From Crocinitomix sp. (GTDB lineage Bacteria; Bacteroidota; Bacteroidia; Flavobacteriales_D; Crocinitomicaceae): DNA of 64,000 nt. The notes below the pieces were generated by a model. The model was not told where the DNA came from and did no database searches. It saw nothing but the letters and a program-made list of their open reading frames with translations. This document shows, piece after piece, positions 1 through 64,000 of this stretch (positions are counted from its first letter, which is position 1; the number at the start of each line of letters is the position of its first letter). Where the stretch lies: positions 1 to 64,000 of the forward strand of contig WTCE01000070.1 of assembly GCA_013138735.1 (NCBI GenBank). Reading direction: 5' to 3'. The position numbers and the translations under genes were made by a program.

Positions 1-51
1 TTCGGACTCCTTAAAACCATAGCCTCGTTTACTAATTTCTGTTGAATTCAT
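1..51 (-). CDS. 5' end of an unidentified gene cut by the window edge
   Basis: A minus-strand reading frame starts at an ATG at 49-51 and stays open to base 1, giving MNSTEISKRGYGFKESE. Too little is visible to assign a family. It would be divergent from the acetyltransferase at 212. It could equally be a chance frame, because no clear ribosome binding site is seen. Confidence 0.25.
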   Translation of the reverse strand, partial: MNSTEISKRGYGFKESE

Positions 52-61
52 AATTTTGTTT

Positions 62-166
62 TTGAATTCTATACGTATATTAGAGAAATTAGAAAAAGCT
101 GCCGCTGAAAGCGGCTTAGTTCAACAATTAAGCGAATTCCACAAACTTAAACGACCAAATCATTTT
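62..166 (+). pseudogene. Possible gene-tail relic
   Basis: A short frame (TTG at 62 to TAG at 166) encodes about 34 residues containing LEKLEKAAAESGLVQQLSEF, which has the look of a real protein C-terminus. The frame is open upstream only to a TAG at 20-22, so any larger parent gene is lost. Within it GCCGCT-GAA-AGCGGC (101-115) can form a hairpin. The family is not recognised and it may be chance. Confidence 0.2.
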
Positions 167-211
167 TAGGTATTATATTCAAACTTAAATTATTAAAAAC
201 CCAGACATAAA

Positions 212-748
212 ATGAATAGTAAATTTCCTATTCTAGAAACTAAAAGAGTAATCTTAAGACAGTTTGTTAATTCGGATTTAGAATATGTATTTAAAGGACT
301 TTCTCACCCCGATATTATAAAGTACTATGGGATTAGTTTCGATAGTATAGAGGCTACGAAAGAACAGATGATTTGGTTTGCCGATCTTGAAAAAAATGAA
401 AACGGAATTTGGTGGGCTGTCTGCTCAAAAAATGATGGAAGATTTCTTGGAGCAGGAGGATTAAACGATTTGAGTCAAGAAAATAAAAAAGCAGAAATTG
501 GTTTTTGGTTGTTACCAGAAAATTGGGGGAAAGGACTTATGACTGAAACAATGCCGCTCATCTTTAACTACGCTTTCAATAGTATTGGATTACATAGAAT
601 TGAAGGTTTTGTGGAAACTGAAAATTACAATTGTAAAAAAGCGCTTGCAAAACTTGAATTCACTCTTGAAGGAACTATGAAAGATTGTGAAATTAAAAAT
701 GGAGAATTAATTAGTCTAGATATTTACTCAAAAATAGTGGCTAAATAA
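212..748 (+). CDS. GNAT family N-acetyltransferase (RimJ/RimL type)
   Basis: The 178-residue protein is predicted to transfer an acetyl group from acetyl-CoA to a primary amine, by analogy with RimJ/RimL and ribosomal-protein-serine acetyltransferases. It starts with the typical beta strand 'ILETKRVILRQF' and keeps the acetyl-CoA loop region 'GFWLLPENWGKGLMTET' (about residues 97-113) and the C-terminal 'IGLHRIEGFVETENYNCKKALAKLEF' block. It has full family length, is cytoplasmic and has no signal peptide. It is a single gene with its own 5' region and is not obviously linked to neighbours. The substrate cannot be read from the sequence. Confidence 0.85.
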   Translation: MNSKFPILETKRVILRQFVNSDLEYVFKGLSHPDIIKYYGISFDSIEATKEQMIWFADLEKNENGIWWAVCSKNDGRFLGAGGLNDLSQENKKAEIGFWLLPENWGKGLMTETMPLIFNYAFNSIGLHRIEGFVETENYNCKKALAKLEFTLEGTMKDCEIKNGELISLDIYSKIVAK

Positions 749-853
749 ATATCGAAACTGTTCACAATATAAAACACAACGTTTTGGCTCAGTACAATCC
801 TGAAAGTTTTTCAGTACCTTTTGCCCCCCTACTCAACCGCTAGCTGTTATTAG

Positions 854-1570
854 ATGCAAGAACTAAATATTTGGAAGTCCACATTAGCAACAATAATATA
901 TGTAGTTGTTCTCGAGGTTTTGGGAATGATGATTTTGCTTGACTTATTATTCCCAGAAGCAGAAAGTGTTGATTCAATTTTATTAATCTCATTTTCTCTT
1001 TACTGTTTAGGTAGTTTAAGCATGTTAATTGTCGTCTATTTTTCTCTTCGGAAATACATTTTTCCAAAATCAGAAAATGCTATTGCTACCAAGAAAATTG
1101 ATCTCACCTATTTAATTCTAGCCATAGTTTTTGGTTTTATTATCGTATTTATCCAACCCTTTATTCGTTCTGCGTTTGCAGTGTTTCCTGGATTCGAATT
1201 GCAAGTACAATCAGCCCAAAAATTAGCGAAATTGGAAGTTTGGCATATCCCGACATTATTCTCTAGTATAATTATACTTCCACTTTCAGAAGAACTATTT
1301 TTCCGTGGATTCATTTTAAAAGGACTGCTTAAAAAACACAATGTATTTCTTGCTTTATTGATTTCATCACTGCTGTTTGGCGCAGTTCACTTCGCGTGGT
1401 ATACTATGAATATCATCAGTTTAAGACTCGTTTTCATTACCTTCATTGGAGGGTTGATAGCTGGCGGATTATTCATCAAAACGAACCGATTGATTTATCC
1501 AATTCTGTTTCATATAACGTGGAATTTAATAGTAAATATTTCTCATTTCGTGGCGATACCATTTTTGTAG
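854..1570 (+). CDS. CPBP family intramembrane glutamic endopeptidase
   Basis: The 238-residue polytopic membrane protein belongs to the CPBP/Abi (CAAX protease and bacteriocin-processing) family. The three family motifs are in order near the C-terminus: EExxxR as 'EELFFRG', FxxxH as 'FGAVHF' and HxxxN as 'HITWN'. The Glu pair and the His residues form the active site in known members, within the membrane. Hydrophobic segments flank the motifs and several more lie in the N-terminal half. Bacterial members act in prenyl-protein processing or bacteriocin self-immunity; which applies here is unknown. The next gene starts 54 bp downstream in the same direction, with its own promoter-like box between. 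Confidence 0.88.
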   Translation: MQELNIWKSTLATIIYVVVLEVLGMMILLDLLFPEAESVDSILLISFSLYCLGSLSMLIVVYFSLRKYIFPKSENAIATKKIDLTYLILAIVFGFIIVFIQPFIRSAFAVFPGFELQVQSAQKLAKLEVWHIPTLFSSIIILPLSEELFFRGFILKGLLKKHNVFLALLISSLLFGAVHFAWYTMNIISLRLVFITFIGGLIAGGLFIKTNRLIYPILFHITWNLIVNISHFVAIPFL

Positions 1571-1589
1571 AAATCTACTGCAAAAGCAT

Positions 1590-1597
1590 TATATTTA
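1590..1597 (+). promoter_or_regulatory. Putative -7 box for the beta-lactamase gene
   Basis: TATATTTA lies 27 bp before the ATG at 1624 and resembles the Bacteroidota TAnnTTTG box. The surrounding context (AAAGCATTATATTTACTCAAG) recurs before 2608 and 31747, which supports a real promoter. Confidence 0.45.
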
Positions 1598-1623
1598 CTC
1601 AAGCCTTAACTTCTATTTTCTAT

Positions 1624-2460
1624 ATGTCAATAAATTATCCAATTTCAATCGCAGTATTCCTTCTATTTCTAGTCTCTTGCGCATGCGAAAGTGATGAGAA
1701 AAATAATGAAGAAGCTGCTGAAAACGGAACTATCACATTGAATCTAGATTCTCTTTATGATAGCTACGAAGTTGAAGGGTCATTCATTTTATTCGATCTA
1801 GAAAATGATCGGAAGTCTATTTACAATGAAACTCAAATTCACTCCAAATTTACGCCTGCATCAACATTTAAAATCTGCAATTCAATCATTGCTTTGGAAA
1901 CTGGGGTAGTTTCAGATGAGAATTTCATTATTAAATGGGACAGTCTGGAAAGGCAAGTATCCAGTTGGAATCAAGATACTGATCTAAGTATGGCCTATAC
2001 GAATTCCACTGTTTGGTATTATCAGGAAGTAGCAAGGCAAATTGGTGCTAATGATATGCAATTATGGCTGAACAAGCTTGATTATGGCAATAAGAACATT
2101 GGAAAAGAAATTGATCAGTTCTGGTTGAATGGAGATCTTGAAGTTTCTCCCATGCAACAAATAAATTTTCTTGAACGCATTTTGAATCGAGAACTCGATA
2201 TAGCTGATCGTACGTATGAAATTCTCGACAACATTATGACTTACGATTCCACAAATACCTATGAAATAAAAGGGAAAACTGGGTGGGGAGTTGTGGCAGA
2301 TAAAGACATTGGTTGGTTCATAGGATGGATTGAAACTGATAAGAAAAAGTACATTTTTGTCAATTGTATTCAAAGTACAGGCGCTAATGATCAATTTGTA
2401 AAAGCGCGAATCGACATTGTGTATCAAGTGTTTCGGGAAAATGGAATTATAGCAGAATAA
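1624..2460 (+). CDS. Class D (OXA-type) beta-lactamase, predicted lipoprotein
   Basis: The product is predicted to hydrolyse beta-lactams by a serine acyl-enzyme in the periplasm. The frame is open from 1396, but the start at 1624 gives a clean lipoprotein signal (MSINYPISIAVFLLFLVSC, Cys19) and leaves the upstream CPBP gene intact. The mature part shows the class D set: STFK (about residues 80-83, serine plus the lysine that is carboxylated in the family), an S-x-V-like 'STVW', YGN in 'LDYGNKNIG', and KTG in 'GKTGWG', followed by 'WFIGWIE'. The length of 278 residues is normal. Whether it confers resistance is not known. A BlaR-type sensor is less likely, because no fused transmembrane receptor is present. 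Confidence 0.9.
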   Translation: MSINYPISIAVFLLFLVSCACESDEKNNEEAAENGTITLNLDSLYDSYEVEGSFILFDLENDRKSIYNETQIHSKFTPASTFKICNSIIALETGVVSDENFIIKWDSLERQVSSWNQDTDLSMAYTNSTVWYYQEVARQIGANDMQLWLNKLDYGNKNIGKEIDQFWLNGDLEVSPMQQINFLERILNRELDIADRTYEILDNIMTYDSTNTYEIKGKTGWGVVADKDIGWFIGWIETDKKKYIFVNCIQSTGANDQFVKARIDIVYQVFRENGIIAE

Positions 2461-2531
2461 TAGCTGCAAATATATTTTGTGAAATTTTCACCGGCGTTAG
2501 AAGCCTTTCGTGAAGAACTCAGCGAAAGCAT

Positions 2532-2539
2532 TATCTTTA
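2532..2539 (+). promoter_or_regulatory. Putative -7 box for the GldH-like gene
   Basis: TATCTTTA sits in the context CAGCGAAAGCATTATCTTTAG, nearly the same as the boxes before 1624 and 31747. It lies 69 bp before the ATG at 2608. Confidence 0.4.
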
Positions 2540-2607
2540 GTCAAGTGTCAAAATCAATTGAGACAAAGTATAAGTAATAAATACAGAAATAACCATAAAA
2601 TTAATCC

Positions 2608-3078
2608 ATGCAAAAACTAGTAGCAATTTTAGTGATATTGACCAGTCTAATGGCTTGTCAATCAGAAAACAGAGTTTACTCAGAACATCAAGAATTATCA
2701 CCTGAAGTTGAATGGTTGAAAAAAGATGTTAGAAAGTTTGAAGTGCCCATTGAAGACAATAGCATTGCGTATGACATGAGCTTATCGTTTAGATATGCAA
2801 CTGGATATGCATATTCAACAGCTAATGTCAAGGTAACGGAAACTAGTCCTAGTGGCAAAGAAACTGTTAATGAGTACGAGCTAAAAGTAGTAGATGCGAA
2901 CGGGGATTACATAGGTGAAGCCGGATTTGATATTTGGGATAGTGAACATTTAGTAGAAGCAGATAAAAAGTACGAAGAAACGGGAACCTACACTTACAAA
3001 ATAGAACAAAACACACCTATTGACCCTTTGAGTTATGCAATGGAAATTGGTGTTATTCTCGATAAAGCAATTGATTAG
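2608..3078 (+). CDS. GldH-like lipoprotein (gliding motility / type IX secretion associated)
   Basis: The 156-residue lipoprotein has the signal MQKLVAILVILTSLMAC (Cys17). The mature part follows the GldH layout: an 'RVYSEHQEL..EVEWLKKDVRKFEV' opening, a beta-rich centre, and a 'GTYTYKIEQNTPIDPLSYAMEIGVILDKA' close. GldH is an outer-envelope lipoprotein needed for gliding in Flavobacterium and co-occurs with type IX secretion, which this genome has (sorting domains and SprF later in the window). The match is by overall pattern and length, so the family call is moderate. It is a single gene with its own promoter-like box. Confidence 0.6.
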   Translation: MQKLVAILVILTSLMACQSENRVYSEHQELSPEVEWLKKDVRKFEVPIEDNSIAYDMSLSFRYATGYAYSTANVKVTETSPSGKETVNEYELKVVDANGDYIGEAGFDIWDSEHLVEADKKYEETGTYTYKIEQNTPIDPLSYAMEIGVILDKAID

Positions 3079-3108
3079 CATCTTACGAAAAGTGAAGCGT
3101 AAAAATGA

Positions 3109-3540
3109 CCTATAGAAAAAGATATCGCATTTGTTGCTGAACTATTCGATTTATATCGGGTGTTTTACAATAAAAAAGCTGATTTTAAAAGTGCTGAAAA
3201 ATTCATAGCAGAAAGGATTAAGAATGATGATTCGGAAATTTTTGTGGCTGAAAACGAAAACAATAAACTCGTTGGTTTCGTTCAATTATATCCCTTATTC
3301 TCTTCAACGAAAATGCAAAAATTATGGCTTTTAAATGATCTATTTGTAAATCCTGAATTTCGGAGCAAAGGTGTTTCAATTGGATTAATCGAAAAGGCTA
3401 AGCGCTTGGTTGAAAGCACCAACGCTTGCGGCATGTTTTTGGAAACCGGAAAATCAAACCTAATCGGAAATAATTTATATCCTAAAACAGGTTTTAAATT
3501 AAATGAGGCTTCTAATTATTATGAATGGATTGAGGATTGA
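3109..3540 (+). pseudogene. GNAT acetyltransferase with apparent 5' frameshift (GTG start at 3160 if intact)
   Basis: From a GTG at 3160 the frame encodes 126 residues with the GNAT core 'WLLNDLFVNPEFRSKGVSIGLIEKAKRLVES' and 'LETGKSNLIGNNLYPKTGFKLNE'. The usual N-terminal strand is missing from that start. Upstream in the same frame the DNA still encodes IEKDIAFVAELFDLYR, typical of these enzymes, back to a TGA at 3106-3108. An ATG at 3105 would join it if the single T at 3111 were absent. So the gene is either frameshifted near its start, miscalled by one base, or begins at the internal GTG without strand 1. Confidence 0.65.
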
Positions 3541-3559
3541 GGATTAAAAGGCCAAACAT

Positions 3560-4543
3560 TTACAAACTTGATAAAACCGAATGCATCAAATTAAGGTTAT
3601 AATTATTTATCTTTTGATGCGTAGGCATCCAACCCAATAAAAATCGGGTAAAATCTGCACAAGCAACAGGATAAAGCCTCCTCCACTCCTGTTCCAATTC
3701 TTTGAAATTAATAGTCACTATAGCATCTTCCAATGCGCTTTCTAATTCTGAAAAATAGTAATCTAGCAGCTCCTTTTCATTTAATTCACATTCAGAACTT
3801 GAAAGACAACTCCCAAAAAAGTAAGCAACATCCTTCATTCCGCATGCACCACCAACATATTGAAAATCTACCGCCGCTATTTTTGAACCATTTTCGGAAA
3901 AACAAAAATTTGCGAGTTTAGCATCTCCGTGAACAATTGTTTGATAGTTACATTGGTTTAATAATTCGTCAATTAAGTGCGCCTTTGCTTTTAATTCTTG
4001 ATTCTGTATTTTCTCAAATTCATCTGCACGTGTTTTCAAATGCCAATAAGTGCCAACTTGCCACAAGCCGATAGGTTTGTGATTTAAGAATGTTGCATGA
4101 AAATTTGCCAACCATTTCAAACAAACTTTAACCTCTGCTAAATCAATTTGCTGTTTTCGTAAAGGAAAATTCACATTCAAATCTTCCAAAATAATCCATT
4201 GCTCTTTCCCCGCAGAAAATGAACCAATAAACTTTGGTACGCTACACTTATCAGTACAGAGGTGATTCCATTTTTCGTACCAATGTGTTTCAACTTTATA
4301 AGATTTCACCTTTCGACTATGAGAGTGATCTGTATTCCAACCTCTAGGATGCTCATTAGATTGGTTTAGCGATATAAACTTAACCACAACTGTGCTAAGA
4401 GGTGAATCGAACAATTGATAACGAGAAACCTTACCATAACCACTCCACAAAGATTGAATGACTTCAATTTCCTCACACGCCGAAGATTCGGTAACTTTTA
4501 AAAGATAGTCCTTGAAGTCTGGATTCATGAAATGCTCAATCAA
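3560..4543 (-). CDS. EcKinase/aminoglycoside phosphotransferase-like kinase
   Basis: The 327-residue cytoplasmic protein has the phosphotransferase fold of the APH/choline kinase/ecdysteroid kinase-like group. The catalytic loop is 'VHGDAKLANFCF' (HGD-x4-N) and the metal-binding segment is 'AAVDFQYVGGACGMKDVAYFFGSCL', whose DFQ form and following 'KDVAYFF' are characteristic of the EcKinase-like branch. The N-terminal lobe has 'STVVVKFI' as the ATP lysine strand. The small-molecule substrate is unknown. It is transcribed alone, convergent with the acetyltransferase before it. Confidence 0.8.
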   Translation of the reverse strand: MIEHFMNPDFKDYLLKVTESSACEEIEVIQSLWSGYGKVSRYQLFDSPLSTVVVKFISLNQSNEHPRGWNTDHSHSRKVKSYKVETHWYEKWNHLCTDKCSVPKFIGSFSAGKEQWIILEDLNVNFPLRKQQIDLAEVKVCLKWLANFHATFLNHKPIGLWQVGTYWHLKTRADEFEKIQNQELKAKAHLIDELLNQCNYQTIVHGDAKLANFCFSENGSKIAAVDFQYVGGACGMKDVAYFFGSCLSSSECELNEKELLDYYFSELESALEDAIVTINFKELEQEWRRLYPVACADFTRFLLGWMPTHQKINNYNLNLMHSVLSSL

Positions 4544-4619
4544 TTTATAACAAAAGTAATATTAATTCATTGTCAGTATAAATGATTGAACTTGTAATCT
4601 GTGAGATATCTCGAATTAA

Positions 4620-4653
4620 AAACTGCTTTTGCCTAGAATGGCAAAAGCAGTTT
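4620..4653 (-). terminator. Strong intrinsic terminator for the DUF4386 operon
   Basis: A perfect 14-bp stem (AAACTGCTTTTGCC / GGCAAAAGCAGTTT) with a 6-base loop lies 40 bp past the stop of the DUF4386 gene. Read on the minus strand the right arm runs into TTTTTAATT. Confidence 0.8.
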
Positions 4654-4692
4654 AATATAGAAGCGATTTAATTGGGTAAAACTTAAACTCAA

Positions 4693-5406
4693 TTACGATT
4701 TAACAACATTGCCTTTCCCTTTAATCAACAACCAAAAGGCAAACCATAACTCACCTATTACAGCTAAAACTAGCAGAGATGAAAACACGATAGTTAGTAC
4801 TTCTGAATTCACTAACGTAAACTGAATAAAAGTATCTCCTGCATAGCCAATACCTCCTACCAACATGATAAGACCAAGCCATTTGGGAGCAATACCCGAT
4901 TTTCGGATCACATATCCCAACGTAAAAAGATGAATTGCAAAGAATATTTGCCAAGCCAACTCCCCATACTTATGCACTTTAAAAAAGAGATGTGTCAAGG
5001 AATTCAATTGTTCGGAACTAAATGCACTCAGGAATTCGGGTTGCGTCATAATTATTGCTGGAACCATATAATTCAGCAAATTGATTCCCATGATTATGGC
5101 CATGGCCATTCGAGAATAAGTAGCAATCGTCATTCCTGTCTTACTGTATGATTTAAAAAGATGATAGATCATTGCAGTAAGCAAGACTTCCAGTATGATT
5201 ACGGCGATATCTCCTGCAATACCCCATCTAAATAGTTCTTGATTTTCCAAGAGGTTTTGAAATGTAAGCGCTGCGTCTCCTTCAGCAACTATTACGGTTG
5301 GCATATAACCTATGCTAAATCCACCAACAACGGCAATAATAAGATAGATAAGACCCGCCAGTTGCGAATAGGTTTTTCCTTGATTTTGAAGTTTTGATAG
5401 TATCAT
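4693..5406 (-). CDS. DUF4386 membrane protein (copy 1)
   Basis: The 237-residue protein has about six hydrophobic segments and the DUF4386 layout: 'GLIYLIIAVVGGFSIGYMP' near the N-terminus, 'LTHLFFKVHKYGELAWQIFFAIHLFTLGYVIRKSGIAPKWLGLIMLVGGIGY' in the C-terminal half. Function in the family is unknown. It is the last gene of a minus-strand unit 6681-4693 (oxidoreductase, small membrane protein, this gene). A second DUF4386 gene lies at 14797-15429 in the same neighbourhood with a related leader sequence, so the two belong to duplicated modules. Confidence 0.85.
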   Translation of the reverse strand: MILSKLQNQGKTYSQLAGLIYLIIAVVGGFSIGYMPTVIVAEGDAALTFQNLLENQELFRWGIAGDIAVIILEVLLTAMIYHLFKSYSKTGMTIATYSRMAMAIIMGINLLNYMVPAIIMTQPEFLSAFSSEQLNSLTHLFFKVHKYGELAWQIFFAIHLFTLGYVIRKSGIAPKWLGLIMLVGGIGYAGDTFIQFTLVNSEVLTIVFSSLLVLAVIGELWFAFWLLIKGKGNVVKS

Positions 5407-5444
5407 TTTTTTATCTTTTAGCTTAAGGAGAACATTGATTTCTC

Positions 5445-5648
5445 TTATTGTTTCTTTTTAATTTTTAATTGATCAGATAGGAAACCCAATTGCAGAATAA
5501 ATCCTATAAATAGTGTTCCTACGATTGCCATAGATGTTGCATTTTTTTCTCCTAAAAAATAACACGTTAAAACAATCATTGCTATCCAATTAATTGAGAT
5601 GAACAGTAGTATTGTTCTCTTTGAAAATTTCATTTTATTTGCTTTCAT
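5445..5648 (-). CDS. Small two-helix membrane protein
   Basis: The 67-residue product has two hydrophobic helices ('TILLFISINWIAMIVLTCYF' and 'SMAIVGTLFIGFILQLGF') and a basic tail (KIKKKQ). I do not recognise a family. It lies 38 bp before the DUF4386 gene and 67 bp after the oxidoreductase on the same strand, so it is probably co-transcribed. Its upstream leader (5650-5692) matches the leader of the second DUF4386 gene at 15430-15480. Confidence 0.6.
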   Translation of the reverse strand: MKANKMKFSKRTILLFISINWIAMIVLTCYFLGEKNATSMAIVGTLFIGFILQLGFLSDQLKIKKKQ

Positions 5649-5715
5649 TTTTAATGTTTTTTATTGTTAATACTTATTTGATTTTTATTTGTAGGCCAAA
5701 GCCTTTGGCGAAGGT

Positions 5716-6681
5716 TTACAGAGCGTGATTCATGCTAATGATCACATTTCCTTTTTTATGTCCACCGTCTACATGCGCATGTGCAAGAGAAATCTCTTCT
5801 AATGAATATACTTTATCCACAACCGCTTTTAGTTTTCCAGCTTCAATCAATTCTTTGAAAAAACGCATGTCTTCTGCCGTTTCTTTAATCACACCTGAGT
5901 GAACTTTTTTACTGCCAAACATTGAACTGAACGCACCTCGCAACATTAATCCAACACTTGCACTTGCTAATAACATGGTTCCGTCCTTTTTTAAAGATTT
6001 CATGCCCTTAGAGAATGAGCTTTTTCCAACTGTATCAAAAATGACATCATATTTTACACCGTTCTGTGTAAAATCAGTCTTGGTATAGTCAATGACCTTA
6101 TCTGCCCCTAAATCACTCACTAGATTTGCATTTCCCCCACTACAAACTGCCGTTACTTCTGCGCCACGTTCTTTAGCCAATTGAATAGCTGCAGTTCCCA
6201 AGGCACCTGATGCTCCAAAAACCAATACTTTTTGTCCTTTAGATATTTCCCCCTTTCTCAGAAAATGAAGAGCTGCAGTGCCTCCAAATGGAATAGCAGC
6301 AGCAGCCTGGTAAGACATATTTTCTGGAATCACAGCCAAAGTTCCTTCTTCTGAAATGCATTGGTATTGTGCATGCGCTCCAAATGACATTCCTGTTGTG
6401 CCAAAAACCTTATCTCCCACTTTGAATTTGCTTACATTGTTTCCTACAGATTCTACTTCACCTGCAACAACAACTCCCAATATTGATTTTCTTGGTCTTT
6501 TAAATCCAAAAATCAATCGGATAATATATGGATCTGCTCTTCTAATTCTTGCATCTCCTGATGTTACTGAAGAGCTATAAATCTTCAATAAGATTTGATC
6601 GTCTTTTGGTGTTGGTTTTTCAACATTCTTTAACTGTAAAACTTCTGGTTTACCGTAACTTGTACATATTGCTGCTTTCAT
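5716..6681 (-). CDS. Zinc-independent MDR quinone reductase-like oxidoreductase (copy 1)
   Basis: The 321-residue protein is a medium-chain dehydrogenase/reductase of the quinone oxidoreductase type, expected to reduce quinones or enones with NAD(P)H in the cytoplasm. It has the GroES-like N-domain ('GVVVAGEVESVGNNVSKFKVGDKVFG') and the nucleotide-binding loop 'VLVFGASGALGTAAIQLAK', and it lacks the zinc-ligand cysteine cluster of alcohol dehydrogenases. It opens its transcription unit directly downstream of repeat B1, whose TACATTTG box is about 50 bp before the start. A paralogue lies at 12090-13061. Confidence 0.87.
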   Translation of the reverse strand: MKAAICTSYGKPEVLQLKNVEKPTPKDDQILLKIYSSSVTSGDARIRRADPYIIRLIFGFKRPRKSILGVVVAGEVESVGNNVSKFKVGDKVFGTTGMSFGAHAQYQCISEEGTLAVIPENMSYQAAAAIPFGGTAALHFLRKGEISKGQKVLVFGASGALGTAAIQLAKERGAEVTAVCSGGNANLVSDLGADKVIDYTKTDFTQNGVKYDVIFDTVGKSSFSKGMKSLKKDGTMLLASASVGLMLRGAFSSMFGSKKVHSGVIKETAEDMRFFKELIEAGKLKAVVDKVYSLEEISLAHAHVDGGHKKGNVIISMNHAL

Positions 6682-6720
6682 AATTCTTGTTTTATAATTC
6701 GATTAATAATTTCTTTTAAT

Positions 6721-6845
6721 TTTGATTACAGGCCAAATGTATAGACATTGTGAGGCCCAGAAGTTCTGGATTACATACAGCTGTTCGGATTTATAAATCG
6801 GAACTACTTTATGTACCCAGAGGTTTAAATAGTAAGGTTTGATCA
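6721..6845. repeat. Intergenic repeat B, copy 1 (promoter of the oxidoreductase operon)
   Basis: About 120 bp shared with 10018-10141 and, in its first 85 bp, with 15484-15569. Shared parts in order: TTGATTACAGG.CAAATGTAT, the palindrome CCAGAAGTTCTGG (6757-6769), GATTACATACAG, and an imperfect palindrome GTTCGGATTTATAAATCGGAAC. On the minus strand 6741-6734 reads TACATTTG, a perfect Bacteroidota -7 box, with the palindrome about 16 bp further upstream. Confidence 0.85.
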
Positions 6846-7157
6846 AGCTTTTTCAAAGGTGAACTTGTAGTTAAATACATCTAATGCAGAATGCTCCTTT
6901 TGAATATACATCTCTAACAATTCGTTTGAGATCAAATCGATCAGCTCTTGTTGCGACCCTTGGATATCAATGATGTGTATTTGACAGTCTTCAACATAAA
7001 AACTCACTACAACAAAGTCTTGATGATACTCATCCAACTGTATTTCACTTAAGTTTGGATTCACATTGTTTACTATCTCATTTTTTAAAGATGGATTCAC
7101 TGATCCAAAACTGATACTTGCTATTAAAACTGTTACTATTAGGATAAACTTTTTCAT
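6843..7157 (-). CDS. Small secreted protein, copy 1 (unknown family)
   Basis: The 104-residue product has a clear signal peptide (MKKFILIVTVLIASISFGS) and an 85-residue mature domain with strands 'FVVVSFYVEDCQIHIIDIQGS' and 'FNYKFTFEKA'. Its paralogue at 13663-13977 is highly similar throughout. It is transcribed alone, with repeat A1 about 50-210 bp upstream. I do not recognise a named family; small periplasmic proteins of this look are common beside LytTR/histidine kinase loci in Bacteroidota, but that is general knowledge and not a functional call. Confidence 0.7.
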   Translation of the reverse strand: MKKFILIVTVLIASISFGSVNPSLKNEIVNNVNPNLSEIQLDEYHQDFVVVSFYVEDCQIHIIDIQGSQQELIDLISNELLEMYIQKEHSALDVFNYKFTFEKA

Positions 7158-7202
7158 AATTCAAATTTTAAAGGTTAAGCTGCTTGAATTTTCATTGGTT
7201 AA

Positions 7203-7365
7203 TTCATTTACAGCTTGATTACAGGACAAATATGGCATCAAAGTTTGGGCATAAAAAGAATAGATGATGAACCAAGAAATAATCACCTTACACGTAGGTT
7301 TAAATGAACCAAACCATGGTTTGACCAAAAAAGAAGGGTGTTTGTACCAATTTGAATAGTGTATA
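7203..7365. repeat. Intergenic repeat A, copy 1
   Basis: About 160 bp shared with 10162-10314 and 14023-14186 in the same orientation. Conserved blocks are TTGATTACAGGACAAATAT, CATCAAAG, GAGCATAAAAAG, GATGATGAACCA, CTTACACGTAG, the 14-bp palindrome CAAACCATGGTTTG (7310-7323) and GTGTTTGTACCAATTTGA.TAGTGTAT. It lies directly upstream of the small secreted protein gene on the minus strand. The rest of the 314-bp gap to the receptor gene holds the receptor's terminator. Confidence 0.85.
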
Positions 7366-7395
7366 GCTTTTCTCTACTTCTATCGTCAAATAACA

Positions 7396-7427
7396 GAAAA
7401 GCCCTCCATCTCTGAAGGGCTTTAAAA
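7396..7427 (-). terminator. Intrinsic terminator of the outer-membrane receptor gene
   Basis: AAAGCCCT / AGGGCTTTT stem with a 10-base loop, 45 bp past the stop of the gene ending at 7472. On the minus strand the right arm ends in TTTT. Confidence 0.65.
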
Positions 7428-7471
7428 TTCAATATAGTGTCAGATTAAAAAAGTAGAAGAACCGTGATCTT

Positions 7472-9973
7472 TTAAAAGGGACCACCACCTCCACCTTCAG
7501 ATTCCTGATTGATCTCTTTTTGCTTTTTCTTCACCTTATCTCCCTTACCAAATCGATAGCTGAACTCCAGAATAAACATGTTCTTTACTAACGATACATC
7601 ATTGCTAGTACTCATTGTGAACCCAGTTGTTTCTACATGTGATTCTTGGTTGTAATTTGCGCCGAGTGTTATTGGCAGAAAATAACCGAACATTACACTT
7701 GCTTTTTTCTTGAAGAGAGGCTGTTTGTAAAATAACATCCAAAAATCAACATCTCCTTTTTCATACCCCAATCCACGAATACGCTTAGTCTGCTCATGCT
7801 GATACTTTAATCCCAGAATGGCTTTGGTTTTAGGGAAGATGTACATTAGGTCAACTCCGGCTTTCCAATCTACAAATTCATTCACCCCTGAAGTTGATTC
7901 TATTCTTGCTTGAAACACTTCTACGTTACTTTTTATCAGAAAACTTGCTTTTTTGAAGTATTTACTAAAATTAAGCTTTCCCCCAACTCTTTGATAGCTG
8001 TCAACATTTTCAAATCTATAATCAAAAATATTGTCTGCTCCTAAATCGCCAATTCTGGCAATTTTATTGTTCGAATAATGCAAGTATGGCTCAAATGCAA
8101 TCAAGCCACGCAGCACATTAAGACGGATAGAAAGCCTATGCGTAGAAGATGGTCTTAGAAACGGATTACCTGTTGATGTAATTCTTGGGTTTACTTGGCT
8201 TACGAACGGATTCGTTTGTGCTATTGTTGGGTAATCGCTAGAGACGCGGTACTTGAATTTTACATTGACTTTCTTTGAGATGTCATATTTCAAGTCAACA
8301 AGAGGTTGATAAATCAGGTAATTAAACTGTTGACCAGCTCCTCTTGGAGAAGATGTTTCGAGGGCAATACCAGCTCTCATACCCCATTTTTTGTTCATTT
8401 TCCAAGAGATGTTCGAATAGAGTTTATGGCGCGTGTCTGACAATTGAAAATCATTAGAAAAAGTAATTGTTTGCTTCGAACTAATGTCCATTTGACTAAT
8501 ATGGTATACGTTATTCAATTCTCTCCATGTATTTCCATAACCAAACTGAATGTTCATTTTTGGCGAGAAAACATGATCGAACTCTGCGTAGAATCGGGAG
8601 AATTGTTTTTTATTTACACCTGTCTCCTCACGTGAGTAAGCTCCTTCTTGTAATGTATTATTGCTAACAGATTCTCTGTAATTCGAATACGTATAGTTGA
8701 TACTTAACTTATTGGATTTGTTAAACTCTCCAACATAAAATAATGAATTGTAAGTGTCCCATTTTTTACCGTTTGCGTTTGAACCAAAGTTGTATTGGTC
8801 AATCAATGTATCGTTCGAGTACACCTGAGTTACATAATCAAACCTTTTCTGTTCACCGCCAAATGGAAGAGTTTCAAGATTGCTCTCAAAACTTATGATA
8901 TGTTTTGGATTGATTCGGTAATCAAACCCTAAATTGTAACGAGCATTATACTCAAGCATGAATCCGTTTGGATCAGTCGATTCCGCATTTTCTGAAACCA
9001 CCAAACCATCTTCATATTCTGACATTGATTCTGTAGTAATTTGAAAATGCTTGCGGCGCAGTCGAAGACCACCATAAATATTCAAATTGTCTCTCGTGTA
9101 ATTATACGTTCCACCAATAGATCCAACTAACAATTGAAGATTTTTTTTATCTGTATTGATATCAACAACTTGCATTTCCTCCATGTATACCTCAGTTCCG
9201 GTATAATTAGTCTTTAAAATAATATTGAGTATTGCTGTATAGCCTTCTAGTCCGTATCGTCCTCCAGGGTCTCGACTTGTTTCAACTTTCAGTAATCTCT
9301 CAGGATTCAAGTTTTGAATGTATTCCTGACTTTTTTCAACTCCATTTACGAGAATCATGATATTCGCATCACCGTCAACTTTTAAGATTCCGGCATAATC
9401 ATCATAGGAGATTCCGGTAATTTTATTGAGGACATCTTTCGCAGCAGTAGCTCCATTTCTTAGCTCTTTAGTAACAAGCTGAACATCTTTATCCAATCTT
9501 TCCGTCCTTGCATTTCCAATAACCTCCACTTCTGCAAGATTTAATACATCTTCATGCAATTTAAAGACACCTAAAAAGCTGTCTTCTCTAAGCCTGGGAA
9601 TTGAAACAGTGTCATTTTGGTAGCCAAGCGAACTGATAACGAGGCGGCACGGACATGGATTAAAAGGAATCTTAAAAAAGCCTTTCTCGTCAGTAATACC
9701 TCCGTTAATAATACTATCCTGCTCATTTATTACAGTAATTTTGGAGTAAAGTAGGTTTTCTTTTGTTTCATAATCCTTCACTTGTCCAGATATTTCTACT
9801 TGGCTTTGTGCGTTCCCTGAAAAGGAACAGAATACCATAACAAGTCCAACCAAGAGAGGCAGGCCACTCTTAACTTTATTTCTAACATCTTTTTTTATTC
9901 CTTTAATAAAAAGCCACATTAAAAGTACACCTGTTCCTAAGCTATTACTGGAGATTAAAATTAACTTTTTCAT
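7472..9973 (-). CDS. TonB-dependent receptor-like outer-membrane beta-barrel protein
   Basis: The 833-residue protein has a signal/transmembrane region, a carboxypeptidase-regulatory-like domain ('VEISGQVKDYETKENLLYSKITVIN...GFFKIPF', about residues 58-135), a plug-like domain ('NGATAAKDVLNKITGISYD...VNGVEKSQEYIQNLNPERLLKVE') and a long beta-barrel of the OMP_b-brl_3 type. Such proteins carry out TonB-driven uptake or surface processing; the ligand is unknown. The N-terminus is odd: a hydrophobic stretch with MWLFIKGIKK precedes the obvious signal peptide (GLPLLVGLVMVFCSFSGNAQS), so a start inside, at about residue 19, is possible. The C-terminus is glycine-rich (EGGGGGPF). Repeats B2 and A2 form its promoter region. 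Confidence 0.85.
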   Translation of the reverse strand: MKKLILISSNSLGTGVLLMWLFIKGIKKDVRNKVKSGLPLLVGLVMVFCSFSGNAQSQVEISGQVKDYETKENLLYSKITVINEQDSIINGGITDEKGFFKIPFNPCPCRLVISSLGYQNDTVSIPRLREDSFLGVFKLHEDVLNLAEVEVIGNARTERLDKDVQLVTKELRNGATAAKDVLNKITGISYDDYAGILKVDGDANIMILVNGVEKSQEYIQNLNPERLLKVETSRDPGGRYGLEGYTAILNIILKTNYTGTEVYMEEMQVVDINTDKKNLQLLVGSIGGTYNYTRDNLNIYGGLRLRRKHFQITTESMSEYEDGLVVSENAESTDPNGFMLEYNARYNLGFDYRINPKHIISFESNLETLPFGGEQKRFDYVTQVYSNDTLIDQYNFGSNANGKKWDTYNSLFYVGEFNKSNKLSINYTYSNYRESVSNNTLQEGAYSREETGVNKKQFSRFYAEFDHVFSPKMNIQFGYGNTWRELNNVYHISQMDISSKQTITFSNDFQLSDTRHKLYSNISWKMNKKWGMRAGIALETSSPRGAGQQFNYLIYQPLVDLKYDISKKVNVKFKYRVSSDYPTIAQTNPFVSQVNPRITSTGNPFLRPSSTHRLSIRLNVLRGLIAFEPYLHYSNNKIARIGDLGADNIFDYRFENVDSYQRVGGKLNFSKYFKKASFLIKSNVEVFQARIESTSGVNEFVDWKAGVDLMYIFPKTKAILGLKYQHEQTKRIRGLGYEKGDVDFWMLFYKQPLFKKKASVMFGYFLPITLGANYNQESHVETTGFTMSTSNDVSLVKNMFILEFSYRFGKGDKVKKKQKEINQESEGGGGGPF

Positions 9974-10017
9974 AATGTTGTGTTTTTTCTTTTTTCAGTT
10001 ACTCGTATTATTTCCAA

Positions 10018-10141
10018 TTGATTACAGCACAAATGTATGGCCATTATAAAGCCTAGGAGTTCTAGATTACATGCAGGGGTTCGGAATTATAATTCGGAAC
10101 TACTTCATGTGCCTAGAAGTTTAAATATTAAGGTTTGATTA
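10018..10141. repeat. Intergenic repeat B, copy 2 (receptor promoter)
   Basis: Second copy of repeat B, 45 bp before the receptor start. It keeps TACATTTG on the minus strand (10037-10030), the inverted pair CTAGGAGTTCTAG (10053-10065, imperfect) and GTTCGGAATTATAATTCGGAAC. The flanking GTATTATTTCCAATTGATTACA is repeated again at about 10150, where repeat A2 begins, so A and B stand in tandem here. Confidence 0.85.
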
Positions 10142-10161
10142 ATGACATTGTATTATTTCCA

Positions 10162-10314
10162 ATTGATTACAGGACAAATATCACATCAAAGAATGAGCAT
10201 AAAAAGAATAGATGATGAACCAAGAAATAATTACCTTACACGTAGTTATAAGTTAACCAAACCATGATTCGACTAAAAAAGAAAGGTGTTTGTACCAATT
10301 TGAGTAGTGTATAT
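10162..10314. repeat. Intergenic repeat A, copy 2
   Basis: Second copy of repeat A between repeat B2 and the histidine kinase start at 10358. The central palindrome is degraded (CAAACCATGATTCG, 10258-10271). It may serve the leftward receptor gene, the rightward kinase gene, or both; orientation relative to copies 1 and 3 favours leftward. With B2 it fills the 384-bp gap. Confidence 0.85.
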
Positions 10315-10357
10315 CAATATTCTTGTTTGTATCACTTAACAACAGTAGCTTTGAAGA

Positions 10358-11323
10358 ATGAGTGATCTTTTAAAAAAGATAAAAAAAACAACTTTTAGAA
10401 TAATTGCCTTGCTGCTCTTATTCATTGTAATGGCCTTCATAGATGGCTCAATGGATTACAATGACAACCCAATAACTATCATCTTATTACTGATATTTTG
10501 GATCGGGTTTGCGCATTTACTATTCCCTTCTTTTATTACTAAATACTGGAAAGTAATCGTACTGTACTTTGTCCCACTCCTGCTGTTTTTTACATATATC
10601 CGCTTGTTTTCAGATGATTTTGAAGCTTACCTACAAATCAGGGATGACACTTCTCTATTGGTTTTATTGATCCCTATCCCTATCTTTCTTGGGATCTGTT
10701 TATGGATATACGAACAATGGAAATGGGTTCAAAACTTAAAAGCTGGAAAACGCGAAGCAGAATTGAGTTTATTACGCTCACAAATCAATCCTCATTTTTT
10801 CTTTAATACTTTAAATAATTTATACGCCTTGACAATAACAAAATCAGATCAAGCACCTGAAGTGATTTTGAAATTATCTGACATGATGCGTTACACAATT
10901 TATGAAGGAGAAAAAGAAACCGTAAAATTGTTGGATGAAATCACCTATTTAGAAAACTACATTGAATTACATAAAATTCGATATAAAAAATCTGTCGAAA
11001 TCACATTTAATCATGCGGTCGACACAAGCTTGAGCGTTGCTCCTTTAATGTATATCATTCTATTAGAAAATGCTTTTAAACACGGCATAGAAACACTTGC
11101 CGAAAATGCCTTTATTCATATCAATTTATATGAAGACAATAATTTCATCTGTTTTGACATTGAGAATAATTTTGACCCTGACAATCAAAATGAATCAACT
11201 GGCATAGGTTTAAATAACCTTATAAAAAGACTTTCTTTATTGTATAAAGGAAAACATGAGTATACTGTAAATGTTACAGAAAACATTTATAAAACAAAAT
11301 TAAAAACCGCTAAAGATGCTTAA
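10358..11323 (+). CDS. LytS/YehU-type sensor histidine kinase
   Basis: The 321-residue inner-membrane protein has four predicted transmembrane helices (about residues 13-120) and then the His_kinase domain 'SLLRSQINPHFFFNTLNNLYAL' with the phosphorylated histidine at about residue 146. The HATPase part has an N box ('LLENAFKHGIE') and 'TGIGLNNLIKRL'. It has no large periplasmic sensor domain, so it may sense within or at the membrane. It overlaps the LytTR regulator by 8 bp, the usual LytS/LytTR pairing. It sits in the middle of the module set that carries repeats A and B. Confidence 0.92.
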   Translation: MSDLLKKIKKTTFRIIALLLLFIVMAFIDGSMDYNDNPITIILLLIFWIGFAHLLFPSFITKYWKVIVLYFVPLLLFFTYIRLFSDDFEAYLQIRDDTSLLVLLIPIPIFLGICLWIYEQWKWVQNLKAGKREAELSLLRSQINPHFFFNTLNNLYALTITKSDQAPEVILKLSDMMRYTIYEGEKETVKLLDEITYLENYIELHKIRYKKSVEITFNHAVDTSLSVAPLMYIILLENAFKHGIETLAENAFIHINLYEDNNFICFDIENNFDPDNQNESTGIGLNNLIKRLSLLYKGKHEYTVNVTENIYKTKLKTAKDA

Positions 11324-12017
11324 ATATATAATTATTGATGATGAGCCATTGGCGCATGATATTATAAAAGAATTCTGTAGCATGCTGCCGCATCTTCAAT
11401 TAGAAAAGGACTGCTATAATGCAATGGAGGCTATGCAGTATTTAAATGAAAATACGGTAGACTTTATGTTTTTAGACATTAACATGCCAAAATTAAAAGG
11501 ATTAGATTTTTTAAAAACCTTAACAAATCCTCCAAAAACTATAATCACAACAGCCTATAAAGAACATGCGATAGAAGGATTTGAATTAAATGTAGTAGAC
11601 TATATTTTAAAACCATTTAGTTTTGATCGTCTGGTAAAAGCTGTAAATAAAGTATCACAAACTGAAACTACAAAACCAACTGTTAAAGAAGTTTCTAATA
11701 ATTCTACGGCTACTCGTTTCTTTATTAAAGGGGATAAAAAACATCATCAAATTAACTTGGATAACCTGTTATATATAGAGGCTTATGGTAATTATACCAA
11801 ATTATTTTTGAAAGATGAAATGATTGTAAGTCATGAAAAAATATCTCATTATGAAGCCATTCTAACAGATGATAATTTTTTAAGAATTCATAAATCGTTT
11901 ATAGTTGCGGTAGACAAAATAAAATTCATAGAAGGAAATCGAGTGCTAATTAATGAGAACAAAATTCCTATTGGTCAGACATATAAGAGCATTATTAGTA
12001 AACTTTATAATACGTAA
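11316..12017 (+). CDS. LytTR family response regulator
   Basis: The 233-residue regulator has a receiver domain ('YIIIDDEPLAHDIIKEF', phospho-acceptor Asp54 in 'FLDINMP', 'TTAYKEHAIEGFELNVVDYILKPF') and a LytTR DNA-binding domain ('FFIKGDKKHHQINLDNLLYIEAYGNYTKLFL...FLRIHKSFIVAVDKIKFI'). It is translationally coupled to the kinase. LytTR proteins bind promoter sites of short repeats; the repeated intergenic elements on either side (A and B) are plausible targets, which is inference. Confidence 0.93.
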   Translation: MLKYIIIDDEPLAHDIIKEFCSMLPHLQLEKDCYNAMEAMQYLNENTVDFMFLDINMPKLKGLDFLKTLTNPPKTIITTAYKEHAIEGFELNVVDYILKPFSFDRLVKAVNKVSQTETTKPTVKEVSNNSTATRFFIKGDKKHHQINLDNLLYIEAYGNYTKLFLKDEMIVSHEKISHYEAILTDDNFLRIHKSFIVAVDKIKFIEGNRVLINENKIPIGQTYKSIISKLYNT

Positions 12018-12089
12018 TTTACTAGTTCAATACTAATTATAAAGATCGCCAGATCCTTGATTTGGCTTTTAAAAGAATTTGAAGATAAT

Positions 12090-13061
12090 ATGCAAAAAAT
12101 GAAAGCTGCAATTCGGAGACGTTATTGTGATCCTAAGGATATTAAAATTGAAGAAATTGATAAACCTATTCCAAACGATAATGAACTATTAATTAAAATT
12201 CATGCAACTACGGTCAATAGAACGGATTGTGCAAATTTGACTGGAAAACCATTTATAATGCACTTTGTCTTAGGCCTTTTTAAACCTAAAAAAATAATAT
12301 TAGGGACTGATTTTGCAGGCGAAGTCGTAGCCGTTGGGAAAAATATCAAAACTCATAATGCAAACGACAGGGTATTTGGATTTACTGACTCAGGATTAGA
12401 AACGCAAGCTGAGTACATGGCATTAACGCCTAAAGGGAACTTGTTAAGCATACCTAATAACATTGATTATAAGCAAGCCGCTGCAAGTTTAGAAGGTGCA
12501 CATTATGCCTATAGTTTCATTCATAAATCAAATATACAGCCCGGACAAAGAATACTTATCAATGGTGCTACTGGAGGAATTGGGTCTGCCCTACTCCAAT
12601 TTGTAAAACAATTTGATGTTCACATAACGGCTACCTGTAACACGAAAAATAAAGACTTGATAAAATCTCTTGGTGCGGATAAAATTTATGATTACACTGT
12701 AGAAGATTTTACAACTGATAATGAAAAATATGATTTCATATTTGATGTCGTAGGTAAAAGTACATTTGGAAAATGTAAACCATTACTAAAAAAGAAAGGG
12801 GTTTATATCTCTTCTGAATTAGGCCCTTATTCGCAAAACATATTTTTTGCACTCACTTCTTTTGCAAGAAGCAAAAAAGTGGTCTTCCCGGTTCCCCATA
12901 GCGTAAAAAAAACGTTGCCTTATATCAATGATCTTTTGAAAACTGAAAAGTTCAAACCAGTCATAGATCGAGAATATGCTTTAGCAGATATATCACAGGC
13001 CTATGAATTTGTAATGGCTGGCGAAAAAACAGGGAATGTTGTAATCAGTTATTTATCATAA
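12090..13061 (+). CDS. Zinc-independent MDR oxidoreductase (copy 2)
   Basis: The 323-residue quinone-reductase-like MDR protein is a paralogue of 5716-6681, with matching 'GTDFAGEVVAVGKNIKTHNANDRVFG', 'ILINGATGGIGSALLQFVK' and 'YDFIFDVVGKSTFGKCKPLLKKKG'. The frame is open from 12057, but the ATG at 12090 (or 12099, MKAAIRRR) fits the family start. It follows the LytTR gene by 72 bp on the same strand and may be the third gene of that operon. Its stop overlaps the 3' end of the convergent DoxX-like gene. Confidence 0.87.
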   Translation: MQKMKAAIRRRYCDPKDIKIEEIDKPIPNDNELLIKIHATTVNRTDCANLTGKPFIMHFVLGLFKPKKIILGTDFAGEVVAVGKNIKTHNANDRVFGFTDSGLETQAEYMALTPKGNLLSIPNNIDYKQAAASLEGAHYAYSFIHKSNIQPGQRILINGATGGIGSALLQFVKQFDVHITATCNTKNKDLIKSLGADKIYDYTVEDFTTDNEKYDFIFDVVGKSTFGKCKPLLKKKGVYISSELGPYSQNIFFALTSFARSKKVVFPVPHSVKKTLPYINDLLKTEKFKPVIDREYALADISQAYEFVMAGEKTGNVVISYLS

Positions 13062-13628
13062 TTTGCCATACCCAAGTAGGTTCACGATTAATTGATCTCC
13101 TATTAAAATTAAGACTATTATAACTAGGACAATTGAATATTTAAAGAATTTTTCTTTGAATGCTATTTTAGGAGCCACCTTAGTGCTTACAAGTTTTTTC
13201 AAAATAGCACCGATTTTTTCCTTATTGATTACCAGGATTGTAATGAGCATTAAAAAATATATTGTTGCATTTCCTACTGCACCATATTCGTCAAGAAAAA
13301 AAATGTCAAATACAATTATATTGACCATTATTGGGATCAAAATAAGGATTCCTATTAGTTTTGTTCTATTAAAGAGCAGCAGAAAAGCTCCAATAATTTG
13401 AGCTAAACCAATGAACAGAATATATCCAAATGAACGCCCCATAAAAGTCCAAGCCAATTCAAAATCTGGTACTAGTCCAATTGGCATTGCCGCTAATTCA
13501 TCTGGAATGCTTGTTGATGTATAAAATTGTTGCCCCAAAATCTTTCCGATCCCATAAATACTTAAGAAAAAGAATACGTAAAGACGGCATGTGATTTCAA
13601 GTATTTCTTTAAAATCAAACTTCTTCAT
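13056..13628 (-). CDS. DoxX/MauE-like membrane protein
   Basis: The 190-residue protein has about five hydrophobic helices. The opening 'LEITCRLYVFFFLSIYGIGKILGQQFY' and 'LAQIIGAFLLLFNRTKLIGILILIPIMVNIIVFDIFF' match the DoxX-like/MauE pattern of Bacteroidota membrane proteins. The role is unknown; family members have been linked to redox balance. It precedes the small secreted protein gene's 3' end by only 34 bp on the same strand, so it is probably co-transcribed behind that gene from repeat A3. Confidence 0.7.
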   Translation of the reverse strand: MKKFDFKEILEITCRLYVFFFLSIYGIGKILGQQFYTSTSIPDELAAMPIGLVPDFELAWTFMGRSFGYILFIGLAQIIGAFLLLFNRTKLIGILILIPIMVNIIVFDIFFLDEYGAVGNATIYFLMLITILVINKEKIGAILKKLVSTKVAPKIAFKEKFFKYSIVLVIIVLILIGDQLIVNLLGYGKL

Positions 13629-13662
13629 AACCTTGTTTTAGATTTTGAGTACTAATTTTGTT

Positions 13663-13977
13663 TTAAGCTTTTTTAAAGGTGAACTTGTAGTTGTATACAT
13701 CTGAATCAGAATACTCTTTTTCGATACACATCTCTGACAATTCATTTGATATCATTTGAATCAATTCTTTTTGTGATCCCTGTATATCAAGAATGTGTAC
13801 TTGAAAGTCTTTGATGTAAAAACTCACAACAACAAAATCTTGATGAGCATCATCCAACTCTATTCCACTTAAGTTTGCATTCACTTTGTTTATTATCTCA
13901 TTTTTTAAAGAAGGATTCTCTGAGCCAAAACTGATACTTGCCATTAAAACTGCGGCGATTAGAATAAATTTTTTCAT
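13663..13977 (-). CDS. Small secreted protein, copy 2
   Basis: The 104-residue paralogue of 6843-7157 has the signal peptide MKKFILIAAVLMASISFGS and a closely related mature domain ('DFVVVSFYIKDFQVHILDIQGSQKELIQMISNEL', 'YNYKFTFKKA'). The similarity continues through the 5' leader into repeat A3, so gene plus promoter were duplicated as a unit. Compared with copy 1 the single cysteine is lost. Function is unknown. Confidence 0.7.
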   Translation of the reverse strand: MKKFILIAAVLMASISFGSENPSLKNEIINKVNANLSGIELDDAHQDFVVVSFYIKDFQVHILDIQGSQKELIQMISNELSEMCIEKEYSDSDVYNYKFTFKKA

Positions 13978-14022
13978 AATATTATTTTTTAAAGGTTCTA
14001 CTGCTTGAATGTTAATTGTTTA

Positions 14023-14186
14023 TTCATTTATAGCTTGATTACAGGACAAATATGGCATCAAAGTTTGAGCATAAAAAGTTAAGATGATGAACCACAGGAT
14101 AATGGGCTTACACGTAGCTTTAAGCAAGCCAAACCATGGTTTGACTAGCAAAGAGTGGTGTTTGTCTTAATTTGAGTAGCGTATAT
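14023..14186. repeat. Intergenic repeat A, copy 3
   Basis: Third copy of repeat A, starting about 45 bp before the small secreted protein gene. It keeps TTGATTACAGGACAAATATGG, CTTACACGTAG and a perfect CAAACCATGGTTTG (14130-14143). Confidence 0.85.
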
Positions 14187-14217
14187 CAAAATTGATACTG
14201 GTAGTAGTGCGTTCGAC

Positions 14218-14502
14218 TTACTTCTTATCAAATTTATTTTTAATCAATTTTCTTTTCCATTCTTCTCCAAAAAGATTAAAAACATTAAGAGAATAGATTA
14301 CTAGTAACACGCCCCAAGAAAGTAGTATCCATAAAAAATAACTCCAATTAGATGAATCGTTAACCGCAATAATAAATGCAACTAGCAAGCTTAAAATGGC
14401 AACTGCTAAAAGTTTATAAAACCCTTTCACATTTTGGATATACTCTTCTTCATTTCTCAACTGTTTCTTTTCTTCTTTCTTATCAGATATTGCTGCTTTC
14501 AT
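14218..14502 (-). CDS. 2TM domain protein
   Basis: The 94-residue protein (start MKAAISDKKEEKK at 14502) has a charged N-terminus, then 'NVKGFYKLLAVAILSLLVAFIIAVNDSSNWSYFLWILLSWGVLLVIYSLNVF' with two helices, and a basic tail. This is the 2TM domain pattern, found alone or fused to LytTR-partner kinases. The frame stays open to 14559, but that extension covers a relic of another gene (see 14518-14550). Its 5' leader (CATAATTCTTGTTTTA in the plus-strand reading) matches that of the MDR gene at 6681, which also begins MKAAI. It is last in the unit from 15429. Confidence 0.75.
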   Translation of the reverse strand: MKAAISDKKEEKKQLRNEEEYIQNVKGFYKLLAVAILSLLVAFIIAVNDSSNWSYFLWILLSWGVLLVIYSLNVFNLFGEEWKRKLIKNKFDKK

Positions 14503-14517
14503 AATTCTTGTTTTAAA

Positions 14518-14550
14518 TTTTTCCAAAGGTGAACCTGCAATTAAATACAA
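14518..14550 (-). pseudogene. Relic of the small secreted protein gene's 3' end
   Basis: The stretch matches the last codons of the two 104-residue secreted protein genes (TTTCCAAAGGTGAACCTGCA against TTTTCAAAGGTGAACTTGTA at 6848 and 13670). No start or remaining body is present. It looks like a leftover of module recombination. Confidence 0.45.
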
Positions 14551-14552
14551 CT

Positions 14553-14795
14553 TCACCATGTCATCACCATAGAAGTGATACCTACGTTTGATAGGATTTC
14601 AATCACCTTGTTTTCAGTTAGCGAAGTCTTTGTTTCAATGCGTAGCACTTTATCTACATCCTCTACATCCACACTCCAGTTTAAAATGTCTTTTTGCTGG
14701 TTAAAGATTGGAGCAATTAATTCTAGTTTTTTAAAATTCTTAATGTCAGTTTTGAATACCAATATATTATTGGTGTTATACAGTCTGAATCGCAT
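14553..14795 (-). CDS. Small HMA-like (ferredoxin-fold) protein
   Basis: The 80-residue protein reads 'ILVFKTDIKNFKKLELIAPIFNQQKDILNWSVDVEDVDKVLRIETKTSLTENKVIEILSNVGI', the beta-alpha-beta pattern of heavy-metal-associated-like small proteins common in Bacteroidota. The CxxC metal motif is absent, so metal binding is doubtful. It starts 1 bp after the DUF4386 stop and is clearly co-transcribed. Confidence 0.6.
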   Translation of the reverse strand: MRFRLYNTNNILVFKTDIKNFKKLELIAPIFNQQKDILNWSVDVEDVDKVLRIETKTSLTENKVIEILSNVGITSMVMTW

Positions 14796-14796
14796 A

Positions 14797-15429
14797 CTAA
14801 TCTCTTTTAACGCCTTTGATAAGTAACCAAAGTATAATTGCTAATTCACCAATAAATGTGAATTCACTTAGAACGAATCCAAGATCTATATTTAAGAAGA
14901 CCATGAAAGAATCGATCAAATATCCAAAACAGGCAATCATCAATAAAACGCCAATTATTTTTGGAATAAAGCCTGATTTATAAACTAAATAACCCATTGG
15001 GAACAACCATATACCCCAGAATACTTGGGCGATAACAATCCCATATTCATGTAGTTTTAAAAACAAGGATACTTGGTCTGCATTTCCTAATGATTCTAAT
15101 ACAGCAAAATTGTTCAACTCATTCAACATGGCTATTGGCACTGCTACCAAAATTGAGATCACCATCAGTATCGCTATATTTTTGTTAACTGACTTGAGCA
15201 ACTGGTACAACCAAAACACCGTCAGAATTTGAATCAATTGTGCCACCAAAGCACTAATTATACTGAGACGGAAAGTAAGTTTATCAGCAGCTATGTTGTT
15301 CATTGTTGCCATGATGTCCTCCGGGTCAATAAACTGCATTGGAATATAGAGGATTCCGAAGACTCCAAATGGTATTAAAAGTAGATAGAGGAATCCTGTT
15401 TGTCTGGCTAATCGAATAGTTGGTTTCAT
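14797..15429 (-). CDS. DUF4386 membrane protein (copy 2)
   Basis: The 210-residue protein has about six membrane helices and the DUF4386 marks 'GFLYLLLIPFGVFGILYIP' and 'LFLKLHEYGIVIAQVFWGIWLFPMGYLVYKSGFIPKIIGVLLMIACFGYLIDSF'. It heads a minus-strand unit with the HMA-like and 2TM genes. Repeat B3 is its promoter region; the leader between B3 and the start (15430-15480) matches the leader of the small membrane protein at 5650. It is shorter and clearly diverged from copy 1 (4693-5406). Confidence 0.85.
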   Translation of the reverse strand: MKPTIRLARQTGFLYLLLIPFGVFGILYIPMQFIDPEDIMATMNNIAADKLTFRLSIISALVAQLIQILTVFWLYQLLKSVNKNIAILMVISILVAVPIAMLNELNNFAVLESLGNADQVSLFLKLHEYGIVIAQVFWGIWLFPMGYLVYKSGFIPKIIGVLLMIACFGYLIDSFMVFLNIDLGFVLSEFTFIGELAIILWLLIKGVKRD

Positions 15430-15483
15430 ATTGAATGTGTTTTTTTGTTAATACTCATTTGATATATTAATTTTTATTTTAAG

Positions 15484-15569
15484 CTTGATTACAAGACAAA
15501 TGTATAGCCATTATGAGCCCTAGAAGTTCTAGATTACATACAGGGGTTCGGAATTATAAATCGGAACTA
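15484..15569. repeat. Intergenic repeat B, copy 3 (DUF4386 operon promoter)
   Basis: It carries TTGATTACAAGACAAATGTATAG, the perfect palindrome CTAGAAGTTCTAG (15520-15532) and GTTCGGAATTATAAATCGGAAC. The minus-strand -7 box TACATTTG is at 15504-15497, 68 bp before the start at 15429. It is shorter at the right end than copies 1 and 2. Confidence 0.83.
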
Positions 15570-15627
15570 ATTAAGGAAGGGTACTAGAAAGAAAATAAAA
15601 AAGAATGAGCAAAAAGGACTATAACAA

Positions 15628-17403
15628 CTAACCTTTCAAGAATTGTTTGGGTGTCAATCCTGTTTCTTTTTTGAAATAGGTATTAAAGACTGTTTTGGAA
15701 TTAAATCCACTATCATAGGCCATGCCTATTAAGGTAAGATGTGCGTTTTTTGGATCTTTTGCAATGTGTTTGAAAGTCTCAATACGATAAGCATTGATAA
15801 ACTCATTGAAGCTTTTACCTATATGCTCATTAAGTAACCATGAAAGTTGGTTGGGGTGAATTTCAATTTTCTCGGCCATTGATCTGAGCGTTAGACTTGG
15901 ATCTAAATAGGACTCACTCTCTGTCAAATGAGTCAACAATCTTGATTTATATTCTTGAGCAACATCTTCAGCAAGTAATGCTTTCTTTTGCTTTTTCAAA
16001 GAACTGTTAGCAATAGCGGGAAAAATAGTATCGTGAAATTGCTTAAAGCGTTTGTCAGAATGCAGATTACTGACGATAGGATCAGCGTATCGCAAATGCA
16101 ATAAAGTTGATTTGGTTTCAATTCCTTTTTGTACCCAATCAAAAGCCAGATCTATTTCTCCACTAACCGCATAGATCATAAAAACGAATGAATCTGCCGA
16201 AAAGCCTTCTGGTGTTTTTGCAAGGTCTTGTAAAATGGTCAAGTATTTTTCTGCATTTACATGATCTTGTTTCATAGCATAGCCCAATCCAATCGCGCCT
16301 AGCTTTTCTGCTTCAACAACTTCATTGGTAAGATCATCAAAATAATGAATCACCTCATCATATCTGCCCAACTTGAGTAAACAAAGGCATTTTACTGAAT
16401 GTGCTGGAATATTTTTGGGGTTCACAACCAAACAAGCGTCCAATTGAATTAATGACTTCTCATAATTGTTAGTCATATAATCAAAATAGGCGCTGAAGAA
16501 TGCCGTTTCTGATGAAAGCGGATCAATTCCTAAAGCAATATCTAAATGCACTTTCGCCTTCTCTTTATTTCCCGTCAAAACATAAAGAAAAGACAAAAAT
16601 TGTTGTGATTCAACGTAATTTGGTTTCAATTGAATAGACTTTTTGGCATTAGCTAAGGCATCACTGTAATTTGATTCAGTAAAAAATGATCTGTTTGCTT
16701 TTTGATAATATACTTCAGGATTATCTGGATCAAGATTCAGCGCTTTATCAACCAATTCATTCGACTTGCCCCAAGCATCCATAAAAGGCATACTTCCTGT
16801 CATGGCCATGAAGCTATAGACATCAGCTAATCCAACTAGTGAATCAACATGGTTTGCATCCAACTCTAATCCTTTCTTATAATAAGCCTCTGCAATCTTT
16901 ATGTCTTCAGAGTTCCACTTGTTCTTATGAAACCTTGCCATCAAAGAGTATTCATAGGTGTTGACGTTATCCGTTTGTTTGGAAACCAAATGATCAGCCA
17001 TCTCAAAATGACCGAAATTCTCTCGAATTTTATCAGCAATCATAAGGCTAATTTCATCTTGGATTTCAAATATGTTTTCTAATTTACGATCCCAGGTCTC
17101 TGACCAAAAATGAAAATCATCCTCAGCTTGAATTAATTGAGCTGTAATCCTTAAAACATCTGCCGAAAGTCGAACACTTCCTTCTAAAATAGTTGAAACA
17201 CCTAAAGTATTCCCGATATCTGAAATAGGAATTTCCTTATCCTTAAAATGAAAAGAAGATGTTCTAGAAGTTACTTTAAGTGAACCAATTTTAGCCAAAG
17301 CATTAATGATCTCCTCCGTAATTCCATCACAGAAATATTCATTCTCAGTATTAGAACTCATGTTCTTAAATGGTAAAACTGCTATGGAGAGGTTCTTCGT
17401 CAA
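15628..17403 (-). CDS. AraC-type regulator with TolB-like and TPR domains
   Basis: The 591-residue protein has three parts: an N-terminal TolB/adenylate-cyclase-associated domain ('SIAVLPFKNMSSNTENEYFCDGITEEIINALAKI...TILEGSVRLSADVLRITAQLIQAEDDFHFWSETWDR'), a TPR array (about residues 160-460), and a C-terminal AraC/HTH_18 domain ('LTLIGMAYDSGFNSKTVFNTYFKKETGLTPKQFLKG'). No transmembrane helix is seen, so it is likely a cytoplasmic transcription factor that senses through the N-terminal or TPR part. It ends 198 bp before the DUF4386 unit on the same strand, with repeat B3 between. Confidence 0.88.
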   Translation of the reverse strand: MTKNLSIAVLPFKNMSSNTENEYFCDGITEEIINALAKIGSLKVTSRTSSFHFKDKEIPISDIGNTLGVSTILEGSVRLSADVLRITAQLIQAEDDFHFWSETWDRKLENIFEIQDEISLMIADKIRENFGHFEMADHLVSKQTDNVNTYEYSLMARFHKNKWNSEDIKIAEAYYKKGLELDANHVDSLVGLADVYSFMAMTGSMPFMDAWGKSNELVDKALNLDPDNPEVYYQKANRSFFTESNYSDALANAKKSIQLKPNYVESQQFLSFLYVLTGNKEKAKVHLDIALGIDPLSSETAFFSAYFDYMTNNYEKSLIQLDACLVVNPKNIPAHSVKCLCLLKLGRYDEVIHYFDDLTNEVVEAEKLGAIGLGYAMKQDHVNAEKYLTILQDLAKTPEGFSADSFVFMIYAVSGEIDLAFDWVQKGIETKSTLLHLRYADPIVSNLHSDKRFKQFHDTIFPAIANSSLKKQKKALLAEDVAQEYKSRLLTHLTESESYLDPSLTLRSMAEKIEIHPNQLSWLLNEHIGKSFNEFINAYRIETFKHIAKDPKNAHLTLIGMAYDSGFNSKTVFNTYFKKETGLTPKQFLKG

Positions 17404-17692
17404 ATCAATTGTTATACATCAAAAATAAGATTTAATAGCATAGGCTCGAGAAAATGGTAGATAACTTAGGAATTCACATCCTTCCCTTACTCAATGAAAA
17501 AGGATGAATCAGCATCTAAACTTGACTAATTAAAAGATGGATAGAGTGAAAATTTTAGTATCTCAAAGTTAAGAAAATCAGCACACTTAAACATGATCAA
17601 ATGTCTACTTTATGGGTGATAATGGTCATTCATTATAACACTCCTAAACCTTACCTTATGAGGTAATAAATACTATGTAGTAAAAGCGTTAT

Positions 17693-18739
17693 ATGCCAAA
17701 CAAAAGTAGAGTAAAAGTGCTAGTCACGGGAGCTTCGGGGACTGTGGGAGCTGAAGTATTAAAGCAATTGAAATTGATTGCTAGTCGTGTTGACGTCACA
17801 ATTTTTGATAAAAAAAATAAAAACTCAGTCAAGGCATTTTCTGCCTATAAAGATATATTCAATTTTTTTTATGGTGACATCACGAATCCTTTGGAGGTTG
17901 AGAAAGTTTGTCATAACATAGACTTTGTCATCCATCTCGCCGCAATTATTCCGCCGGTAGCAGATGATTTGCCAAGCTTAGCGTTCAAAGTAAACGTAGG
18001 TGGCACCGAGAATCTGGTAAGATCCTTAGAAAGAAATTCGCCCAATGCTTTTATACTCTACACTTCTTCGATTTCTGTCTATGGTGATCGCCTTGAAAAT
18101 CCACTTATAAAAGTAACTGATGATCTAATTCCTAGTGAAGGTGATGAATATGCAATAACTAAAATTAAGGCAGAAGAGATTATCCAAAACAGTAAACTAG
18201 ATTGGAGCATTTTTCGACTTGGCGCTATTATGGGAAATCATAAAATATCAAAATTGATGTTTCATATGCCCCTATCAACAGCTTTAGAAATTGCAACTCC
18301 AAGCGATACTGCAAGAGCTCTTCTTTCAGCCATCAGCAAGCAGTCATCCTTGTCAAAACAAATATTTAACCTTGGCGGAGGTGTAAAATGCCAAACTACT
18401 TACGAACTCTTCTTAGAGCGATCATTCAAGATTTTTGGCTTAGGGAAAGTAGATTTTCCTGATAAGACATTTGCTGAGAAGAGTTTTCATTGTGGTTATT
18501 ATGAAGACGGAATAGATCTGGAGAACATCCTTTCTTTTCAAAAGGATTCCTTAAATGATTACTATCAAAATGTTGCGCGTAATACGCCAGCCTGGCAAAA
18601 ATTCTTTGCCGGGGTATTCAAAAAACTAATAAAGAAATCCCTTCTAAAAAAATCAGAACCTTATCATGCATTTAACACAAAAGACAAAAAGATGATGGAT
18701 AGATTTTTTAAGAATAATGAAACATTAAATAGGTCTTAA
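17693..18739 (+). CDS. NAD-dependent epimerase/dehydratase (extended SDR)
   Basis: The 348-residue protein has the N-terminal Rossmann motif 'VLVTGASGTVGAEVLKQL' and the catalytic YxxxK in 'DEYAITKIKAEEI' (with 'LYTSSISVYG' upstream). Extended SDRs act on nucleotide sugars or related substrates; this one is not close enough to a named enzyme for a substrate call. The C-terminal 90 residues are basic and atypical. The DUF2141 gene follows after 1 bp, so the two form an operon. Confidence 0.85.
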   Translation: MPNKSRVKVLVTGASGTVGAEVLKQLKLIASRVDVTIFDKKNKNSVKAFSAYKDIFNFFYGDITNPLEVEKVCHNIDFVIHLAAIIPPVADDLPSLAFKVNVGGTENLVRSLERNSPNAFILYTSSISVYGDRLENPLIKVTDDLIPSEGDEYAITKIKAEEIIQNSKLDWSIFRLGAIMGNHKISKLMFHMPLSTALEIATPSDTARALLSAISKQSSLSKQIFNLGGGVKCQTTYELFLERSFKIFGLGKVDFPDKTFAEKSFHCGYYEDGIDLENILSFQKDSLNDYYQNVARNTPAWQKFFAGVFKKLIKKSLLKKSEPYHAFNTKDKKMMDRFFKNNETLNRS

Positions 18740-18740
18740 A

Positions 18741-19157
18741 ATGAGAAGTATATGCACAATTATGCTTGCGTTATTTATCCAAACGGGCTTCAGTCAATCT
18801 TTTAATCTTACACTGAGAATAGAAAATATTCAAGAGATTAAAGGCACACTGCACATTGGAATATTCAGTAATAGTGACGATTTCCCTAAAGAGGGGAAAG
18901 AGTACAAAACACTTAAGCTAAAAGTGAAAAAAAAGTTTGAAAGTATACTAATTTCTAATTTACCCAATGGTGAATATGCTATTGCCATTTTTCATGATGT
19001 AAATTCGGACGGAAAATGTAACACCAATATTTTAGGAATACCAAAAGAACCTTATGGCTTTTCAAATAATATTAAACCTAGATTATTCAAGCCAAGTTTC
19101 AAGGATTGTAAGGTTATTCTTTCTTCAGACAAAACCATTGTGATTAAACTAATCTGA
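18741..19157 (+). CDS. Secreted DUF2141 protein
   Basis: The 138-residue protein has the signal peptide MRSICTIMLALFIQTGFSQ and the DUF2141 domain: 'LRIENIQEIKGTLHIGIFSNSDDFPKEG', 'NLPNGEYAIAIFHDVNSDGKCNTNILGIPKEPYGFSNNI'. The acidic DVNxDG loop looks like a metal-binding site. The function of the family is not established. It is translationally adjacent to the epimerase gene. Confidence 0.85.
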   Translation: MRSICTIMLALFIQTGFSQSFNLTLRIENIQEIKGTLHIGIFSNSDDFPKEGKEYKTLKLKVKKKFESILISNLPNGEYAIAIFHDVNSDGKCNTNILGIPKEPYGFSNNIKPRLFKPSFKDCKVILSSDKTIVIKLI

Positions 19158-19229
19158 AAAGTATCACGTGTTCCAATTCACATGCGACAATAGACTGATA
19201 TAACGAATGACCTTGGCAAAGGACTGTTC

Positions 19230-19325
19230 ATGTAAAGGCTTTTGACAAGGCAACATACTGTTGATTATTTTTTTAATTTAGAGGAACAATGCTTTACGCA
19301 CGGGATAAAAGGTGGTCTTTTCTTT
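19230..19325 (+). pseudogene. Decayed gene fragment (relic copy 1)
   Basis: About 95 bp match 20345-20460 at DNA level (GTAAAGGC..TTGACAAGGC, TTTAATTTAGAGGAACAAT, TAAAGGTGGTCTTT). Both copies read as broken pieces of one protein around 'FFNLEE/FFKLED', with stops and frameshifts. In this copy the fragment fuses by chance in frame to the LRR gene that follows. Confidence 0.4.
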
Positions 19326-19361
19326 GAAAGGTTACCTGTTATTAAAAACACTGTACTATTA

Positions 19362-20318
19362 ATGTCTAAGCTGCTTAACTATAAAAAACGAAATCTAAAA
19401 GAATTCCCTAAAGAAATCTTAGATTACCCAGAAGTAACCAATTTAAATTTAGAAGACAATCAAATCACCGAAATTCCTGAATGGATCTCTGATTTAAAGA
19501 ATCTGAAAGTAATCTATCTCTCGAAAAACCAAATTTCCCATGTAGATCGTTTATTTAAGATTGACACACTCAGTGTAATTCATTTGAACGCCAACGAAAT
19601 TTTCGAATTTCCAAATCTCTCAAAGGATTTACCGAATCTTAAAAGACTCTATTTAAATGATAACCATTTACCCCAAATACCTCCAACGATAGAGAGATTA
19701 AGAAATTTAAATCAATTACTAGTTGCCAACAATAAAGTCGGCAAAATTGACGAAGCTATTGGTAATTTGAAATGCTTAAAAGTATTAAATTGCTTTAATA
19801 ACCAGATCGAATATTTACCCGCAAGTATTGGGAAATTAATAAAACTAGAGTATCTTCAATTAAGCAAGAATAAGCTGTCAGGGCTACCTTCTTCAATTGG
19901 AAACTTAAACTCACTCACGAATCTTGGACTTTTCTCAAACAAAGTTAAATCAATTCGTCCTGAATTTTTAAAACTGTCGAAACTTGTCAATTTAAATATA
20001 GCTGATAATCGAATAGAAAACATTGCTAATATCCCAAAATTGGTCGGAAGACTGAGTATTTATTTAAATCCTACCTTAATGATTTCAACTAAAATCATTG
20101 AGAAATTTAAGACGCATGCGGAAATAACAAAATATGAGTATCTGTTTGTTGATAGTCTTCAAATTAAGCAATTTAATTTAGACAAAGATGAGTTTCATAA
20201 GACTTTGAAAGTACTTGATCTTGAAGAAATGAAAATTGATCACTTTGACCGAAAGTATATACCGCAGGAAATTCAGATCGATTACAATATTAAAGCAGAG
20301 GGATTAAAAATGAACTGA
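19362..20318 (+). CDS. Leucine-rich repeat protein
   Basis: The 318-residue protein has about ten LRRs of roughly 23 residues, for example 'LPNLKRLYLNDNHLPQIPPTIERL' and 'LIKLEYLQLSKNKLSGLPSSIGNL', followed by a non-repeat tail of about 75 residues. Such proteins mediate protein-protein contacts; no signal peptide is seen, so it is probably cytoplasmic. The frame is open from 19242, but that part is the relic described separately; MSKLLNYKKRNLKEFP at 19362 is the natural start and repeat cap. No partner is evident. Confidence 0.85.
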   Translation: MSKLLNYKKRNLKEFPKEILDYPEVTNLNLEDNQITEIPEWISDLKNLKVIYLSKNQISHVDRLFKIDTLSVIHLNANEIFEFPNLSKDLPNLKRLYLNDNHLPQIPPTIERLRNLNQLLVANNKVGKIDEAIGNLKCLKVLNCFNNQIEYLPASIGKLIKLEYLQLSKNKLSGLPSSIGNLNSLTNLGLFSNKVKSIRPEFLKLSKLVNLNIADNRIENIANIPKLVGRLSIYLNPTLMISTKIIEKFKTHAEITKYEYLFVDSLQIKQFNLDKDEFHKTLKVLDLEEMKIDHFDRKYIPQEIQIDYNIKAEGLKMN

Positions 20319-20344
20319 TAATACAATATAGAATCTTTCCCTAC

Positions 20345-20500
20345 CGCTGTAAAAGCAATAAATCTTGACAACGCCGCTTATTGTCGATAATTCTTTAAAT
20401 TAGAGGACAATACGTCAGCTGACGGATATAAGAAATTAAAGGTGGTCTTTTATTCGGATGTTACTAAAAATTCATTTGTTGAATAAGAGGTTACTTTATT
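20345..20500 (+). pseudogene. Decayed gene fragment (relic copy 2)
   Basis: The better preserved copy of the relic before the LRR gene. Frames here read VKAINLDNAAYCR, then after a frameshift FFKLEDNTSADGYKKLKVVF and on to a TAA at 20482-20484. The family is not recognised. It sits in the 219-bp gap between the LRR gene and the next secreted protein. Confidence 0.4.
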
Positions 20501-20537
20501 CTTATTGAAACATGTAAGTATAAAACCAAGGTTAATT

Positions 20538-21065
20538 ATGAGTAGATATGTCCTTTTAACTCTTTTTGTCATTTTCAGTTCTGAATATACTTTTAGTCAA
20601 GCTGACACTTTGAACCAATTGGATTCAGACGAAAAAAAGACCGGCTGGTGGATTACTTATCTGGATGAAAATCTGGAAGTGCTGAAAGATAGCATTGGAG
20701 CGACGCACTGTATGTATAACTACTACTGGCAAAATATTTACCTCTATAGATACGGAGAAGGATATGGTTCAAAAAAAAATCCCATTCATTTTCCCGAGAA
20801 CGACACCTCAAGACTTGGAAATTATGTACTCCTGGATGGGAAATATATGACGAAATACAAAAACGGAAATGTGCGATCCGTACTGTCAGCTTCGAAGGGA
20901 ATCTTAATTGAGTTCAAAAAGTATTACCCGAAAGGTCAACTAAAATTTGAAATTTTATACTCGGAAGAATGCGGTGCACCTAAACAACACTGCCTTAGAG
21001 AATATAATAAAGACGGCAGTATGAAATATGATGGGCATACTTGGCTTCCTAAAAAGGGTAAATAA
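20538..21065 (+). CDS. Secreted protein with MORN/YwqK-like tail
   Basis: The 175-residue protein starts at the ATG at 20538 with signal peptide MSRYVLLTLFVIFSSEYTFSQ. The C-terminal half has tandem 'KYKNGNVRSVLSASKG', 'KYYPKGQLKFEILYSE' and 'EYNKDGSMKYDG' units, the pattern of YwqK/MORN-like repeats. The N-terminal 'KKTGWWITYLDENLEVLKD' is also of this type. The role is unknown; such proteins are numerous in Bacteroidota. A TTG at 20505 is in frame but spoils the signal peptide. Confidence 0.65.
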   Translation: MSRYVLLTLFVIFSSEYTFSQADTLNQLDSDEKKTGWWITYLDENLEVLKDSIGATHCMYNYYWQNIYLYRYGEGYGSKKNPIHFPENDTSRLGNYVLLDGKYMTKYKNGNVRSVLSASKGILIEFKKYYPKGQLKFEILYSEECGAPKQHCLREYNKDGSMKYDGHTWLPKKGK

Positions 21066-21150
21066 GGCATATTTAATTTTTCTCTCAGCAGCTATGAAAA
21101 AATGCATGACTAAAAACTACAATTAAGTATCCGGTGCGCCGATAGGCCAA

Positions 21151-21178
21151 CGCAAGTTGCGACGCAAATTTAATTTGC
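21151..21178. repeat. Two adjacent small palindromes before the glutaminase gene
   Basis: CGCAAGTTGCG (21151-21161) and GCAAATTTAATTTGC (21164-21178) stand 2 bp apart, about 42 bp before the GTG start of the glutaminase gene. They could be operator sites or part of a hairpin. No other copy was noticed. Confidence 0.35.
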
Positions 21179-21219
21179 TATTTTTAGCTAAAGGTTGCAC
21201 TCAATTAAAATAAAGAAAT

Positions 21220-22134
21220 GTGAATTTAGAAGACATAATTCAAGACGCCTATCAAAAAGTGAAAAATTTAGATGATCAGGGAAAGGTCGCTTCTTATATT
21301 CCTGAATTAGGTCATGTTGATTCAGGGAATTTTGGAGTACACATATCAACTATTGATCAAATTAATTTCGGTGTAGGAAATTGTTACGACAAATTCTCTA
21401 TTCAGAGTGTCGCCAAGGTTCTATCACTAAGTTTGGCCTATCGTATTGTTGGTGATAAAATATGGGAGAGAGTTGGTGTAGAACCTTCTGGAACAGCATT
21501 TAATTCACTTGTCCAGCTGGAAGCAGATAAGGGGATCCCTCGAAATCCATTTTTGAATGCTGGAGCAATCGTAATTTCAGATATTTTGCTCAGCAATTTA
21601 GAAAACCCGAAACAAGATTTCTTAGACTTTGTTCGAGGGATCTCTAACAATACAACATTGGAGTATTCAAGTAGAATAGCTGAATCAGAGAAAGCTATTG
21701 GATATACAAACGTAGCCTTATGCAATTTTATTAAATCATTTGGAAATATTAAAAATGAACCGGCAGATGTTCTTGATTTCTATTTTGATTTGTGCTCGCT
21801 TGAGATGAGTTGCAAAGAACTTTCAGAGTTGTTCTTATACTTAGCAAATAATGGTTTCAGCATACAAAGCGACAAATCTATTTTGAGCGAAAGTCAATCT
21901 AAAAGAATAAATGCGCTGATGCAAACTTGCGGATTTTATGACGAATCTGGAGAATTTGCCTTTAAAGTTGGACTTCCTGGAAAGAGTGGAGTTGGTGGAG
22001 GAATCATTGCAATTCACCCTGATCAATATGCAATTGCTGTTTGGAGCCCTAAATTAAATGACAAAGGTAATTCGTTTAAGGGCATGAAATTTCTTGAAGA
22101 GTTTACAACAAAATCGAAATCGTCCATATTCTGA
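21220..22134 (+). CDS. glsA: Glutaminase (serine-dependent, GlsA family)
   Basis: The 304-residue cytoplasmic enzyme hydrolyses glutamine to glutamate and ammonia. The beta-lactamase-like fold motif SxxK is 'SVAKV' (Ser63, Lys66) within 'DKFSIQSVAKVLSL', and 'NPFLNAGAI', 'IGYTNVALCNF' and 'GLPGKSGVGGGI' complete the active site. The length is typical. The start is a GTG at 21220, since the ATG two bases upstream meets a stop at once. It is transcribed as a single gene. Confidence 0.93.
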   Translation: MNLEDIIQDAYQKVKNLDDQGKVASYIPELGHVDSGNFGVHISTIDQINFGVGNCYDKFSIQSVAKVLSLSLAYRIVGDKIWERVGVEPSGTAFNSLVQLEADKGIPRNPFLNAGAIVISDILLSNLENPKQDFLDFVRGISNNTTLEYSSRIAESEKAIGYTNVALCNFIKSFGNIKNEPADVLDFYFDLCSLEMSCKELSELFLYLANNGFSIQSDKSILSESQSKRINALMQTCGFYDESGEFAFKVGLPGKSGVGGGIIAIHPDQYAIAVWSPKLNDKGNSFKGMKFLEEFTTKSKSSIF

Positions 22135-22249
22135 AGCGAAAACTGCACACATCAAAACCAACTAACATGAAAGAACATAAAATGCTATATAAAAAACATT
22201 GAAACGCTTTTTATACTAAACGGTAGCTATTGATCATTTATAAATTCGA

Positions 22250-22519
22250 GTGAAATATACTTTTAGAATAAACCAAACATTATCAGTATGCGGATCAAAA
22301 GAATTTGATGTTGCAGGTGATTATATTATCGATTGTTTCAGAGAAGGACTAGGTAAAGAATACTTCGAAAAATTCTCAATTCATTTGGATAGTTCACACG
22401 ATAATTCTTGGTACCATAGTTTTATTATTCAAATCAATTGTGAACTGAGCAAACGCCAAGTTGGAAAAATAGATTTTAATCTCTTTGAAGCGGGTCTGAA
22501 ATATGAGAAAGCAGATTAA
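22250..22519 (+). CDS. Small unknown protein
   Basis: The 89-residue protein starts at GTG. It has no signal peptide or membrane segment. It has several aromatic and acidic residues ('SIHLDSSHDNSWYHSFIIQINCELSKRQ'). I do not recognise a family. It lies between the glutaminase and a STAS-like gene on the same strand. A weak hairpin (GACCTT 22526-22531 / AAGGTC 22543-22548) follows it. Confidence 0.45.
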   Translation: MKYTFRINQTLSVCGSKEFDVAGDYIIDCFREGLGKEYFEKFSIHLDSSHDNSWYHSFIIQINCELSKRQVGKIDFNLFEAGLKYEKAD

Positions 22520-22588
22520 GAAAATGACCTTATTTTACTTCCAAGGTCGCATTAGTTAAATCTAATAATTTATAATTATATTTAACTG

Positions 22589-22993
22589 ATGCAGTTGATT
22601 GAAACCATAACGGAAACAGACTATTATATATTGTCACAAATAGAGGAGCATTATTTTAACGTTCACTATAAAAACAAGGAATTGCCATTACAAGATTACC
22701 TTGTGTTAATAGGACTTGCTGAAGGTTTGCGAAATACATATGGTAAAGTCTATCTTTTGTACACGCAAGAACCCAACTTTAGCATAGAGACAGAAACCTG
22801 GGCTTATATAAAAGAGAATGCACATAGGTATAAATTTATTGGTGCTAATGCTCTTGTGGTAGTTGATTTACCTCAAAGGTTAATGACTAAATTATACACT
22901 TTTTTCGCTAAAAATAATGCACCAACCAAAATATTTACTGACCCCTCAAAAGGGCTTGAATGGTTAAAGGAAATAAGTCGTCTAAATAGTTGA
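22589..22993 (+). CDS. STAS/SEC14-like domain protein
   Basis: The 134-residue cytoplasmic protein has alternating strands and helices consistent with SpoIIAA-like/STAS small proteins of Bacteroidota: 'GKVYLLYTQEPNFSIETETWAYIKEN', 'FIGANALVVVDLPQRLMTKLYTFF', 'PTKIFTDPSKGLEWLKEI'. The closing 'D..K.LEWL' motif is typical of that group. The ligand or partner is unknown. Confidence 0.55.
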   Translation: MQLIETITETDYYILSQIEEHYFNVHYKNKELPLQDYLVLIGLAEGLRNTYGKVYLLYTQEPNFSIETETWAYIKENAHRYKFIGANALVVVDLPQRLMTKLYTFFAKNNAPTKIFTDPSKGLEWLKEISRLNS

Positions 22994-23019
22994 CGCATAT
23001 CAGCAACATCTAAAAAGTC

Positions 23020-23027
23020 TATATTTA
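23020..23027 (+). promoter_or_regulatory. Putative -7 box
   Basis: TATATTTA in the context AAAGTCTATATTTACATG, 25 bp before the ATG at 23052. Confidence 0.4.
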
Positions 23028-23051
23028 CATGAACCTTAACCACCATTGTCA

Positions 23052-23828
23052 ATGAAGCTTATCCTATTATCAATCTTACTAGTTTCAACATACTGTAATG
23101 CTCAGGTTCTTGACAATTTAAAGCTGTTCAAATGCCACGAGAATATAGAAAAGTCTGGAGAAAAAGAAGATGCGGACGGAAAAGCATTTATTATGATCAA
23201 AGAGGATAAGCTAATATTCTTGCGCTTTAATGATTTATTAAACATGAAAACGGGTGAAGTAATTATCAAAACAGCAATAGATACGCTAGATTTAAACCCA
23301 ACTAAAAAGGTAAATGTGTTTACCTTTATTCTGTCGGACAAAAAACTGAAATTGAAAGTGACTTCAGAAAATTCCTTCGAGCTTCAATCCACTGATAAAA
23401 TTCAGTCATACCATACTATAGAAAATATTGATTTGAAATCGCCTAGTATAGAAAAATGCAAACAATTCCTGATTGGAAACACCTTTGTGGAAATTGATGT
23501 TACAGAGGATAACAAACCAACATTAACTCGCACTTATCAGGAAAATGGAAAAGCCAAATATCAAAGAATTGGTTCTAAATCGAGTTGGGAATCAACTTAT
23601 TCTTTTATTGAGTTCCAAGATTATGTGTTTTTAAAGGGCATAACATCTGCACCAATCTTAATTACAAAACTTGATCAAAACAAATTGATTGGGATCAAAA
23701 CGAACTATAATTCAACTCAAAAAATTGTTCATTTCATTAATGCCAAAGATTGGATCAATCCTGACTCAGAAAATATAAGAACTGAAAAACCATTTGAAAT
23801 TGATCCAGTCGATATTTCCAATTCCTAG
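23052..23828 (+). CDS. Secreted protein of unknown function
   Basis: The 258-residue protein has the signal peptide MKLILLSILLVSTYCNAQ and a beta-rich mature part ('EDKLIFLRFNDLLNMKTGEVIIKTAIDTLDL', 'KKLKLKVTSENSFELQS') that suggests a lipocalin-like barrel. It ends at a TAG (23826-23828); the same frame continues open into the next ORF, so the two may derive from one longer gene. Confidence 0.6.
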   Translation: MKLILLSILLVSTYCNAQVLDNLKLFKCHENIEKSGEKEDADGKAFIMIKEDKLIFLRFNDLLNMKTGEVIIKTAIDTLDLNPTKKVNVFTFILSDKKLKLKVTSENSFELQSTDKIQSYHTIENIDLKSPSIEKCKQFLIGNTFVEIDVTEDNKPTLTRTYQENGKAKYQRIGSKSSWESTYSFIEFQDYVFLKGITSAPILITKLDQNKLIGIKTNYNSTQKIVHFINAKDWINPDSENIRTEKPFEIDPVDISNS

Positions 23829-23852
23829 TGTATTTCAAAATTATCAGACGAT

Positions 23853-24353
23853 TTGTTAAAGTCTGAAGTTAATCTCGCTTTAGGGATAAAAGAAAAGCAA
23901 TATTCTACAGTTCAAGTGCAGCATTCGTTTGAGTGCCGTTGGATACTAAATCAAGATGAAAATTTTGATGGATTTACCAAAGCAACAGTTCAAGAGCTTC
24001 TGGTGTTGGATTCTACTTTATGCCCTATTTTTCAAATCCCATGCGGCTATTATGCAGAAAGAGACGGAAAAGCTGATTCTTGGTATATCTACCTTCATGA
24101 GGAAAGAATTGAAACAGATTCATCCTATATTCTTAAAAAAGCATTTAAATGGGATAATACTTACAGAGTAATAAATGAATCCAAAAATCAGAACATTGTC
24201 TACTATGAAGATTATTACCTTGACACAAGAATTCTAATGAAAACATGGACTTATCTAGATAGCAAAGAAGTTGGTATTACGCGTCACTATGATACAAAAG
24301 GAAAATTAATAAAGGAAGTAAATCATACTACAGGTGAAACCATAACTTATTAA
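23853..24353 (+). pseudogene. Possible 3' remnant of the preceding gene, or TTG-started small gene
   Basis: This frame is in phase with 23052-23828 and separated from it only by the TAG at 23826. It has no ATG near its beginning; the first usable start is a TTG at 23853, with no signal peptide and no clear ribosome binding site. The 166-residue product ends in a YwqK-like segment ('RHYDTKGKLIKEVNHTTGETITY'). It may be a truncated secreted protein or the second half of an ancestral gene cut by a nonsense change. Its stop overlaps the start proposed for the next gene. Confidence 0.45.
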
Positions 24354-24942
24354 AATTAACTCAAAAATCATCTATAAATACGCCCTCATACTATTTGTCT
24401 TAATTGGCTGCAATTCTGCCCTTAAAGACACGCAAGTTCTTTCTATTAAATATGAAGAATTCAAACCTTCATTTCAAAAACCTTTTACTAATGACCTAAA
24501 ACATTATCAGTTTGGATTAGAAAGGTGGAAAGAACCGTATTATAAGAATGCTGTTTCACATTTTCCAGATACCTTATTCTCCAATATCACCTATGAGTTT
24601 TTCTTTATTCCAAAAATCATGCAAGGTGGATCAAGCATTGCGCTGAAATTAGAATTTGACAACTTAAAACTTGCGGAGGCTTTCTTTAAAGCTAAAACGA
24701 ACCGAGATGCGGAAAAGGAGTTTACTAATTTTGAGGAATTAAAAGAGTCGCGTTTCTGTTTTCCAGAAGAATTTGGATTCCCTTCAAGATATAAACTGCC
24801 AAGCAATAGTGAAGTTAAGCTCTTTCAAGCCCCAAGATGCTGGGGACAAGGGGAACGCGTCTTAGGCGGAATTCAAACAGCAATTGCGATAGACAGATCC
24901 TTGAACAGTGTTATTTGTTGGGCGCGAGATTTATCGCTTTAA
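24349..24942 (+). CDS. Lipoprotein with apparent ATT start codon
   Basis: From ATT at 24349 the frame reads as a lipoprotein: IKINSKIIYKYALILFVLIGC (Cys at about residue 21), then a mature domain ending 'QAPRCWGQGERVLGGIQTAIAIDRSLNSVICWARDLSL'. No ATG, GTG or TTG exists between the TAA at 24343 and the signal sequence; the next ATG (24619) would remove 90 residues including the lipobox. The ATT overlaps the previous stop (ATTAA), like the usual ATGA coupling. ATT is known as a rare start (infC). Loss of the start by mutation is the alternative. The family is unknown. Confidence 0.55.
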   Translation: MKINSKIIYKYALILFVLIGCNSALKDTQVLSIKYEEFKPSFQKPFTNDLKHYQFGLERWKEPYYKNAVSHFPDTLFSNITYEFFFIPKIMQGGSSIALKLEFDNLKLAEAFFKAKTNRDAEKEFTNFEELKESRFCFPEEFGFPSRYKLPSNSEVKLFQAPRCWGQGERVLGGIQTAIAIDRSLNSVICWARDLSL

Positions 24943-24968
24943 AAAAAATGAATAAATGCCAAAAGGCA

Positions 24969-24976
24969 TATCTTTA
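24969..24976 (+). promoter_or_regulatory. Putative -7 box for the OsmC gene
   Basis: TATCTTTA in the context AAAAGGCATATCTTTATTCAA, 75 bp before the start at 25052. Confidence 0.35.
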
Positions 24977-25051
24977 TTCAACCCTTAACATTAACTTAAA
25001 AAAAACTAAGCCGAAAACTGATTAGGTTAGGCAAAATAAATACACTTAAAA

Positions 25052-25507
25052 ATGGAAGAATTACACATAGAGACATTCAAGGCAAAAGCACAAGGAAATG
25101 GCTGGCCAACTAAAGTGAACATTACGGATACAGAATGGCAGCTTCAGTTAGACGAACCTGTTGAGGATGGTGGGTCAAATTCGGGAGCAAATCCTATGCA
25201 ATATTTTATTGCTTCTTTAGCTGGCTGTCAAAATGAGCAAGCGCAAGTTGTTGCGGGCGAACTTTCCTTTGATATTAGCCAAATTAATATTGATGTAGAA
25301 GTTGATCTTGATCTTTCTGGTTTTATGGGAATGTCAAATAATTCAGATGGCAGTTACAAAAGTGTTCGATTGAATGCCGAAGTGAGCGGAGAAGCAACTG
25401 ATAAACAAATAAAAGCCATGGGAGAAAAAGTTGATGCGCGTTGTCCTATTTTAGCTTTGTTGCGCACAAGTGGCTGTAAAATTGAAAGTAACTGGAGCAA
25501 AAAATAG
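25052..25507 (+). CDS. OsmC/Ohr family protein
   Basis: The 151-residue cytoplasmic protein belongs to the OsmC family of thiol-dependent peroxidases, which reduce organic hydroperoxides. The two redox cysteines are at about positions 59 ('IASLAGCQNEQ') and 131 ('VDARCPILALL'), each in its expected motif. The length is normal. It is more like the general OsmC branch than Ohr. It has its own promoter-like box and is not linked to an OhrR regulator. Confidence 0.85.
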   Translation: MEELHIETFKAKAQGNGWPTKVNITDTEWQLQLDEPVEDGGSNSGANPMQYFIASLAGCQNEQAQVVAGELSFDISQINIDVEVDLDLSGFMGMSNNSDGSYKSVRLNAEVSGEATDKQIKAMGEKVDARCPILALLRTSGCKIESNWSKK

Positions 25508-25574
25508 CTCGCGCCAACGAATGTTCCATTGATAATCTCATAGGGAATAATATTATTGATAGATAGCCCCAAAT

Positions 25575-25943
25575 ATGAAGTATCATTTTTTAAACTTAAC
25601 ACATCAAGTGCTCAACGAATCAGAAAGCAAAACGACAATACTATCGCAATCAAATAGAATAGCAGGAACTAGTAGTACATATTTTGAAAACGGAGTTGGA
25701 TTATTGGAAGATAAACTAAGGCACAATACCTTATATTATGTTATTCATGATGTCCAACGATATAAAGGGAAAACGTTAGTAGATTCAGGAGTAACGGTAA
25801 TCTCCACTAAGTCAGATATTATTACATTTATTACCCAAGAATTACGTACAAATGACTTACGGCCAATACGAATAATGGCTAGAATTAATCCCGAATTTGT
25901 AATAATTGTGAATGATGAACAGAGTTTCTACCTTTACCAATAG
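25575..25943 (+). CDS. Small unknown protein
   Basis: The 122-residue cytoplasmic protein has no recognised motif. It reads as a plausible folded alpha/beta protein ('LYYVIHDVQRYKGKTLVDSGVTVISTKSDIITFITQEL'). It lies between the OsmC and SDR genes on the same strand. Confidence 0.5.
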   Translation: MKYHFLNLTHQVLNESESKTTILSQSNRIAGTSSTYFENGVGLLEDKLRHNTLYYVIHDVQRYKGKTLVDSGVTVISTKSDIITFITQELRTNDLRPIRIMARINPEFVIIVNDEQSFYLYQ

Positions 25944-26013
25944 AATAGCAAAAACATTACAGTAATAGCACATAATAAGAAACTAATTATACTGCGTAAA
26001 AGCATTAAAACGA

Positions 26014-26730
26014 ATGAAAAAAGCCATAATAATTGGTGGAACTTCTGGAATTGGAAGAGGACTTGCCGAAAAGTTAATTGAAAATAATTGGACAGTTGCC
26101 ATAACTGGTCGAAGAACTGAATTACTGGAAGAAATAAAACAAAAATCAAATAATCAAATTTTGACACTGGAACATGATGTGACAGAAATAAATAGTTCGG
26201 ACGTAAAATTAGAATCTCTTTTTGAGCAATTAAAAACGGTAGATTTAGTAGTTGTTTCTGCTGGATTGTCTGAAATGAATGAGGAATTAAAATGGGACGT
26301 TGAAAATAAAGTAATACAAACGAATGTAAACGGAATTGCTAAAGTTTATGAATTTGTCTTTTCTAAGTTTAAAAAACAAGGCTATGGACACCTTGCTGCA
26401 ATCTCGTCTATCGCCGCAATACGCGGAAATAGACATTGTCCATCCTATAGTGCATCCAAAGCTTTTCAAGCGAATTATCTTGAGGCTTTAAGATGCATTG
26501 CTAAAAATAAAAAGTTAGCTATTAAAATCACTGATATTCAACCCGGTTTCGTTGATACACCAATGGCAAAAGGAGATGGATTATTTTGGGTCGCACCAGT
26601 AAAAAAGGCTTCAACTCAAATTTACACAGGAATTATAAAAGGAAGGCGAAAAATTTATATTACTAAAAGGTGGCGATTAATCGCTTGGATCATGAAAAAT
26701 GCCCCAAGCTGGATCATAGAAAAAATGTAG
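26014..26730 (+). CDS. Short-chain dehydrogenase/reductase
   Basis: The 238-residue classical SDR has the cofactor motif 'IIIGGTSGIGRGLAEKL', 'VVVSAGL', Asn104 in 'IQTNVNG', Ser132 and Tyr145/Lys149 in 'YSASKAF', so the catalytic tetrad is complete. The arginines after strand 2 ('TGRRTE') suggest NADP(H). The C-terminal 'KKASTQIYTGIIKGRRKIYITKRWRLIAWIMKNAPSWI' is the membrane-associated tail found in YqjQ-like members. The substrate is unknown. Confidence 0.9.
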   Translation: MKKAIIIGGTSGIGRGLAEKLIENNWTVAITGRRTELLEEIKQKSNNQILTLEHDVTEINSSDVKLESLFEQLKTVDLVVVSAGLSEMNEELKWDVENKVIQTNVNGIAKVYEFVFSKFKKQGYGHLAAISSIAAIRGNRHCPSYSASKAFQANYLEALRCIAKNKKLAIKITDIQPGFVDTPMAKGDGLFWVAPVKKASTQIYTGIIKGRRKIYITKRWRLIAWIMKNAPSWIIEKM

Positions 26731-26820
26731 GACAAAACACATTTCATACTCTATAAAAAACCATATCTCCCCGCTCCTACTCAGCCTTAAAAATGCTAAC
26801 TTCAGCCTAATTAATTATAA

Positions 26821-27405
26821 ATGAATACCGAACTCTCAAACTTCAAACATTACATTAACAACCTAGTTTCAATGGATGATTCAACCTTTGAATTAGCCAA
26901 AGAGTTCCTCAAAATTGAAAGGATTGCAAAAGGAGATGATTTTATCACGCAAGGCAAAGTATGTAATAAAATTGCGTTTATAATTTCAGGTTTACTAAAA
27001 ATCTATTACCTAAAAGATGGGAATCACGTAAACACTTGTTTTTGTGCTGAGAATTCAATTGCTTCCTCATTTGAAAGTTTCACCAATCAAACTGTATCTC
27101 AGGAATCTATTGAGGCGCTTGAGGATTCTACATTAATAGTAATCAGCAAATCTGCTCTTGACAAGTTGTATCAACTGCATTCAAAATGGCAAGAAGTTGG
27201 TCATAAAATGGTTGAAAAGGAATGTGTGCGGCTTTCTGCTCGTGTTCAAACATTGGGTTTTGATTCAGCCTTAGAAAAGTATAAGGCATTAATTGAAAAC
27301 CAACCTCACATTATTCAAAGAGTCCCTATTCAAGACATTGCATCTTATCTTGGTGTGAGCCGTGAAACATTAAGCAGAATTAGATCAAAAATTGTTAAGC
27401 ACTGA
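26821..27405 (+). CDS. Crp/Fnr family transcriptional regulator
   Basis: The 194-residue protein has an N-terminal cyclic-nucleotide-binding fold ('RIAKGDDFITQGKVCNKIAFIISGLLKIYYLKDGNHVNTCFCAENSIASSF') and a C-terminal HTH with 'PIQDIASYLGVSRETLSRIRSKI'. No Fe-S cysteine set is obvious. In Bacteroidota such short Crp-like regulators usually control a neighbouring gene; here the downstream membrane protein at 27490 is the nearest candidate. Confidence 0.88.
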   Translation: MNTELSNFKHYINNLVSMDDSTFELAKEFLKIERIAKGDDFITQGKVCNKIAFIISGLLKIYYLKDGNHVNTCFCAENSIASSFESFTNQTVSQESIEALEDSTLIVISKSALDKLYQLHSKWQEVGHKMVEKECVRLSARVQTLGFDSALEKYKALIENQPHIIQRVPIQDIASYLGVSRETLSRIRSKIVKH

Positions 27406-27489
27406 TTAGTTGTTGGTCGGAAATTTTGTGACAAATGTCAATTGACGCTTCTATCCTATTGCTGAATTTTACAAGAAAAAAATTTAGTT

Positions 27490-28059
27490 ATGGAAATCTT
27501 ATATTATTCAAGTGCATTTTGTCTAATTCTCTTTGCAGTATTGGCAACCTTTGATGGAATTTATCTACACATCTGGAAATTCGAATTATTTAAACATGAA
27601 GACAGCACGTTTGAGCATAAAACACATTCCGTTCGGGCCGTTTTATTTCCTTTAATCGTTTGGTTTTTATTTATCCAACATGACCCAATTAGTTTTTGGA
27701 TAGGAATTGCCTTAGTCTTTCTTGACTTATTGGTACTAGCAATAGACGCATGGAGCGAAAAGGACAGCAGACAAGCAATGGGAGGCTTACCCAGATGGGA
27801 ATATATCATTCATCTTTTTTCAAACGGATTTCATTTCGCCGCAATCGGCATTGTTGTAGCAATTAGGTTGATTCTTAATTCTGAAGGAATTGAACTGACT
27901 GTAGAAACCCAAGCAGCAGGCGCCTTAGAATTCTTGATTTTTATTGCCTTTAATTTGATCCCTGGAGCAATTATTTTTGCCCTGTTACATGTCCTATTAA
28001 CCACTCAGTATGGTGTGAACTTGTGGAACAAAAATAGAAAGCGAGTGAAATGTTGTTAG
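27490..28059 (+). CDS. Four-helix integral membrane protein
   Basis: The 189-residue protein has about five hydrophobic segments, with a conserved-looking centre 'DAWSEKDSRQAMGGLPRWEYIIHLFSNGFHFAAIGI'. The family is unknown to me. It follows the Crp/Fnr regulator by 84 bp on the same strand and is the likely target. It ends with a basic tail and two cysteines (KRVKCC). Confidence 0.6.
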   Translation: MEILYYSSAFCLILFAVLATFDGIYLHIWKFELFKHEDSTFEHKTHSVRAVLFPLIVWFLFIQHDPISFWIGIALVFLDLLVLAIDAWSEKDSRQAMGGLPRWEYIIHLFSNGFHFAAIGIVVAIRLILNSEGIELTVETQAAGALEFLIFIAFNLIPGAIIFALLHVLLTTQYGVNLWNKNRKRVKCC

Positions 28060-28096
28060 CAATGATTCTTCGGAACGATAAGTGAGAGATAAAAAA

Positions 28097-28876
28097 CTAT
28101 TGAAGTAACAAATCGTTATGATAGGCCGAAGATTCTACTATGGCGCAACTACAATCAAACTTTATCCTATTTTCTGGATAATGGGTTTTATACAATTCCA
28201 CTCGCTCTTCTAATGATAAATTAAGAGGATCCACTCCCCCATTCAACCACATTCCTAAGACTAGAATAGGTTCATGAATAGGCGGTCTCCAGCCATCAAA
28301 CTCGCAAAACTTTGTATGATAAATGAAATGCATTCCGATAATCTTTTCATTCAAGAAATTCTTCTCAAGTGTTTCAAAATTTGAATCCTCAGCAATTTCG
28401 AATGCTGCAAGGGCTTGCTTGTATTGATAGCCAATAAATGCTGTGCCTAAGAAACACATCAATACACCAGCAATAAACGCATATTTAATCATTTTTGAAA
28501 TTGGCTTCACTACGCTTTTCCAAAAAATTTGAAGTGCTAAAAAATGAGGAATAAAGGTGACTAATCCAACTCCCACAAGGATCATAATCAGACCTAAATA
28601 ATTCATGTGGCTTAGAAAAATGATACAATAGATAAACAAGCAGAAAGAAACGCCGTTTAAAAAACCAATTAACCAATGGATTCTTTTAAATCGAATAGAA
28701 ATTGGATAAAGAATAGTGTTAGCAAAGCAAATACTGATTAAGACAAGAGCCCATCCGGAAGGAAGACAAAACACTTGCCAAAAGATATTTAAAGTAATGA
28801 CAATCAATAATAAAATCGCATTTAAAATTACCAAACGAATTGGCTTAGAAAAAAAATGTACGATTCTTTTGAGCAT
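28097..28876 (-). CDS. Polytopic membrane protein of unknown function
   Basis: The 259-residue protein has five hydrophobic segments in the first 160 residues, then a soluble C-terminal domain ('IIGMHFIYHTKFCEFDGWRPPIHEPILVLGMWLNGGVDPLNLSLEERVELYKTHYPENRIKFDCSC'). No known motif was recognised. It is convergent with the membrane protein at 27490 and divergent from the DinB gene. Confidence 0.6.
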   Translation of the reverse strand: MLKRIVHFFSKPIRLVILNAILLLIVITLNIFWQVFCLPSGWALVLISICFANTILYPISIRFKRIHWLIGFLNGVSFCLFIYCIIFLSHMNYLGLIMILVGVGLVTFIPHFLALQIFWKSVVKPISKMIKYAFIAGVLMCFLGTAFIGYQYKQALAAFEIAEDSNFETLEKNFLNEKIIGMHFIYHTKFCEFDGWRPPIHEPILVLGMWLNGGVDPLNLSLEERVELYKTHYPENRIKFDCSCAIVESSAYHNDLLLQ

Positions 28877-29053
28877 GTTTTTTACTTTAGAATCAAAACG
28901 AAGATTTGTGTATTAAATTATATTTAGGATAAAGAAAATAAGTCTTTGCTCTCACTGTGAAATCTTTGTATTGAAAAAAACAATTTCCATGTCATAATAA
29001 GTCGCCTTAAATGGCTAATTTTAATCGAAACGCTATTCTCGAATCCAATCAAT

Positions 29054-29491
29054 ATGAAAAACGAATTTCTTAGACATACAATAGCTACCATTAAATATCG
29101 ATTTGACAAATCAATAAGTGATCGTAAGGAAAACTTTGGGGAATTTAGTTTAGGAAAAGGAAGCAGGAACCCAACCGAAATTGTCTATCATATGTTTCAA
29201 GTAATTCATGCAACCAGAACTTTCTTAGAGGAGGAGAGATTTGACGCTGAGCAACCTTCCAAATTGACGATTGCTGCCGAAATAGAGCGATTTAATCAAG
29301 AATTAATTAAAACTGACACTGCACTTGATACGGATGAATTACCTGTGCTTTACGCGAAAAAACTATTGCAAGGACCATTTTCAGACATCCTTACACATAT
29401 TGGTCAACTAGCTATGTTGCAAAGATTGAACGACAAGCCAATTCAGGGTGAAGATTTCTCTCAGGCTCATATAAAAACTGGAATGAATTAA
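29054..29491 (+). CDS. DinB-like four-helix protein
   Basis: The 145-residue protein is all-alpha with the DinB/YfiT-like layout: histidines in 'EIVYHMFQVIHATRTFLEEERF' and 'DILTHIGQLAMLQRLNDKPIQGEDFSQAHI'. In the family three histidines bind a metal and members act as thiol-dependent transferases or are of unknown role. It is a single gene with its own 5' region. Confidence 0.75.
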   Translation: MKNEFLRHTIATIKYRFDKSISDRKENFGEFSLGKGSRNPTEIVYHMFQVIHATRTFLEEERFDAEQPSKLTIAAEIERFNQELIKTDTALDTDELPVLYAKKLLQGPFSDILTHIGQLAMLQRLNDKPIQGEDFSQAHIKTGMN

Positions 29492-29520
29492 GATATCGCA
29501 CAACAGCAATTAAAAAACAC

Positions 29521-29958
29521 ATGAAAAATCACCTCACAATCTTGTGCCTTTTTTTAACCCTTATAAGTTTTGGACAAAGCGATTCAATTCTTGTCTCAAA
29601 TGGCAAAGAACGACCTATTGAGGATATTAGGCTAATGACGCCAGACTCAAACTTTACAACCATAGCACATGATAGTATTGTAAGTGGGGAAATTATTGAA
29701 ATATGTAGAAGTTCGTTTACGATATTTGGACAAATAGTTGGTCTTATACAGTTGCAAACGGAATTTGTAAAGAAGCCCTTTCAAATCTTACTCCTTGATA
29801 ATCAATTTATTTCAGGATTAGAAATTGGGAAAACCGTTAGTTTGAAGATAGCACCATACAAGCCTGATAATAAAGAATTAAATAAATCAACTGGGCTCTG
29901 TTGTATCGGTATCAATGGGTACAATTTAAGTTTTCTAATAGGTGTTGCCGTCGAATAA
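29521..29958 (+). CDS. Secreted protein of unknown function
   Basis: The 145-residue protein has the signal peptide MKNHLTILCLFLTLISFGQ. The mature part is beta-rich ('SGEIIEICRSSFTIFGQIVGLIQLQTEF', 'GLEIGKTVSLKIAPYKP') with two adjacent cysteines ('GLCCIGINGYN'). The family is unknown. It starts 29 bp after the DinB gene. Confidence 0.5.
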   Translation: MKNHLTILCLFLTLISFGQSDSILVSNGKERPIEDIRLMTPDSNFTTIAHDSIVSGEIIEICRSSFTIFGQIVGLIQLQTEFVKKPFQILLLDNQFISGLEIGKTVSLKIAPYKPDNKELNKSTGLCCIGINGYNLSFLIGVAVE

Positions 29959-30017
29959 ATGTCATCTCAAAGATGTTGCATATCGATAAACCTCAAAATT
30001 ATCACAACCATTAAAAA

Positions 30018-30308
30018 ATGCTAGAATTCTACATCATTTCAGAAACTCAAACCACCCCAGAAGCTCCGGAAGACATAAACCTAGCATTCGCTGAAAAATT
30101 AAACCTCAAAACCTTTCATAACCTGCAGAAAAAAGGAATAATTGAGGATGAATTCAACTATTTTGAAGACTTTAGATGGAATGCTAACCTCGTTAAAAGT
30201 AAATTAGAAGAATTACAGCATTTAACTGACACGGATGTCGTTAAGCTGAAAGCGATACTTGCGCCTGCAGTTGCTATCTCCAAAGGGCTAATTGCTTATT
30301 GTGACTGA
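30018..30308 (+). CDS. Small acidic protein of unknown function
   Basis: The 96-residue acidic cytoplasmic protein is mainly helical ('FNYFEDFRWNANLVKSKLEELQHLTDTDVVKLKAILAPAVAISKGLIAYCD'). It resembles immunity-like small proteins in size and charge, and it lies 27 bp before an Imm21 gene. No family was recognised. Confidence 0.45.
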   Translation: MLEFYIISETQTTPEAPEDINLAFAEKLNLKTFHNLQKKGIIEDEFNYFEDFRWNANLVKSKLEELQHLTDTDVVKLKAILAPAVAISKGLIAYCD

Positions 30309-30335
30309 ACTAATAACAGCCAAATATAATTAAAA

Positions 30336-30899
30336 GTGAAAATGAAATGGATTAACTCAACGGGCGGCCCTTCAATCATCATAGCTACTGCAAAGGTTAA
30401 AAAATGGAGCGGTATTGGAACTATTGAGGCTGCCTTAAAAAATGAATTTGAAGAAACCGAAGACTTTATGGATCCTAATCAATGTCATTATGGACAGGCA
30501 TGTGAAATAATTAATGAAATAGGATTAGTAAAAATTCAAGGCAGCACTACTGAGGTTATAATAATTGGAGACGAGCCTTTACAAATGACTGTTTTAGGGA
30601 ATGCAGAAAAGACAGGCATTATTATAGTAAAATGGTCTTTTGGTGAAAATGTAGAAACCGTTGAAAGTTTCCTAGACTTTAATGAATTGGAAGTTTTACC
30701 AAATTGGCAGGCTTTAATGACAGCACAATTACATTCAGATGAGCATATATTACTGGATGCCGCAGCGTCTGGATTCGACCTAGAAAAAGATGAAATAATC
30801 AAATTTGAACTTAAAAAAGGGACCTATGCTATCTCTAGTTTAACTTTCTCTCCAAACGAAAAGACCGAAATGTATTTGTATCAATTTAAAAGGAAATAA
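30336..30899 (+). CDS. Imm21-like immunity protein
   Basis: The 187-residue cytoplasmic protein opens with 'KWINSTGGPSIIIATAKVKKWSGIG', then 'CHYGQACEIINEIGLVKIQGSTTEVIIIGDEPLQMTVL' and 'GIIIVKWSFGE', in the order typical of the Imm21 family that protects against polymorphic toxins. No cognate toxin is present nearby, so it may be an orphan immunity gene. It lies in a run of small unknown genes on the same strand. Confidence 0.72.
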   Translation: MKMKWINSTGGPSIIIATAKVKKWSGIGTIEAALKNEFEETEDFMDPNQCHYGQACEIINEIGLVKIQGSTTEVIIIGDEPLQMTVLGNAEKTGIIIVKWSFGENVETVESFLDFNELEVLPNWQALMTAQLHSDEHILLDAAASGFDLEKDEIIKFELKKGTYAISSLTFSPNEKTEMYLYQFKRK

Positions 30900-30963
30900 T
30901 GGATAGAAAAAATGCAAGGGAAAAGTACTTTGGAATTGTAATAAACAAAACGTTATAATTAAG

Positions 30964-31521
30964 ATGTCTCACATAAGTCACGATATCGTTATTGTTATTC
31001 CGCCAACTGAAATCCAAGTTGTATTTGATTCAGTAATTGACGCCCTAGTCGAAAATGATTTTGAATTAGAAGAAGTACCATTTCATAGAATATTATTGAG
31101 TAAAATTGACATAGATGGCGATCTGCCTGCGGGAACGTGGCTCGATCCAGAAACGACAGGCGCACGAGAAATAGCTGTTAATAAATTAAGGAACAATATA
31201 CCTGGTGGATTAATAAGCGTTAGAGGAATAAAGGATAAATTTGAAGAATTAGCTCCTTATGATGTCGGTATATCCTTTAGCTCTTTAGATAATCAAACAA
31301 TCGAATATATAGCTATCTATACCAGAGACTATATTTACAATCCGCACCAATCAACATTTGAAGCTATTATTAAATCCATCATAAAAAGAAGCACAATTAT
31401 AGGAATAGCGCAAGGATTAGATGCTCCGTATGATTGGGCAGGAGAAGAGATTGCCGGAATTATTAAGGCTGGAAAACTGGAGGAATTGCATCCTGAATTG
31501 GTTTATCAAAGTGAGGCTTAA
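30964..31521 (+). CDS. Unknown cytoplasmic protein, immunity-like
   Basis: The 185-residue protein has no signal peptide or membrane segment. Segments such as 'IEYIAIYTRDYIYNPHQSTFEAIIKSII' and 'GIAQGLDAPYDWAGEEIAGIIKAGKLEELHPELVYQSEA' do not match a family I know. Its position 64 bp after Imm21, its size and its acidic character are compatible with another immunity protein; this is inference. Confidence 0.5.
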   Translation: MSHISHDIVIVIPPTEIQVVFDSVIDALVENDFELEEVPFHRILLSKIDIDGDLPAGTWLDPETTGAREIAVNKLRNNIPGGLISVRGIKDKFEELAPYDVGISFSSLDNQTIEYIAIYTRDYIYNPHQSTFEAIIKSIIKRSTIIGIAQGLDAPYDWAGEEIAGIIKAGKLEELHPELVYQSEA

Positions 31522-31712
31522 ATTATATGAATCAAAACTTTATCTTGACTCAAACCAATTAAAAGCTGAATTCGATTACGCCAAATTTTCACAGAAATCT
31601 TGATAATGTTGTCATTTAGAGCCCCCCACTCTGCTATCGCTTGTGCAGGCTATAAATTTCACCAAACATCTAAAAAACATTTGCGCCAATGCTCAAACTT
31701 CAGCGAAAGCAC

Positions 31713-31720
31713 TATATTTA
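31713..31720 (+). promoter_or_regulatory. Putative -7 box
   Basis: TATATTTA in the context CAGCGAAAGCACTATATTTAC, 26 bp before the ATG at 31747. Nearly the same context stands before 1624 and 2608. Confidence 0.45.
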
Positions 31721-31746
31721 CTTAACCTTAAACACTACAAAATAAC

Positions 31747-32733
31747 ATGGGCATATTTGATTTCTTTAAGAAAAAAGAAAATACGCAAAAAAGCAATGAA
31801 CCTGTAAAAAAAAACCTTGCCAAGGAAGATGGAAGAAATGTCAAGCCAAATTCTTTATCTGAGCTAAAAAGCATTGGTGCCAAAAAATCTTTAAATGATT
31901 TGTATGCAGAAAAGTTGCAAAACAAACCTGCCGAAGAACCAAATCCGAATAAAATTGAAGTCGTGCTAGACGATACTGGAACACATCAAGAAAATTTCGG
32001 TGGCCTATTTGGGTTCAATTATGCAAACTCAAAAAAAGGCAATAAGTTTTTGTATGAAATGGTTGCTTTGTCTGCTATACAGCCACCATTCTATGAAAAC
32101 CCCGTATATAGTGTTGCTGAAGTAGGTTTTGGTGAAGCTAGCGGCGGATCAGAATTAGTAAAAATAAGATCCATCAAGCATAATGATCAAATTTTATCAG
32201 CTTTCCCATACCTCAAAACAACTTATACTTTGCCATTTGAAACAAAGCAAATTATTGAATGGTCTCACATTGCAAAATTGGAGGCAGAAATAAAAGGAGG
32301 AGGAAGAGACACGTTTGGATTAGCTTTTTTTGCAACTGATTATGGTATAAACAGGAATAAGTATAAATCGATTAAAAAGTTGAATATTAACATCTCTGCA
32401 ATAGCAATGGTGCTTGATAAAAGCGATTTAACTGAAATTAATGGAACCCCTTTAAGTCCAGACTTTGCAACTTATATGCCCAGTAAAGATATACTAAGAC
32501 CAACTTATTATGATTTTATAGGCGTGTTGAACAATTTTCAAGAATGTAATTTATCGAAAGACAGCTTGGGATATATTTTAAACGTAAAATTAATCAATCA
32601 AGAAAATGAGCCAGACTTCTTTACTGTTGACATGTTTGTTAATCGTGAAAACATGAGAATAACTGATTTGAAAAAAGGAATGAAAGTAGCCGGTGCACTT
32701 TGGTTTCAAGGAGAAATTGCAAAAGACTCTTAA
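31747..32733 (+). CDS. Unknown cytoplasmic protein
   Basis: The 328-residue protein starts 'MGIFDFFKKK', a helix often found in Bacteroidota proteins that accompany immunity or toxin clusters, followed by a lysine-rich linker and a globular domain (about residues 85-325). It has no catalytic motif that I recognise. The start of the next lipoprotein gene directly abuts its stop, so they are co-transcribed. Confidence 0.6.
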   Translation: MGIFDFFKKKENTQKSNEPVKKNLAKEDGRNVKPNSLSELKSIGAKKSLNDLYAEKLQNKPAEEPNPNKIEVVLDDTGTHQENFGGLFGFNYANSKKGNKFLYEMVALSAIQPPFYENPVYSVAEVGFGEASGGSELVKIRSIKHNDQILSAFPYLKTTYTLPFETKQIIEWSHIAKLEAEIKGGGRDTFGLAFFATDYGINRNKYKSIKKLNINISAIAMVLDKSDLTEINGTPLSPDFATYMPSKDILRPTYYDFIGVLNNFQECNLSKDSLGYILNVKLINQENEPDFFTVDMFVNRENMRITDLKKGMKVAGALWFQGEIAKDS

Positions 32734-33216
32734 ATGAATTTTTACCCTAAATTTATATTAATCGCTTTATTCGCATTGCTGTCGAGTTGTGCGTCTGACG
32801 AATCAAAATTGACTACAATTTTGGCATCTGACACGTATGAAATTCATTTCATTGATTATCATGGTGGATTGGCAGGTCAATCTTCTCCCAGTAATGCGTC
32901 TCGTTTATTAAGTATAGAAAAAACTACTCAAGGTGTAATTGCAGAATATATTTGGGATGAAAGAGATGAGTCTGTTAAAAAAGTACTGAGTTCAAAAGAC
33001 CTTTTGTATATAGAAGATTGGGCCTTTAAACAAATAAAATCTCATGACGCTAACAAAGAATATAACGGTTCCTGTATGGGTTCAAATACTGATTTTGAAA
33101 TAAAAAATGATGAGCTGAATGTTTTAATACAACCTACAGAATTGAATGAATGGGCTCATCATGATCTTATGGAGTACTTAGGTTTTTGGGAAAAAGATGA
33201 TTTTTTTGACTTTTAA
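32734..33216 (+). CDS. Lipoprotein of unknown function
   Basis: The 160-residue lipoprotein has the signal MNFYPKFILIALFALLSSC (Cys19). The mature domain is acidic, with 'YNGSCMGSNTDFEI' and an acidic-aromatic tail. It directly abuts the preceding 328-residue gene, so the two are translationally coupled. The family is unknown. Confidence 0.55.
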   Translation: MNFYPKFILIALFALLSSCASDESKLTTILASDTYEIHFIDYHGGLAGQSSPSNASRLLSIEKTTQGVIAEYIWDERDESVKKVLSSKDLLYIEDWAFKQIKSHDANKEYNGSCMGSNTDFEIKNDELNVLIQPTELNEWAHHDLMEYLGFWEKDDFFDF

Positions 33217-33252
33217 AAATTAAAAGGAGTCCACGGAATAAAGTAAATAAAA

Positions 33253-33729
33253 ATGTCAATCAAAATTCTGTCCATTTTATCGTTGCTTATACTTATCGCT
33301 TGCAATTCAAGTATTGAACCAGTACGTATTGATGAGAACTTGAGCAATACTTGGTCGCAAGAACCATATCTGGTTCATCCTGACACAATTTATTCAATAG
33401 ACTTGTCAAATTTATCTGAAGTGGCTGAAAACCTGAATGGATATTGGGTGAAGGATCATGAATTGAATGGCGAAAGTATTCTTTGGCTTACTTATAGCGA
33501 TAGCATTTTATCAAGTTTTTGGACCCATTTAGAATTTAATGAATTGGCAGCAAAAAATAAATCAGTAGGGCTCCCCACTTGTCAGCAGATTGGAATTCTA
33601 TTTTTAATTGATGATACTGCTCATGTTGAATTTGGAATTGGTGGATCTGACTCAATTCAATTTAAAGAAATGACGAACGCAAGATTTTCCTATAACGGAG
33701 AGACATATCTAAGGCATATTGGCCCATAA
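33253..33729 (+). CDS. Lipoprotein of unknown function
   Basis: The 158-residue lipoprotein has the signal MSIKILSILSLLILIAC (Cys17). The mature part has 'ESILWLTYSDSILSSFWTHLEFNEL' and 'DSIQFKEMTNARFSYNGETYLRHIGP', a beta-rich pattern. It lies 36 bp after the previous lipoprotein gene on the same strand, probably in the same transcription unit. The family is unknown. Confidence 0.55.
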   Translation: MSIKILSILSLLILIACNSSIEPVRIDENLSNTWSQEPYLVHPDTIYSIDLSNLSEVAENLNGYWVKDHELNGESILWLTYSDSILSSFWTHLEFNELAAKNKSVGLPTCQQIGILFLIDDTAHVEFGIGGSDSIQFKEMTNARFSYNGETYLRHIGP

Positions 33730-33782
33730 ATTGAACGCCGCCCGCTAGAAAATTATACATTTTTCGAATACTCGATTTATTA

Positions 33783-34052
33783 TTACCGCCCAAGAAGCTT
33801 CACCATTAATTGAATCAAATTAATGAACCAATGGATGCCTATAAAAATAGGCCAAAAAATAATCACTGCCAGTCCGCCTCCACCTGGACTAGGAGTTAAA
33901 AACGCAATTAAAAATAGAATTGAATACACAAGATGAATCCCCAGATTGATTAGGAGTACTTTCATTTTAGCCGTGCAAACTAACACCAATAAAAAAAGAG
34001 TGAACCAATATAAAATGTAAACACCTAAGATGAGCCACAAATCAAAATTCAA
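33783..34052 (-). CDS. Small membrane protein
   Basis: The 89-residue protein has three hydrophobic segments ('WLILGVYILYWFTLFLLVLVC', 'LGIHLVYSILFLIAFLT', 'LAVIIFWPIFIGIHWFINLI') with a glycine-rich turn (PSPGGGG). The family is unknown. It lies 22 bp after the transglycosylase gene on the same strand and may be co-transcribed. Confidence 0.5.
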   Translation of the reverse strand: MNFDLWLILGVYILYWFTLFLLVLVCTAKMKVLLINLGIHLVYSILFLIAFLTPSPGGGGLAVIIFWPIFIGIHWFINLIQLMVKLLGR

Positions 34053-34074
34053 TGCGCCTTAAATTATTTTGGGA

Positions 34075-35034
34075 CTAATACTCACAAATATCCTCACACT
34101 TGGTTAAAATTAAATCGTCTAGAATGATTAATGCCGCGAGTGATAGCTGAGAATAGTTTTGCGAAGCGTTTTTGAATCCGCCATACTGCGAATGCCAAAG
34201 TGTTGTAATCAAATCTTGTCCGCCTTTTGTAGGTTTAACCACATTGGTTAATACACCATTCACATTTCCTGCACCTGCATGGTAACAATGCATTACGATT
34301 AAACGAAACCATAAGGCATACTCCATGTCGCCTTCTACATTAATGTCAAATTTGCGCAAGATTCGCTTTGCTTCTGGTATACATGCTGTACGAATTAAAT
34401 GTGCAGATGCCTTGGCCGATTTATCAAAGTCTTTTCTTTCGTCCACATATTTATCAACGCGCAAACCATGATTACGTGCAACGGACTTCATTAACTGAAA
34501 AGGTCCTAAAGCTCCAACGCTTGAATAAGCAATCTTTCCAGGACTTTCAATCATTAAAATAGCCTGTGCATACCAAGGGTCCGTATTATTTTCTACAAAC
34601 ACCCCTATTCCTCTTGAAATGCTTGGGAATACTTTTTCAAATTGGAAAAAGTCACTTTTTCCTGTCGTCATAAAAATGCGTGTGCCTGGTGCTAAACCGT
34701 GGCGTTTGCATAAAGTATCACGATAAGCGTCTTTCTCGTCATCTGTTTGTTTATTCCACTCCTTTAAAGGCTGTAATTCTAATACTTGTCTCGTACTTGC
34801 AACATTTAATATGCTGGTTTGTGGAGACATTTTCATCACAAACTTCCAAAAACTAGGTTGCGCCAAGGTATCCCAACGCTCATGAAATAAATCGGGCGTT
34901 TTTACAAAGTTCATTTTTAAGGTGTCTTGTTCATGCAAGGTCACTTCAATTAAATGGTCGTCAAAATCAGTCTGCGCTTGAATGTTCAATGCAAACAATA
35001 ATATAATACCCGTTCCTATTTTCTTCAAATTCAT
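34075..35034 (-). CDS. Secreted lytic transglycosylase (SLT domain)
   Basis: The 319-residue protein (start MNLKKIGTGIILLFALNIQAQ at 35034) is predicted to cleave peptidoglycan glycan strands in the periplasm. The C-terminal domain has the SLT pattern: catalytic Glu in 'AQAILMIESPGKIAYSSVGALGPFQLMKSVARNHGL', then 'DFDKSAKASAHLIRTA' and 'VMHCYHAGAGNVNGVL'. The N-terminal 130 residues are of unknown fold. The frame is open 14 codons further upstream, but the signal peptide decides the start. Confidence 0.82.
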   Translation of the reverse strand: MNLKKIGTGIILLFALNIQAQTDFDDHLIEVTLHEQDTLKMNFVKTPDLFHERWDTLAQPSFWKFVMKMSPQTSILNVASTRQVLELQPLKEWNKQTDDEKDAYRDTLCKRHGLAPGTRIFMTTGKSDFFQFEKVFPSISRGIGVFVENNTDPWYAQAILMIESPGKIAYSSVGALGPFQLMKSVARNHGLRVDKYVDERKDFDKSAKASAHLIRTACIPEAKRILRKFDINVEGDMEYALWFRLIVMHCYHAGAGNVNGVLTNVVKPTKGGQDLITTLWHSQYGGFKNASQNYSQLSLAALIILDDLILTKCEDICEY

Positions 35035-35180
35035 AGTTAATCGCTCCGCTTCAGTTCTTTTATCAAAAATAATCAATAACTCGTCTTCATTTAGCTAACA
35101 CGTCACAGCTTTTGCACAATTATAATTGCAAAAGTTATTTTGGTTACCATCTATACCCTTAAGATAACAATAATTTGACC

Positions 35181-35217
35181 AAAAAAAAAGAGACGACCTA
35201 AAATAGATCGCCTCTTT
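35181..35217 (-). terminator. Intrinsic terminator of the Omp28-like gene
   Basis: On the minus strand AGAGGCGATCTA-TTTT-AGGTCGTCTCT forms a stem with two mismatched pairs followed by nine T, 20 bp past the stop at 35237. Confidence 0.8.
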
Positions 35218-35236
35218 GTATAAAACCGTGTTGAAT

Positions 35237-37264
35237 TTACTCAACCACTAATTTCACTATTTCAGTTGTATTACCTTTATTAATTCTTACAGTATACATT
35301 CCTTTTTCGAAGTCACTCAACTCAACAGGTAGCGTATATGATCCGTTTAACATTCCGTAATCACGAGATGAAACTAATTTACCATTCATGTTGTAAACCT
35401 GAACCATAACATTTTCATTATCCACATTACCTAAATCAATATTTGTGTGCGTAGAAGTTGGATTCGGATAAAGATTAATTGAACTTGTTACAATCAAATC
35501 ATCCTCTAAACCAACATATCCGTTATCTACAGCTTCATCCATAGAAGCAAATCCGGCATTGTCAATTTGAGCATCTGTTGCTATCAATATTCCAACTAAA
35601 TGAACTTCATCTAAATTCCAATCAGGATCAATTTCTACATCAAACGAAACCGTATGAGATTCACCAGCCTCAACTGTTGCAGGAAAACTACCCAACATAC
35701 CAGCAAAACTTGGTAAAATAGCTCGTGCTACATGATCATAAACCATATCAGCAGCTGGAACTGGATCTGAAAGTAATTCATATCCACCCATTACACCAGA
35801 ACCACCGCCTGAATAATAATTGGCTTGGTTATAACCACTAGCCGTTCCTGTTACACCATCTTCAACTATAATTAAAGCTAAACGATAATTACCTGCAATT
35901 GCTTCATCAAAATCAGCCGTCACAGACACTTTCATACTTGTTGCTCCGTCAACATAATCAGAACCAACAGTAAGCACCGCTTTTGGCGCAATAACGATAC
36001 GATCTAAGAAACTTGCTTCAACAGCAGAAGGATCAATATCACCACCACGATCAACCAACATACTTGGGTAACCTGAGATGAAATCTCCGATAGCCGCATC
36101 ATAATCATCAACTGTCATTGGATCTCCATTATGCACTGCAACACCAATAAAATGTTCAGGATAATCATCCGCCATTTGGTCCATAAAAACTGCACCACGT
36201 GGACACCATCCACACCAAGTACCTGTCGCTTCTTCTCCTAATACTACTTTTCCAGGAGCAGGAACAAGTGGACTCAACGATTCAACTTTTATATCATCAT
36301 CTGCATCATCATCAGCTCCACCACCATTTACATTAGAAATAGTTGCAGTCATATCATTTTCACCAGAAATTAATGCTAAAACATCTGCGAAATCAACCGT
36401 ATAATAATCTAAAGATGAAATACTGACACCAGTTACTGTTTCATTAATTGTTGTTCCATCATATTCTAAAGAAACATCAAAAGAAGTAATATTACTCGTT
36501 CCTAAATTTCTAACAACAACCGAAGGAGAAACATTTGTAGATGCTAAACCTTTTGTATTAATAATTTGAGTTGCTCCCAAATTTAAAGCAGGAAGTGTAT
36601 ATGGTGTATGTTCATAAGACACATTATCCATATAATAACCAGCTTGATTGTTTCCACCGTTAGTTGCATTATTCACTGGATATAAATCGGCAGATGCAAC
36701 TTGGTTAGATGCACTTGCGTTACTAAATCTACCTTGAATTACACCATCAATATATAATTCCCAATCGTTGGTATTTAAATTAATCATTACTGTTAATGTA
36801 AACCAAGTTTCAGGCGGATAAGTTGTTGTAATCAATGGAGATGCACCAGCATCCATCAGCAAAGTGCCTTCATGTAACATTTGACAGTTCATTGAATACA
36901 TTGCTCCAATCGTAGTTTCACCTTGAAAGTTAAAGTAAGCGCCTTTATTATCTTCAATGTAAAAATCCGACTCAAAAACAAATGTACCTGTCTTGAGTTC
37001 TCCGCCAAATGGCACTACCACATCTTGGGGTCCACCTGTAGCAGACACTGTTGAAAAATAAATTGAATTTGCACCACTCTCAGGCATCACATCTGAAACA
37101 GCAACATCTTCAGCACCGCCAACAGTACCACTCCATGTTGTCCAATCAGGAGAAACAACTCCCATATATTCACCGACTGTTCGGGAATCAAAATTTTCGG
37201 ACATTTGTCCGTAGGCCCCTGCGTAAGCTACAAGTGCCAAGCCAAATAAGTAAATTCTTTTCAT
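35237..37264 (-). CDS. Secreted Omp28-like protein with type IX sorting domain
   Basis: The 675-residue protein has a signal peptide (MKRIYLFGLALVAYAGAYGQ), an N-terminal LamG/jelly-roll-like domain (about 20-215), a CARDB-like segment ('LGATQIINTKGLASTNVSPSVVVRNLGTSNITSFDVSLEYDG'), and an Omp28/thioredoxin-like domain with CGWC in 'GTWCGWCPRGAVFMDQM'. It ends in a type A sorting domain ('INLYPNPTSTHTNIDL...FEKGMYTVRINKG'). It should be exported by type IX secretion to the cell surface or medium. The CxxC suggests redox activity, not shown. It is transcribed alone with its own terminator. Confidence 0.87.
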   Translation of the reverse strand: MKRIYLFGLALVAYAGAYGQMSENFDSRTVGEYMGVVSPDWTTWSGTVGGAEDVAVSDVMPESGANSIYFSTVSATGGPQDVVVPFGGELKTGTFVFESDFYIEDNKGAYFNFQGETTIGAMYSMNCQMLHEGTLLMDAGASPLITTTYPPETWFTLTVMINLNTNDWELYIDGVIQGRFSNASASNQVASADLYPVNNATNGGNNQAGYYMDNVSYEHTPYTLPALNLGATQIINTKGLASTNVSPSVVVRNLGTSNITSFDVSLEYDGTTINETVTGVSISSLDYYTVDFADVLALISGENDMTATISNVNGGGADDDADDDIKVESLSPLVPAPGKVVLGEEATGTWCGWCPRGAVFMDQMADDYPEHFIGVAVHNGDPMTVDDYDAAIGDFISGYPSMLVDRGGDIDPSAVEASFLDRIVIAPKAVLTVGSDYVDGATSMKVSVTADFDEAIAGNYRLALIIVEDGVTGTASGYNQANYYSGGGSGVMGGYELLSDPVPAADMVYDHVARAILPSFAGMLGSFPATVEAGESHTVSFDVEIDPDWNLDEVHLVGILIATDAQIDNAGFASMDEAVDNGYVGLEDDLIVTSSINLYPNPTSTHTNIDLGNVDNENVMVQVYNMNGKLVSSRDYGMLNGSYTLPVELSDFEKGMYTVRINKGNTTEIVKLVVE

Positions 37265-37394
37265 GGTTCTTCTTATTATTGATTAATTAGTTAATACTCT
37301 TTTTTAGGATAATTGTCTAAGATAAACCAAATCGCCGAAAGAACAGTTTGAAGAATAGCGCATTATTGCATTCTTAATTCCACGGATTTAAAGC

Positions 37395-38141
37395 TTATTT
37401 CTGAATAAACTGCTTTATTTTAGATAAAGGTTTACGGATAAACGTTAAAGCACCAGGTTTCAAACCATTCATCTTCCATGCCAAACGGTCTTCTTTATTA
37501 GCCTTAAGTCTATTTTTGAATGAAGCGTTACTTACTCCCCCAGCCCGCATTTGCACAATGATTTCGGGTAGATAATTGAGTTTAATTTGATGCTTGTGAA
37601 TGACACGGAGCATAAATTCATAATCCGCGGCAGATCTTAATTCGAGTGAGTAGGTACCGAATTTTTTGTAAATTTTATTTTTGACAAAAAGTGTCGGGTG
37701 CGGTGGCATCCAACCCTTTTTAAATGCACCATGCTCATATTCACCCGAAATCCATTTGCGGATGATTTTATCTGTTTGAATTTGATCCACATAGACCAAA
37801 TCGGCATAAACAGCATCCGTATCTGGTTTAAATTGAGCAGCGATATGACTTAAAACGTTTTCATTTGCATAGAAATCATCCGAATTTAAAATCCCAACTA
37901 CTTCTCCTGTTGCCAATGCTACGCCTTTGTTCATTCCGTCATAAATTCCCTTATCAGGTTCAGAAATTATGGTTGTGATTTGATCCTTGTATTGATTCAC
38001 AATGTCCATTGTTCCATCTGTTGAACCTCCGTCAATAATGATATATTCAATTAAAGGATAATCTTGCGACAACACGGATTGAATAGTGTCCTCAATTGTT
38101 TTAGCCGAGTTAAAGGCAACCGTTATGATTGAAATTTTCAT
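37395..38141 (-). CDS. Family 2 glycosyltransferase
   Basis: The 248-residue GT-A enzyme has 'ISIITVAFNSAKTIEDTIQSVL', 'EYIIIDGGSTDGTMDIV', 'DKGIYDGMNKGVALATGEVVGILNSDDFY' and a later 'GWMPPHPTLFVKNKIYKKFG'. The motif set matches WcaA-like transferases of exopolysaccharide pathways. The start at 38141 (MKISIITV) fits the family; the frame is open 17 codons further. It is the last gene of the polysaccharide cluster but is separated from it by a 430-bp tandem repeat, so co-transcription is uncertain. Confidence 0.87.
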   Translation of the reverse strand: MKISIITVAFNSAKTIEDTIQSVLSQDYPLIEYIIIDGGSTDGTMDIVNQYKDQITTIISEPDKGIYDGMNKGVALATGEVVGILNSDDFYANENVLSHIAAQFKPDTDAVYADLVYVDQIQTDKIIRKWISGEYEHGAFKKGWMPPHPTLFVKNKIYKKFGTYSLELRSAADYEFMLRVIHKHQIKLNYLPEIIVQMRAGGVSNASFKNRLKANKEDRLAWKMNGLKPGALTFIRKPLSKIKQFIQK

Positions 38142-38232
38142 TTTTATCTTTTTGCTGATGCGCAACTTCCCCAAAATTACATTAAAGAGCAACTTATTTG
38201 CTCCGAATTTCCTGTTTCTTATGAAAGAACTT

Positions 38233-38660
38233 CGATTAACAAGTTACAAAGTCTTCTTTTTCCTTCTTTATTCAATATTCGTTAATCATCATTCGACATT
38301 TCCCTTTTTTTTGGTTGCTACAACGCTGAATGCTGAATTACGATTAACAAATTACTAAGTCTTTTTCCTCCTTCTGTATTCAATATTCGCTAATCATCAT
38401 TCGACATTCCCTTTTTTTTGGTTCCTACAATGCTGAATTTCGATTAACAAATTACTAAGTCTTCTTCCTCCTTCTGTATTCAATATTCGTTAATCATCAT
38501 TCGACATTGCCTTTTTTTTGGTTCCTACAATGCTGAATTACGATTAACAAGTTACAAAGTCTTCTTTTTCCTTCTTTATTCAATATTCGTTAATCATCAT
38601 TCGACATTTCCCTTTTTTTTTTGGTTGCTACAACGCTGAATGCTGAATTTCGATTAACAA
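38233..38660. repeat. Tandem repeat, four copies of about 100-110 bp
   Basis: Units start at CGATTAACAA at 38233, 38341, 38441 and 38541, with a partial fifth at 38651. Each has CAATATTCG.TAATCATCATTCGACATT, a run of eight to ten T, and GGTT.CTACAA.GCTGAA. Units 1 and 4 are nearly identical, as are 2 and 3 (ABBA order). Together with the short flanks it fills the 528-bp gap between the GT2 and WcaF-like genes; no gene is seen in it. Confidence 0.92.
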
Positions 38661-38669
38661 ATAATATCT

Positions 38670-39227
38670 TTACTTGACTATATCTTCTAGCTTGCGTTCA
38701 CGCACAAATTCTGCAGGATTTCCGCCATAAATAGAATAAGCGTCTAAATTTTTCGAAGTAATTGAACCAGCCGTTAAAATGGCATGACTTTTACACACCA
38801 CATTGCCTGTAACAATGGCTTTAGCGCCAATCCAAACACCATCTTCTAATTGAATGTCTCCAACTATGAGGTCAAAACTTGTTTTTTTATAATCATGATT
38901 GCCACACAATAAAAGTGCACCTTGCGAAATACAAACATTTGAACCAATATCAACTTTCCCCAAGTTATCTATCCAAACATTTTCTCCAATCCAAGAATTA
39001 TCTCCAATTGTCAAAAACCACGGATACTTAATATTCACGGCGGGTTTTATCACCACTCCTTTTCCAATTTTAGCGCCAAACATGCGCAAAACACCACGCT
39101 TTATTCCTCCAAATGGATTATAAGGATTTCTTAAAAAAAAGGCATTAAACAGAAACCAAAAGGCACGTCTAACTTTGCTCCCTGGCTTGTATTCTGGATT
39201 TGAAAATTGTTTTAAATCAACAGGCAT
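38670..39227 (-). CDS. wcaF: WcaF-like hexapeptide acetyltransferase
   Basis: The 185-residue protein has left-handed beta-helix hexapeptide repeats ('IGDNSWIGENVWIDNLGKVDIGSNVCISQGALLLCGNHDY', 'VWIGAKAIVTGNVVCKSHAILTAGSITSKNL') and ends 'YGGNPAEFVRERKL', all typical of WcaF-type O-acetyltransferases that decorate exopolysaccharide precursors. It overlaps the GT4 gene by 11 bp, so it belongs to that operon. Confidence 0.87.
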   Translation of the reverse strand: MPVDLKQFSNPEYKPGSKVRRAFWFLFNAFFLRNPYNPFGGIKRGVLRMFGAKIGKGVVIKPAVNIKYPWFLTIGDNSWIGENVWIDNLGKVDIGSNVCISQGALLLCGNHDYKKTSFDLIVGDIQLEDGVWIGAKAIVTGNVVCKSHAILTAGSITSKNLDAYSIYGGNPAEFVRERKLEDIVK

Positions 39228-40383
39228 TGTGGAATAATTTTCTGTTGGCTTCTATTATTTCTTTGTCTGAAATTTTTTCTTTGAAAAAAGCATAAGATTC
39301 TTTCACCATTGAAAGGTATTCGTCTTCACTTAAATCAATTGCTTCCTGCACTGCTTCAAGCAAATACTTAGGATCAGTGATATCAACATCCCATCCTAAA
39401 TTACGAACTCGTAGGCCTTTCCAAGGTGTGTTTTTACTCACAATTACGGGACATCCATTGGCCCATGATTCAACTATGGCATGTCCATAATTCTCGTGCA
39501 TTGTTGGCAAAATAAAATAATCTGCATATAAAAAGGTCGTTGGAACCAATGCGGGGTTCAATGGTCCTTTATAGGCAATTGATACATTTCCGTAATCCTT
39601 AATATGGCCTTCGATCTTTTTAAAATAAGACTCATCCTCGATATTTCCATAAATATGGAATTCTACAGGTTGTTCAGACTTTACTTCACGCAAAGCTTGA
39701 ACGGCTAAATGCAAATTTTTCTTTTTGGCAATGCGACTGATAAAAAGAAATCGAACCACTCCGGTCTTTCTTTTCTCAATAATATCTTCTAAAAGTAGCT
39801 GTTGTGCAGTCGGAATGTTTTGTGCGACAACAATGTCAGCGCTAGAACCGTATGCCGCTCGAATTTCCTTCTCCTCTTCAGTAGTTGAAGCATGCCAAGT
39901 TACGCTCTTGTAAAAACGCATGAGTTTTGTAAACCTTAAAAAGAGAGATTTTTTCACCTTTTTAATTTCCAAAGCACCGGCACCCAACATTCCTCTTGGC
40001 GCAATAATTATTGGAATTTTCTTTACCAACGTCATTGGCACTAAGGTGTATAGTTTTGAAAATAAACTATTTAGATAAAGGATGTCTGGATCAATTTCAA
40101 GGATATTTCCTTTTATGGCCGCAGTTTTCATATTTCCACGGCTCATGTATTTAATCATTACACCGTCTTTATCAAACCACTGGTCTAATTCAATGTCTGG
40201 ATAGGGTTCTGTCTCACCTAAATCAAAGGCGCTCGTCAATACATAAAACTCAAATTCATCTTTGAGTGCGTTGACGATATTCGCTACTGAACGTATCGGC
40301 CCTCCAGCCTTAAAACCCGGTTCGTACCAATCCATGCAAATTAGAATTCGCTTTAATCCTTTTTCTTTACCCTGTGATTCCAT
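39217..40383 (-). CDS. Family 4 glycosyltransferase
   Basis: The 388-residue GT-B enzyme opens with 'ILICMDWYEPGFKAGGPIRSVANIVNAL' and has the C-terminal nucleotide-sugar site 'FLFISRIAKKKNLHLAVQALREV' and 'YFILPTMHENYGHAIVESWANGCPVIVSKNTPWKGL'. It should add a sugar to a lipid-linked polysaccharide precursor in the cytoplasm. It overlaps both neighbours (asparagine synthase by 17 bp, WcaF by 11 bp), which shows tight coupling. Confidence 0.88.
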   Translation of the reverse strand: MESQGKEKGLKRILICMDWYEPGFKAGGPIRSVANIVNALKDEFEFYVLTSAFDLGETEPYPDIELDQWFDKDGVMIKYMSRGNMKTAAIKGNILEIDPDILYLNSLFSKLYTLVPMTLVKKIPIIIAPRGMLGAGALEIKKVKKSLFLRFTKLMRFYKSVTWHASTTEEEKEIRAAYGSSADIVVAQNIPTAQQLLLEDIIEKRKTGVVRFLFISRIAKKKNLHLAVQALREVKSEQPVEFHIYGNIEDESYFKKIEGHIKDYGNVSIAYKGPLNPALVPTTFLYADYFILPTMHENYGHAIVESWANGCPVIVSKNTPWKGLRVRNLGWDVDITDPKYLLEAVQEAIDLSEDEYLSMVKESYAFFKEKISDKEIIEANRKLFHNAC

Positions 40384-42244
40384 TTTCTTTAACCCAATCT
40401 CCCAAGCTCACCAATGGCCAAATTCTTGACCAAGTAACGCGCTTATTGTTATTTAAAAATTGTTTCCAGTAATTATCAATCCCATTCTCTCTAAAATAAG
40501 GAATCTTCTTTAATTCGTTTAAGCGTTCCTCGCAAAACGATTTTAATTCCGCCTTCATCCAAGTTTCATATGGTAATACAAAACCCATCTTTTTTCGATT
40601 ATAAACTTCTTCTGGAATTAAATGTTTGAACGAATCTACCAATAATTTTTTGGCTGTGATCGGTTTTTTAATCTCATCTCGAATTCCCAATACGTAGGAT
40701 ACCAATTCATGATCTAAAAAAGGCACTCGCAATTCAAGTCCATTTGCCATGCTCATTTGGTCCGCATCACGCAATAAAACGTTTTGCATGTAAGTTGTCA
40801 TTTCAGCAACTGAAATACGACTTAAAGCGGGCAATGGCCATCCTTCTTTATTAAATCCAATTAACTCATGCGTATCTCGCAACACACGGCTTTCGGGTAG
40901 TTTATTCGTTTTTAGTAAACGCAACACCTGATCATCCATTGAGACTTGGCGGTAGTATTGATAAACATATTCTAAATCAAAGGTTGGAGATTTTAAAATC
41001 TCTTTGATTTTCGCAGATTCAATGGTTCCTTTTAAGGCATGATTCAAAATTCCCATTGGCTTACGCATGTATACAGGAAAACTATATAACCATTTTTTAG
41101 ACTGTAAATTGGGAACTTGATTAAAGATGCTGTATCCTCCAAATAATTCATCTCCACCCAAACCAGAAAGCGCCATTTTCACCCCTGCTTCTTGCGTCTT
41201 TTTTGAAACCACAAATGTATTTAAACCATCACCACTGGGATGATCCATATATTTAAAGGCGGTTGGAATAAGATCTTTGAACTCATCCACCCCCAACTCT
41301 ATTTCATGATGATTGGTTTGATATTTTTCAGCTACTTGTCTGGCAAATTGCGCCTCAGAAAATTTCTCTTCTTTAAATGCTACAGAAAATGTATCTATTT
41401 TTTGATCGTGTTGTTGACTCATTAAAGCCACAATAATGGAACTGTCAATTCCTCCCGACAAAAATGCACCAAACGGTACATCCGAAACCAACCTGCGTTC
41501 AACACTTTCGCTCAATTTGTTTTGAACTTCTTTTTGCACTTCACTTACCGAATTGCTGGCTTTCGTGTAATCCTTAGTAGGACTCCAATAGGTTTTAAAA
41601 CGCGGTTCTACCTCTTCACTAACGGTTAATTGTTGCCCAGGCATTAACATAAATACACCATCTAATATCGTATACGGTGCATGCACAGTTTGATAACGTA
41701 AATAATCTACCAAACCTTCTTCTGATATTTTACGGGCGATCAAATCGGTAGCTAGAATGGCTTTTAAAGAGGAAGAAAAAATGATTTCCTCATTGTTTAG
41801 CACATAATAAAGCGGTTTAATTCCTAAACGGTCACGCGCTATAAATAACGTTTTGTCTACTGTATCCCAAATGGCAAAGGCAAACATACCATTGAATAAA
41901 CGTAAGCAATTTTCACCATATTTTATATAAGCAGCAAGTACTACTTCCGTATCACTTTCTGTCGTGAATGCATATTCATTTAACTCGGATTTGATTGATT
42001 TAAAATTATAAATCTCACCGTTAAAAACCATGACGTAGCGCCCGTCCTTAGATTTAAAAGGCTGGTTTGATTGTTCAGTGGGATCCAAAATTGAAAGACG
42101 TCTATGTCCTAAAAATATATGTTGGTCTGTAAATGTTCCTTCAGCATCAGGACCGCGCTGTGCCAGTGCATCATTCATGTTGGCAATCAATTTCGGGTCA
42201 TACGAATTACCAGAGAATTTATAAATACCATTAATACCACACAT
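40367..42244 (-). CDS. asnB: Asparagine synthase (glutamine-hydrolysing)
   Basis: The 625-residue enzyme has the N-terminal glutaminase with nucleophile Cys2 (MCGINGIYKF, 'ALAQRGPDAEG', 'FNGEIYNF') and the C-terminal synthetase with the PPi loop 'FLSGGIDSSIIVALMS' and 'LSGLGGDELFGGY'. It makes asparagine, or in polysaccharide clusters amidates a sugar acid. Its place as first gene of an operon with GT4, WcaF and perhaps GT2 favours the second role; that is inference. Confidence 0.9.
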   Translation of the reverse strand: MCGINGIYKFSGNSYDPKLIANMNDALAQRGPDAEGTFTDQHIFLGHRRLSILDPTEQSNQPFKSKDGRYVMVFNGEIYNFKSIKSELNEYAFTTESDTEVVLAAYIKYGENCLRLFNGMFAFAIWDTVDKTLFIARDRLGIKPLYYVLNNEEIIFSSSLKAILATDLIARKISEEGLVDYLRYQTVHAPYTILDGVFMLMPGQQLTVSEEVEPRFKTYWSPTKDYTKASNSVSEVQKEVQNKLSESVERRLVSDVPFGAFLSGGIDSSIIVALMSQQHDQKIDTFSVAFKEEKFSEAQFARQVAEKYQTNHHEIELGVDEFKDLIPTAFKYMDHPSGDGLNTFVVSKKTQEAGVKMALSGLGGDELFGGYSIFNQVPNLQSKKWLYSFPVYMRKPMGILNHALKGTIESAKIKEILKSPTFDLEYVYQYYRQVSMDDQVLRLLKTNKLPESRVLRDTHELIGFNKEGWPLPALSRISVAEMTTYMQNVLLRDADQMSMANGLELRVPFLDHELVSYVLGIRDEIKKPITAKKLLVDSFKHLIPEEVYNRKKMGFVLPYETWMKAELKSFCEERLNELKKIPYFRENGIDNYWKQFLNNNKRVTWSRIWPLVSLGDWVKENGITG

Positions 42245-42414
42245 AATTTACTGATCCTATATTTTGGTTGAAATACGTTTAAAAACGGATTTAAAACGAA
42301 TTTAAAACACGCTATTCTACGTGTAAAATTACATAGTTTTATTGAGATTCTACCTAGCGTTGGATTAAAATAATTTCTTACTTTAGCGTATTCTATTAAA
42401 TCGATTTAAATTAA

Positions 42415-43836
42415 GTGACTGAAAAAAAGCAATCAACTGTTTTCGCCTTTATAATTATTACTATTTTATTCTTTCTTTGGGGTGGAATAACCTCAATTAA
42501 TGATGTTTTAATTGATAATTATAAAACCTTGCATGAATTGTCTGAATTGCAATCCATGTATATTCTTTTGGCATTTTTTGGTGCTTACGGAATTGGCTCA
42601 TTGGCATATTACCTCTACTCTCAAAAATATGGCGATCCTATTAACAAATTGGGATATAAAAAGGGTATTTTAATGGGGCTAATAATTTCAGGTATTGGCT
42701 GTCTCTCATTATATCCAATTACTGCAACTGGAAATTATTATGCCTGTTTAAGTTCCTTTTTTGTAATTGGTCTAGGACTTACTCTTCTTCAAATTTCGTG
42801 TAATCCCTATATTGCTATTTTGGGTTCAGACGAATCCTCAAGTTCACGCCTAAACCTATCACAAGGGTTTAATTCATTGGGTACAACAGTTGGTCCACTC
42901 ATAGCTGGTTATTTAATTCTAAGTTATGCATCCAAATCGGCTGCCATACAAGACCTCTATTTATATTGCGGTATTCTGTTCTTCTTATTTGCCTTACTAT
43001 TAATGGGCATAAAACTACCTGATTATAAATCAACTGAAAGTGTTAAACTAAGCGGAAGCGCCTTTCAATTCCCCCATTTAAAAGCAGGTATGCTTGCCAT
43101 TTTCTTTTACGTCGGTGCAGAAGTTATGATTGGCGGAAAAATAATGGCCTATATTAAATTGCCTGAAATTGGCAACTTATCTCAAGCAGACGCAGTGTCA
43201 TATTTAGGGATTTACTGGGGAGGCGCAATGATTGGGCGTTTGGCAATCTCAGTTATTTCTAGTCACAAATTTGACCTGACTAAAAAAGTAATTTATGGCC
43301 TTTTAACTGTTGTTATTACTTACCTAGCTATAGTATTGTTTATTTCAATCAAAGAAATTATTTCTGCCGCAGACGCAGGAATTGAAACCAACGGGATTTT
43401 AAGCATTTTTAAGGAAACCATGTATGAAATACGACACATTAGTTGGTTCATTATCATACAGTTCATACTCATGCTCGTCTTCAGAAGATCAAGCGGTAAA
43501 CTACTCAGTATATTTGCGGGATTAATCATATTATCCTTATTAATTGCATTTATGGCAGAAGGCAAATTGGCACTCTGGTGTATTTTAGGAATTGGCTTAT
43601 TCAATTCAATTATGTGGTCAAATATTTTTACATTATCCATTTCGGGCTTAAAGGAATATACCAGTCAAGGCTCGTCACTTTTGATAATAATGATTATTGG
43701 TGGAGCAATACTACCGCTGGGAATGGGTTGGCTTTCAGACACTTTTGAAAGTATAAAAATAGGCTTTCTTTTCCCAATTATTTCTTATCTTTACATCTTC
43801 TACTTCGGTTTATACGGAAGTAGAACAAAGCATTAA
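42415..43836 (+). CDS. Sugar MFS transporter (FucP-like)
   Basis: The 473-residue protein has about twelve membrane helices. 'FAFIIITILFFLWGGITSINDVLIDNYKTLHELSELQSMYILLAFFGAYGIGSLAYYLY' and 'GLGLTLLQISCNPYIAILG' match the fucose/glucose-galactose permease branch of the MFS. It should import a monosaccharide by proton symport. The start is GTG. The ROK kinase gene follows 3 bp after its stop, and the GH92 gene after that, so the three form a sugar-use operon, probably for mannose released from mannosides. Confidence 0.88.
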   Translation: MTEKKQSTVFAFIIITILFFLWGGITSINDVLIDNYKTLHELSELQSMYILLAFFGAYGIGSLAYYLYSQKYGDPINKLGYKKGILMGLIISGIGCLSLYPITATGNYYACLSSFFVIGLGLTLLQISCNPYIAILGSDESSSSRLNLSQGFNSLGTTVGPLIAGYLILSYASKSAAIQDLYLYCGILFFLFALLLMGIKLPDYKSTESVKLSGSAFQFPHLKAGMLAIFFYVGAEVMIGGKIMAYIKLPEIGNLSQADAVSYLGIYWGGAMIGRLAISVISSHKFDLTKKVIYGLLTVVITYLAIVLFISIKEIISAADAGIETNGILSIFKETMYEIRHISWFIIIQFILMLVFRRSSGKLLSIFAGLIILSLLIAFMAEGKLALWCILGIGLFNSIMWSNIFTLSISGLKEYTSQGSSLLIIMIIGGAILPLGMGWLSDTFESIKIGFLFPIISYLYIFYFGLYGSRTKH

Positions 43837-43839
43837 TTT

Positions 43840-44784
43840 ATGAGCAATTATTTAGGCATTGATATTGGAGGAACAAACACATGTTATGGCATTGTAAATG
43901 CCGAGGGTGAATTCCTTTATGAAAATTCCATCAAAACCGAAGAAGTTGAATCCATTGAGGATTTGGCAGAACGAATTTACGCAGACGTAAAGAAGAAAGC
44001 GGATTTTGTTGCAATTGGAATTGGTGCTCCCAGTGTAAATGAAAAAACACAATCCATTGAGTTTGCTCCCAATCTGAATTGGGGAGACGTTGTTCCTTTG
44101 AGCGAAGTTTTCAAAGAAAAATTTGGAATGGAAGTCAATGCTGTAAATGACGCAAACGCTGCTGCCATTGGCGAGAAATGTTACGGCGAAGCTGCTGACA
44201 TGGAGAATTTCGCAGTTATTACCCTTGGAACAGGCATTGGATTAGGCATGTTTATCAATGGTGAAATTGTCATTGGTTCAAACGGTCTTGCTGGTGAATT
44301 GGGGCACACTGTTGTACGCCGAGATGGCCGCGAATGTAATTGCGGAAACTTTGGCTGTTTAGAAACATATATTGCCAAGGAAGGAATTGTACGTACAGCC
44401 AAAGAAAAATTGGAATTTAGCAGTGGTGGCTCAATGTTGAATAATATTTCACCAAGTGACCTTTCGCCTACAGAAGTATTTAAAGCTGCTCGTAAAGAAG
44501 ACCCTGTGTCTTTAGAAGTTGTTGACACCGTTACCCGTGACTTGGCTTTTGCTATTTCGAACATAATTAACATACTCGACGTAGAGTGTGTCTTTTTATC
44601 AGGCGGTATTTCTAAAAATGGTAACTTATTAAAACGTAAAACTGAAAAGCATTTAAAAATGCATGTTTTACCTAATTTAAGAGATAAGTCTTTACTCAAA
44701 ATATCATCCCTCAACGATAAAAATAGCGGCATTTTGGGCGCAGTGGCATCCATCCATTCCAAAATGAGCTTAATAACCAAATAA
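43840..44784 (+). CDS. ROK family sugar kinase
   Basis: The 314-residue kinase has the ATP motif 'LGIDIGGTNTCYGIV', the catalytic Asp in 'NDANAAAIGE', 'TLGTGIGLGMFINGEIVIGSNGLAGELGH' and the zinc motif 'CNCGNFGCLETY'. It phosphorylates a hexose, likely glucose or mannose. The gene has no ROK-repressor HTH, so it is an enzyme. It lies 3 bp after the transporter gene and 10 bp before GH92. Confidence 0.9.
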   Translation: MSNYLGIDIGGTNTCYGIVNAEGEFLYENSIKTEEVESIEDLAERIYADVKKKADFVAIGIGAPSVNEKTQSIEFAPNLNWGDVVPLSEVFKEKFGMEVNAVNDANAAAIGEKCYGEAADMENFAVITLGTGIGLGMFINGEIVIGSNGLAGELGHTVVRRDGRECNCGNFGCLETYIAKEGIVRTAKEKLEFSSGGSMLNNISPSDLSPTEVFKAARKEDPVSLEVVDTVTRDLAFAISNIINILDVECVFLSGGISKNGNLLKRKTEKHLKMHVLPNLRDKSLLKISSLNDKNSGILGAVASIHSKMSLITK

Positions 44785-44794
44785 ACCAACCTTT

Positions 44795-47692
44795 ATGGGA
44801 AGAATTCTCGGCGTAATATTGGGAATTATTTGCACGGTTTCTTTTGCACAAGAGAAAGCCCTGCATGAATATGTTAATCCGTTTATTGGAACAGGTGGAC
44901 ACGGACATACGTACCCAGGCGTTTCAGCACCTTTTGGAATGATGCAACTTTCACCCGATTCTAGATTAGATGGCTGGGATGGATGTGGCGGTTATCATTA
45001 TTCAGACTCTATAATTTATGGTTTTAGTCATACACATTTGAGTGGTACTGGCGTTTCTGACTATGGTGATTTACTAATCATGCCCTTCACAGGCGATATT
45101 TCTTGGGAAAACGGAAGTGAAGATCCGAACACTGGCTATGCGTCTTATTTCAGTCATGCAAACGAAAAAGCAAACGCAGGTAGTTATAGTGTTTTTTTAG
45201 AAGATGATAAAATAAATGTAGAACTCACAACCTCCTTGCGTTGTGGAATGCATCAATATACTTTTCCTAAGTGGGAAACTAAAAAAGTGATAATAGATTT
45301 AGAGCATAGAGATATGCTGCTCGATTCGGACTTAATTTTATTGAATGATTCAACTTTAATTGGCAAAAGAATTTCAAAGGCTTGGGCTACCGAACAGCAT
45401 TTATATTTTACGGTTCAATTCTCTGAAGCAGCACAAAAATCAGCCTTTAGAAAAAACGAAGATGGCAAACCTTCTAAGTTAATTCTTGAATTTGGACATG
45501 TCAATCCTGTTCTAACTGTAAAAGTTGGAATTTCTGCTGTAGACATGAACGGCGCCAAGAATAATTTAAAAACTGAGATGCCAGGTTGGGATTTGGCTAC
45601 ATATCGCAAAGAATGCCAAACCCTTTGGGATACTGAATTGCATAAAATTGAGGCCCATACAAATAGTGATTTTATTAAAACGACATTTTATACTGCACTT
45701 TATCACTCCTATCTTAATCCAAATACATTTTCAGATGTTGATGGCCGTTACAGAGGAATGGATATGAAAGTGCACAAAGCAAAAGGACATACGCAATACA
45801 CGGTTTTTTCGCTTTGGGACACGTTTAGAGGCACGCACCCACTTTTTACAATTACGCAGCAAGCGCGTACAAAAGACTTTATTAAAACCTTTTTGGCGCA
45901 ATATAAACAAGGTGGAAAATTACCCATTTGGGAACTTTCCGGCAATTATACGGGCTGTATGATTGGCTATCACTCCATTCCTGTTATTGTGGATGCTTAT
46001 GTAAAAGGAATCCGTGATTTTGATGCCGAACTCGCTTTAAAAGCAATGCGACATAGCGCAGAGCAGTTCCATCTTGGCTTAGAAGCCTATCGCAAACAAG
46101 GGTATATCTCATCTGAAGATGAATCAGAGTCTGTTTCAAAGACCTTAGAATATGCGTATGATGATTGGTGCATTGCTGTTTTTGCCGATTCATTAGGAAA
46201 AGATTCTGTTGCTGACTATTACTATAAAAGAGCACAGTATTATAAAAATATTTTTAATTCAGAATCACAATTCATGCAGCCGCGTTACAATGGTGGTTGG
46301 AAAACAGGATTCAAACCGGATGAAGTAACATTTGACTATACAGAAGCCAATTCATGGCAGTATTCCTTATTTGTGCCGCAAGACACAGACGGCTTAATTG
46401 AATTATTGGGCGGACGCGATAGTTTAGAATCTTGGTTGGACAGGTTGTTCACAGTATCATCTGAAACTAGTGGCAGGGATCAGGTGGACATTACGGGTTT
46501 AATTGGTCAATATGCACATGGGAATGAACCAAGTCATCACATGGCTTATTTGTATAACTTCACTAAAAACCCATGGAAAAGTCAAGAAAAAGTGGGTCAA
46601 ATAATGCATTCTTTATACAGTTCAAATCCAGATGGCTTGAGTGGAAATGAAGATTGTGGCCAAATGTCCTCATGGTACGTATTAAGCTCAATGGGCTTTT
46701 ATTCTTTCGCGCCAGGATCTGATGTTTATTTAACGGGAACACCAATGCTAGATTCGGCCGCTTTAAATTTGGAAAACGGAAACACTTTCAAGATGAAGCG
46801 GATCAATTTTATTGCGGGTAATGTATACGTGAAAGCAATTTTCTTAAACGGTAAAAAATTGGATCGTAATTTTATTCACCATCATGAAATTATGCAAGGC
46901 GGCGAAATCATCTTTGAAATGGGCAGTAAACCGGGTGAATTCAATGGCCAATATCCAAGCTCAAAAATTGATAAATCACCACTACTCGCTTCACCTGTAT
47001 TTGTGGATGCGATTCCTTCCTTTGAAAAAAAGACGCGGATTAAAGTTGCAAGTAATACTGCAAAACCTGTCGTAATCAGATATACAACTGATGGAAGCAA
47101 GCCAACAGTAAAATCTAAATTGTATAAAAAGCCAATCAAACTTAAAAAATCTACTGTAGTAAATATCCGTTCTTTTGCAGACGGGCAAAGCAGCTTCCCA
47201 GTTTCCGCTGATTTTAAAAAGATAAATACCAACTGGAACATTCAATTAGAATCTACATACGCCAATCAATACTCGGCGGGAGGTGATCGTGCATTGATTG
47301 ACCAACTTTATGGCGGAAATGATTTTAGAACAGGCGCATGGCAAGGCTATTTTGATACAGATTTGGTTGTGACCCTAGATTTTAAAAAGAAGCAAAAAAT
47401 CAATCGAATTGATATGCGTTTTATGCAAGACATTCGATCTTGGGTTTGGTTTCCTTCAGAAGTTACTTTTATGATTTCAGATGACGGTGAGAATTGGTAT
47501 GCCATTCATACCGCAAAAAACGAAACGCCAATTGATCAATATGGCGCAATCGTTCAAAAATTCGGCTTTGAAAAAGCCATTAGTACCCAATATTTAAAAG
47601 TCACTGCTAAGAACAGAGGCATTTGCCCTGATTGGCATTTAGGCGCCGGAAATCCTACTTGGATTTTCGCGGATGAGATTATTATTGAGTAG
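44795..47692 (+). CDS. GH92 alpha-mannosidase with C-terminal CBM-like domains
   Basis: The 965-residue protein has a signal peptide (MGRILGVILGIICTVSFAQ) and the GH92 core: 'VNPFIGTGGHGHTYPGVSAPFGMMQLSPD', 'GFSHTHLSGTG', 'NEPSHHMAYLYNF' and 'GNEDCGQMSSWYVLSSMGFY', containing the expected catalytic acid region. Then come a CHB_HEX_C-like domain ('IRYTTDGSKPTVKSKLYKKPIKLKKS') and a discoidin/F5-8C-like domain (about 810-965). GH92 enzymes release mannose from alpha-mannosides with calcium. It is the third gene of the sugar operon; no SusC/SusD pair is nearby. Confidence 0.92.
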   Translation: MGRILGVILGIICTVSFAQEKALHEYVNPFIGTGGHGHTYPGVSAPFGMMQLSPDSRLDGWDGCGGYHYSDSIIYGFSHTHLSGTGVSDYGDLLIMPFTGDISWENGSEDPNTGYASYFSHANEKANAGSYSVFLEDDKINVELTTSLRCGMHQYTFPKWETKKVIIDLEHRDMLLDSDLILLNDSTLIGKRISKAWATEQHLYFTVQFSEAAQKSAFRKNEDGKPSKLILEFGHVNPVLTVKVGISAVDMNGAKNNLKTEMPGWDLATYRKECQTLWDTELHKIEAHTNSDFIKTTFYTALYHSYLNPNTFSDVDGRYRGMDMKVHKAKGHTQYTVFSLWDTFRGTHPLFTITQQARTKDFIKTFLAQYKQGGKLPIWELSGNYTGCMIGYHSIPVIVDAYVKGIRDFDAELALKAMRHSAEQFHLGLEAYRKQGYISSEDESESVSKTLEYAYDDWCIAVFADSLGKDSVADYYYKRAQYYKNIFNSESQFMQPRYNGGWKTGFKPDEVTFDYTEANSWQYSLFVPQDTDGLIELLGGRDSLESWLDRLFTVSSETSGRDQVDITGLIGQYAHGNEPSHHMAYLYNFTKNPWKSQEKVGQIMHSLYSSNPDGLSGNEDCGQMSSWYVLSSMGFYSFAPGSDVYLTGTPMLDSAALNLENGNTFKMKRINFIAGNVYVKAIFLNGKKLDRNFIHHHEIMQGGEIIFEMGSKPGEFNGQYPSSKIDKSPLLASPVFVDAIPSFEKKTRIKVASNTAKPVVIRYTTDGSKPTVKSKLYKKPIKLKKSTVVNIRSFADGQSSFPVSADFKKINTNWNIQLESTYANQYSAGGDRALIDQLYGGNDFRTGAWQGYFDTDLVVTLDFKKKQKINRIDMRFMQDIRSWVWFPSEVTFMISDDGENWYAIHTAKNETPIDQYGAIVQKFGFEKAISTQYLKVTAKNRGICPDWHLGAGNPTWIFADEIIIE

Positions 47693-47714
47693 GGTTTTGG
47701 GCTGGGAAATTAGC

Positions 47715-49946
47715 CTAATACTCATTTTCAAGTATATCGATTACTTCATCTAGAATTTCTTGGGCAGGCTTACTTATTTCTACGGCAACTGTTTTTAAAT
47801 AGCTTTCGTGATGTTTGGGATCTAAGGTCAAGGCTTTTATGGCTGAATAATAGGGCGCCATTATCTTATCATTTCCTGTTGATTCTAAAACACTTGTCAA
47901 CCAATCTAATTGATTAGCATTTTTTAGTTCCGCGGTGAAACGATTCCAAGCTTTTCCCTTTGCGTACCCAATTTGACCTTTGACTAACTTAAGTAACCAT
48001 TTCATTTGTGCATTTGCTTTTCCAAAATTGAGATCTTTTAAATCACAAAGCACTAACTGTAATCCTTGTAAAGTTTTAAAACTTGTTCCATCTTCTTCAC
48101 AATTCAATATTTCACGCGCTCTTTTAGAGTCATTTAGCTTTTCACGAAGTAATTGTGCCTGTTCAAATCTATATTTTGAAACTAAAATATCATTTCCCAT
48201 TTTTTCATACCAAGTAATAGCTTTATCATAATTTTTAAGATGATAATGGTATATATTAGCCAATCGTGCCCCGTTAATACCTTCAACTTCAGTACCTATA
48301 CAGCTTAGATACCATTCTTCTGCTGATTTATAATCCTTTAGTCCTTCTTCATAATAATAAGCCATGGCCGTAGAAGCAAATTCCTTAACCATAGTTTTAT
48401 CAGACTTTAGCGATTCATCAATGAATTTCTTCGCTTTTTTTAATCTACCCGCACGAATGTCTTCAAAGGCTGAATCAAAATTCATTAAAAAACTGAAAAA
48501 ATCAACAACTATTTGGCCTAAAGATGATTCTTCTTCCAAATTAGTAATCAGAGCTAGGAGCTCCTCCTTTTGTAATGGATCTTCAAGGTTCTCGATTTCC
48601 AGTTTACATTTATTAATCAATTCATCCTTTAAATCGACATCATTTATTGAATGACAGATCGCTAGTGCATAATAAAAATGATCTACACTACTCAACTTCT
48701 GCCCTAGCAACAACTCAGCCTGAATGGAAATTTGATCCCCAAACAACCCTTCAAGGAATCGTGCTAAATGCGTAATTTGCTTTTTATCTCTGCGACTACT
48801 TTGGCGCATCAGATACCAAATATTAAAAAAGCGTTCATTCACAGAATAGATATGGCCTTTTGTTTCATACCCTTTCTCCTTTATAATCCAACCAGAATCT
48901 ATCAAGCGTTTTAATTGTGGCGATAACTTAGCATTGCTAAGTCCTGTCTGTTCTCGCAATTGCTCAATAGCAATAGGATGCCAATTCAAAGCAATAGCGT
49001 TCATTATTATTTGCAACTGAGGCGATAACTCTTCTTCAAAGCGCGCTTTATATAAGGGCGTTATATCATCTAATAATGCATCCAAATCTTGCACCAATGA
49101 TTCAGAAAAACCATTAGAAATTAACTTGAACAACATGACAGCCGTACGTGGATTGCCACCCGTTAATTGATTAATAACCTTAAGTCGGGCAGAATTCTCT
49201 TTTAATTCTTTTTGGATAAACTCACTAGATGTAATTTTTGCCAAATTATTAAGAACCAAGAATAAATCATCATTTGTGATTTTTTCTAAATACTGAATTT
49301 CAAACGCATCATAAAATGGAGCTCCGTAATTCAATAAGGCATCAATTTTCACAGGGCTTCCACCTATAATAATTGGCACCCCATTTTTACTCAGTACGTT
49401 TCTTAATTTATGTTGCTCATTCAATTCAAGTCGATCAAACAAAATATTAATATTGTCGATCAATAAAACGGGTCGTTTTTTTAGCTTTTTGACAATTTTT
49501 TGAATAAAAACAAATATGGCATCATCTAAACCTTCTCTGTCTTCGGTTTTTTGAAATTTTGATACTTCTTCATCAATCCTTTCTGTTAGTTCATCATTAC
49601 CTAATTCATCCAAATAATCTGCTAATCGATCAAGCGTATTCAACCAAAAATCGGACAAAGTGGTAATATTATATTGCTCCTCTGGATACAAAATTGGTAC
49701 AAACTGTTTGTATTCTTTTGTTTTCAACTCAATCTCAATGCGCTTTAACAAAGTCGATTTACCCATCCCCCTTGCACCAATCACAATATGATGCTGCGGA
49801 ATACTGCTATTGCGTTCATCTTTCAGCTCTTCCATTAAATATTCGAACTGCTTTTGCCTAATAACAAAGAAATCCTTGAATACGTCATCATCCAATCGTT
49901 GTGGATTGTAAACTGCAAGCTGCGTTAATTGATATCCTGATTTCAT
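47715..49946 (-). CDS. STAND-like NTPase with winged helix and TPR
   Basis: The 743-residue protein has a P-loop ATPase domain (Walker A 'IGARGMGKSTLLKR', about 56-69; Walker B 'RPVLLIDNINILF', about 157-169; 'VPIIIGGSP'), a winged helix ('AIEQLREQTGLSNAKLSPQLKRLIDSGWIIKEKG'), and a helical TPR-like C-terminal half ('SAEEWYLSCIGTEVEGINGARLANIYHY...DKAITWYEKMG'). This is the arrangement of MNS/STAND switches. No effector nuclease, protease or membrane domain is seen. It starts 2 bp after the stop of another P-loop ATPase gene. The function is unknown; defence, stress signalling or regulation are all possible. Confidence 0.8.
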   Translation of the reverse strand: MKSGYQLTQLAVYNPQRLDDDVFKDFFVIRQKQFEYLMEELKDERNSSIPQHHIVIGARGMGKSTLLKRIEIELKTKEYKQFVPILYPEEQYNITTLSDFWLNTLDRLADYLDELGNDELTERIDEEVSKFQKTEDREGLDDAIFVFIQKIVKKLKKRPVLLIDNINILFDRLELNEQHKLRNVLSKNGVPIIIGGSPVKIDALLNYGAPFYDAFEIQYLEKITNDDLFLVLNNLAKITSSEFIQKELKENSARLKVINQLTGGNPRTAVMLFKLISNGFSESLVQDLDALLDDITPLYKARFEEELSPQLQIIMNAIALNWHPIAIEQLREQTGLSNAKLSPQLKRLIDSGWIIKEKGYETKGHIYSVNERFFNIWYLMRQSSRRDKKQITHLARFLEGLFGDQISIQAELLLGQKLSSVDHFYYALAICHSINDVDLKDELINKCKLEIENLEDPLQKEELLALITNLEEESSLGQIVVDFFSFLMNFDSAFEDIRAGRLKKAKKFIDESLKSDKTMVKEFASTAMAYYYEEGLKDYKSAEEWYLSCIGTEVEGINGARLANIYHYHLKNYDKAITWYEKMGNDILVSKYRFEQAQLLREKLNDSKRAREILNCEEDGTSFKTLQGLQLVLCDLKDLNFGKANAQMKWLLKLVKGQIGYAKGKAWNRFTAELKNANQLDWLTSVLESTGNDKIMAPYYSAIKALTLDPKHHESYLKTVAVEISKPAQEILDEVIDILENEY

Positions 49947-49948
49947 AA

Positions 49949-51118
49949 TTATTTAATAAATTTTATATTCCAATAATCTCTTAAAAAGGGTGATCTAAAT
50001 GCGTATTTACTGGATTCATTTCGGAATAAATACCCGTCATTCGTTAACATTCTAATAATTTGGGCTAAATCTCGATTGGCCTTCTCTTCATCCGCATCTA
50101 ATTGGAAAATAAGGTCAAATAAACGTTTTCTCTTTAGTCCTTTTTTATTTTGGCATAGGTGACATAAGATTATTCTTGCCGACTTTTCATATTCGCCATA
50201 ATGCACTAAACGTTCATCCCAAGTATCTAATGATTGCCCTTCAATCAATTTTACATAAGCAATTTCAATAATTTCTTTGTTGATCGGCATTCCTTCTATT
50301 TTATTCAAGCGATTTATTTGACTGAAAAAAAGTTGCACAAAATAGGGCAAATACCAACCTAACTTATCCAACATATGGTCAATAATACCTTCTCCAATTT
50401 CGATTTTTTTCGTTTTTGTCAGCATAAGAATTATTTCCTTCGCTTCCTTCCTTTCAAAAATCTTTAGTTCATATTGTGTTAAATCATTAACCGTATGCGA
50501 TATATTATATTTATTCGTGAAATTTTTAATTCCCACAGAACTGCAAAAAATCCACCGAATTTTAGTGTTCGAAACCTGCCTTAAACTTCGAAACCAGTTT
50601 AGCAAATATTCAGCATCCGCAATATCACCCTCACTTTGAATAGTGTAGTTATTCAATAATACACCTAATTCATCAACCATTATTAGCGTATCCTCACTAT
50701 GGTCGAGTAATACTTTTAGTTCATCAAAAATAAGTTCACGTTCTCCTAGCCAATTTATTTCAACCTTTACGCCAGATAATTCTGCTGTAGAACTTAAATT
50801 AGGAATTAACTTTCGTAATGTTTTACCCACAGAACTTTTCATCTTTGTCCAAATCGACAATTTTTGTATTTCACCAAGAAAAGACTTAACAAATTGCTTT
50901 TCAGAGCTTATTCCTTCAAGGTTAATTTCTAAAGTATCCCATTCGTTGCTTTTGGCCTTTTCTAAGAGTTTTTTAGCAAATGAAGTTTTTCCAACTCGAC
51001 GTGGAGCTGGAAACAATAAATTATTCCCCTCTAGTATCTGTTGCCAAACAAATTCTATTTCGTCTCGTCTTCCGTAAAAATCATCTCCTTCTACCGGTGG
51101 ACCTATTTTGTTCTTCAT
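49949..51118 (-). CDS. ATPase_2-family P-loop NTPase
   Basis: The 389-residue protein has 'FYGRRDEIEFVWQQI', Walker A 'FPAPRRVGKTSFAKKLL' (about 36-51), Walker B 'DTLIMVDELGVLL', the sensor strand 'IRWIFCSSVG' and a C-terminal winged helix ending 'YAFRSPFLRDYWNIKFI', all typical of the archaeal-type ATPase_2 group. It is the first gene of a two-gene operon with the 743-residue NTPase. A double TATACA-N4-TGTATA operator lies about 60-92 bp before its start. The function is unknown. Confidence 0.8.
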   Translation of the reverse strand: MKNKIGPPVEGDDFYGRRDEIEFVWQQILEGNNLLFPAPRRVGKTSFAKKLLEKAKSNEWDTLEINLEGISSEKQFVKSFLGEIQKLSIWTKMKSSVGKTLRKLIPNLSSTAELSGVKVEINWLGERELIFDELKVLLDHSEDTLIMVDELGVLLNNYTIQSEGDIADAEYLLNWFRSLRQVSNTKIRWIFCSSVGIKNFTNKYNISHTVNDLTQYELKIFERKEAKEIILMLTKTKKIEIGEGIIDHMLDKLGWYLPYFVQLFFSQINRLNKIEGMPINKEIIEIAYVKLIEGQSLDTWDERLVHYGEYEKSARIILCHLCQNKKGLKRKRLFDLIFQLDADEEKANRDLAQIIRMLTNDGYLFRNESSKYAFRSPFLRDYWNIKFIK

Positions 51119-51178
51119 TCTATGTTGTTTTGGGTATTAACTCTACTATTATGGTGTAAATATAAGAAAATAAAAATA

Positions 51179-51210
51179 TATACAAAATTGTATATATACA
51201 AAACTGTATA
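51179..51210. promoter_or_regulatory. Two abutting palindromic operators of the NTPase operon
   Basis: TATACA-AAAT-TGTATA (51179-51194) is followed without gap by TATACA-AAAC-TGTATA (51195-51210). Such a pair is a strong candidate for two dimers of a repressor. The nearest gene is the NTPase pair to the left. The rest of the 337-bp gap up to 51455 holds a second inverted repeat at 51365-51386 and no gene. Confidence 0.65.
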
Positions 51211-51364
51211 TAAAACTGCGTGTATCCTCAGTTGACAAATGCTTAATTAGTATCTAACTTTGAAGCACTATAAGCTGACAAACAAAACCAAGTCACAGCC
51301 CTCATCCTTCAGCCGACGGACAATCTAAATTCATCTGCCGTCCCTCTTTTACGGTATAATTTAA

Positions 51365-51386
51365 CAATACCTTTTTTTAGGTATTG
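51365..51386. promoter_or_regulatory. Inverted repeat before the DUF4856-imelysin-TonB cluster
   Basis: CAATACCT-TTTTTT-AGGTATTG, perfect arms of 8 bp, 70 bp before the start at 51456. It could be an operator for the iron cluster or an RNA hairpin. The motif is not a recognised Fur box. Confidence 0.4.
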
Positions 51387-51455
51387 CATTCCCCTTTCCT
51401 ACCTATTACATTTGCCGAAAGAAATTATTTATAATTAATCTAAATAAGAATAAGA

Positions 51456-52607
51456 ATGAAAAATGTAAGTTTCCTACTGATTTTGATCGCTACAGCTGCA
51501 ATCGTATCGTGTAAGAAGAAAGGCTGCACAGATGAAACAGCAAGTAATTATAGCGAAGAAGCGAAAAAAGATGATGGCTCTTGTACCTACCCTGAACTTG
51601 CAATTCCTTCGACTTACAATTTTACAGATGACGCTGGAAACAATACTGTTTCTTATGGTGGACAAGAAGAACGTTTGAATCAACTCGAAGAGATGACCAC
51701 TTATATGAAAAGTGGAACTGCCGCCACATTGAATGCTGCTATTTTAACCGCAATGTTTGAAAACACAGATGACAATGCTAGTGGAAACTTCACCTTTGCA
51801 TCTACGAAACAACTCAAAAACAAATGTTTCGCGTCAGACGTAACGCGATTCGAAGGTTATTTAACAGCTTTGGCTCTTGCATCTGAAGACCATTCAGAAA
51901 TAGCATCAAGTGGACAGGCTGGTGTCTTATCATCTGGTACAAGCACTTATTTATTCGCAGCAAATGGTATTGAGTATGCGCAATTAATTGAAAAAGGATT
52001 AATGGGCGCCGTGTTTTTAAACCAAGCATTGAACGTTTATTTTGGAGCAGATAAAATGAACGTTGACAATAGCACGGCTGTGAATACTGGAGAAGGGAAG
52101 TTTTATACAGAAATGGAGCATCATTGGGATGAAGCATTTGGGTATTTTGGAGCGCCTATCGATTTTCCAACAAATACAGATAATTTAAGATTTTGGGCCA
52201 AATATTACGATATTCAATCAGCAGAACTTAATCCTTCGCTGGTTATAACGAATGCCTTCTTAAAAGGCAGAGCTGCAATTTCGCAGGGGTTTGAACTTTC
52301 AATACGTGATGAACAAATTAAAAACATTCGCGAAGAATGGGAAAGACTTTCTGCTGCACAAGCCGTGAATTATCTCGAAAAAGCAAAAGAAAACTTTGGT
52401 TCTGATAACGCCAAATTCTTGCATGAATTATCAGAAGCTTATGCCTTTATTTTATGCTTAAAATATGTCCCGCTTGAAACGCGGACAATTGACTATGCAG
52501 ATATCGAAACCATTCTAGATGACATTATTACTACAGATTTTTGGACGGTGACAATAAGCGATCTTAATGTTTCCATTACTTTATTGAACGATACTTACGG
52601 ATTTTAA
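51456..52607 (+). CDS. DUF4856 lipoprotein
   Basis: The 383-residue lipoprotein has the signal MKNVSFLLILIATAAIVSC (Cys19) and a short cysteine-rich motif 'GCTDETASNYSEEAKKDDGSCTY', then the DUF4856 domain ('TYNFTDDAGNNTVSYGGQEERLNQLEEM', 'FYTEMEHHWDEAFGYFGAPIDFPTNTDNLRFWAKYYD'). DUF4856 genes commonly stand beside imelysin and TonB receptor genes in Bacteroidota, as here; a role in iron or heme acquisition is inferred from that context. The imelysin gene follows after 9 bp. Confidence 0.85.
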   Translation: MKNVSFLLILIATAAIVSCKKKGCTDETASNYSEEAKKDDGSCTYPELAIPSTYNFTDDAGNNTVSYGGQEERLNQLEEMTTYMKSGTAATLNAAILTAMFENTDDNASGNFTFASTKQLKNKCFASDVTRFEGYLTALALASEDHSEIASSGQAGVLSSGTSTYLFAANGIEYAQLIEKGLMGAVFLNQALNVYFGADKMNVDNSTAVNTGEGKFYTEMEHHWDEAFGYFGAPIDFPTNTDNLRFWAKYYDIQSAELNPSLVITNAFLKGRAAISQGFELSIRDEQIKNIREEWERLSAAQAVNYLEKAKENFGSDNAKFLHELSEAYAFILCLKYVPLETRTIDYADIETILDDIITTDFWTVTISDLNVSITLLNDTYGF

Positions 52608-52616
52608 AAGAAAAAT

Positions 52617-53684
52617 ATGCGCGTTTTAAGTCTTATTATAATCAGTCTTTTCATAATCACAGCTTGTAAAAAGCCTGAGGCACCCGAATTCGATCGTTCG
52701 GCACTCTTAACGCATATGGCTAATGTTGAAATTAAGCCAGCTTTGATTGAATTTACCGAAGACCTTGTGCAACTGTCAGACGCCGTAACTGTTTTTGAAT
52801 CTGCCACAAGCTTTGATAACCTTACAGCTTTAAGAACGGCTTTTAATAATGCTTACCTCCAGTTTGAAGCAATTAAAATGTATGATTTTGGTCCAGCAGC
52901 AAACAATGGAATTAAAACAAGCATGAATACCTACCCTACTGATCCTACCAAAATCAATGCAAATATTACGAGTGGATCATATAGCTTATCAGCCGTTTCA
53001 AATGTGGATGCAATTGGTTTCCCTGCCCTTGATTATTTATTGTTTGATGGTGATGACATAGATGTCCTCAATCGTTTTGCCGTTGATCCAGATGCTGAAA
53101 ATGCAATGACCTATTTAGCCGCCTTAATTGCTAAAATGAATTTAGATTTTGCGCCAGTATCATCTGAGTGGAATACAGGTTATACCGAAACCTTTATTGC
53201 TGCAAACGGAACGGATATTGGATCTTCAGTTAGTTTGCTTTACAATGAATTGGTGAAAGATCTAGAATTACTCAAAAACGCCAAAATTGGAATACCAGCT
53301 GGTTTCTTTAGTGGTGGAGAAACATTTGTAACCTATGTTGAAGGCTATTACTCTGCCGAATCGAAGGCTTTAGCTTTAGCCAACATAACGGCACTCAAGA
53401 CTGTGTTCACAGGTGGAGACGGAATTGGCTTTGATGATTATATGAACTTCGTGGACGAAACAGAAGACTTGCCTTTAGCTGCTTCTGAAATTACAGCTCA
53501 ATTTGATATCTGTTATACTAAAATAGCTGCACTTGGTAATCCTTTGAGTACAGATATCCCTTTGAATTCGGATGGTTTTAATGACGCTTTTCAAGAAATT
53601 AAAAAACTAGTGGCTTATGCCAAAACAGACATTCCAACTGCACTCGGTGTTTTAATCACATTTTCAGATACAGACGGAGATTAA
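52617..53684 (+). CDS. Imelysin-family lipoprotein
   Basis: The 355-residue lipoprotein has the signal MRVLSLIIISLFIITAC and the imelysin (peptidase M75-like) fold: 'LLTHMANVEIKPALIEFTEDLVQLSDAV', 'LRTAFNNAYLQFEAIKMYDFGP'. The family motif GxHxxE appears here as GFPALD in 'IGFPALDYLLFDGDD', so the usual His and Glu are replaced; metal or peptidase activity is therefore doubtful. Imelysin proteins take part in iron uptake. It is the middle gene of the DUF4856/imelysin/TonB cluster. Confidence 0.85.
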   Translation: MRVLSLIIISLFIITACKKPEAPEFDRSALLTHMANVEIKPALIEFTEDLVQLSDAVTVFESATSFDNLTALRTAFNNAYLQFEAIKMYDFGPAANNGIKTSMNTYPTDPTKINANITSGSYSLSAVSNVDAIGFPALDYLLFDGDDIDVLNRFAVDPDAENAMTYLAALIAKMNLDFAPVSSEWNTGYTETFIAANGTDIGSSVSLLYNELVKDLELLKNAKIGIPAGFFSGGETFVTYVEGYYSAESKALALANITALKTVFTGGDGIGFDDYMNFVDETEDLPLAASEITAQFDICYTKIAALGNPLSTDIPLNSDGFNDAFQEIKKLVAYAKTDIPTALGVLITFSDTDGD

Positions 53685-53723
53685 ATGGCTGTTTTTGCCG
53701 CAAATTTAGTTCAACGATAAGCA

Positions 53724-56135
53724 ATGAAGTGGATCATTTTTACCTGTTTTTTACTTAGCCTAAGCTGCTCCTTTTCACAAGGGAATTTGTACGGTATTGT
53801 AAAAAATGACTTGAACGAATCCTTACCTTTTGCGGGATTACATATTAGCCAATTGAGTTCCAATGAAATCCACCATTTATATGCTGATGAATTTGGTCGA
53901 TTTGGTCTAGAAAACCTTCCTTTAGGAACCTATGAGGTTAAAACAACCTGTATTTATTGCCAAACGAAAATTCAGTCGATCGACATTAAGACTGGCAATA
54001 ATAACATTATAATTACACTGAATGATACATCTGCAACCTTGGATGCCGTTGATATTTATTATGATTCGCCCTATGCTACCAGAAAAATGAGAACGGTAGA
54101 AGGAGTTATTTTAACGAATGGAATGAAAACCCATCATTTGGATCCGAAAAAAATTGATGCGAATAAAGCCATTGACAATGCACGTGAATTGTATGCAAAA
54201 GTTCCAGGACTTAACATTTGGGAGTCAGACGCAGGTGGATTACAATTAGGAATTGGCGCGCGCGGATTAAGCCCTAGCAGAACCGCCCACTTTAATACGC
54301 GGCAAAATGGATATGATATTAGTGCAGATGCCTTAGGTTATCCTGAAACGTATTATACGCCACCATCAAGCGCATTAGAATCCATTCAGTTGATTAGAGG
54401 TGCGGCTTCATTACAATTTGGGCCTCAATTTGGTGGCATGATCAACTTTAAAATCAAATCTCCATCAGCAGCTCCATTTCATTATGAGGGCACGCATACT
54501 TATGGCGCCTATAATTTATTGAATACATTCAATTTAGCTTCTGGAACAATTGGTAAAAGGTTTAGTTATCTCGCCTATTTTCAGCACAAGCAAGGAAATG
54601 GCTGGCGAGAAAACTCAGAATTTAACCAACAAAACGCCTTTGCCCAATTAAAATTTCATTTTACAGAACGGATGTTTATCAGTGTTGAACAAACGCATAT
54701 GCAATATTTAGCGCATCAAGCTGGTGGCTTAACAGACGCTATGTTCAATCAAGATCCAAGGCAATCAATTCGAGATAGAAATTGGTTTGCGGTGAATTGG
54801 AACATTACTTCGGCACATTATAGCTGGGAAATTAGCAACCGCACAACAATTGACTTGAAAGGCTTTAAAGTTGGCGCCCAGCGTGATGCTTTAGGAAATC
54901 TTGAAAAAATTAGCAGAGCAGATGACGGACAAGAACGCCAATTAATTCATGGTGATTTTAAGAATATTGGAGCTGAATTGCGCTTATTAAAACGCTACCC
55001 TATTGGAAAAAAAATGATGGGCATTACCGCAGCTGGTGTGCGTTATTATAAAGGTAATACATTGAGTCAGCAAGGCCTTGCAAGCGCAAATAGTGATGCC
55101 GACTTTAACTTCTTAAATCCTAATTCACTCGAAGGTTCTGATTATGTTTTTCCCTCACAAAACATAGCTGGCTTTTTTGAAAACATTCTGCGCCTGAATA
55201 AAAAACTATCAATTTCCGCTGGGTTACGATTTGAACATATCAATACCGCCGCACAAGGTTCTTACCGCGAGCAAATCTTTCATCCACTTACGAATGAATT
55301 AATTTTTGACACCACCTTTACGGAGGATAAAAGTAACATCCGAAATATTTTATTGGGTGGAATTGGCTTCTCCTATCGTCCCGAAAAAAAGATAGAGATT
55401 TACGGGAATATTGCTCAAAATTACCGTGGTATTAACTTCTCAGATATCAGAATTGTAAATCCTAACCAAGTTGTTGATCCAAACATTCAAGATGAACGCG
55501 GCTTTAATACCGATTTAGGAATTAGAGGAGAAAGAAAAAGAGGGATTTTTGATGTCAGTGCATTTTTCATGTATTACAACAATAAAATTGGCGTGATTAG
55601 CCAAAAAGTGGACGATTATGAATTTGTACGTTTGCGAACAAATATCGGGCGCGCATACAGCACAGGAATTGAGCTTTTCGCAGAACATAAATTCCAAAAA
55701 ACAGATACAAGCGCCAACTTTTTCACAGCTTTTGGAAATTTCTCGGCCGTGTATTCTAAGTATGGCAAATATGAAGAATCCGCATTGAGTCAAAATTGGG
55801 TTGAGTTGGTTCCACCAATATCTGGGAAAATTGGCATAAAATACACGCATGGCAAATGGACAGAATCCTTATTGGGAACTTATGTTCATCAACATTATTC
55901 TGACGGAACCAATGCCATAAGTGATCCAAATGCTATTGCTGGAATTATTCCTTCCTATTATGTTGTGGATCTTAGCGGAACATTTACGGCCAACAAATTC
56001 GTTCAAATTAAGGCTGGCGTTAATAACCTCACCAATAATAAATATTTTACGCGCCGCGCTACCGCTTATCCAGGTCCAGGTATAATTCCTTCTGACGGGA
56101 TTAGTTTTTATCTTAGTTTGGGATTGAATTTCTAA
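53724..56135 (+). CDS. TonB-dependent receptor, FecA-like
   Basis: The 803-residue outer-membrane receptor has a signal peptide (MKWIIFTCFLLSLSCSFSQ), a carboxypeptidase-regulatory-like domain ('NLYGIVKNDLNESLPFAGLHISQLSS...TYEVKTTCIYCQ'), a plug ('NARELYAKVPGLNIWESDAGGLQLGIGARGLSPSRT...ALESIQLIRGAASLQFGPQFGGMINFKI') and a barrel ending 'YPGPGIIPSDGISFYLSLGLNF'. The plug is of the siderophore/ferric-citrate type. Position behind the imelysin gene suggests iron. The start is an ATG 39 bp after the imelysin stop. Confidence 0.9.
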   Translation: MKWIIFTCFLLSLSCSFSQGNLYGIVKNDLNESLPFAGLHISQLSSNEIHHLYADEFGRFGLENLPLGTYEVKTTCIYCQTKIQSIDIKTGNNNIIITLNDTSATLDAVDIYYDSPYATRKMRTVEGVILTNGMKTHHLDPKKIDANKAIDNARELYAKVPGLNIWESDAGGLQLGIGARGLSPSRTAHFNTRQNGYDISADALGYPETYYTPPSSALESIQLIRGAASLQFGPQFGGMINFKIKSPSAAPFHYEGTHTYGAYNLLNTFNLASGTIGKRFSYLAYFQHKQGNGWRENSEFNQQNAFAQLKFHFTERMFISVEQTHMQYLAHQAGGLTDAMFNQDPRQSIRDRNWFAVNWNITSAHYSWEISNRTTIDLKGFKVGAQRDALGNLEKISRADDGQERQLIHGDFKNIGAELRLLKRYPIGKKMMGITAAGVRYYKGNTLSQQGLASANSDADFNFLNPNSLEGSDYVFPSQNIAGFFENILRLNKKLSISAGLRFEHINTAAQGSYREQIFHPLTNELIFDTTFTEDKSNIRNILLGGIGFSYRPEKKIEIYGNIAQNYRGINFSDIRIVNPNQVVDPNIQDERGFNTDLGIRGERKRGIFDVSAFFMYYNNKIGVISQKVDDYEFVRLRTNIGRAYSTGIELFAEHKFQKTDTSANFFTAFGNFSAVYSKYGKYEESALSQNWVELVPPISGKIGIKYTHGKWTESLLGTYVHQHYSDGTNAISDPNAIAGIIPSYYVVDLSGTFTANKFVQIKAGVNNLTNNKYFTRRATAYPGPGIIPSDGISFYLSLGLNF

Positions 56136-56189
56136 TTGCCTCTTAAAATTTAACACTATTACACCCTTCGCTGGCCCCGATCCCTTCAC

Positions 56190-56294
56190 GCTTCGCTGGA
56201 TTTGTAATCCTGCGATTGCAAGATTGAAAAATTGCATAATTAGAATGCTCAAAATGGTCAATTGAGTGTCGCAGGATTATAAATCCAGCGAAGC
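56190..56294. repeat. REP-like inverted pair
   Basis: Two 26-bp arms at 56190-56215 and 56269-56294 are reverse complements with one mismatch, separated by 53 bp. Each arm contains GGATTTRTAATCC, itself palindromic, between GCTTCGCT and TGCGA. This is the geometry of a REP doublet (REPIN). No RAYT transposase gene is in the window. Confidence 0.75.
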
Positions 56295-56336
56295 AGCAGA
56301 TTGCAAAAGATAATGCTCAAAGACTGTCAATTTGAG

Positions 56337-56380
56337 GATCGCAGGATTACATCCCGATAAATATCGAGACCAGCGAAACA
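56337..56380. repeat. Degenerate third REP-like arm
   Basis: GATCGCAGGATTACA at about 56337-56351 and CCAGCGAAAC at about 56370-56379 match the two ends of the arm at 56269-56294, but the centre is replaced by CCCGATAAATATCGAGA, which is an imperfect palindrome of its own. Together with the doublet it fills the 358-bp gap before the hydrolase gene. Confidence 0.5.
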
Positions 56381-56466
56381 AAGCCTGATACAAGTAAGAT
56401 TCCTATTCCTTTATAAAATTTAACACTATTTAATACCCATTTAGGCCCACAGCCAAATCCGTCGTT

Positions 56467-56474
56467 TACCTTTG
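56467..56474 (+). promoter_or_regulatory. Putative -7 box of the hydrolase gene
   Basis: TACCTTTG, a perfect TAnnTTTG, 19 bp before the TTG start at 56494. Confidence 0.5.
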
Positions 56475-56493
56475 TGGCTTAAAATTCATTGTT

Positions 56494-57288
56494 TTGAAAA
56501 TATTCAGTTTCGCTTTAATTACTGCACTCATCTCAAGTTGCGCATTCAACAACATGTTTTACCAACCTAATATTGAGTCGGTTAGTACACCGCCTGATGC
56601 TGTTAGTCAGTACATTCAATATGGCGAATCAGATTCAATTCATACGTTGTTTTATGCAAACAAAGACGCAAAAGCATCCATATTTTTTCTCCATGGAAAT
56701 GCCGGAAACTTAACCTCTTGGAGCGAAGTTGCAGATTTGTTCTATCAAGCCAACTATCAAGTTTTCATAATCGATTATCCGGGTTTTGGCAACTCATCTA
56801 ACAATGCGAATCACAAAGCCGTTTATGAATCAACACAAGCGGCTGTCGAACATTTTAAAACCCTACCGGGCATTAATGATGGAAAAAAGCTCTTAATGGG
56901 ATTTTCACTTGGTGGAAACTTGGCAGTGAAAGTAGGCTTTGACAATCCAGATTTATTTGACGCTATGTTGATTGAAGGAGCTTTTGAAAGTCATAAAACT
57001 ATTGCTGTAAATCGTGTAACGAGACCTTTGAAGTTTGCGCCTTACTTGATGGTGAAGGATGCCGTGAAAGGCAAAAAACTAATTGCCAGTTGGACCAAAC
57101 CTTTGCTCGTCATCCACAGCACGCAAGATGCGGTTTGCGATTATAAAATGGGGGAAACCTTATATGAAAGTGCCATTGGAACTTCGCAAAAAGAACTGTG
57201 GACAATTAAAGGTCCGCACTTGGCTGGCATTGGTTTAAATTTTGATGAATACCTTGAAAAAGTGGCCGCTTTAATTGGAACGGATTAA
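56494..57288 (+). CDS. Alpha/beta hydrolase lipoprotein
   Basis: The 264-residue lipoprotein has the signal MKIFSFALITALISSC from a TTG start; no ATG gives a better signal. It has the oxyanion region 'FFLHGNAGNLTSW' and the nucleophile elbow 'LLMGFSLGGNLA' with Ser; an Asp in 'VIHSTQDAVCDYKMG' and a His in 'KGPHLAGI' complete the triad. It belongs to the BEM46/YqiA-like hydrolase group; the substrate is unknown. Its 3' end overlaps the convergent nuclease gene by 4 bp. Confidence 0.85.
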   Translation: MKIFSFALITALISSCAFNNMFYQPNIESVSTPPDAVSQYIQYGESDSIHTLFYANKDAKASIFFLHGNAGNLTSWSEVADLFYQANYQVFIIDYPGFGNSSNNANHKAVYESTQAAVEHFKTLPGINDGKKLLMGFSLGGNLAVKVGFDNPDLFDAMLIEGAFESHKTIAVNRVTRPLKFAPYLMVKDAVKGKKLIASWTKPLLVIHSTQDAVCDYKMGETLYESAIGTSQKELWTIKGPHLAGIGLNFDEYLEKVAALIGTD

Positions 57289-58505
57289 GGTTTTACAAAT
57301 CTGAAACTAGCGGCATGCTCCTTCAGTCTTAAAATATACGCCCCACTCACTAAATCTTCGGTGCTCAATATTTTCATTTCATTATCGGTATCAAATTCAG
57401 CAATCAACTGACCCGTGATGGAATAGATCATAAATTGCGTTTGCTCTCCATCAGCCAAATTTATTTTGCTAAACTCAACTTGATCTTGCTTGGCGTTATA
57501 AAAGGCATCAAACGCTGCCATTAACTCCTCTTCTACTCCAGCGCCTTCCTTTACTACTTCAATTTCTAAATAGACAGGCAAATGATCTGACATGTGATAC
57601 AAAGCTGAAATAATATCACTTGGTTCGCTAGTATTTGTTGGCGCCTCAATTAAGGATTTATCATAGTGTAAGCCATCTTGCCCAATAGCGCGATAACTTC
57701 CGTTGATAAAGATGGCATCATTGCTATAGGTCTTTAAATCTTCTCCAATAAAGATAAAGTCAAAACGGTCATCCATACCGCCAAAAGCACCCGTGTCAAA
57801 TGACGTTGTTCGTGTACTTTGTGTATGTGCGTATGCAAAGCCAGCATCTGCATGCCAATGTCCTGGCAAGATTAAGGGATCTTTTATAATCACACCACCA
57901 CCTGTTAGCAACGTATTCCAAGCCGGTTCAGTATCACTTCCGTAAAAATTAAAATCACCCCCAATAATTATATTTTCTGCATTGGGTCTTCCATTCAAAT
58001 ACGTTTTTAGCGCAGTAACTTCAACATTACGCTGATCTTCATTTCCACTAGATGCTTTCAAATGACACACATATATATAGAAGAATGTCGTGTCTAATGT
58101 TGTGGCAAGATCTGTACTATTATAGTATAAAACGTATTCATTAATATCGCGCAATACGGTGTTAATTTCGTTTTGCTCGTAAAGGCTTAATTTGTCTGAA
58201 TTGAAGTAAAGTTGATTCTGCGTATCTGGTCCAGAAACATAGTCAGCCATGTCATACGAACTTACACCATCTTCATTTAAGGCATTGAATAAAATATCAT
58301 CACCTCCCGCGCCACTTGTTAATTCGCAAACCATAAAAATGTCTGGCTGAATGTGCCCTACAATCTTTTTTAAGGTGTCTATTCTATTTGGAGAAATTGA
58401 CGGGAAATTCAGCAAATTATAGGACATCACTTTCAATGTGTCGCGCTCTTGAGAATACCCAACAATTACTGTACTTAATAGAAGACCTAATATAACACCA
58501 CGCAT
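57285..58505 (-). CDS. Secreted endonuclease/exonuclease/phosphatase with type IX sorting domain
   Basis: The 406-residue protein has a signal peptide (MRGVILGLLLSTVIVGYSQ), an EEP-fold domain with 'LKVMSYNLLNFPS', 'PDIFMVCELTSG', 'IIGGDFNFYGSD' and 'YHMSDHLPVYLEIE' (metal-binding and catalytic motifs present), and a type A sorting domain from about residue 330 ('TQFMIYSITGQLIAEFD...VSGAYILRL'). It should be exported by type IX secretion and cleave phosphodiester or phosphomonoester substrates outside the cell. It is transcribed alone. Confidence 0.87.
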   Translation of the reverse strand: MRGVILGLLLSTVIVGYSQERDTLKVMSYNLLNFPSISPNRIDTLKKIVGHIQPDIFMVCELTSGAGGDDILFNALNEDGVSSYDMADYVSGPDTQNQLYFNSDKLSLYEQNEINTVLRDINEYVLYYNSTDLATTLDTTFFYIYVCHLKASSGNEDQRNVEVTALKTYLNGRPNAENIIIGGDFNFYGSDTEPAWNTLLTGGGVIIKDPLILPGHWHADAGFAYAHTQSTRTTSFDTGAFGGMDDRFDFIFIGEDLKTYSNDAIFINGSYRAIGQDGLHYDKSLIEAPTNTSEPSDIISALYHMSDHLPVYLEIEVVKEGAGVEEELMAAFDAFYNAKQDQVEFSKINLADGEQTQFMIYSITGQLIAEFDTDNEMKILSTEDLVSGAYILRLKEHAASFRFVKP

Positions 58506-58561
58506 AGATAAAAGTTTGACTGTATAGTTTTCAAAAATACACTACTTTTCGTTACTGCTCT

Positions 58562-60784
58562 TTACAATTCTAAAATAATAAACTCTGTTCTTCTATTTTG
58601 CTGATGATCCTCTTCAGAACAAGAAACACCGTCTTTACACTTGTTAACCAATTCAGACTCTCCAAAGCCTTTACTAGTAACTCGTTCTGGATTGGAAATT
58701 CTTGATTTGATGTATAATTCTGAAACAGAAGCCCTCTGTCTAGACAGTTTCATGTTAACAGTACTTGTTCCTCTAGAATCTGTATGTGCTCTTAAATCGA
58801 TTCGAATATTCTCGTTTTCGTTCATTACTTTAACGATTTTATCCAATTCTTTCTTGGCATCATCACGAATTTTGGATGTTGCAAAATCAAAATAGATGGG
58901 TTTAATCTCCATCACTTCATTCAGATCTAAGCCCACATTTACTTTTTCCATTTTAACGACTTGATCTAGTTCTCTTTTTAAATATTCATTCAAATTATAA
59001 AGTCCTTCTCTTTCAAAGAGCATTTTAAATGAAATTACTTTTGTCAGATAGCCATCTTTTCTGATTTTAAGATCAAAGTCTCCAACTGTATTGAGCGCCG
59101 TTTCATTATTCAAAGTAATGATACATTCCCCAAAGCGAGATGTTTCGCCAAATGTTACTAAACTGTCTGAATTGTTAATCAATTTGACAATTACTTCACT
59201 AACGGGATATCCCGTGCGGCTTTCCTTAATGACTAATTTAAATGAAATTTTAGTGTGTTTTCGCACCACCATATCTCTCACATCTAACACACTTCTTTTT
59301 TCAGAACTTGAAATTATTTCTGCCTTAACATAACCGTTTTTTTCAGCAGTAATTGAAAAACTATTTACACGATCATTATCAAATCGATACCTTCCCGTAG
59401 AATCAGTAATGTACTGTTTTTGCTCTCCTGAAAACCCATCTAATAGAGATACCACAACACTATCAGCTGGTTCGCCATCTTGGTCTATCACTGTACCCTG
59501 AACAATTCTCCCAAAAAGAAAAGGTTCAATTATTTCAACACCTATCAAATCATCATCATCAACCCCAGTGCCATATCGATTAGATGATAAATAGCCTCTT
59601 TTTTGATCGGCATCCAGTACTAAACCAAAGTCATCTCGGTTGGAATTAATTGGCTTTCCTGGATTGAATACTCTTCCAATAGATAAATCATCCCTTACCT
59701 CAGCGACAAATACATCCAATCCTCCTAAACCTAATTTACCATCAGAAGAATAAAACAAAATATGATCTTTTGCATGAAAGAAGGGAAACATTTCATTGCC
59801 TTCTGTATTAATCTTAGCCCCTAAATTTTCAGGGGTCCCAAATGTTCCGTCCTCACTTATTGATGCTCTATAAATATCAGTACCACCAAATCCACCTGGC
59901 ATATTAGAAACAAAGTACAACCATTCATTATCTCCACTAATTGAAGCTAAGCCGCACGAATAATCTGAGGAATTAAATGGTAAAGGTATTGGCTTCTGCC
60001 ATTTGTCTCCTACTTTTTTAGAAGCTACTAATTGTAATTTACGTTGGCCTTTTTTCGTGTTTGCCTGATCCGTATTTCTAGTGATTATCATAAGGTCTCC
60101 CGCAGCATTAAATGCAACTGGCCCATCATGGTATTTGCGACTAAATCTCGCTTCGAACTCTTCCACATCCCCCAATTCACCATTGGGCTGTATACTTGCC
60201 GCACAAACTTTTAAAAATCCTTTCCCATTCCCATTCCATTTTCGAAGAATAGCTTTTGAATGCTCACCGCTAGAAGAAAACACCAATTTCCCCATATAAT
60301 AGGCTCCCCCAAAGTCTTGTTCTTCCGAATTCATTGCCAGTCGCACAATCTTTTGCTTTCCGCGATCTTCTACAATTTTACCAAAATCTGCTAAATTTTC
60401 TAGAAAATCTTGCCCGCGCGAATCAGTAGGATTTACTTCAATGAATATTTTCATCCATTTTTCTGAAACATCATACTTTCTGTTCTCTCTTAAAATAGCC
60501 GCATAACTATAAATATCTTCGCTTACATGTCCTTCGGACTTAACAATATCTGAAAAGATATCCTCGGCCTCATTCAACCTGTTTGTGCGCCAATAACTTA
60601 TAGCTAATTTTCTTTTGTCAGCAATTTCAGACAAACTAATTGATTCAAATTTTTCAATAGCTTGATCATAGCCAAACCCTTCAAACTCCTCTTGCGCCTC
60701 TTCTAACTTTTTTTCTGTGTTTTGTGCCGTCAAATTAACTGACAAATAAAGCATTACTAATATGAAGAAAAATCTACTTTTCAT
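58562..60784 (-). CDS. PorE-like OmpA family protein (TPR, beta-propeller, CRD, OmpA)
   Basis: The 740-residue envelope protein has a signal peptide (MKSRFFFILVMLYLSVNLTAQ), TPR-like helices (about 22-130), a PD40-type propeller ('LPFNSSDYSCGLASISGDNEWLYFVSNMPGGFGGTDIYRA'), carboxypeptidase-regulatory-like domains (about 430-590) and a C-terminal OmpA peptidoglycan-binding domain ('IYFDFATSKIRDDAKKELDKI...LRAHTDSRGTSTVNMKLSRQRA'). This order matches PorE, which links the type IX machinery to peptidoglycan. It follows the SprF-like gene by 21 bp and the adhesin gene, so it is more likely an adhesin-specific accessory than the core PorE. Confidence 0.85.
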   Translation of the reverse strand: MKSRFFFILVMLYLSVNLTAQNTEKKLEEAQEEFEGFGYDQAIEKFESISLSEIADKRKLAISYWRTNRLNEAEDIFSDIVKSEGHVSEDIYSYAAILRENRKYDVSEKWMKIFIEVNPTDSRGQDFLENLADFGKIVEDRGKQKIVRLAMNSEEQDFGGAYYMGKLVFSSSGEHSKAILRKWNGNGKGFLKVCAASIQPNGELGDVEEFEARFSRKYHDGPVAFNAAGDLMIITRNTDQANTKKGQRKLQLVASKKVGDKWQKPIPLPFNSSDYSCGLASISGDNEWLYFVSNMPGGFGGTDIYRASISEDGTFGTPENLGAKINTEGNEMFPFFHAKDHILFYSSDGKLGLGGLDVFVAEVRDDLSIGRVFNPGKPINSNRDDFGLVLDADQKRGYLSSNRYGTGVDDDDLIGVEIIEPFLFGRIVQGTVIDQDGEPADSVVVSLLDGFSGEQKQYITDSTGRYRFDNDRVNSFSITAEKNGYVKAEIISSSEKRSVLDVRDMVVRKHTKISFKLVIKESRTGYPVSEVIVKLINNSDSLVTFGETSRFGECIITLNNETALNTVGDFDLKIRKDGYLTKVISFKMLFEREGLYNLNEYLKRELDQVVKMEKVNVGLDLNEVMEIKPIYFDFATSKIRDDAKKELDKIVKVMNENENIRIDLRAHTDSRGTSTVNMKLSRQRASVSELYIKSRISNPERVTSKGFGESELVNKCKDGVSCSEEDHQQNRRTEFIILEL

Positions 60785-60805
60785 TGATTCAAATTAATTT
60801 ATCAG

Positions 60806-61735
60806 TTAGAAATGACGAGGAGAAACGATCCCTTGTTTTTTATCAAAAACAAAATCATAACTCAACATAATTTCATGCGTTCCATTATTATAAGTTGCCG
60901 TTTTATTTCCAAACGACCAATCTAGAGCATAACCAAATTTTAATTGTGTATTGACATTCAACCCTGCGAGCAAACCAACATCATTTGTTGAGCGATACAT
61001 TGGTCCCAGCCAATATTTATCATTAAAATAAAACAGGAAGTTTGCATCAAATTGTAGCAAGGTACTTTCAGTGATCTTAACGAATAACGAGGGCTTCAAC
61101 TTAATTGATTCATCTGTATTTAAATTAAAAGCTCCTCCAAGTAATATATAGTAATTTCTTTCCTCTGATGAGCTTCCATTGACAGAAGTTGCGCTTAATT
61201 TATTTTCTAACAGTTTAGGTGAAGAAATTCCAACATAAAAATCGTTGACTGCGTAATGCACGCCAAATCCAAAATTAGCTAAAGGCTTAAAAACAACATC
61301 ATTTTGAAATATAACATCTCCAGCTTCAACCGTAACAACTTCTGATTGCAGACCTGCCGACATAAAGCGCAGACCACCCTTTAAACCGAATGAGACTATC
61401 CCTTCGCCAACTGGCAACCGATAAGCCACATCTAAATCAAGCCCCGTAAATTGAACAGGCCCTTTCGAATCATTCAAAAAAGATAAACCGCCACCTAAGC
61501 GTTTAGATTTTAATATAGAATGCAACGTAAGATTCTGAGTTTTTGGTGCTCCGGGGAACTTCAACCAACGATTTCGACTGATTGCTGTTACGGATAGTAA
61601 TTCTTTGCTTCCTGCAATTGCTGGATTAACCATTAATGGGTTAAAACTATAATGCGTAAATGTAGGTTCCTGCTGCGCCATTGATATAAAATCAAGACAT
61701 ATTAGGCAAATAAATAAAATTATTTTTTTAATCAT
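60806..61735 (-). CDS. PorP/SprF family outer-membrane protein
   Basis: The 309-residue outer-membrane protein has a signal peptide (MIKKIILFICLICLDFISMAQ), the family opening 'QQEPTFTHYSFNPLMVNPAIAGSKE' and barrel strands ending 'GTHEIMLSYDFVF'. PorP/SprF proteins anchor or help secrete type B-sorted adhesins such as SprB. It lies 33 bp after the adhesin stop and 21 bp before the PorE-like gene, the classical arrangement. Confidence 0.92.
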   Translation of the reverse strand: MIKKIILFICLICLDFISMAQQEPTFTHYSFNPLMVNPAIAGSKELLSVTAISRNRWLKFPGAPKTQNLTLHSILKSKRLGGGLSFLNDSKGPVQFTGLDLDVAYRLPVGEGIVSFGLKGGLRFMSAGLQSEVVTVEAGDVIFQNDVVFKPLANFGFGVHYAVNDFYVGISSPKLLENKLSATSVNGSSSEERNYYILLGGAFNLNTDESIKLKPSLFVKITESTLLQFDANFLFYFNDKYWLGPMYRSTNDVGLLAGLNVNTQLKFGYALDWSFGNKTATYNNGTHEIMLSYDFVFDKKQGIVSPRHF

Positions 61736-61768
61736 TTCACATGCATTACACTACTCTCTTTTCACGAA

Positions 61769-64000
61769 TTAACGATCTATGTAGAGGTAGTTTTTTACCA
61801 CATTATTTTCTCCGTATTCTAAAATATAATAGTAAGTTCCAGCTGGTAGGGCTCTGTTTTTTTCAATTGATGTTCCCAAATGATTGGTGCCATCCCAATC
61901 ATTTTTATAATCATAAGATTCAAATAGTTTCATGCCCCATTCATTGTAAATAGCTACGTACTTTTGAAGATCATAATCGATCCCTGTAAATACTAAGTAA
62001 TCATTTACCCCATCATTATTAGGTGAGAAACCTGTAGGAAAAACTAAAATAGTATCACAATTAATAACCTCAACTTGCACTTCATCTGAGTTTTCACAAC
62101 CATCTGCATTTACAGCAGTAACTGTATAAACGGTTTCATTTTCAATGTAGACTATAAAAGGTACGCCATCTTCAACACCATTGTCCCAAGAATAGTCAAA
62201 GGCCTCGTTTTTATTGACTACCATTAGCACAACTTCATTTTCTATACAAATTCGTTGATCCAGCCCCCCGTCAATTTCAGGGAGAACAAGCAAGGTTATA
62301 GCAATTGTATCTGAACTTTCACACCCATTTGCATCAACACCTATAAGGATAAATTCATCAGAATTTTCAGGAATGAAGGACGCCCCATTAAGTAGACCGT
62401 TATTCCAAGTATAAAGTCCATCAACACCAGCACCATTTCCATTTAAAACCACTTCCTCTTCCGCACAAATTACGAGATCTGATCCTGCATTTATAATTGG
62501 TAGTGGGTTTACAACAATTACTACCGTATCTGAATTTTCACATCCATTTTCATCAACTCCAAGAACAATATATGTATTGGAAGAGGTAGCTTCAAAAGCA
62601 ATGTCATTCACTATTCCATCTTCCCAGGTATAAATGGCATCAGGTCCGGCTCCGCTTGCGGATAAAACCACTTCATCTCCAAAACAGACATCCTGATCAT
62701 CACCTGCATCCACTGGAGGTAAGCTATATATTTCTATAGTTACTGTATCTGTATTGTCACAGCCAATTGCATCCGTACCCGTAACAATATAGGTGGTTGT
62801 TGCAACTGGGATAAATTCTATGTCATCAACAACACCTTCTGTCCAATTATACACACCATCAGCTCCAGCGCCTGTCCCACTTAATATTAGGCCATCTCCA
62901 TTACAAATTGATTGATCCTCACCCCCATAAATGAGTGGCAATGAATGAACCACAACTAAAACAGAATCTGTATTCTCACAGCCGTTGTCATCAATTCCTT
63001 CCAGAAAATAATATTGTGTCAATTCTGGAATAAAGGGTGTTTCATTAATGACACCATCACTCCATGAGTATCCTTCCGGATCTACTAAGCCTTCTGCACT
63101 TAGAGTAACCATATCACCATAACAAACACTATCACCTAATCCCGCCTCGATTAAGGGCAAATCATGTACAGTGACAAGCACAGTATCCTTGTTTTCACAA
63201 TCATTTGCATTTGTTCCAGTAAGTATATATGAATTTGTGACTAGAGGTCCAAAAGCAACATCATTCGTAACGCCTCCACCCCAATTGTAAACCCCATCAA
63301 TTTCAAGACCTGTGCCTGATAATGTAACTTCGCTTCCTACACATATAGCAAGATCTTCACCGGCGCTAATAATTGGCAATGCGTTCACTGTCACTTCAAT
63401 TTCGCTTGAATTTTGACATCCCGTTGCATCATTTACACCAGTTAAAGTATAAGTTTCTGTTCCAACTTCTGGAAAGTAGGGATCACCACTTAAAACATCT
63501 ACTGGGTCCCAAGTATATGTATCAGCATCTCCAATTTCAGAGAATACGACTGCATCTCCATGACATATTTCAATCAAATCAACGTCAGCAACGACTTCAG
63601 GTAATTCAAATACTTCTATTTCAACAAAAACCCAACAATCTTCACCTTCGTCACTCGTACCCGTATAAGTAATAACACCAGTGGATCCTGGTATAAACGG
63701 CACTCCATTTGTTGCACCACCATCCCAAGAAATATCTCCTCCATTATCCGAAACAGCCTCCAAAGTCAACTCTTCGTCTTCACACAACTCAAGTGTTGAT
63801 GCAGTTGCTGTAAGTGCATCACATGCCACACTAATATTGACTAAGCCATTTCCACTTCTAATATTTCCTGAAGTTGTTGCGTCCGTTAAGCCATCAATAT
63901 AAGAAGAGCCGCCGCAACCTCCTGATGAACCCGAACCAGAACCACCGCCATACCAACCTCCACCGCCTCCGGCATTTCTATAATCACCTGTTCCACCACC
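61769..64000 (-). CDS. Type IX-secreted multi-repeat adhesin (3' part; runs off the window)
   Basis: At least 743 residues are in the window and the frame is open to base 64000. From the edge: a glycine-rich segment ('GGGGGWYGGGSGSGSSGGCGG') of the Alk-like type, then about eight PKD/Ig-like repeats of roughly 80 residues with 'LP.I.aG.D..IC.G..V.L.G' and 'Y.WN.G..D...F.P...Y...G.D.nGCeN.DTV.V', and a type B (CHU_C) sorting domain ('VFPTGFSPNNDGVNDYLVFTGIDY...GTYYYILEYGEN'). It should be displayed on the surface by type IX secretion with the SprF and PorE-like proteins. A GTG at 63829 could start the visible part but is internal. Confidence 0.88.
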   Translation of the reverse strand, partial: GGGTGDYRNAGGGGGWYGGGSGSGSSGGCGGSSYIDGLTDATTSGNIRSGNGLVNISVACDALTATASTLELCEDEELTLEAVSDNGGDISWDGGATNGVPFIPGSTGVITYTGTSDEGEDCWVFVEIEVFELPEVVADVDLIEICHGDAVVFSEIGDADTYTWDPVDVLSGDPYFPEVGTETYTLTGVNDATGCQNSSEIEVTVNALPIISAGEDLAICVGSEVTLSGTGLEIDGVYNWGGGVTNDVAFGPLVTNSYILTGTNANDCENKDTVLVTVHDLPLIEAGLGDSVCYGDMVTLSAEGLVDPEGYSWSDGVINETPFIPELTQYYFLEGIDDNGCENTDSVLVVVHSLPLIYGGEDQSICNGDGLILSGTGAGADGVYNWTEGVVDDIEFIPVATTTYIVTGTDAIGCDNTDTVTIEIYSLPPVDAGDDQDVCFGDEVVLSASGAGPDAIYTWEDGIVNDIAFEATSSNTYIVLGVDENGCENSDTVVIVVNPLPIINAGSDLVICAEEEVVLNGNGAGVDGLYTWNNGLLNGASFIPENSDEFILIGVDANGCESSDTIAITLLVLPEIDGGLDQRICIENEVVLMVVNKNEAFDYSWDNGVEDGVPFIVYIENETVYTVTAVNADGCENSDEVQVEVINCDTILVFPTGFSPNNDGVNDYLVFTGIDYDLQKYVAIYNEWGMKLFESYDYKNDWDGTNHLGTSIEKNRALPAGTYYYILEYGENNVVKNYLYIDR

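Follow-up and report, generated by a model that had tools for sequence, protein, structure and literature searches.

Two families of long repeats, A and B, in the window (the whole stretch of 64,000 nucleotides of Crocinitomix sp. DNA analyzed here) are likely to be promoters that belong to a local regulon, with the regulators encoded on either hand as their likely binders. In the reading we favor, to which we give a probability of about 0.75, the adjacent TPR-AraC regulator acts on B as its operator-promoter, probably by class II activation, A is the promoter set of a LytS/LytTR pair, and the two regulons have merged at this locus (Table 1).

Table 1. Genes, repeats, and promoter elements at the locus, ordered by position
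Feature	Position	Strand	Remarks
DUF4386 protein (a)	4693..5406	-	Downstream of dehydrogenase
67-aa protein	5445..5648	-	Homologs in B modules of G033, G164, G012, G030
Medium-chain dehydrogenase, quinone-oxidoreductase-like	5716..6681	-	Behind B1; Pfam ADH_N, ADH_zinc_N_2
B1 promoter/operator	6721..6845	-	Before dehydrogenase gene
B1 -7 box TACATTTG	6734..6741	-	
B1 half-site GAAC (H3)	6763..6766	-	
B1 dyad	6783..6804	-	
S104a, 104 aa	6843..7157	-	Behind A1; signal-like N-terminus by eye
A1 promoter of S104a	7203..7365	-	-7-like CATATTTG at 7227-7234
Outer-membrane beta-barrel protein, 833 aa	7472..9973	-	Behind A2 + B2; Pfam OMP_b-brl_3, CarbopepD_reg_2
B2 promoter/operator	10018..10141	-	Before outer-membrane protein gene; proximal in tandem A2-B2 pair
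B2 -7 box TACATTTG	10030..10037	-	
B2 half-site GAAC (H3)	10059..10062	-	
B2 dyad	10079..10100	-	
A2 promoter	10162..10314	-	Between LytS (divergent) and B2; -7-like GATATTTG at 10175-10182
LytS-type sensor kinase	10358..11323	+	Predicted partner of A regulator; Pfam His_kinase
LytTR response regulator	11316..12017	+	Predicted binder of A; Pfam Response_reg + LytTR
S104b	13663..13977	-	Behind A3; paralog of S104a (74% identity)
A3 promoter of S104b	14023..14186	-	-7-like CATATTTG at 14047-14054
Probable remnant, third S104 3' end	14508..14552	-	Families D4 (78%, 84% to reference), D13 (94%)
80-aa protein	14553..14795	-	After DUF4386b; gene order same in G033
DUF4386 protein (b)	14797..15429	-	Behind B3
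B3 promoter/operator	15484..15569	-	Before DUF4386b, directly after AraC gene
B3 -7 box TACATTTG	15497..15504	-	TTTG end 49 nt past dyad
B3 third half-site GAAC (H3)	15526..15529	-	20 nt after GAAC of H2, -33 position
B3 dyad GTTCCGATTTATAATTCCGAAC	15546..15567	-	Half-sites H1 + H2
TPR-AraC regulator, 591 aa	15628..17403	-	Predicted binder of B; Pfam HTH_18 and TPR

Distribution of the Repeats and Genes of the Locus

Both repeat families, first described in an earlier note, were found again by a repeat finder and by blastn. In the frames given by the repeat finder, the A copies, each of 168 nt, lie at 7198-7365, 10146-10313, and 14018-14185, where the second and third agree with the first at 84% and 83% of positions, and the B copies, in a longer frame, lie at 6687-6846, 9983-10142, and 15450-15609, with 76% and 64% identity to the first; within the B core, the identity to B1 amounts to 83% in the case of B2 and 86% in that of B3. 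All six copies have the same orientation and are confined to one 9-kb stretch. The presence of many copies elsewhere had been set beforehand as a refuting result: blastn (E <= 0.001) on the whole genome (6.84 Mb, 97.5% complete) gave only 3 A and 3 B copies (E values 3.5e-83 to 3.0e-45 and 1.0e-63 to 8.7e-26, respectively), plus one extra B row corresponding to the dyad of the repeat matching its own reverse strand. Since they occur at only these 3 + 3 places, A and B are real, local repeats, far beyond chance, and the possibility of a dispersed repeat or mobile element was ruled out by this search together with the dyad scan. In 8 other genomes of the genus, no blastn match with repeat A was obtained.

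The start TTGATTACAGGACAAAT, reported to be common to both families, is matched exactly by every A copy but with one mismatch by each B copy. The repeats had also been placed in front of leftward transcription units, but A2 adjoins no gene and is located upstream of B2. The shared core TTTGNNCTGTAATCAA was found at six places in the scan, five of them at this locus (B3 being off by one base) and the sixth on contig C175, where it falls within an open reading frame; a wider regulon defined by this core was rejected, its sole place outside the locus being inside that reading frame.

Homologs of the S104 proteins are present in 28 of 200 family genomes, that of the window included. The model of S104a (pLDDT 78.7, from 5 sequences) gave no significant fold match in the PDB (best E 0.42), TolA/TonB C-terminal domains being among the weak matches. 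The stop codon of S104a is overlapped by the upstream end of B1, and the dehydrogenase encoded behind B1 scores 153.1 bits against the PIG3 quinone oxidoreductase model, under the cut-off of 296.8. The probable S104 remnant is followed without a break by a leader and start of the dehydrogenase type (14487-14520), ahead of the 2TM gene.

Repeat B and the TPR-AraC Regulator

The most conserved part of B is a dyad, GTTCsGAwTTATAAwTCsGAAC, which was absent from the earlier note and which would correspond to one pair of AraC half-sites. An additional half-site GAAC sits over the -33 position, and the perfect TACATTTG -7 box claimed for B is present in all three copies, where the spacing between the dyad and TTTG is of the 49 kind. 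In Flavobacterium psychrophilum (PMC9723704), TAnnTTTG is located at -12 to -5, which would put this GAAC at about -37 to -34. The palindrome CTAGAAGTTCTAG, previously suggested to be the binding site, is exact in B3 but reads CCAGAAGTTCTGG in B1 and CTAGGAGTTCTAG in B2; its symmetry, which extends over 10-12 of 12 positions in the window, is generally not kept in relatives (median 4 of 12, with 3 of 24 sites reaching 8), and what is conserved there is its GAAC half, a direct-repeat half-site kept in 23 of 24 sites. The comparison thus gives no support to the palindrome as a binding site. In the genome itself, the dyad is exact at three places and the next-best site shows 2 mismatches; with up to 3 mismatches, 29 rows were obtained vs 25 with the reversed control.

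The dyad was then looked for in 80 TPR-AraC loci, taken as the best 80 of 557 relatives retrieved using regulator peptide patterns and hence not a random sample; at least five of them also belong to the family genome set (L129 = G033, L130 = G002, L131 = G164, L169 = G140, and L170 = G044), and two, L159 (Melioribacteraceae) and L175 (Rhodobacteraceae), are labeled as other or doubtful groups. L130 is Crocinitomix catalasitica ATCC 23190, a cultivable relative whose module is of the simple kind. Among these best 80 of 557, the dyad is present somewhere in 68 loci; in 57 it occurs with up to 3 mismatches within 500 nt of the TPR-AraC gene, always downstream and in 53 cases within 150 nt, while 23 loci are without a dyad within 500 nt. 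On the same 80 loci, the reversed pattern gave 1 match and 20 shuffled palindromes gave 0-2, and the background frequency elsewhere in these loci was 18 in 578 1-kb tiles.

The spacing was counted in the 57 loci, the 23 of the 80 with more than 3 mismatches being left out. The distance from the dyad to the TTTG end is exactly 29 nt in 26 sites and 49/50 nt in 24, making up 50 of the 57, as compared with about 0.2 expected per offset. A second GAAC occurs at 20-21 nt in 24 of the 57 sites, 23 of them exact, and 23 of the 24 long-spacing sites carry this additional GAAC in register; a half-site at a fixed distance from TTTG is found in 50 of the 57 sites. The in-register boxes consist of the full TAnnTTTG in 29 of 50 cases and of TTTG only in the other 21. 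In this sample of the best 80 of 557, the commonest next gene is that of a quinone-oxidoreductase-like dehydrogenase (34 of the 57 dyad loci), and the dyad is located at most 700 nt upstream of 46 of the 53 dehydrogenase homologs in these loci; none of the window's gene families is present within 700 nt of 16 of the 57 dyads.

In the family, where five candidates per genome were scored, 19 of 240 genomes have TPR-AraC homologs (E <= 1e-60), which occupy 23 places in all. The dyad (up to 3 mismatches) accompanies 20 of the 23, lying 7-73 nt past the end of the regulator match in 18 cases and upstream instead in L103 (cut by a contig end) and L111; the homologs in L109, L110, and L112 are dyad-less. 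The exact pattern occurs in 9 of the 240 genomes, the reversed control giving 1 match, and no gene family of the window lies close to the dyads in G005 and G034. On the basis of this comparison, the adjacent TPR-AraC regulator very likely has its operator-promoter in B.

This regulator consists of an alpha/beta N-terminal part resembling CadC/FlgO, a TPR superhelix, and a C-terminal AraC HTH (HTH_18 2.6e-13, HTH_AraC 8.2e-08, both over the gathering score). The AraC HTH was found in all 30 homologs scanned and weak matches with FlgO in 13 of the 30 (best E 0.0015). In the model (pLDDT 89.7), the CadC periplasmic domain superposes on residues 1-326 (298-300 residues aligned, rmsd 4.3-4.4, Z 17.4-17.8), with unrelated TPR proteins scoring alike; in the case of the TPR part, Rap (Z about 21) and MalT (20.2) score above CadC. 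An N-terminal winged-helix domain such as that of CadC was not found, the C-terminal AraC HTH being the sole DNA-binding domain detected, and the genome search yielded no full-length paralog.

Repeat A and the LytS/LytTR Pair

Seven A sites align across three genera, and all seven belong to three genomes with a close LytS ortholog: in the 240 family and 399 order genomes, LytS orthologs showing at least 75% identity were identified only in G033 and G155, both of which also have outer-membrane protein orthologs near A and LytS. The A pattern, which was built from these seven sites, recovers six exactly and A2 with one mismatch. G155 (90% complete) carries A and LytS/LytTR without any TPR-AraC match, and a close LytS ortholog is missing from 17 of the 19 genomes with TPR-AraC. 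Among nine more distant LytS loci (1.5-kb flanks), one (L123, LytS 36%) showed a weak outer-membrane protein match (E 2.5e-16) and the other eight none; the A pattern had no match in the genomes of these nine homologs. The element CAAACCATGGTTTG attributed to A is perfect in A1 and A3 but has two mismatches in A2, and as a binding site it is not supported, since it differs from one A site to another and at least one of the seven lacks it. The co-occurrence in three genomes suggests that A goes with LytS/LytTR as its promoter set.

Alternative Explanations

The comparison supports the earlier proposal that one or both regulators bind the repeats, the predicted pairs being B with TPR-AraC and A with LytS/LytTR. 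A might be bound by a factor other than LytTR, or might be a conserved promoter merely neighboring LytS/LytTR. The link involves three genomes, and no LytTR-type direct repeat in the seven sites exceeded the column-shuffled null, the best pairs being T-rich and under the 95% null; but in each of the three genera LytS/LytTR genes are found no more than about 4 kb from the A sites, all seven of them, and elsewhere in the 240 genomes the pattern has only three lone matches (G169 with 1 mismatch, G005 and G012 with 2 each), which makes this alternative rather unlikely. Another possibility is that B is a repressor site, where TPR-AraC over the -33 region would keep the promoter blocked as long as there is no signal. 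The -33 position is covered by H3 or H2, which would suit a repressor too, but the distance between this half-site and the -7 box is the same in both geometries, and AraC-type activators at class II promoters have a half-site at a fixed distance for contact with RNA polymerase. Repression is therefore unlikely, and we retain activation by TPR-AraC as the more probable reading.

The repeats might also be leftovers of tandem duplication, the genes having been copied along with their upstream DNA without any special regulatory role. S104a and S104b are paralogs with 83% DNA identity, like A1 and A3, and the remnant at 14508-14552 looks like that of a copied gene. The genes behind the three B copies, however, are unrelated to one another, and conservation extends over three genera for the A block and over many for the B dyad with its fixed TTTG spacing. 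Because duplication accounts for the copying and not for conservation across genera, we regard it as very improbable as a full explanation and keep to that of two sets of regulated promoters.

Proposed Mechanism and Probable Merger of the Regulons

A and B would be two promoter types that share a core, made up of the leader tCCTGTAATCAAg and the -7 box TTTG, and differ in the operator block upstream of it. Since the third half-site GAAC, 20 nt after the GAAC of H2, occurs where the -33 box would be, TPR-AraC would most likely be a class II AraC activator, working once its TPR sensor part meets its signal; A would be under LytS/LytTR control. The genes had been proposed to form one response: the modules are indeed joined here, but in one relative some 150 kb lies between them and neither shares its S104 or dehydrogenase copy with the other, so the two regulons look merged in the window. 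The merger may have proceeded via duplication and recombination of promoter-gene cassettes, which would have left both promoters on the outer-membrane protein gene and a B promoter for the dehydrogenase inside an A-driven unit. In the S104 and dehydrogenase trees, A- and B-driven copies are mixed, which suggests promoter exchange among these copies, but the majority of the forks are weak and shuffled labels give counts that are no different.

Comparison with Known Systems

The earlier note knew of no described system with this composition. The composition as a whole is local, but its core of TPR-AraC, dyad, and dehydrogenase is present in many other Bacteroidota. A search with narrow terms on DUF4386, LytTR sites, TPR-AraC, and Bacteroidota promoters in papers accessible without subscription did not bring up the system. 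We put at even odds the broader proposal of an undescribed, widespread Bacteroidota system in which a CadC-like sensor with an AraC head would control a quinone-oxidoreductase-like enzyme via a dyad in two helically phased forms, the operator blocks having been shuffled here onto LytS/LytTR targets, thus fusing two regulons into a dual-input locus. For a large family of Bacteroidota regulators, of which no description was found, the analysis provides an operator that can be tested and that obeys a strict spacing rule; further targets, and the signal, can be looked for with its help. The pair of regulons, apparently merged in nature, may reveal the way in which genes exchange promoter blocks.

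The LytS/LytTR pair resembles BtsSR-type systems in its combination of His_kinase with Response_reg-LytTR, and BtsR is the best NCBIfam model of the response regulator; it differs from BtsSR in its score, far under the BtsR cut-off (109 of 246 bits), in the absence of a detected direct-repeat site, and in having a beta-barrel outer-membrane protein as its neighbor. Residues 1-326 of the TPR-AraC model align with the periplasmic domain of the E. coli CadC sensor (3ly7, 3ly8, 3ly9, 3lya), whereas the identity is about 10% and the HTH is C-terminal and of the AraC type. AraC-family class II activators (araI1-I2 type) use tandem half-sites, the proximal one being at the -33/-35 region. The present system is like these activators in its C-terminal AraC HTH and in its half-sites 20-21 nt apart with the proximal one over -33/-35; unlike them, B has an extra inverted half-site forming a dyad, the N-terminal part of the regulator is an alpha/beta and TPR module, and the promoter belongs to the TAnnTTTG type of Bacteroidota.

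The dyad downstream of TPR-AraC genes

When named genomes were scanned with an alignment of the TPR-AraC regulator, 80 loci were kept as the best of 557 relatives; their regulators are 37-79% identical and the record titles are nearly all from Bacteroidota. Allowing up to 3 mismatches, the dyad forming the conserved core of repeat B lies no more than 500 nt downstream in 57 of these 80 loci (within 150 nt in 53) and anywhere in the locus in 68; on the same 80 loci the reversed pattern gave 1 and 20 shuffled palindromes gave 0-2. Going downstream from the dyad, the first member of a window gene family is the dehydrogenase for 34 of the 57, DUF4386 in 4 and the 104-aa small protein S104 in 3; no such gene occurs within 700 nt in the other 16. 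A dyad lies at most 700 nt upstream of 46 of the 53 dehydrogenase homologues in these loci.

Among the 240 family genomes, 19 carry TPR-AraC homologues, at 23 places (E up to 1e-60). The dyad (at most 3 mismatches) is present at 20 of these, 7-73 nt past the end of the regulator match in 18 and upstream in two, and missing at L109, L110 and L112. The exact pattern was matched in nine family genomes, as compared with one match of the reversed control; for G005 and G034, which are among these nine, the gene maps show none of the window's gene families near the dyad. The order TPR-AraC, dyad, then S104, dehydrogenase and/or DUF4386 was found in the gene maps of eight genomes (G033, G164, G008, G012, G061, G140, G030, and G011). 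B-like DNA precedes S104 homologues in five genomes besides the window's own, of which four belong to other genera; inspection of the upstream DNA revealed an apparent AraC gene end immediately 5' of it.

In locus L078, the second TPR-AraC gene is divergent from its target and the dyad is upstream. The TPR-AraC genes at loci L104-L108 form a group of paralogues, at about 38-41% identity, with a short architecture in which the dyad itself occupies the -33 region.

Coordinates of individual features
Feature	Sequence	Position	Strand	Remark
2TM gene, MKAAIS start	window	14487-14559
Second dehydrogenase	window	12090-13061	+	after LytTR; shares no more than 40% identity with the other dehydrogenases
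Dyad L075	G005	9679
Dyad L076	G034	9779
Two TPR-AraC genes, L078	G061	246-14046		within 14 kb; dyad and dehydrogenase near each

Spacing and the proposed B promoter

A TTTG ends 29 nt past the dyad in 26 sites and 49 or 50 nt past it in 24, making 50 of the 57, the chance expectation being 0.2 per offset; the full TAnnTTTG is present in 29 of these 50 boxes. Since 23 of the 24 sites of the long class carry an extra GAAC in register, the distance from the end of a half-site to the end of the -7 box is 29 nt in both classes. All three B sites of the window are of the 49-nt kind. TAnnTTTG being placed at -12 to -5 in Flavobacterium psychrophilum (PMC9723704), the half-site would fall at about -37 to -34, i.e., in the -33 region. 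This position would suit an AraC-type class II activator, and TPR-AraC is predicted to activate. The CTAGAAGTTCTAG box, previously taken for a palindromic regulator site, does contain the in-register GAAC and is symmetric in the window, but this symmetry is absent from most relatives.

In the regulator model (pLDDT 89.7), an N-terminal alpha/beta region leads into a TPR superhelix, with the AraC HTH at the C-terminus. The CadC periplasmic domain aligns to residues 1-326 (Z 17.4-17.8), although several unrelated TPR proteins score alike, and the TPR part is matched by Rap (Z about 21) and MalT (20.2). A role as ligand or peptide sensor is plausible.

Repeat A and the history of the locus

Six long repeats, three A and three B, lie in a 9-kb stretch in one common orientation, pointing to leftward genes, around two S104 genes, a quinone-oxidoreductase-like dehydrogenase, two DUF4386 genes, an outer-membrane beta-barrel protein gene (OMP), the LytS/LytTR pair and TPR-AraC. 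The earlier note's observation of two local repeat families holds, as whole-genome blastn of the 6.84-Mb genome gave no further copy of either; its interpretation as a local regulon served by neighbouring regulators stands in outline, with individual parts corrected here. G002 is placed in one genus with the window's genome.

At 75% identity or more, LytS orthologues occur only in the window's genome and the relatives G033 and G155 (3 of 240 family genomes; 3 of the order sample of 399). Both relatives carry two A sites, the first next to the divergent LytTR-LytS pair and the second about 3 kb further, before OMP or S104 genes; G155 has no TPR-AraC match. The A pattern recovers the seven sites from which it was derived (six exactly and A2 at one mismatch) and, elsewhere, three lone matches (one mismatch in G169, two in G005 and G012), the reversed control giving none. 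Since A contains no direct repeats above the shuffled null, LytTR is linked to A by location only. In G033 the second dehydrogenase is not next to LytTR; the contig of G155 stops at that point.

In G033, the B and A modules, each with S104 and dehydrogenase, are about 150 kb apart. The window, by contrast, has them side by side and interleaved, with A2 and B2 arranged in tandem ahead of OMP and B1 between S104a and the dehydrogenase. A and B share the TTTG and the leader after it in the window, as do the two G033 modules, and A- and B-driven copies are intermixed in the dehydrogenase tree, the forks of which are weak. We read this as the swapping of operator blocks upstream of a shared core promoter. 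The 2TM gene, with its MKAAIS start, has the same leader as the dehydrogenase (start MKAAICTS), joined to an apparent lost-S104 tail; here what is probably the 3' end of a third S104 copy adjoins a dehydrogenase-type start, and the longer start listed at 14559 is probably incorrect. Upstream of other S104 homologues (L024, L025, L030, L031, and L041), neither A nor B was seen by eye; some 25-35 nt upstream of the start codon they share an element resembling AGTCTTAC, which may be a third type of promoter.

Comparison with known systems

No description of the widespread dyad operator was found in the literature searched. AraC- and LytTR-type regulation are already known in kind.
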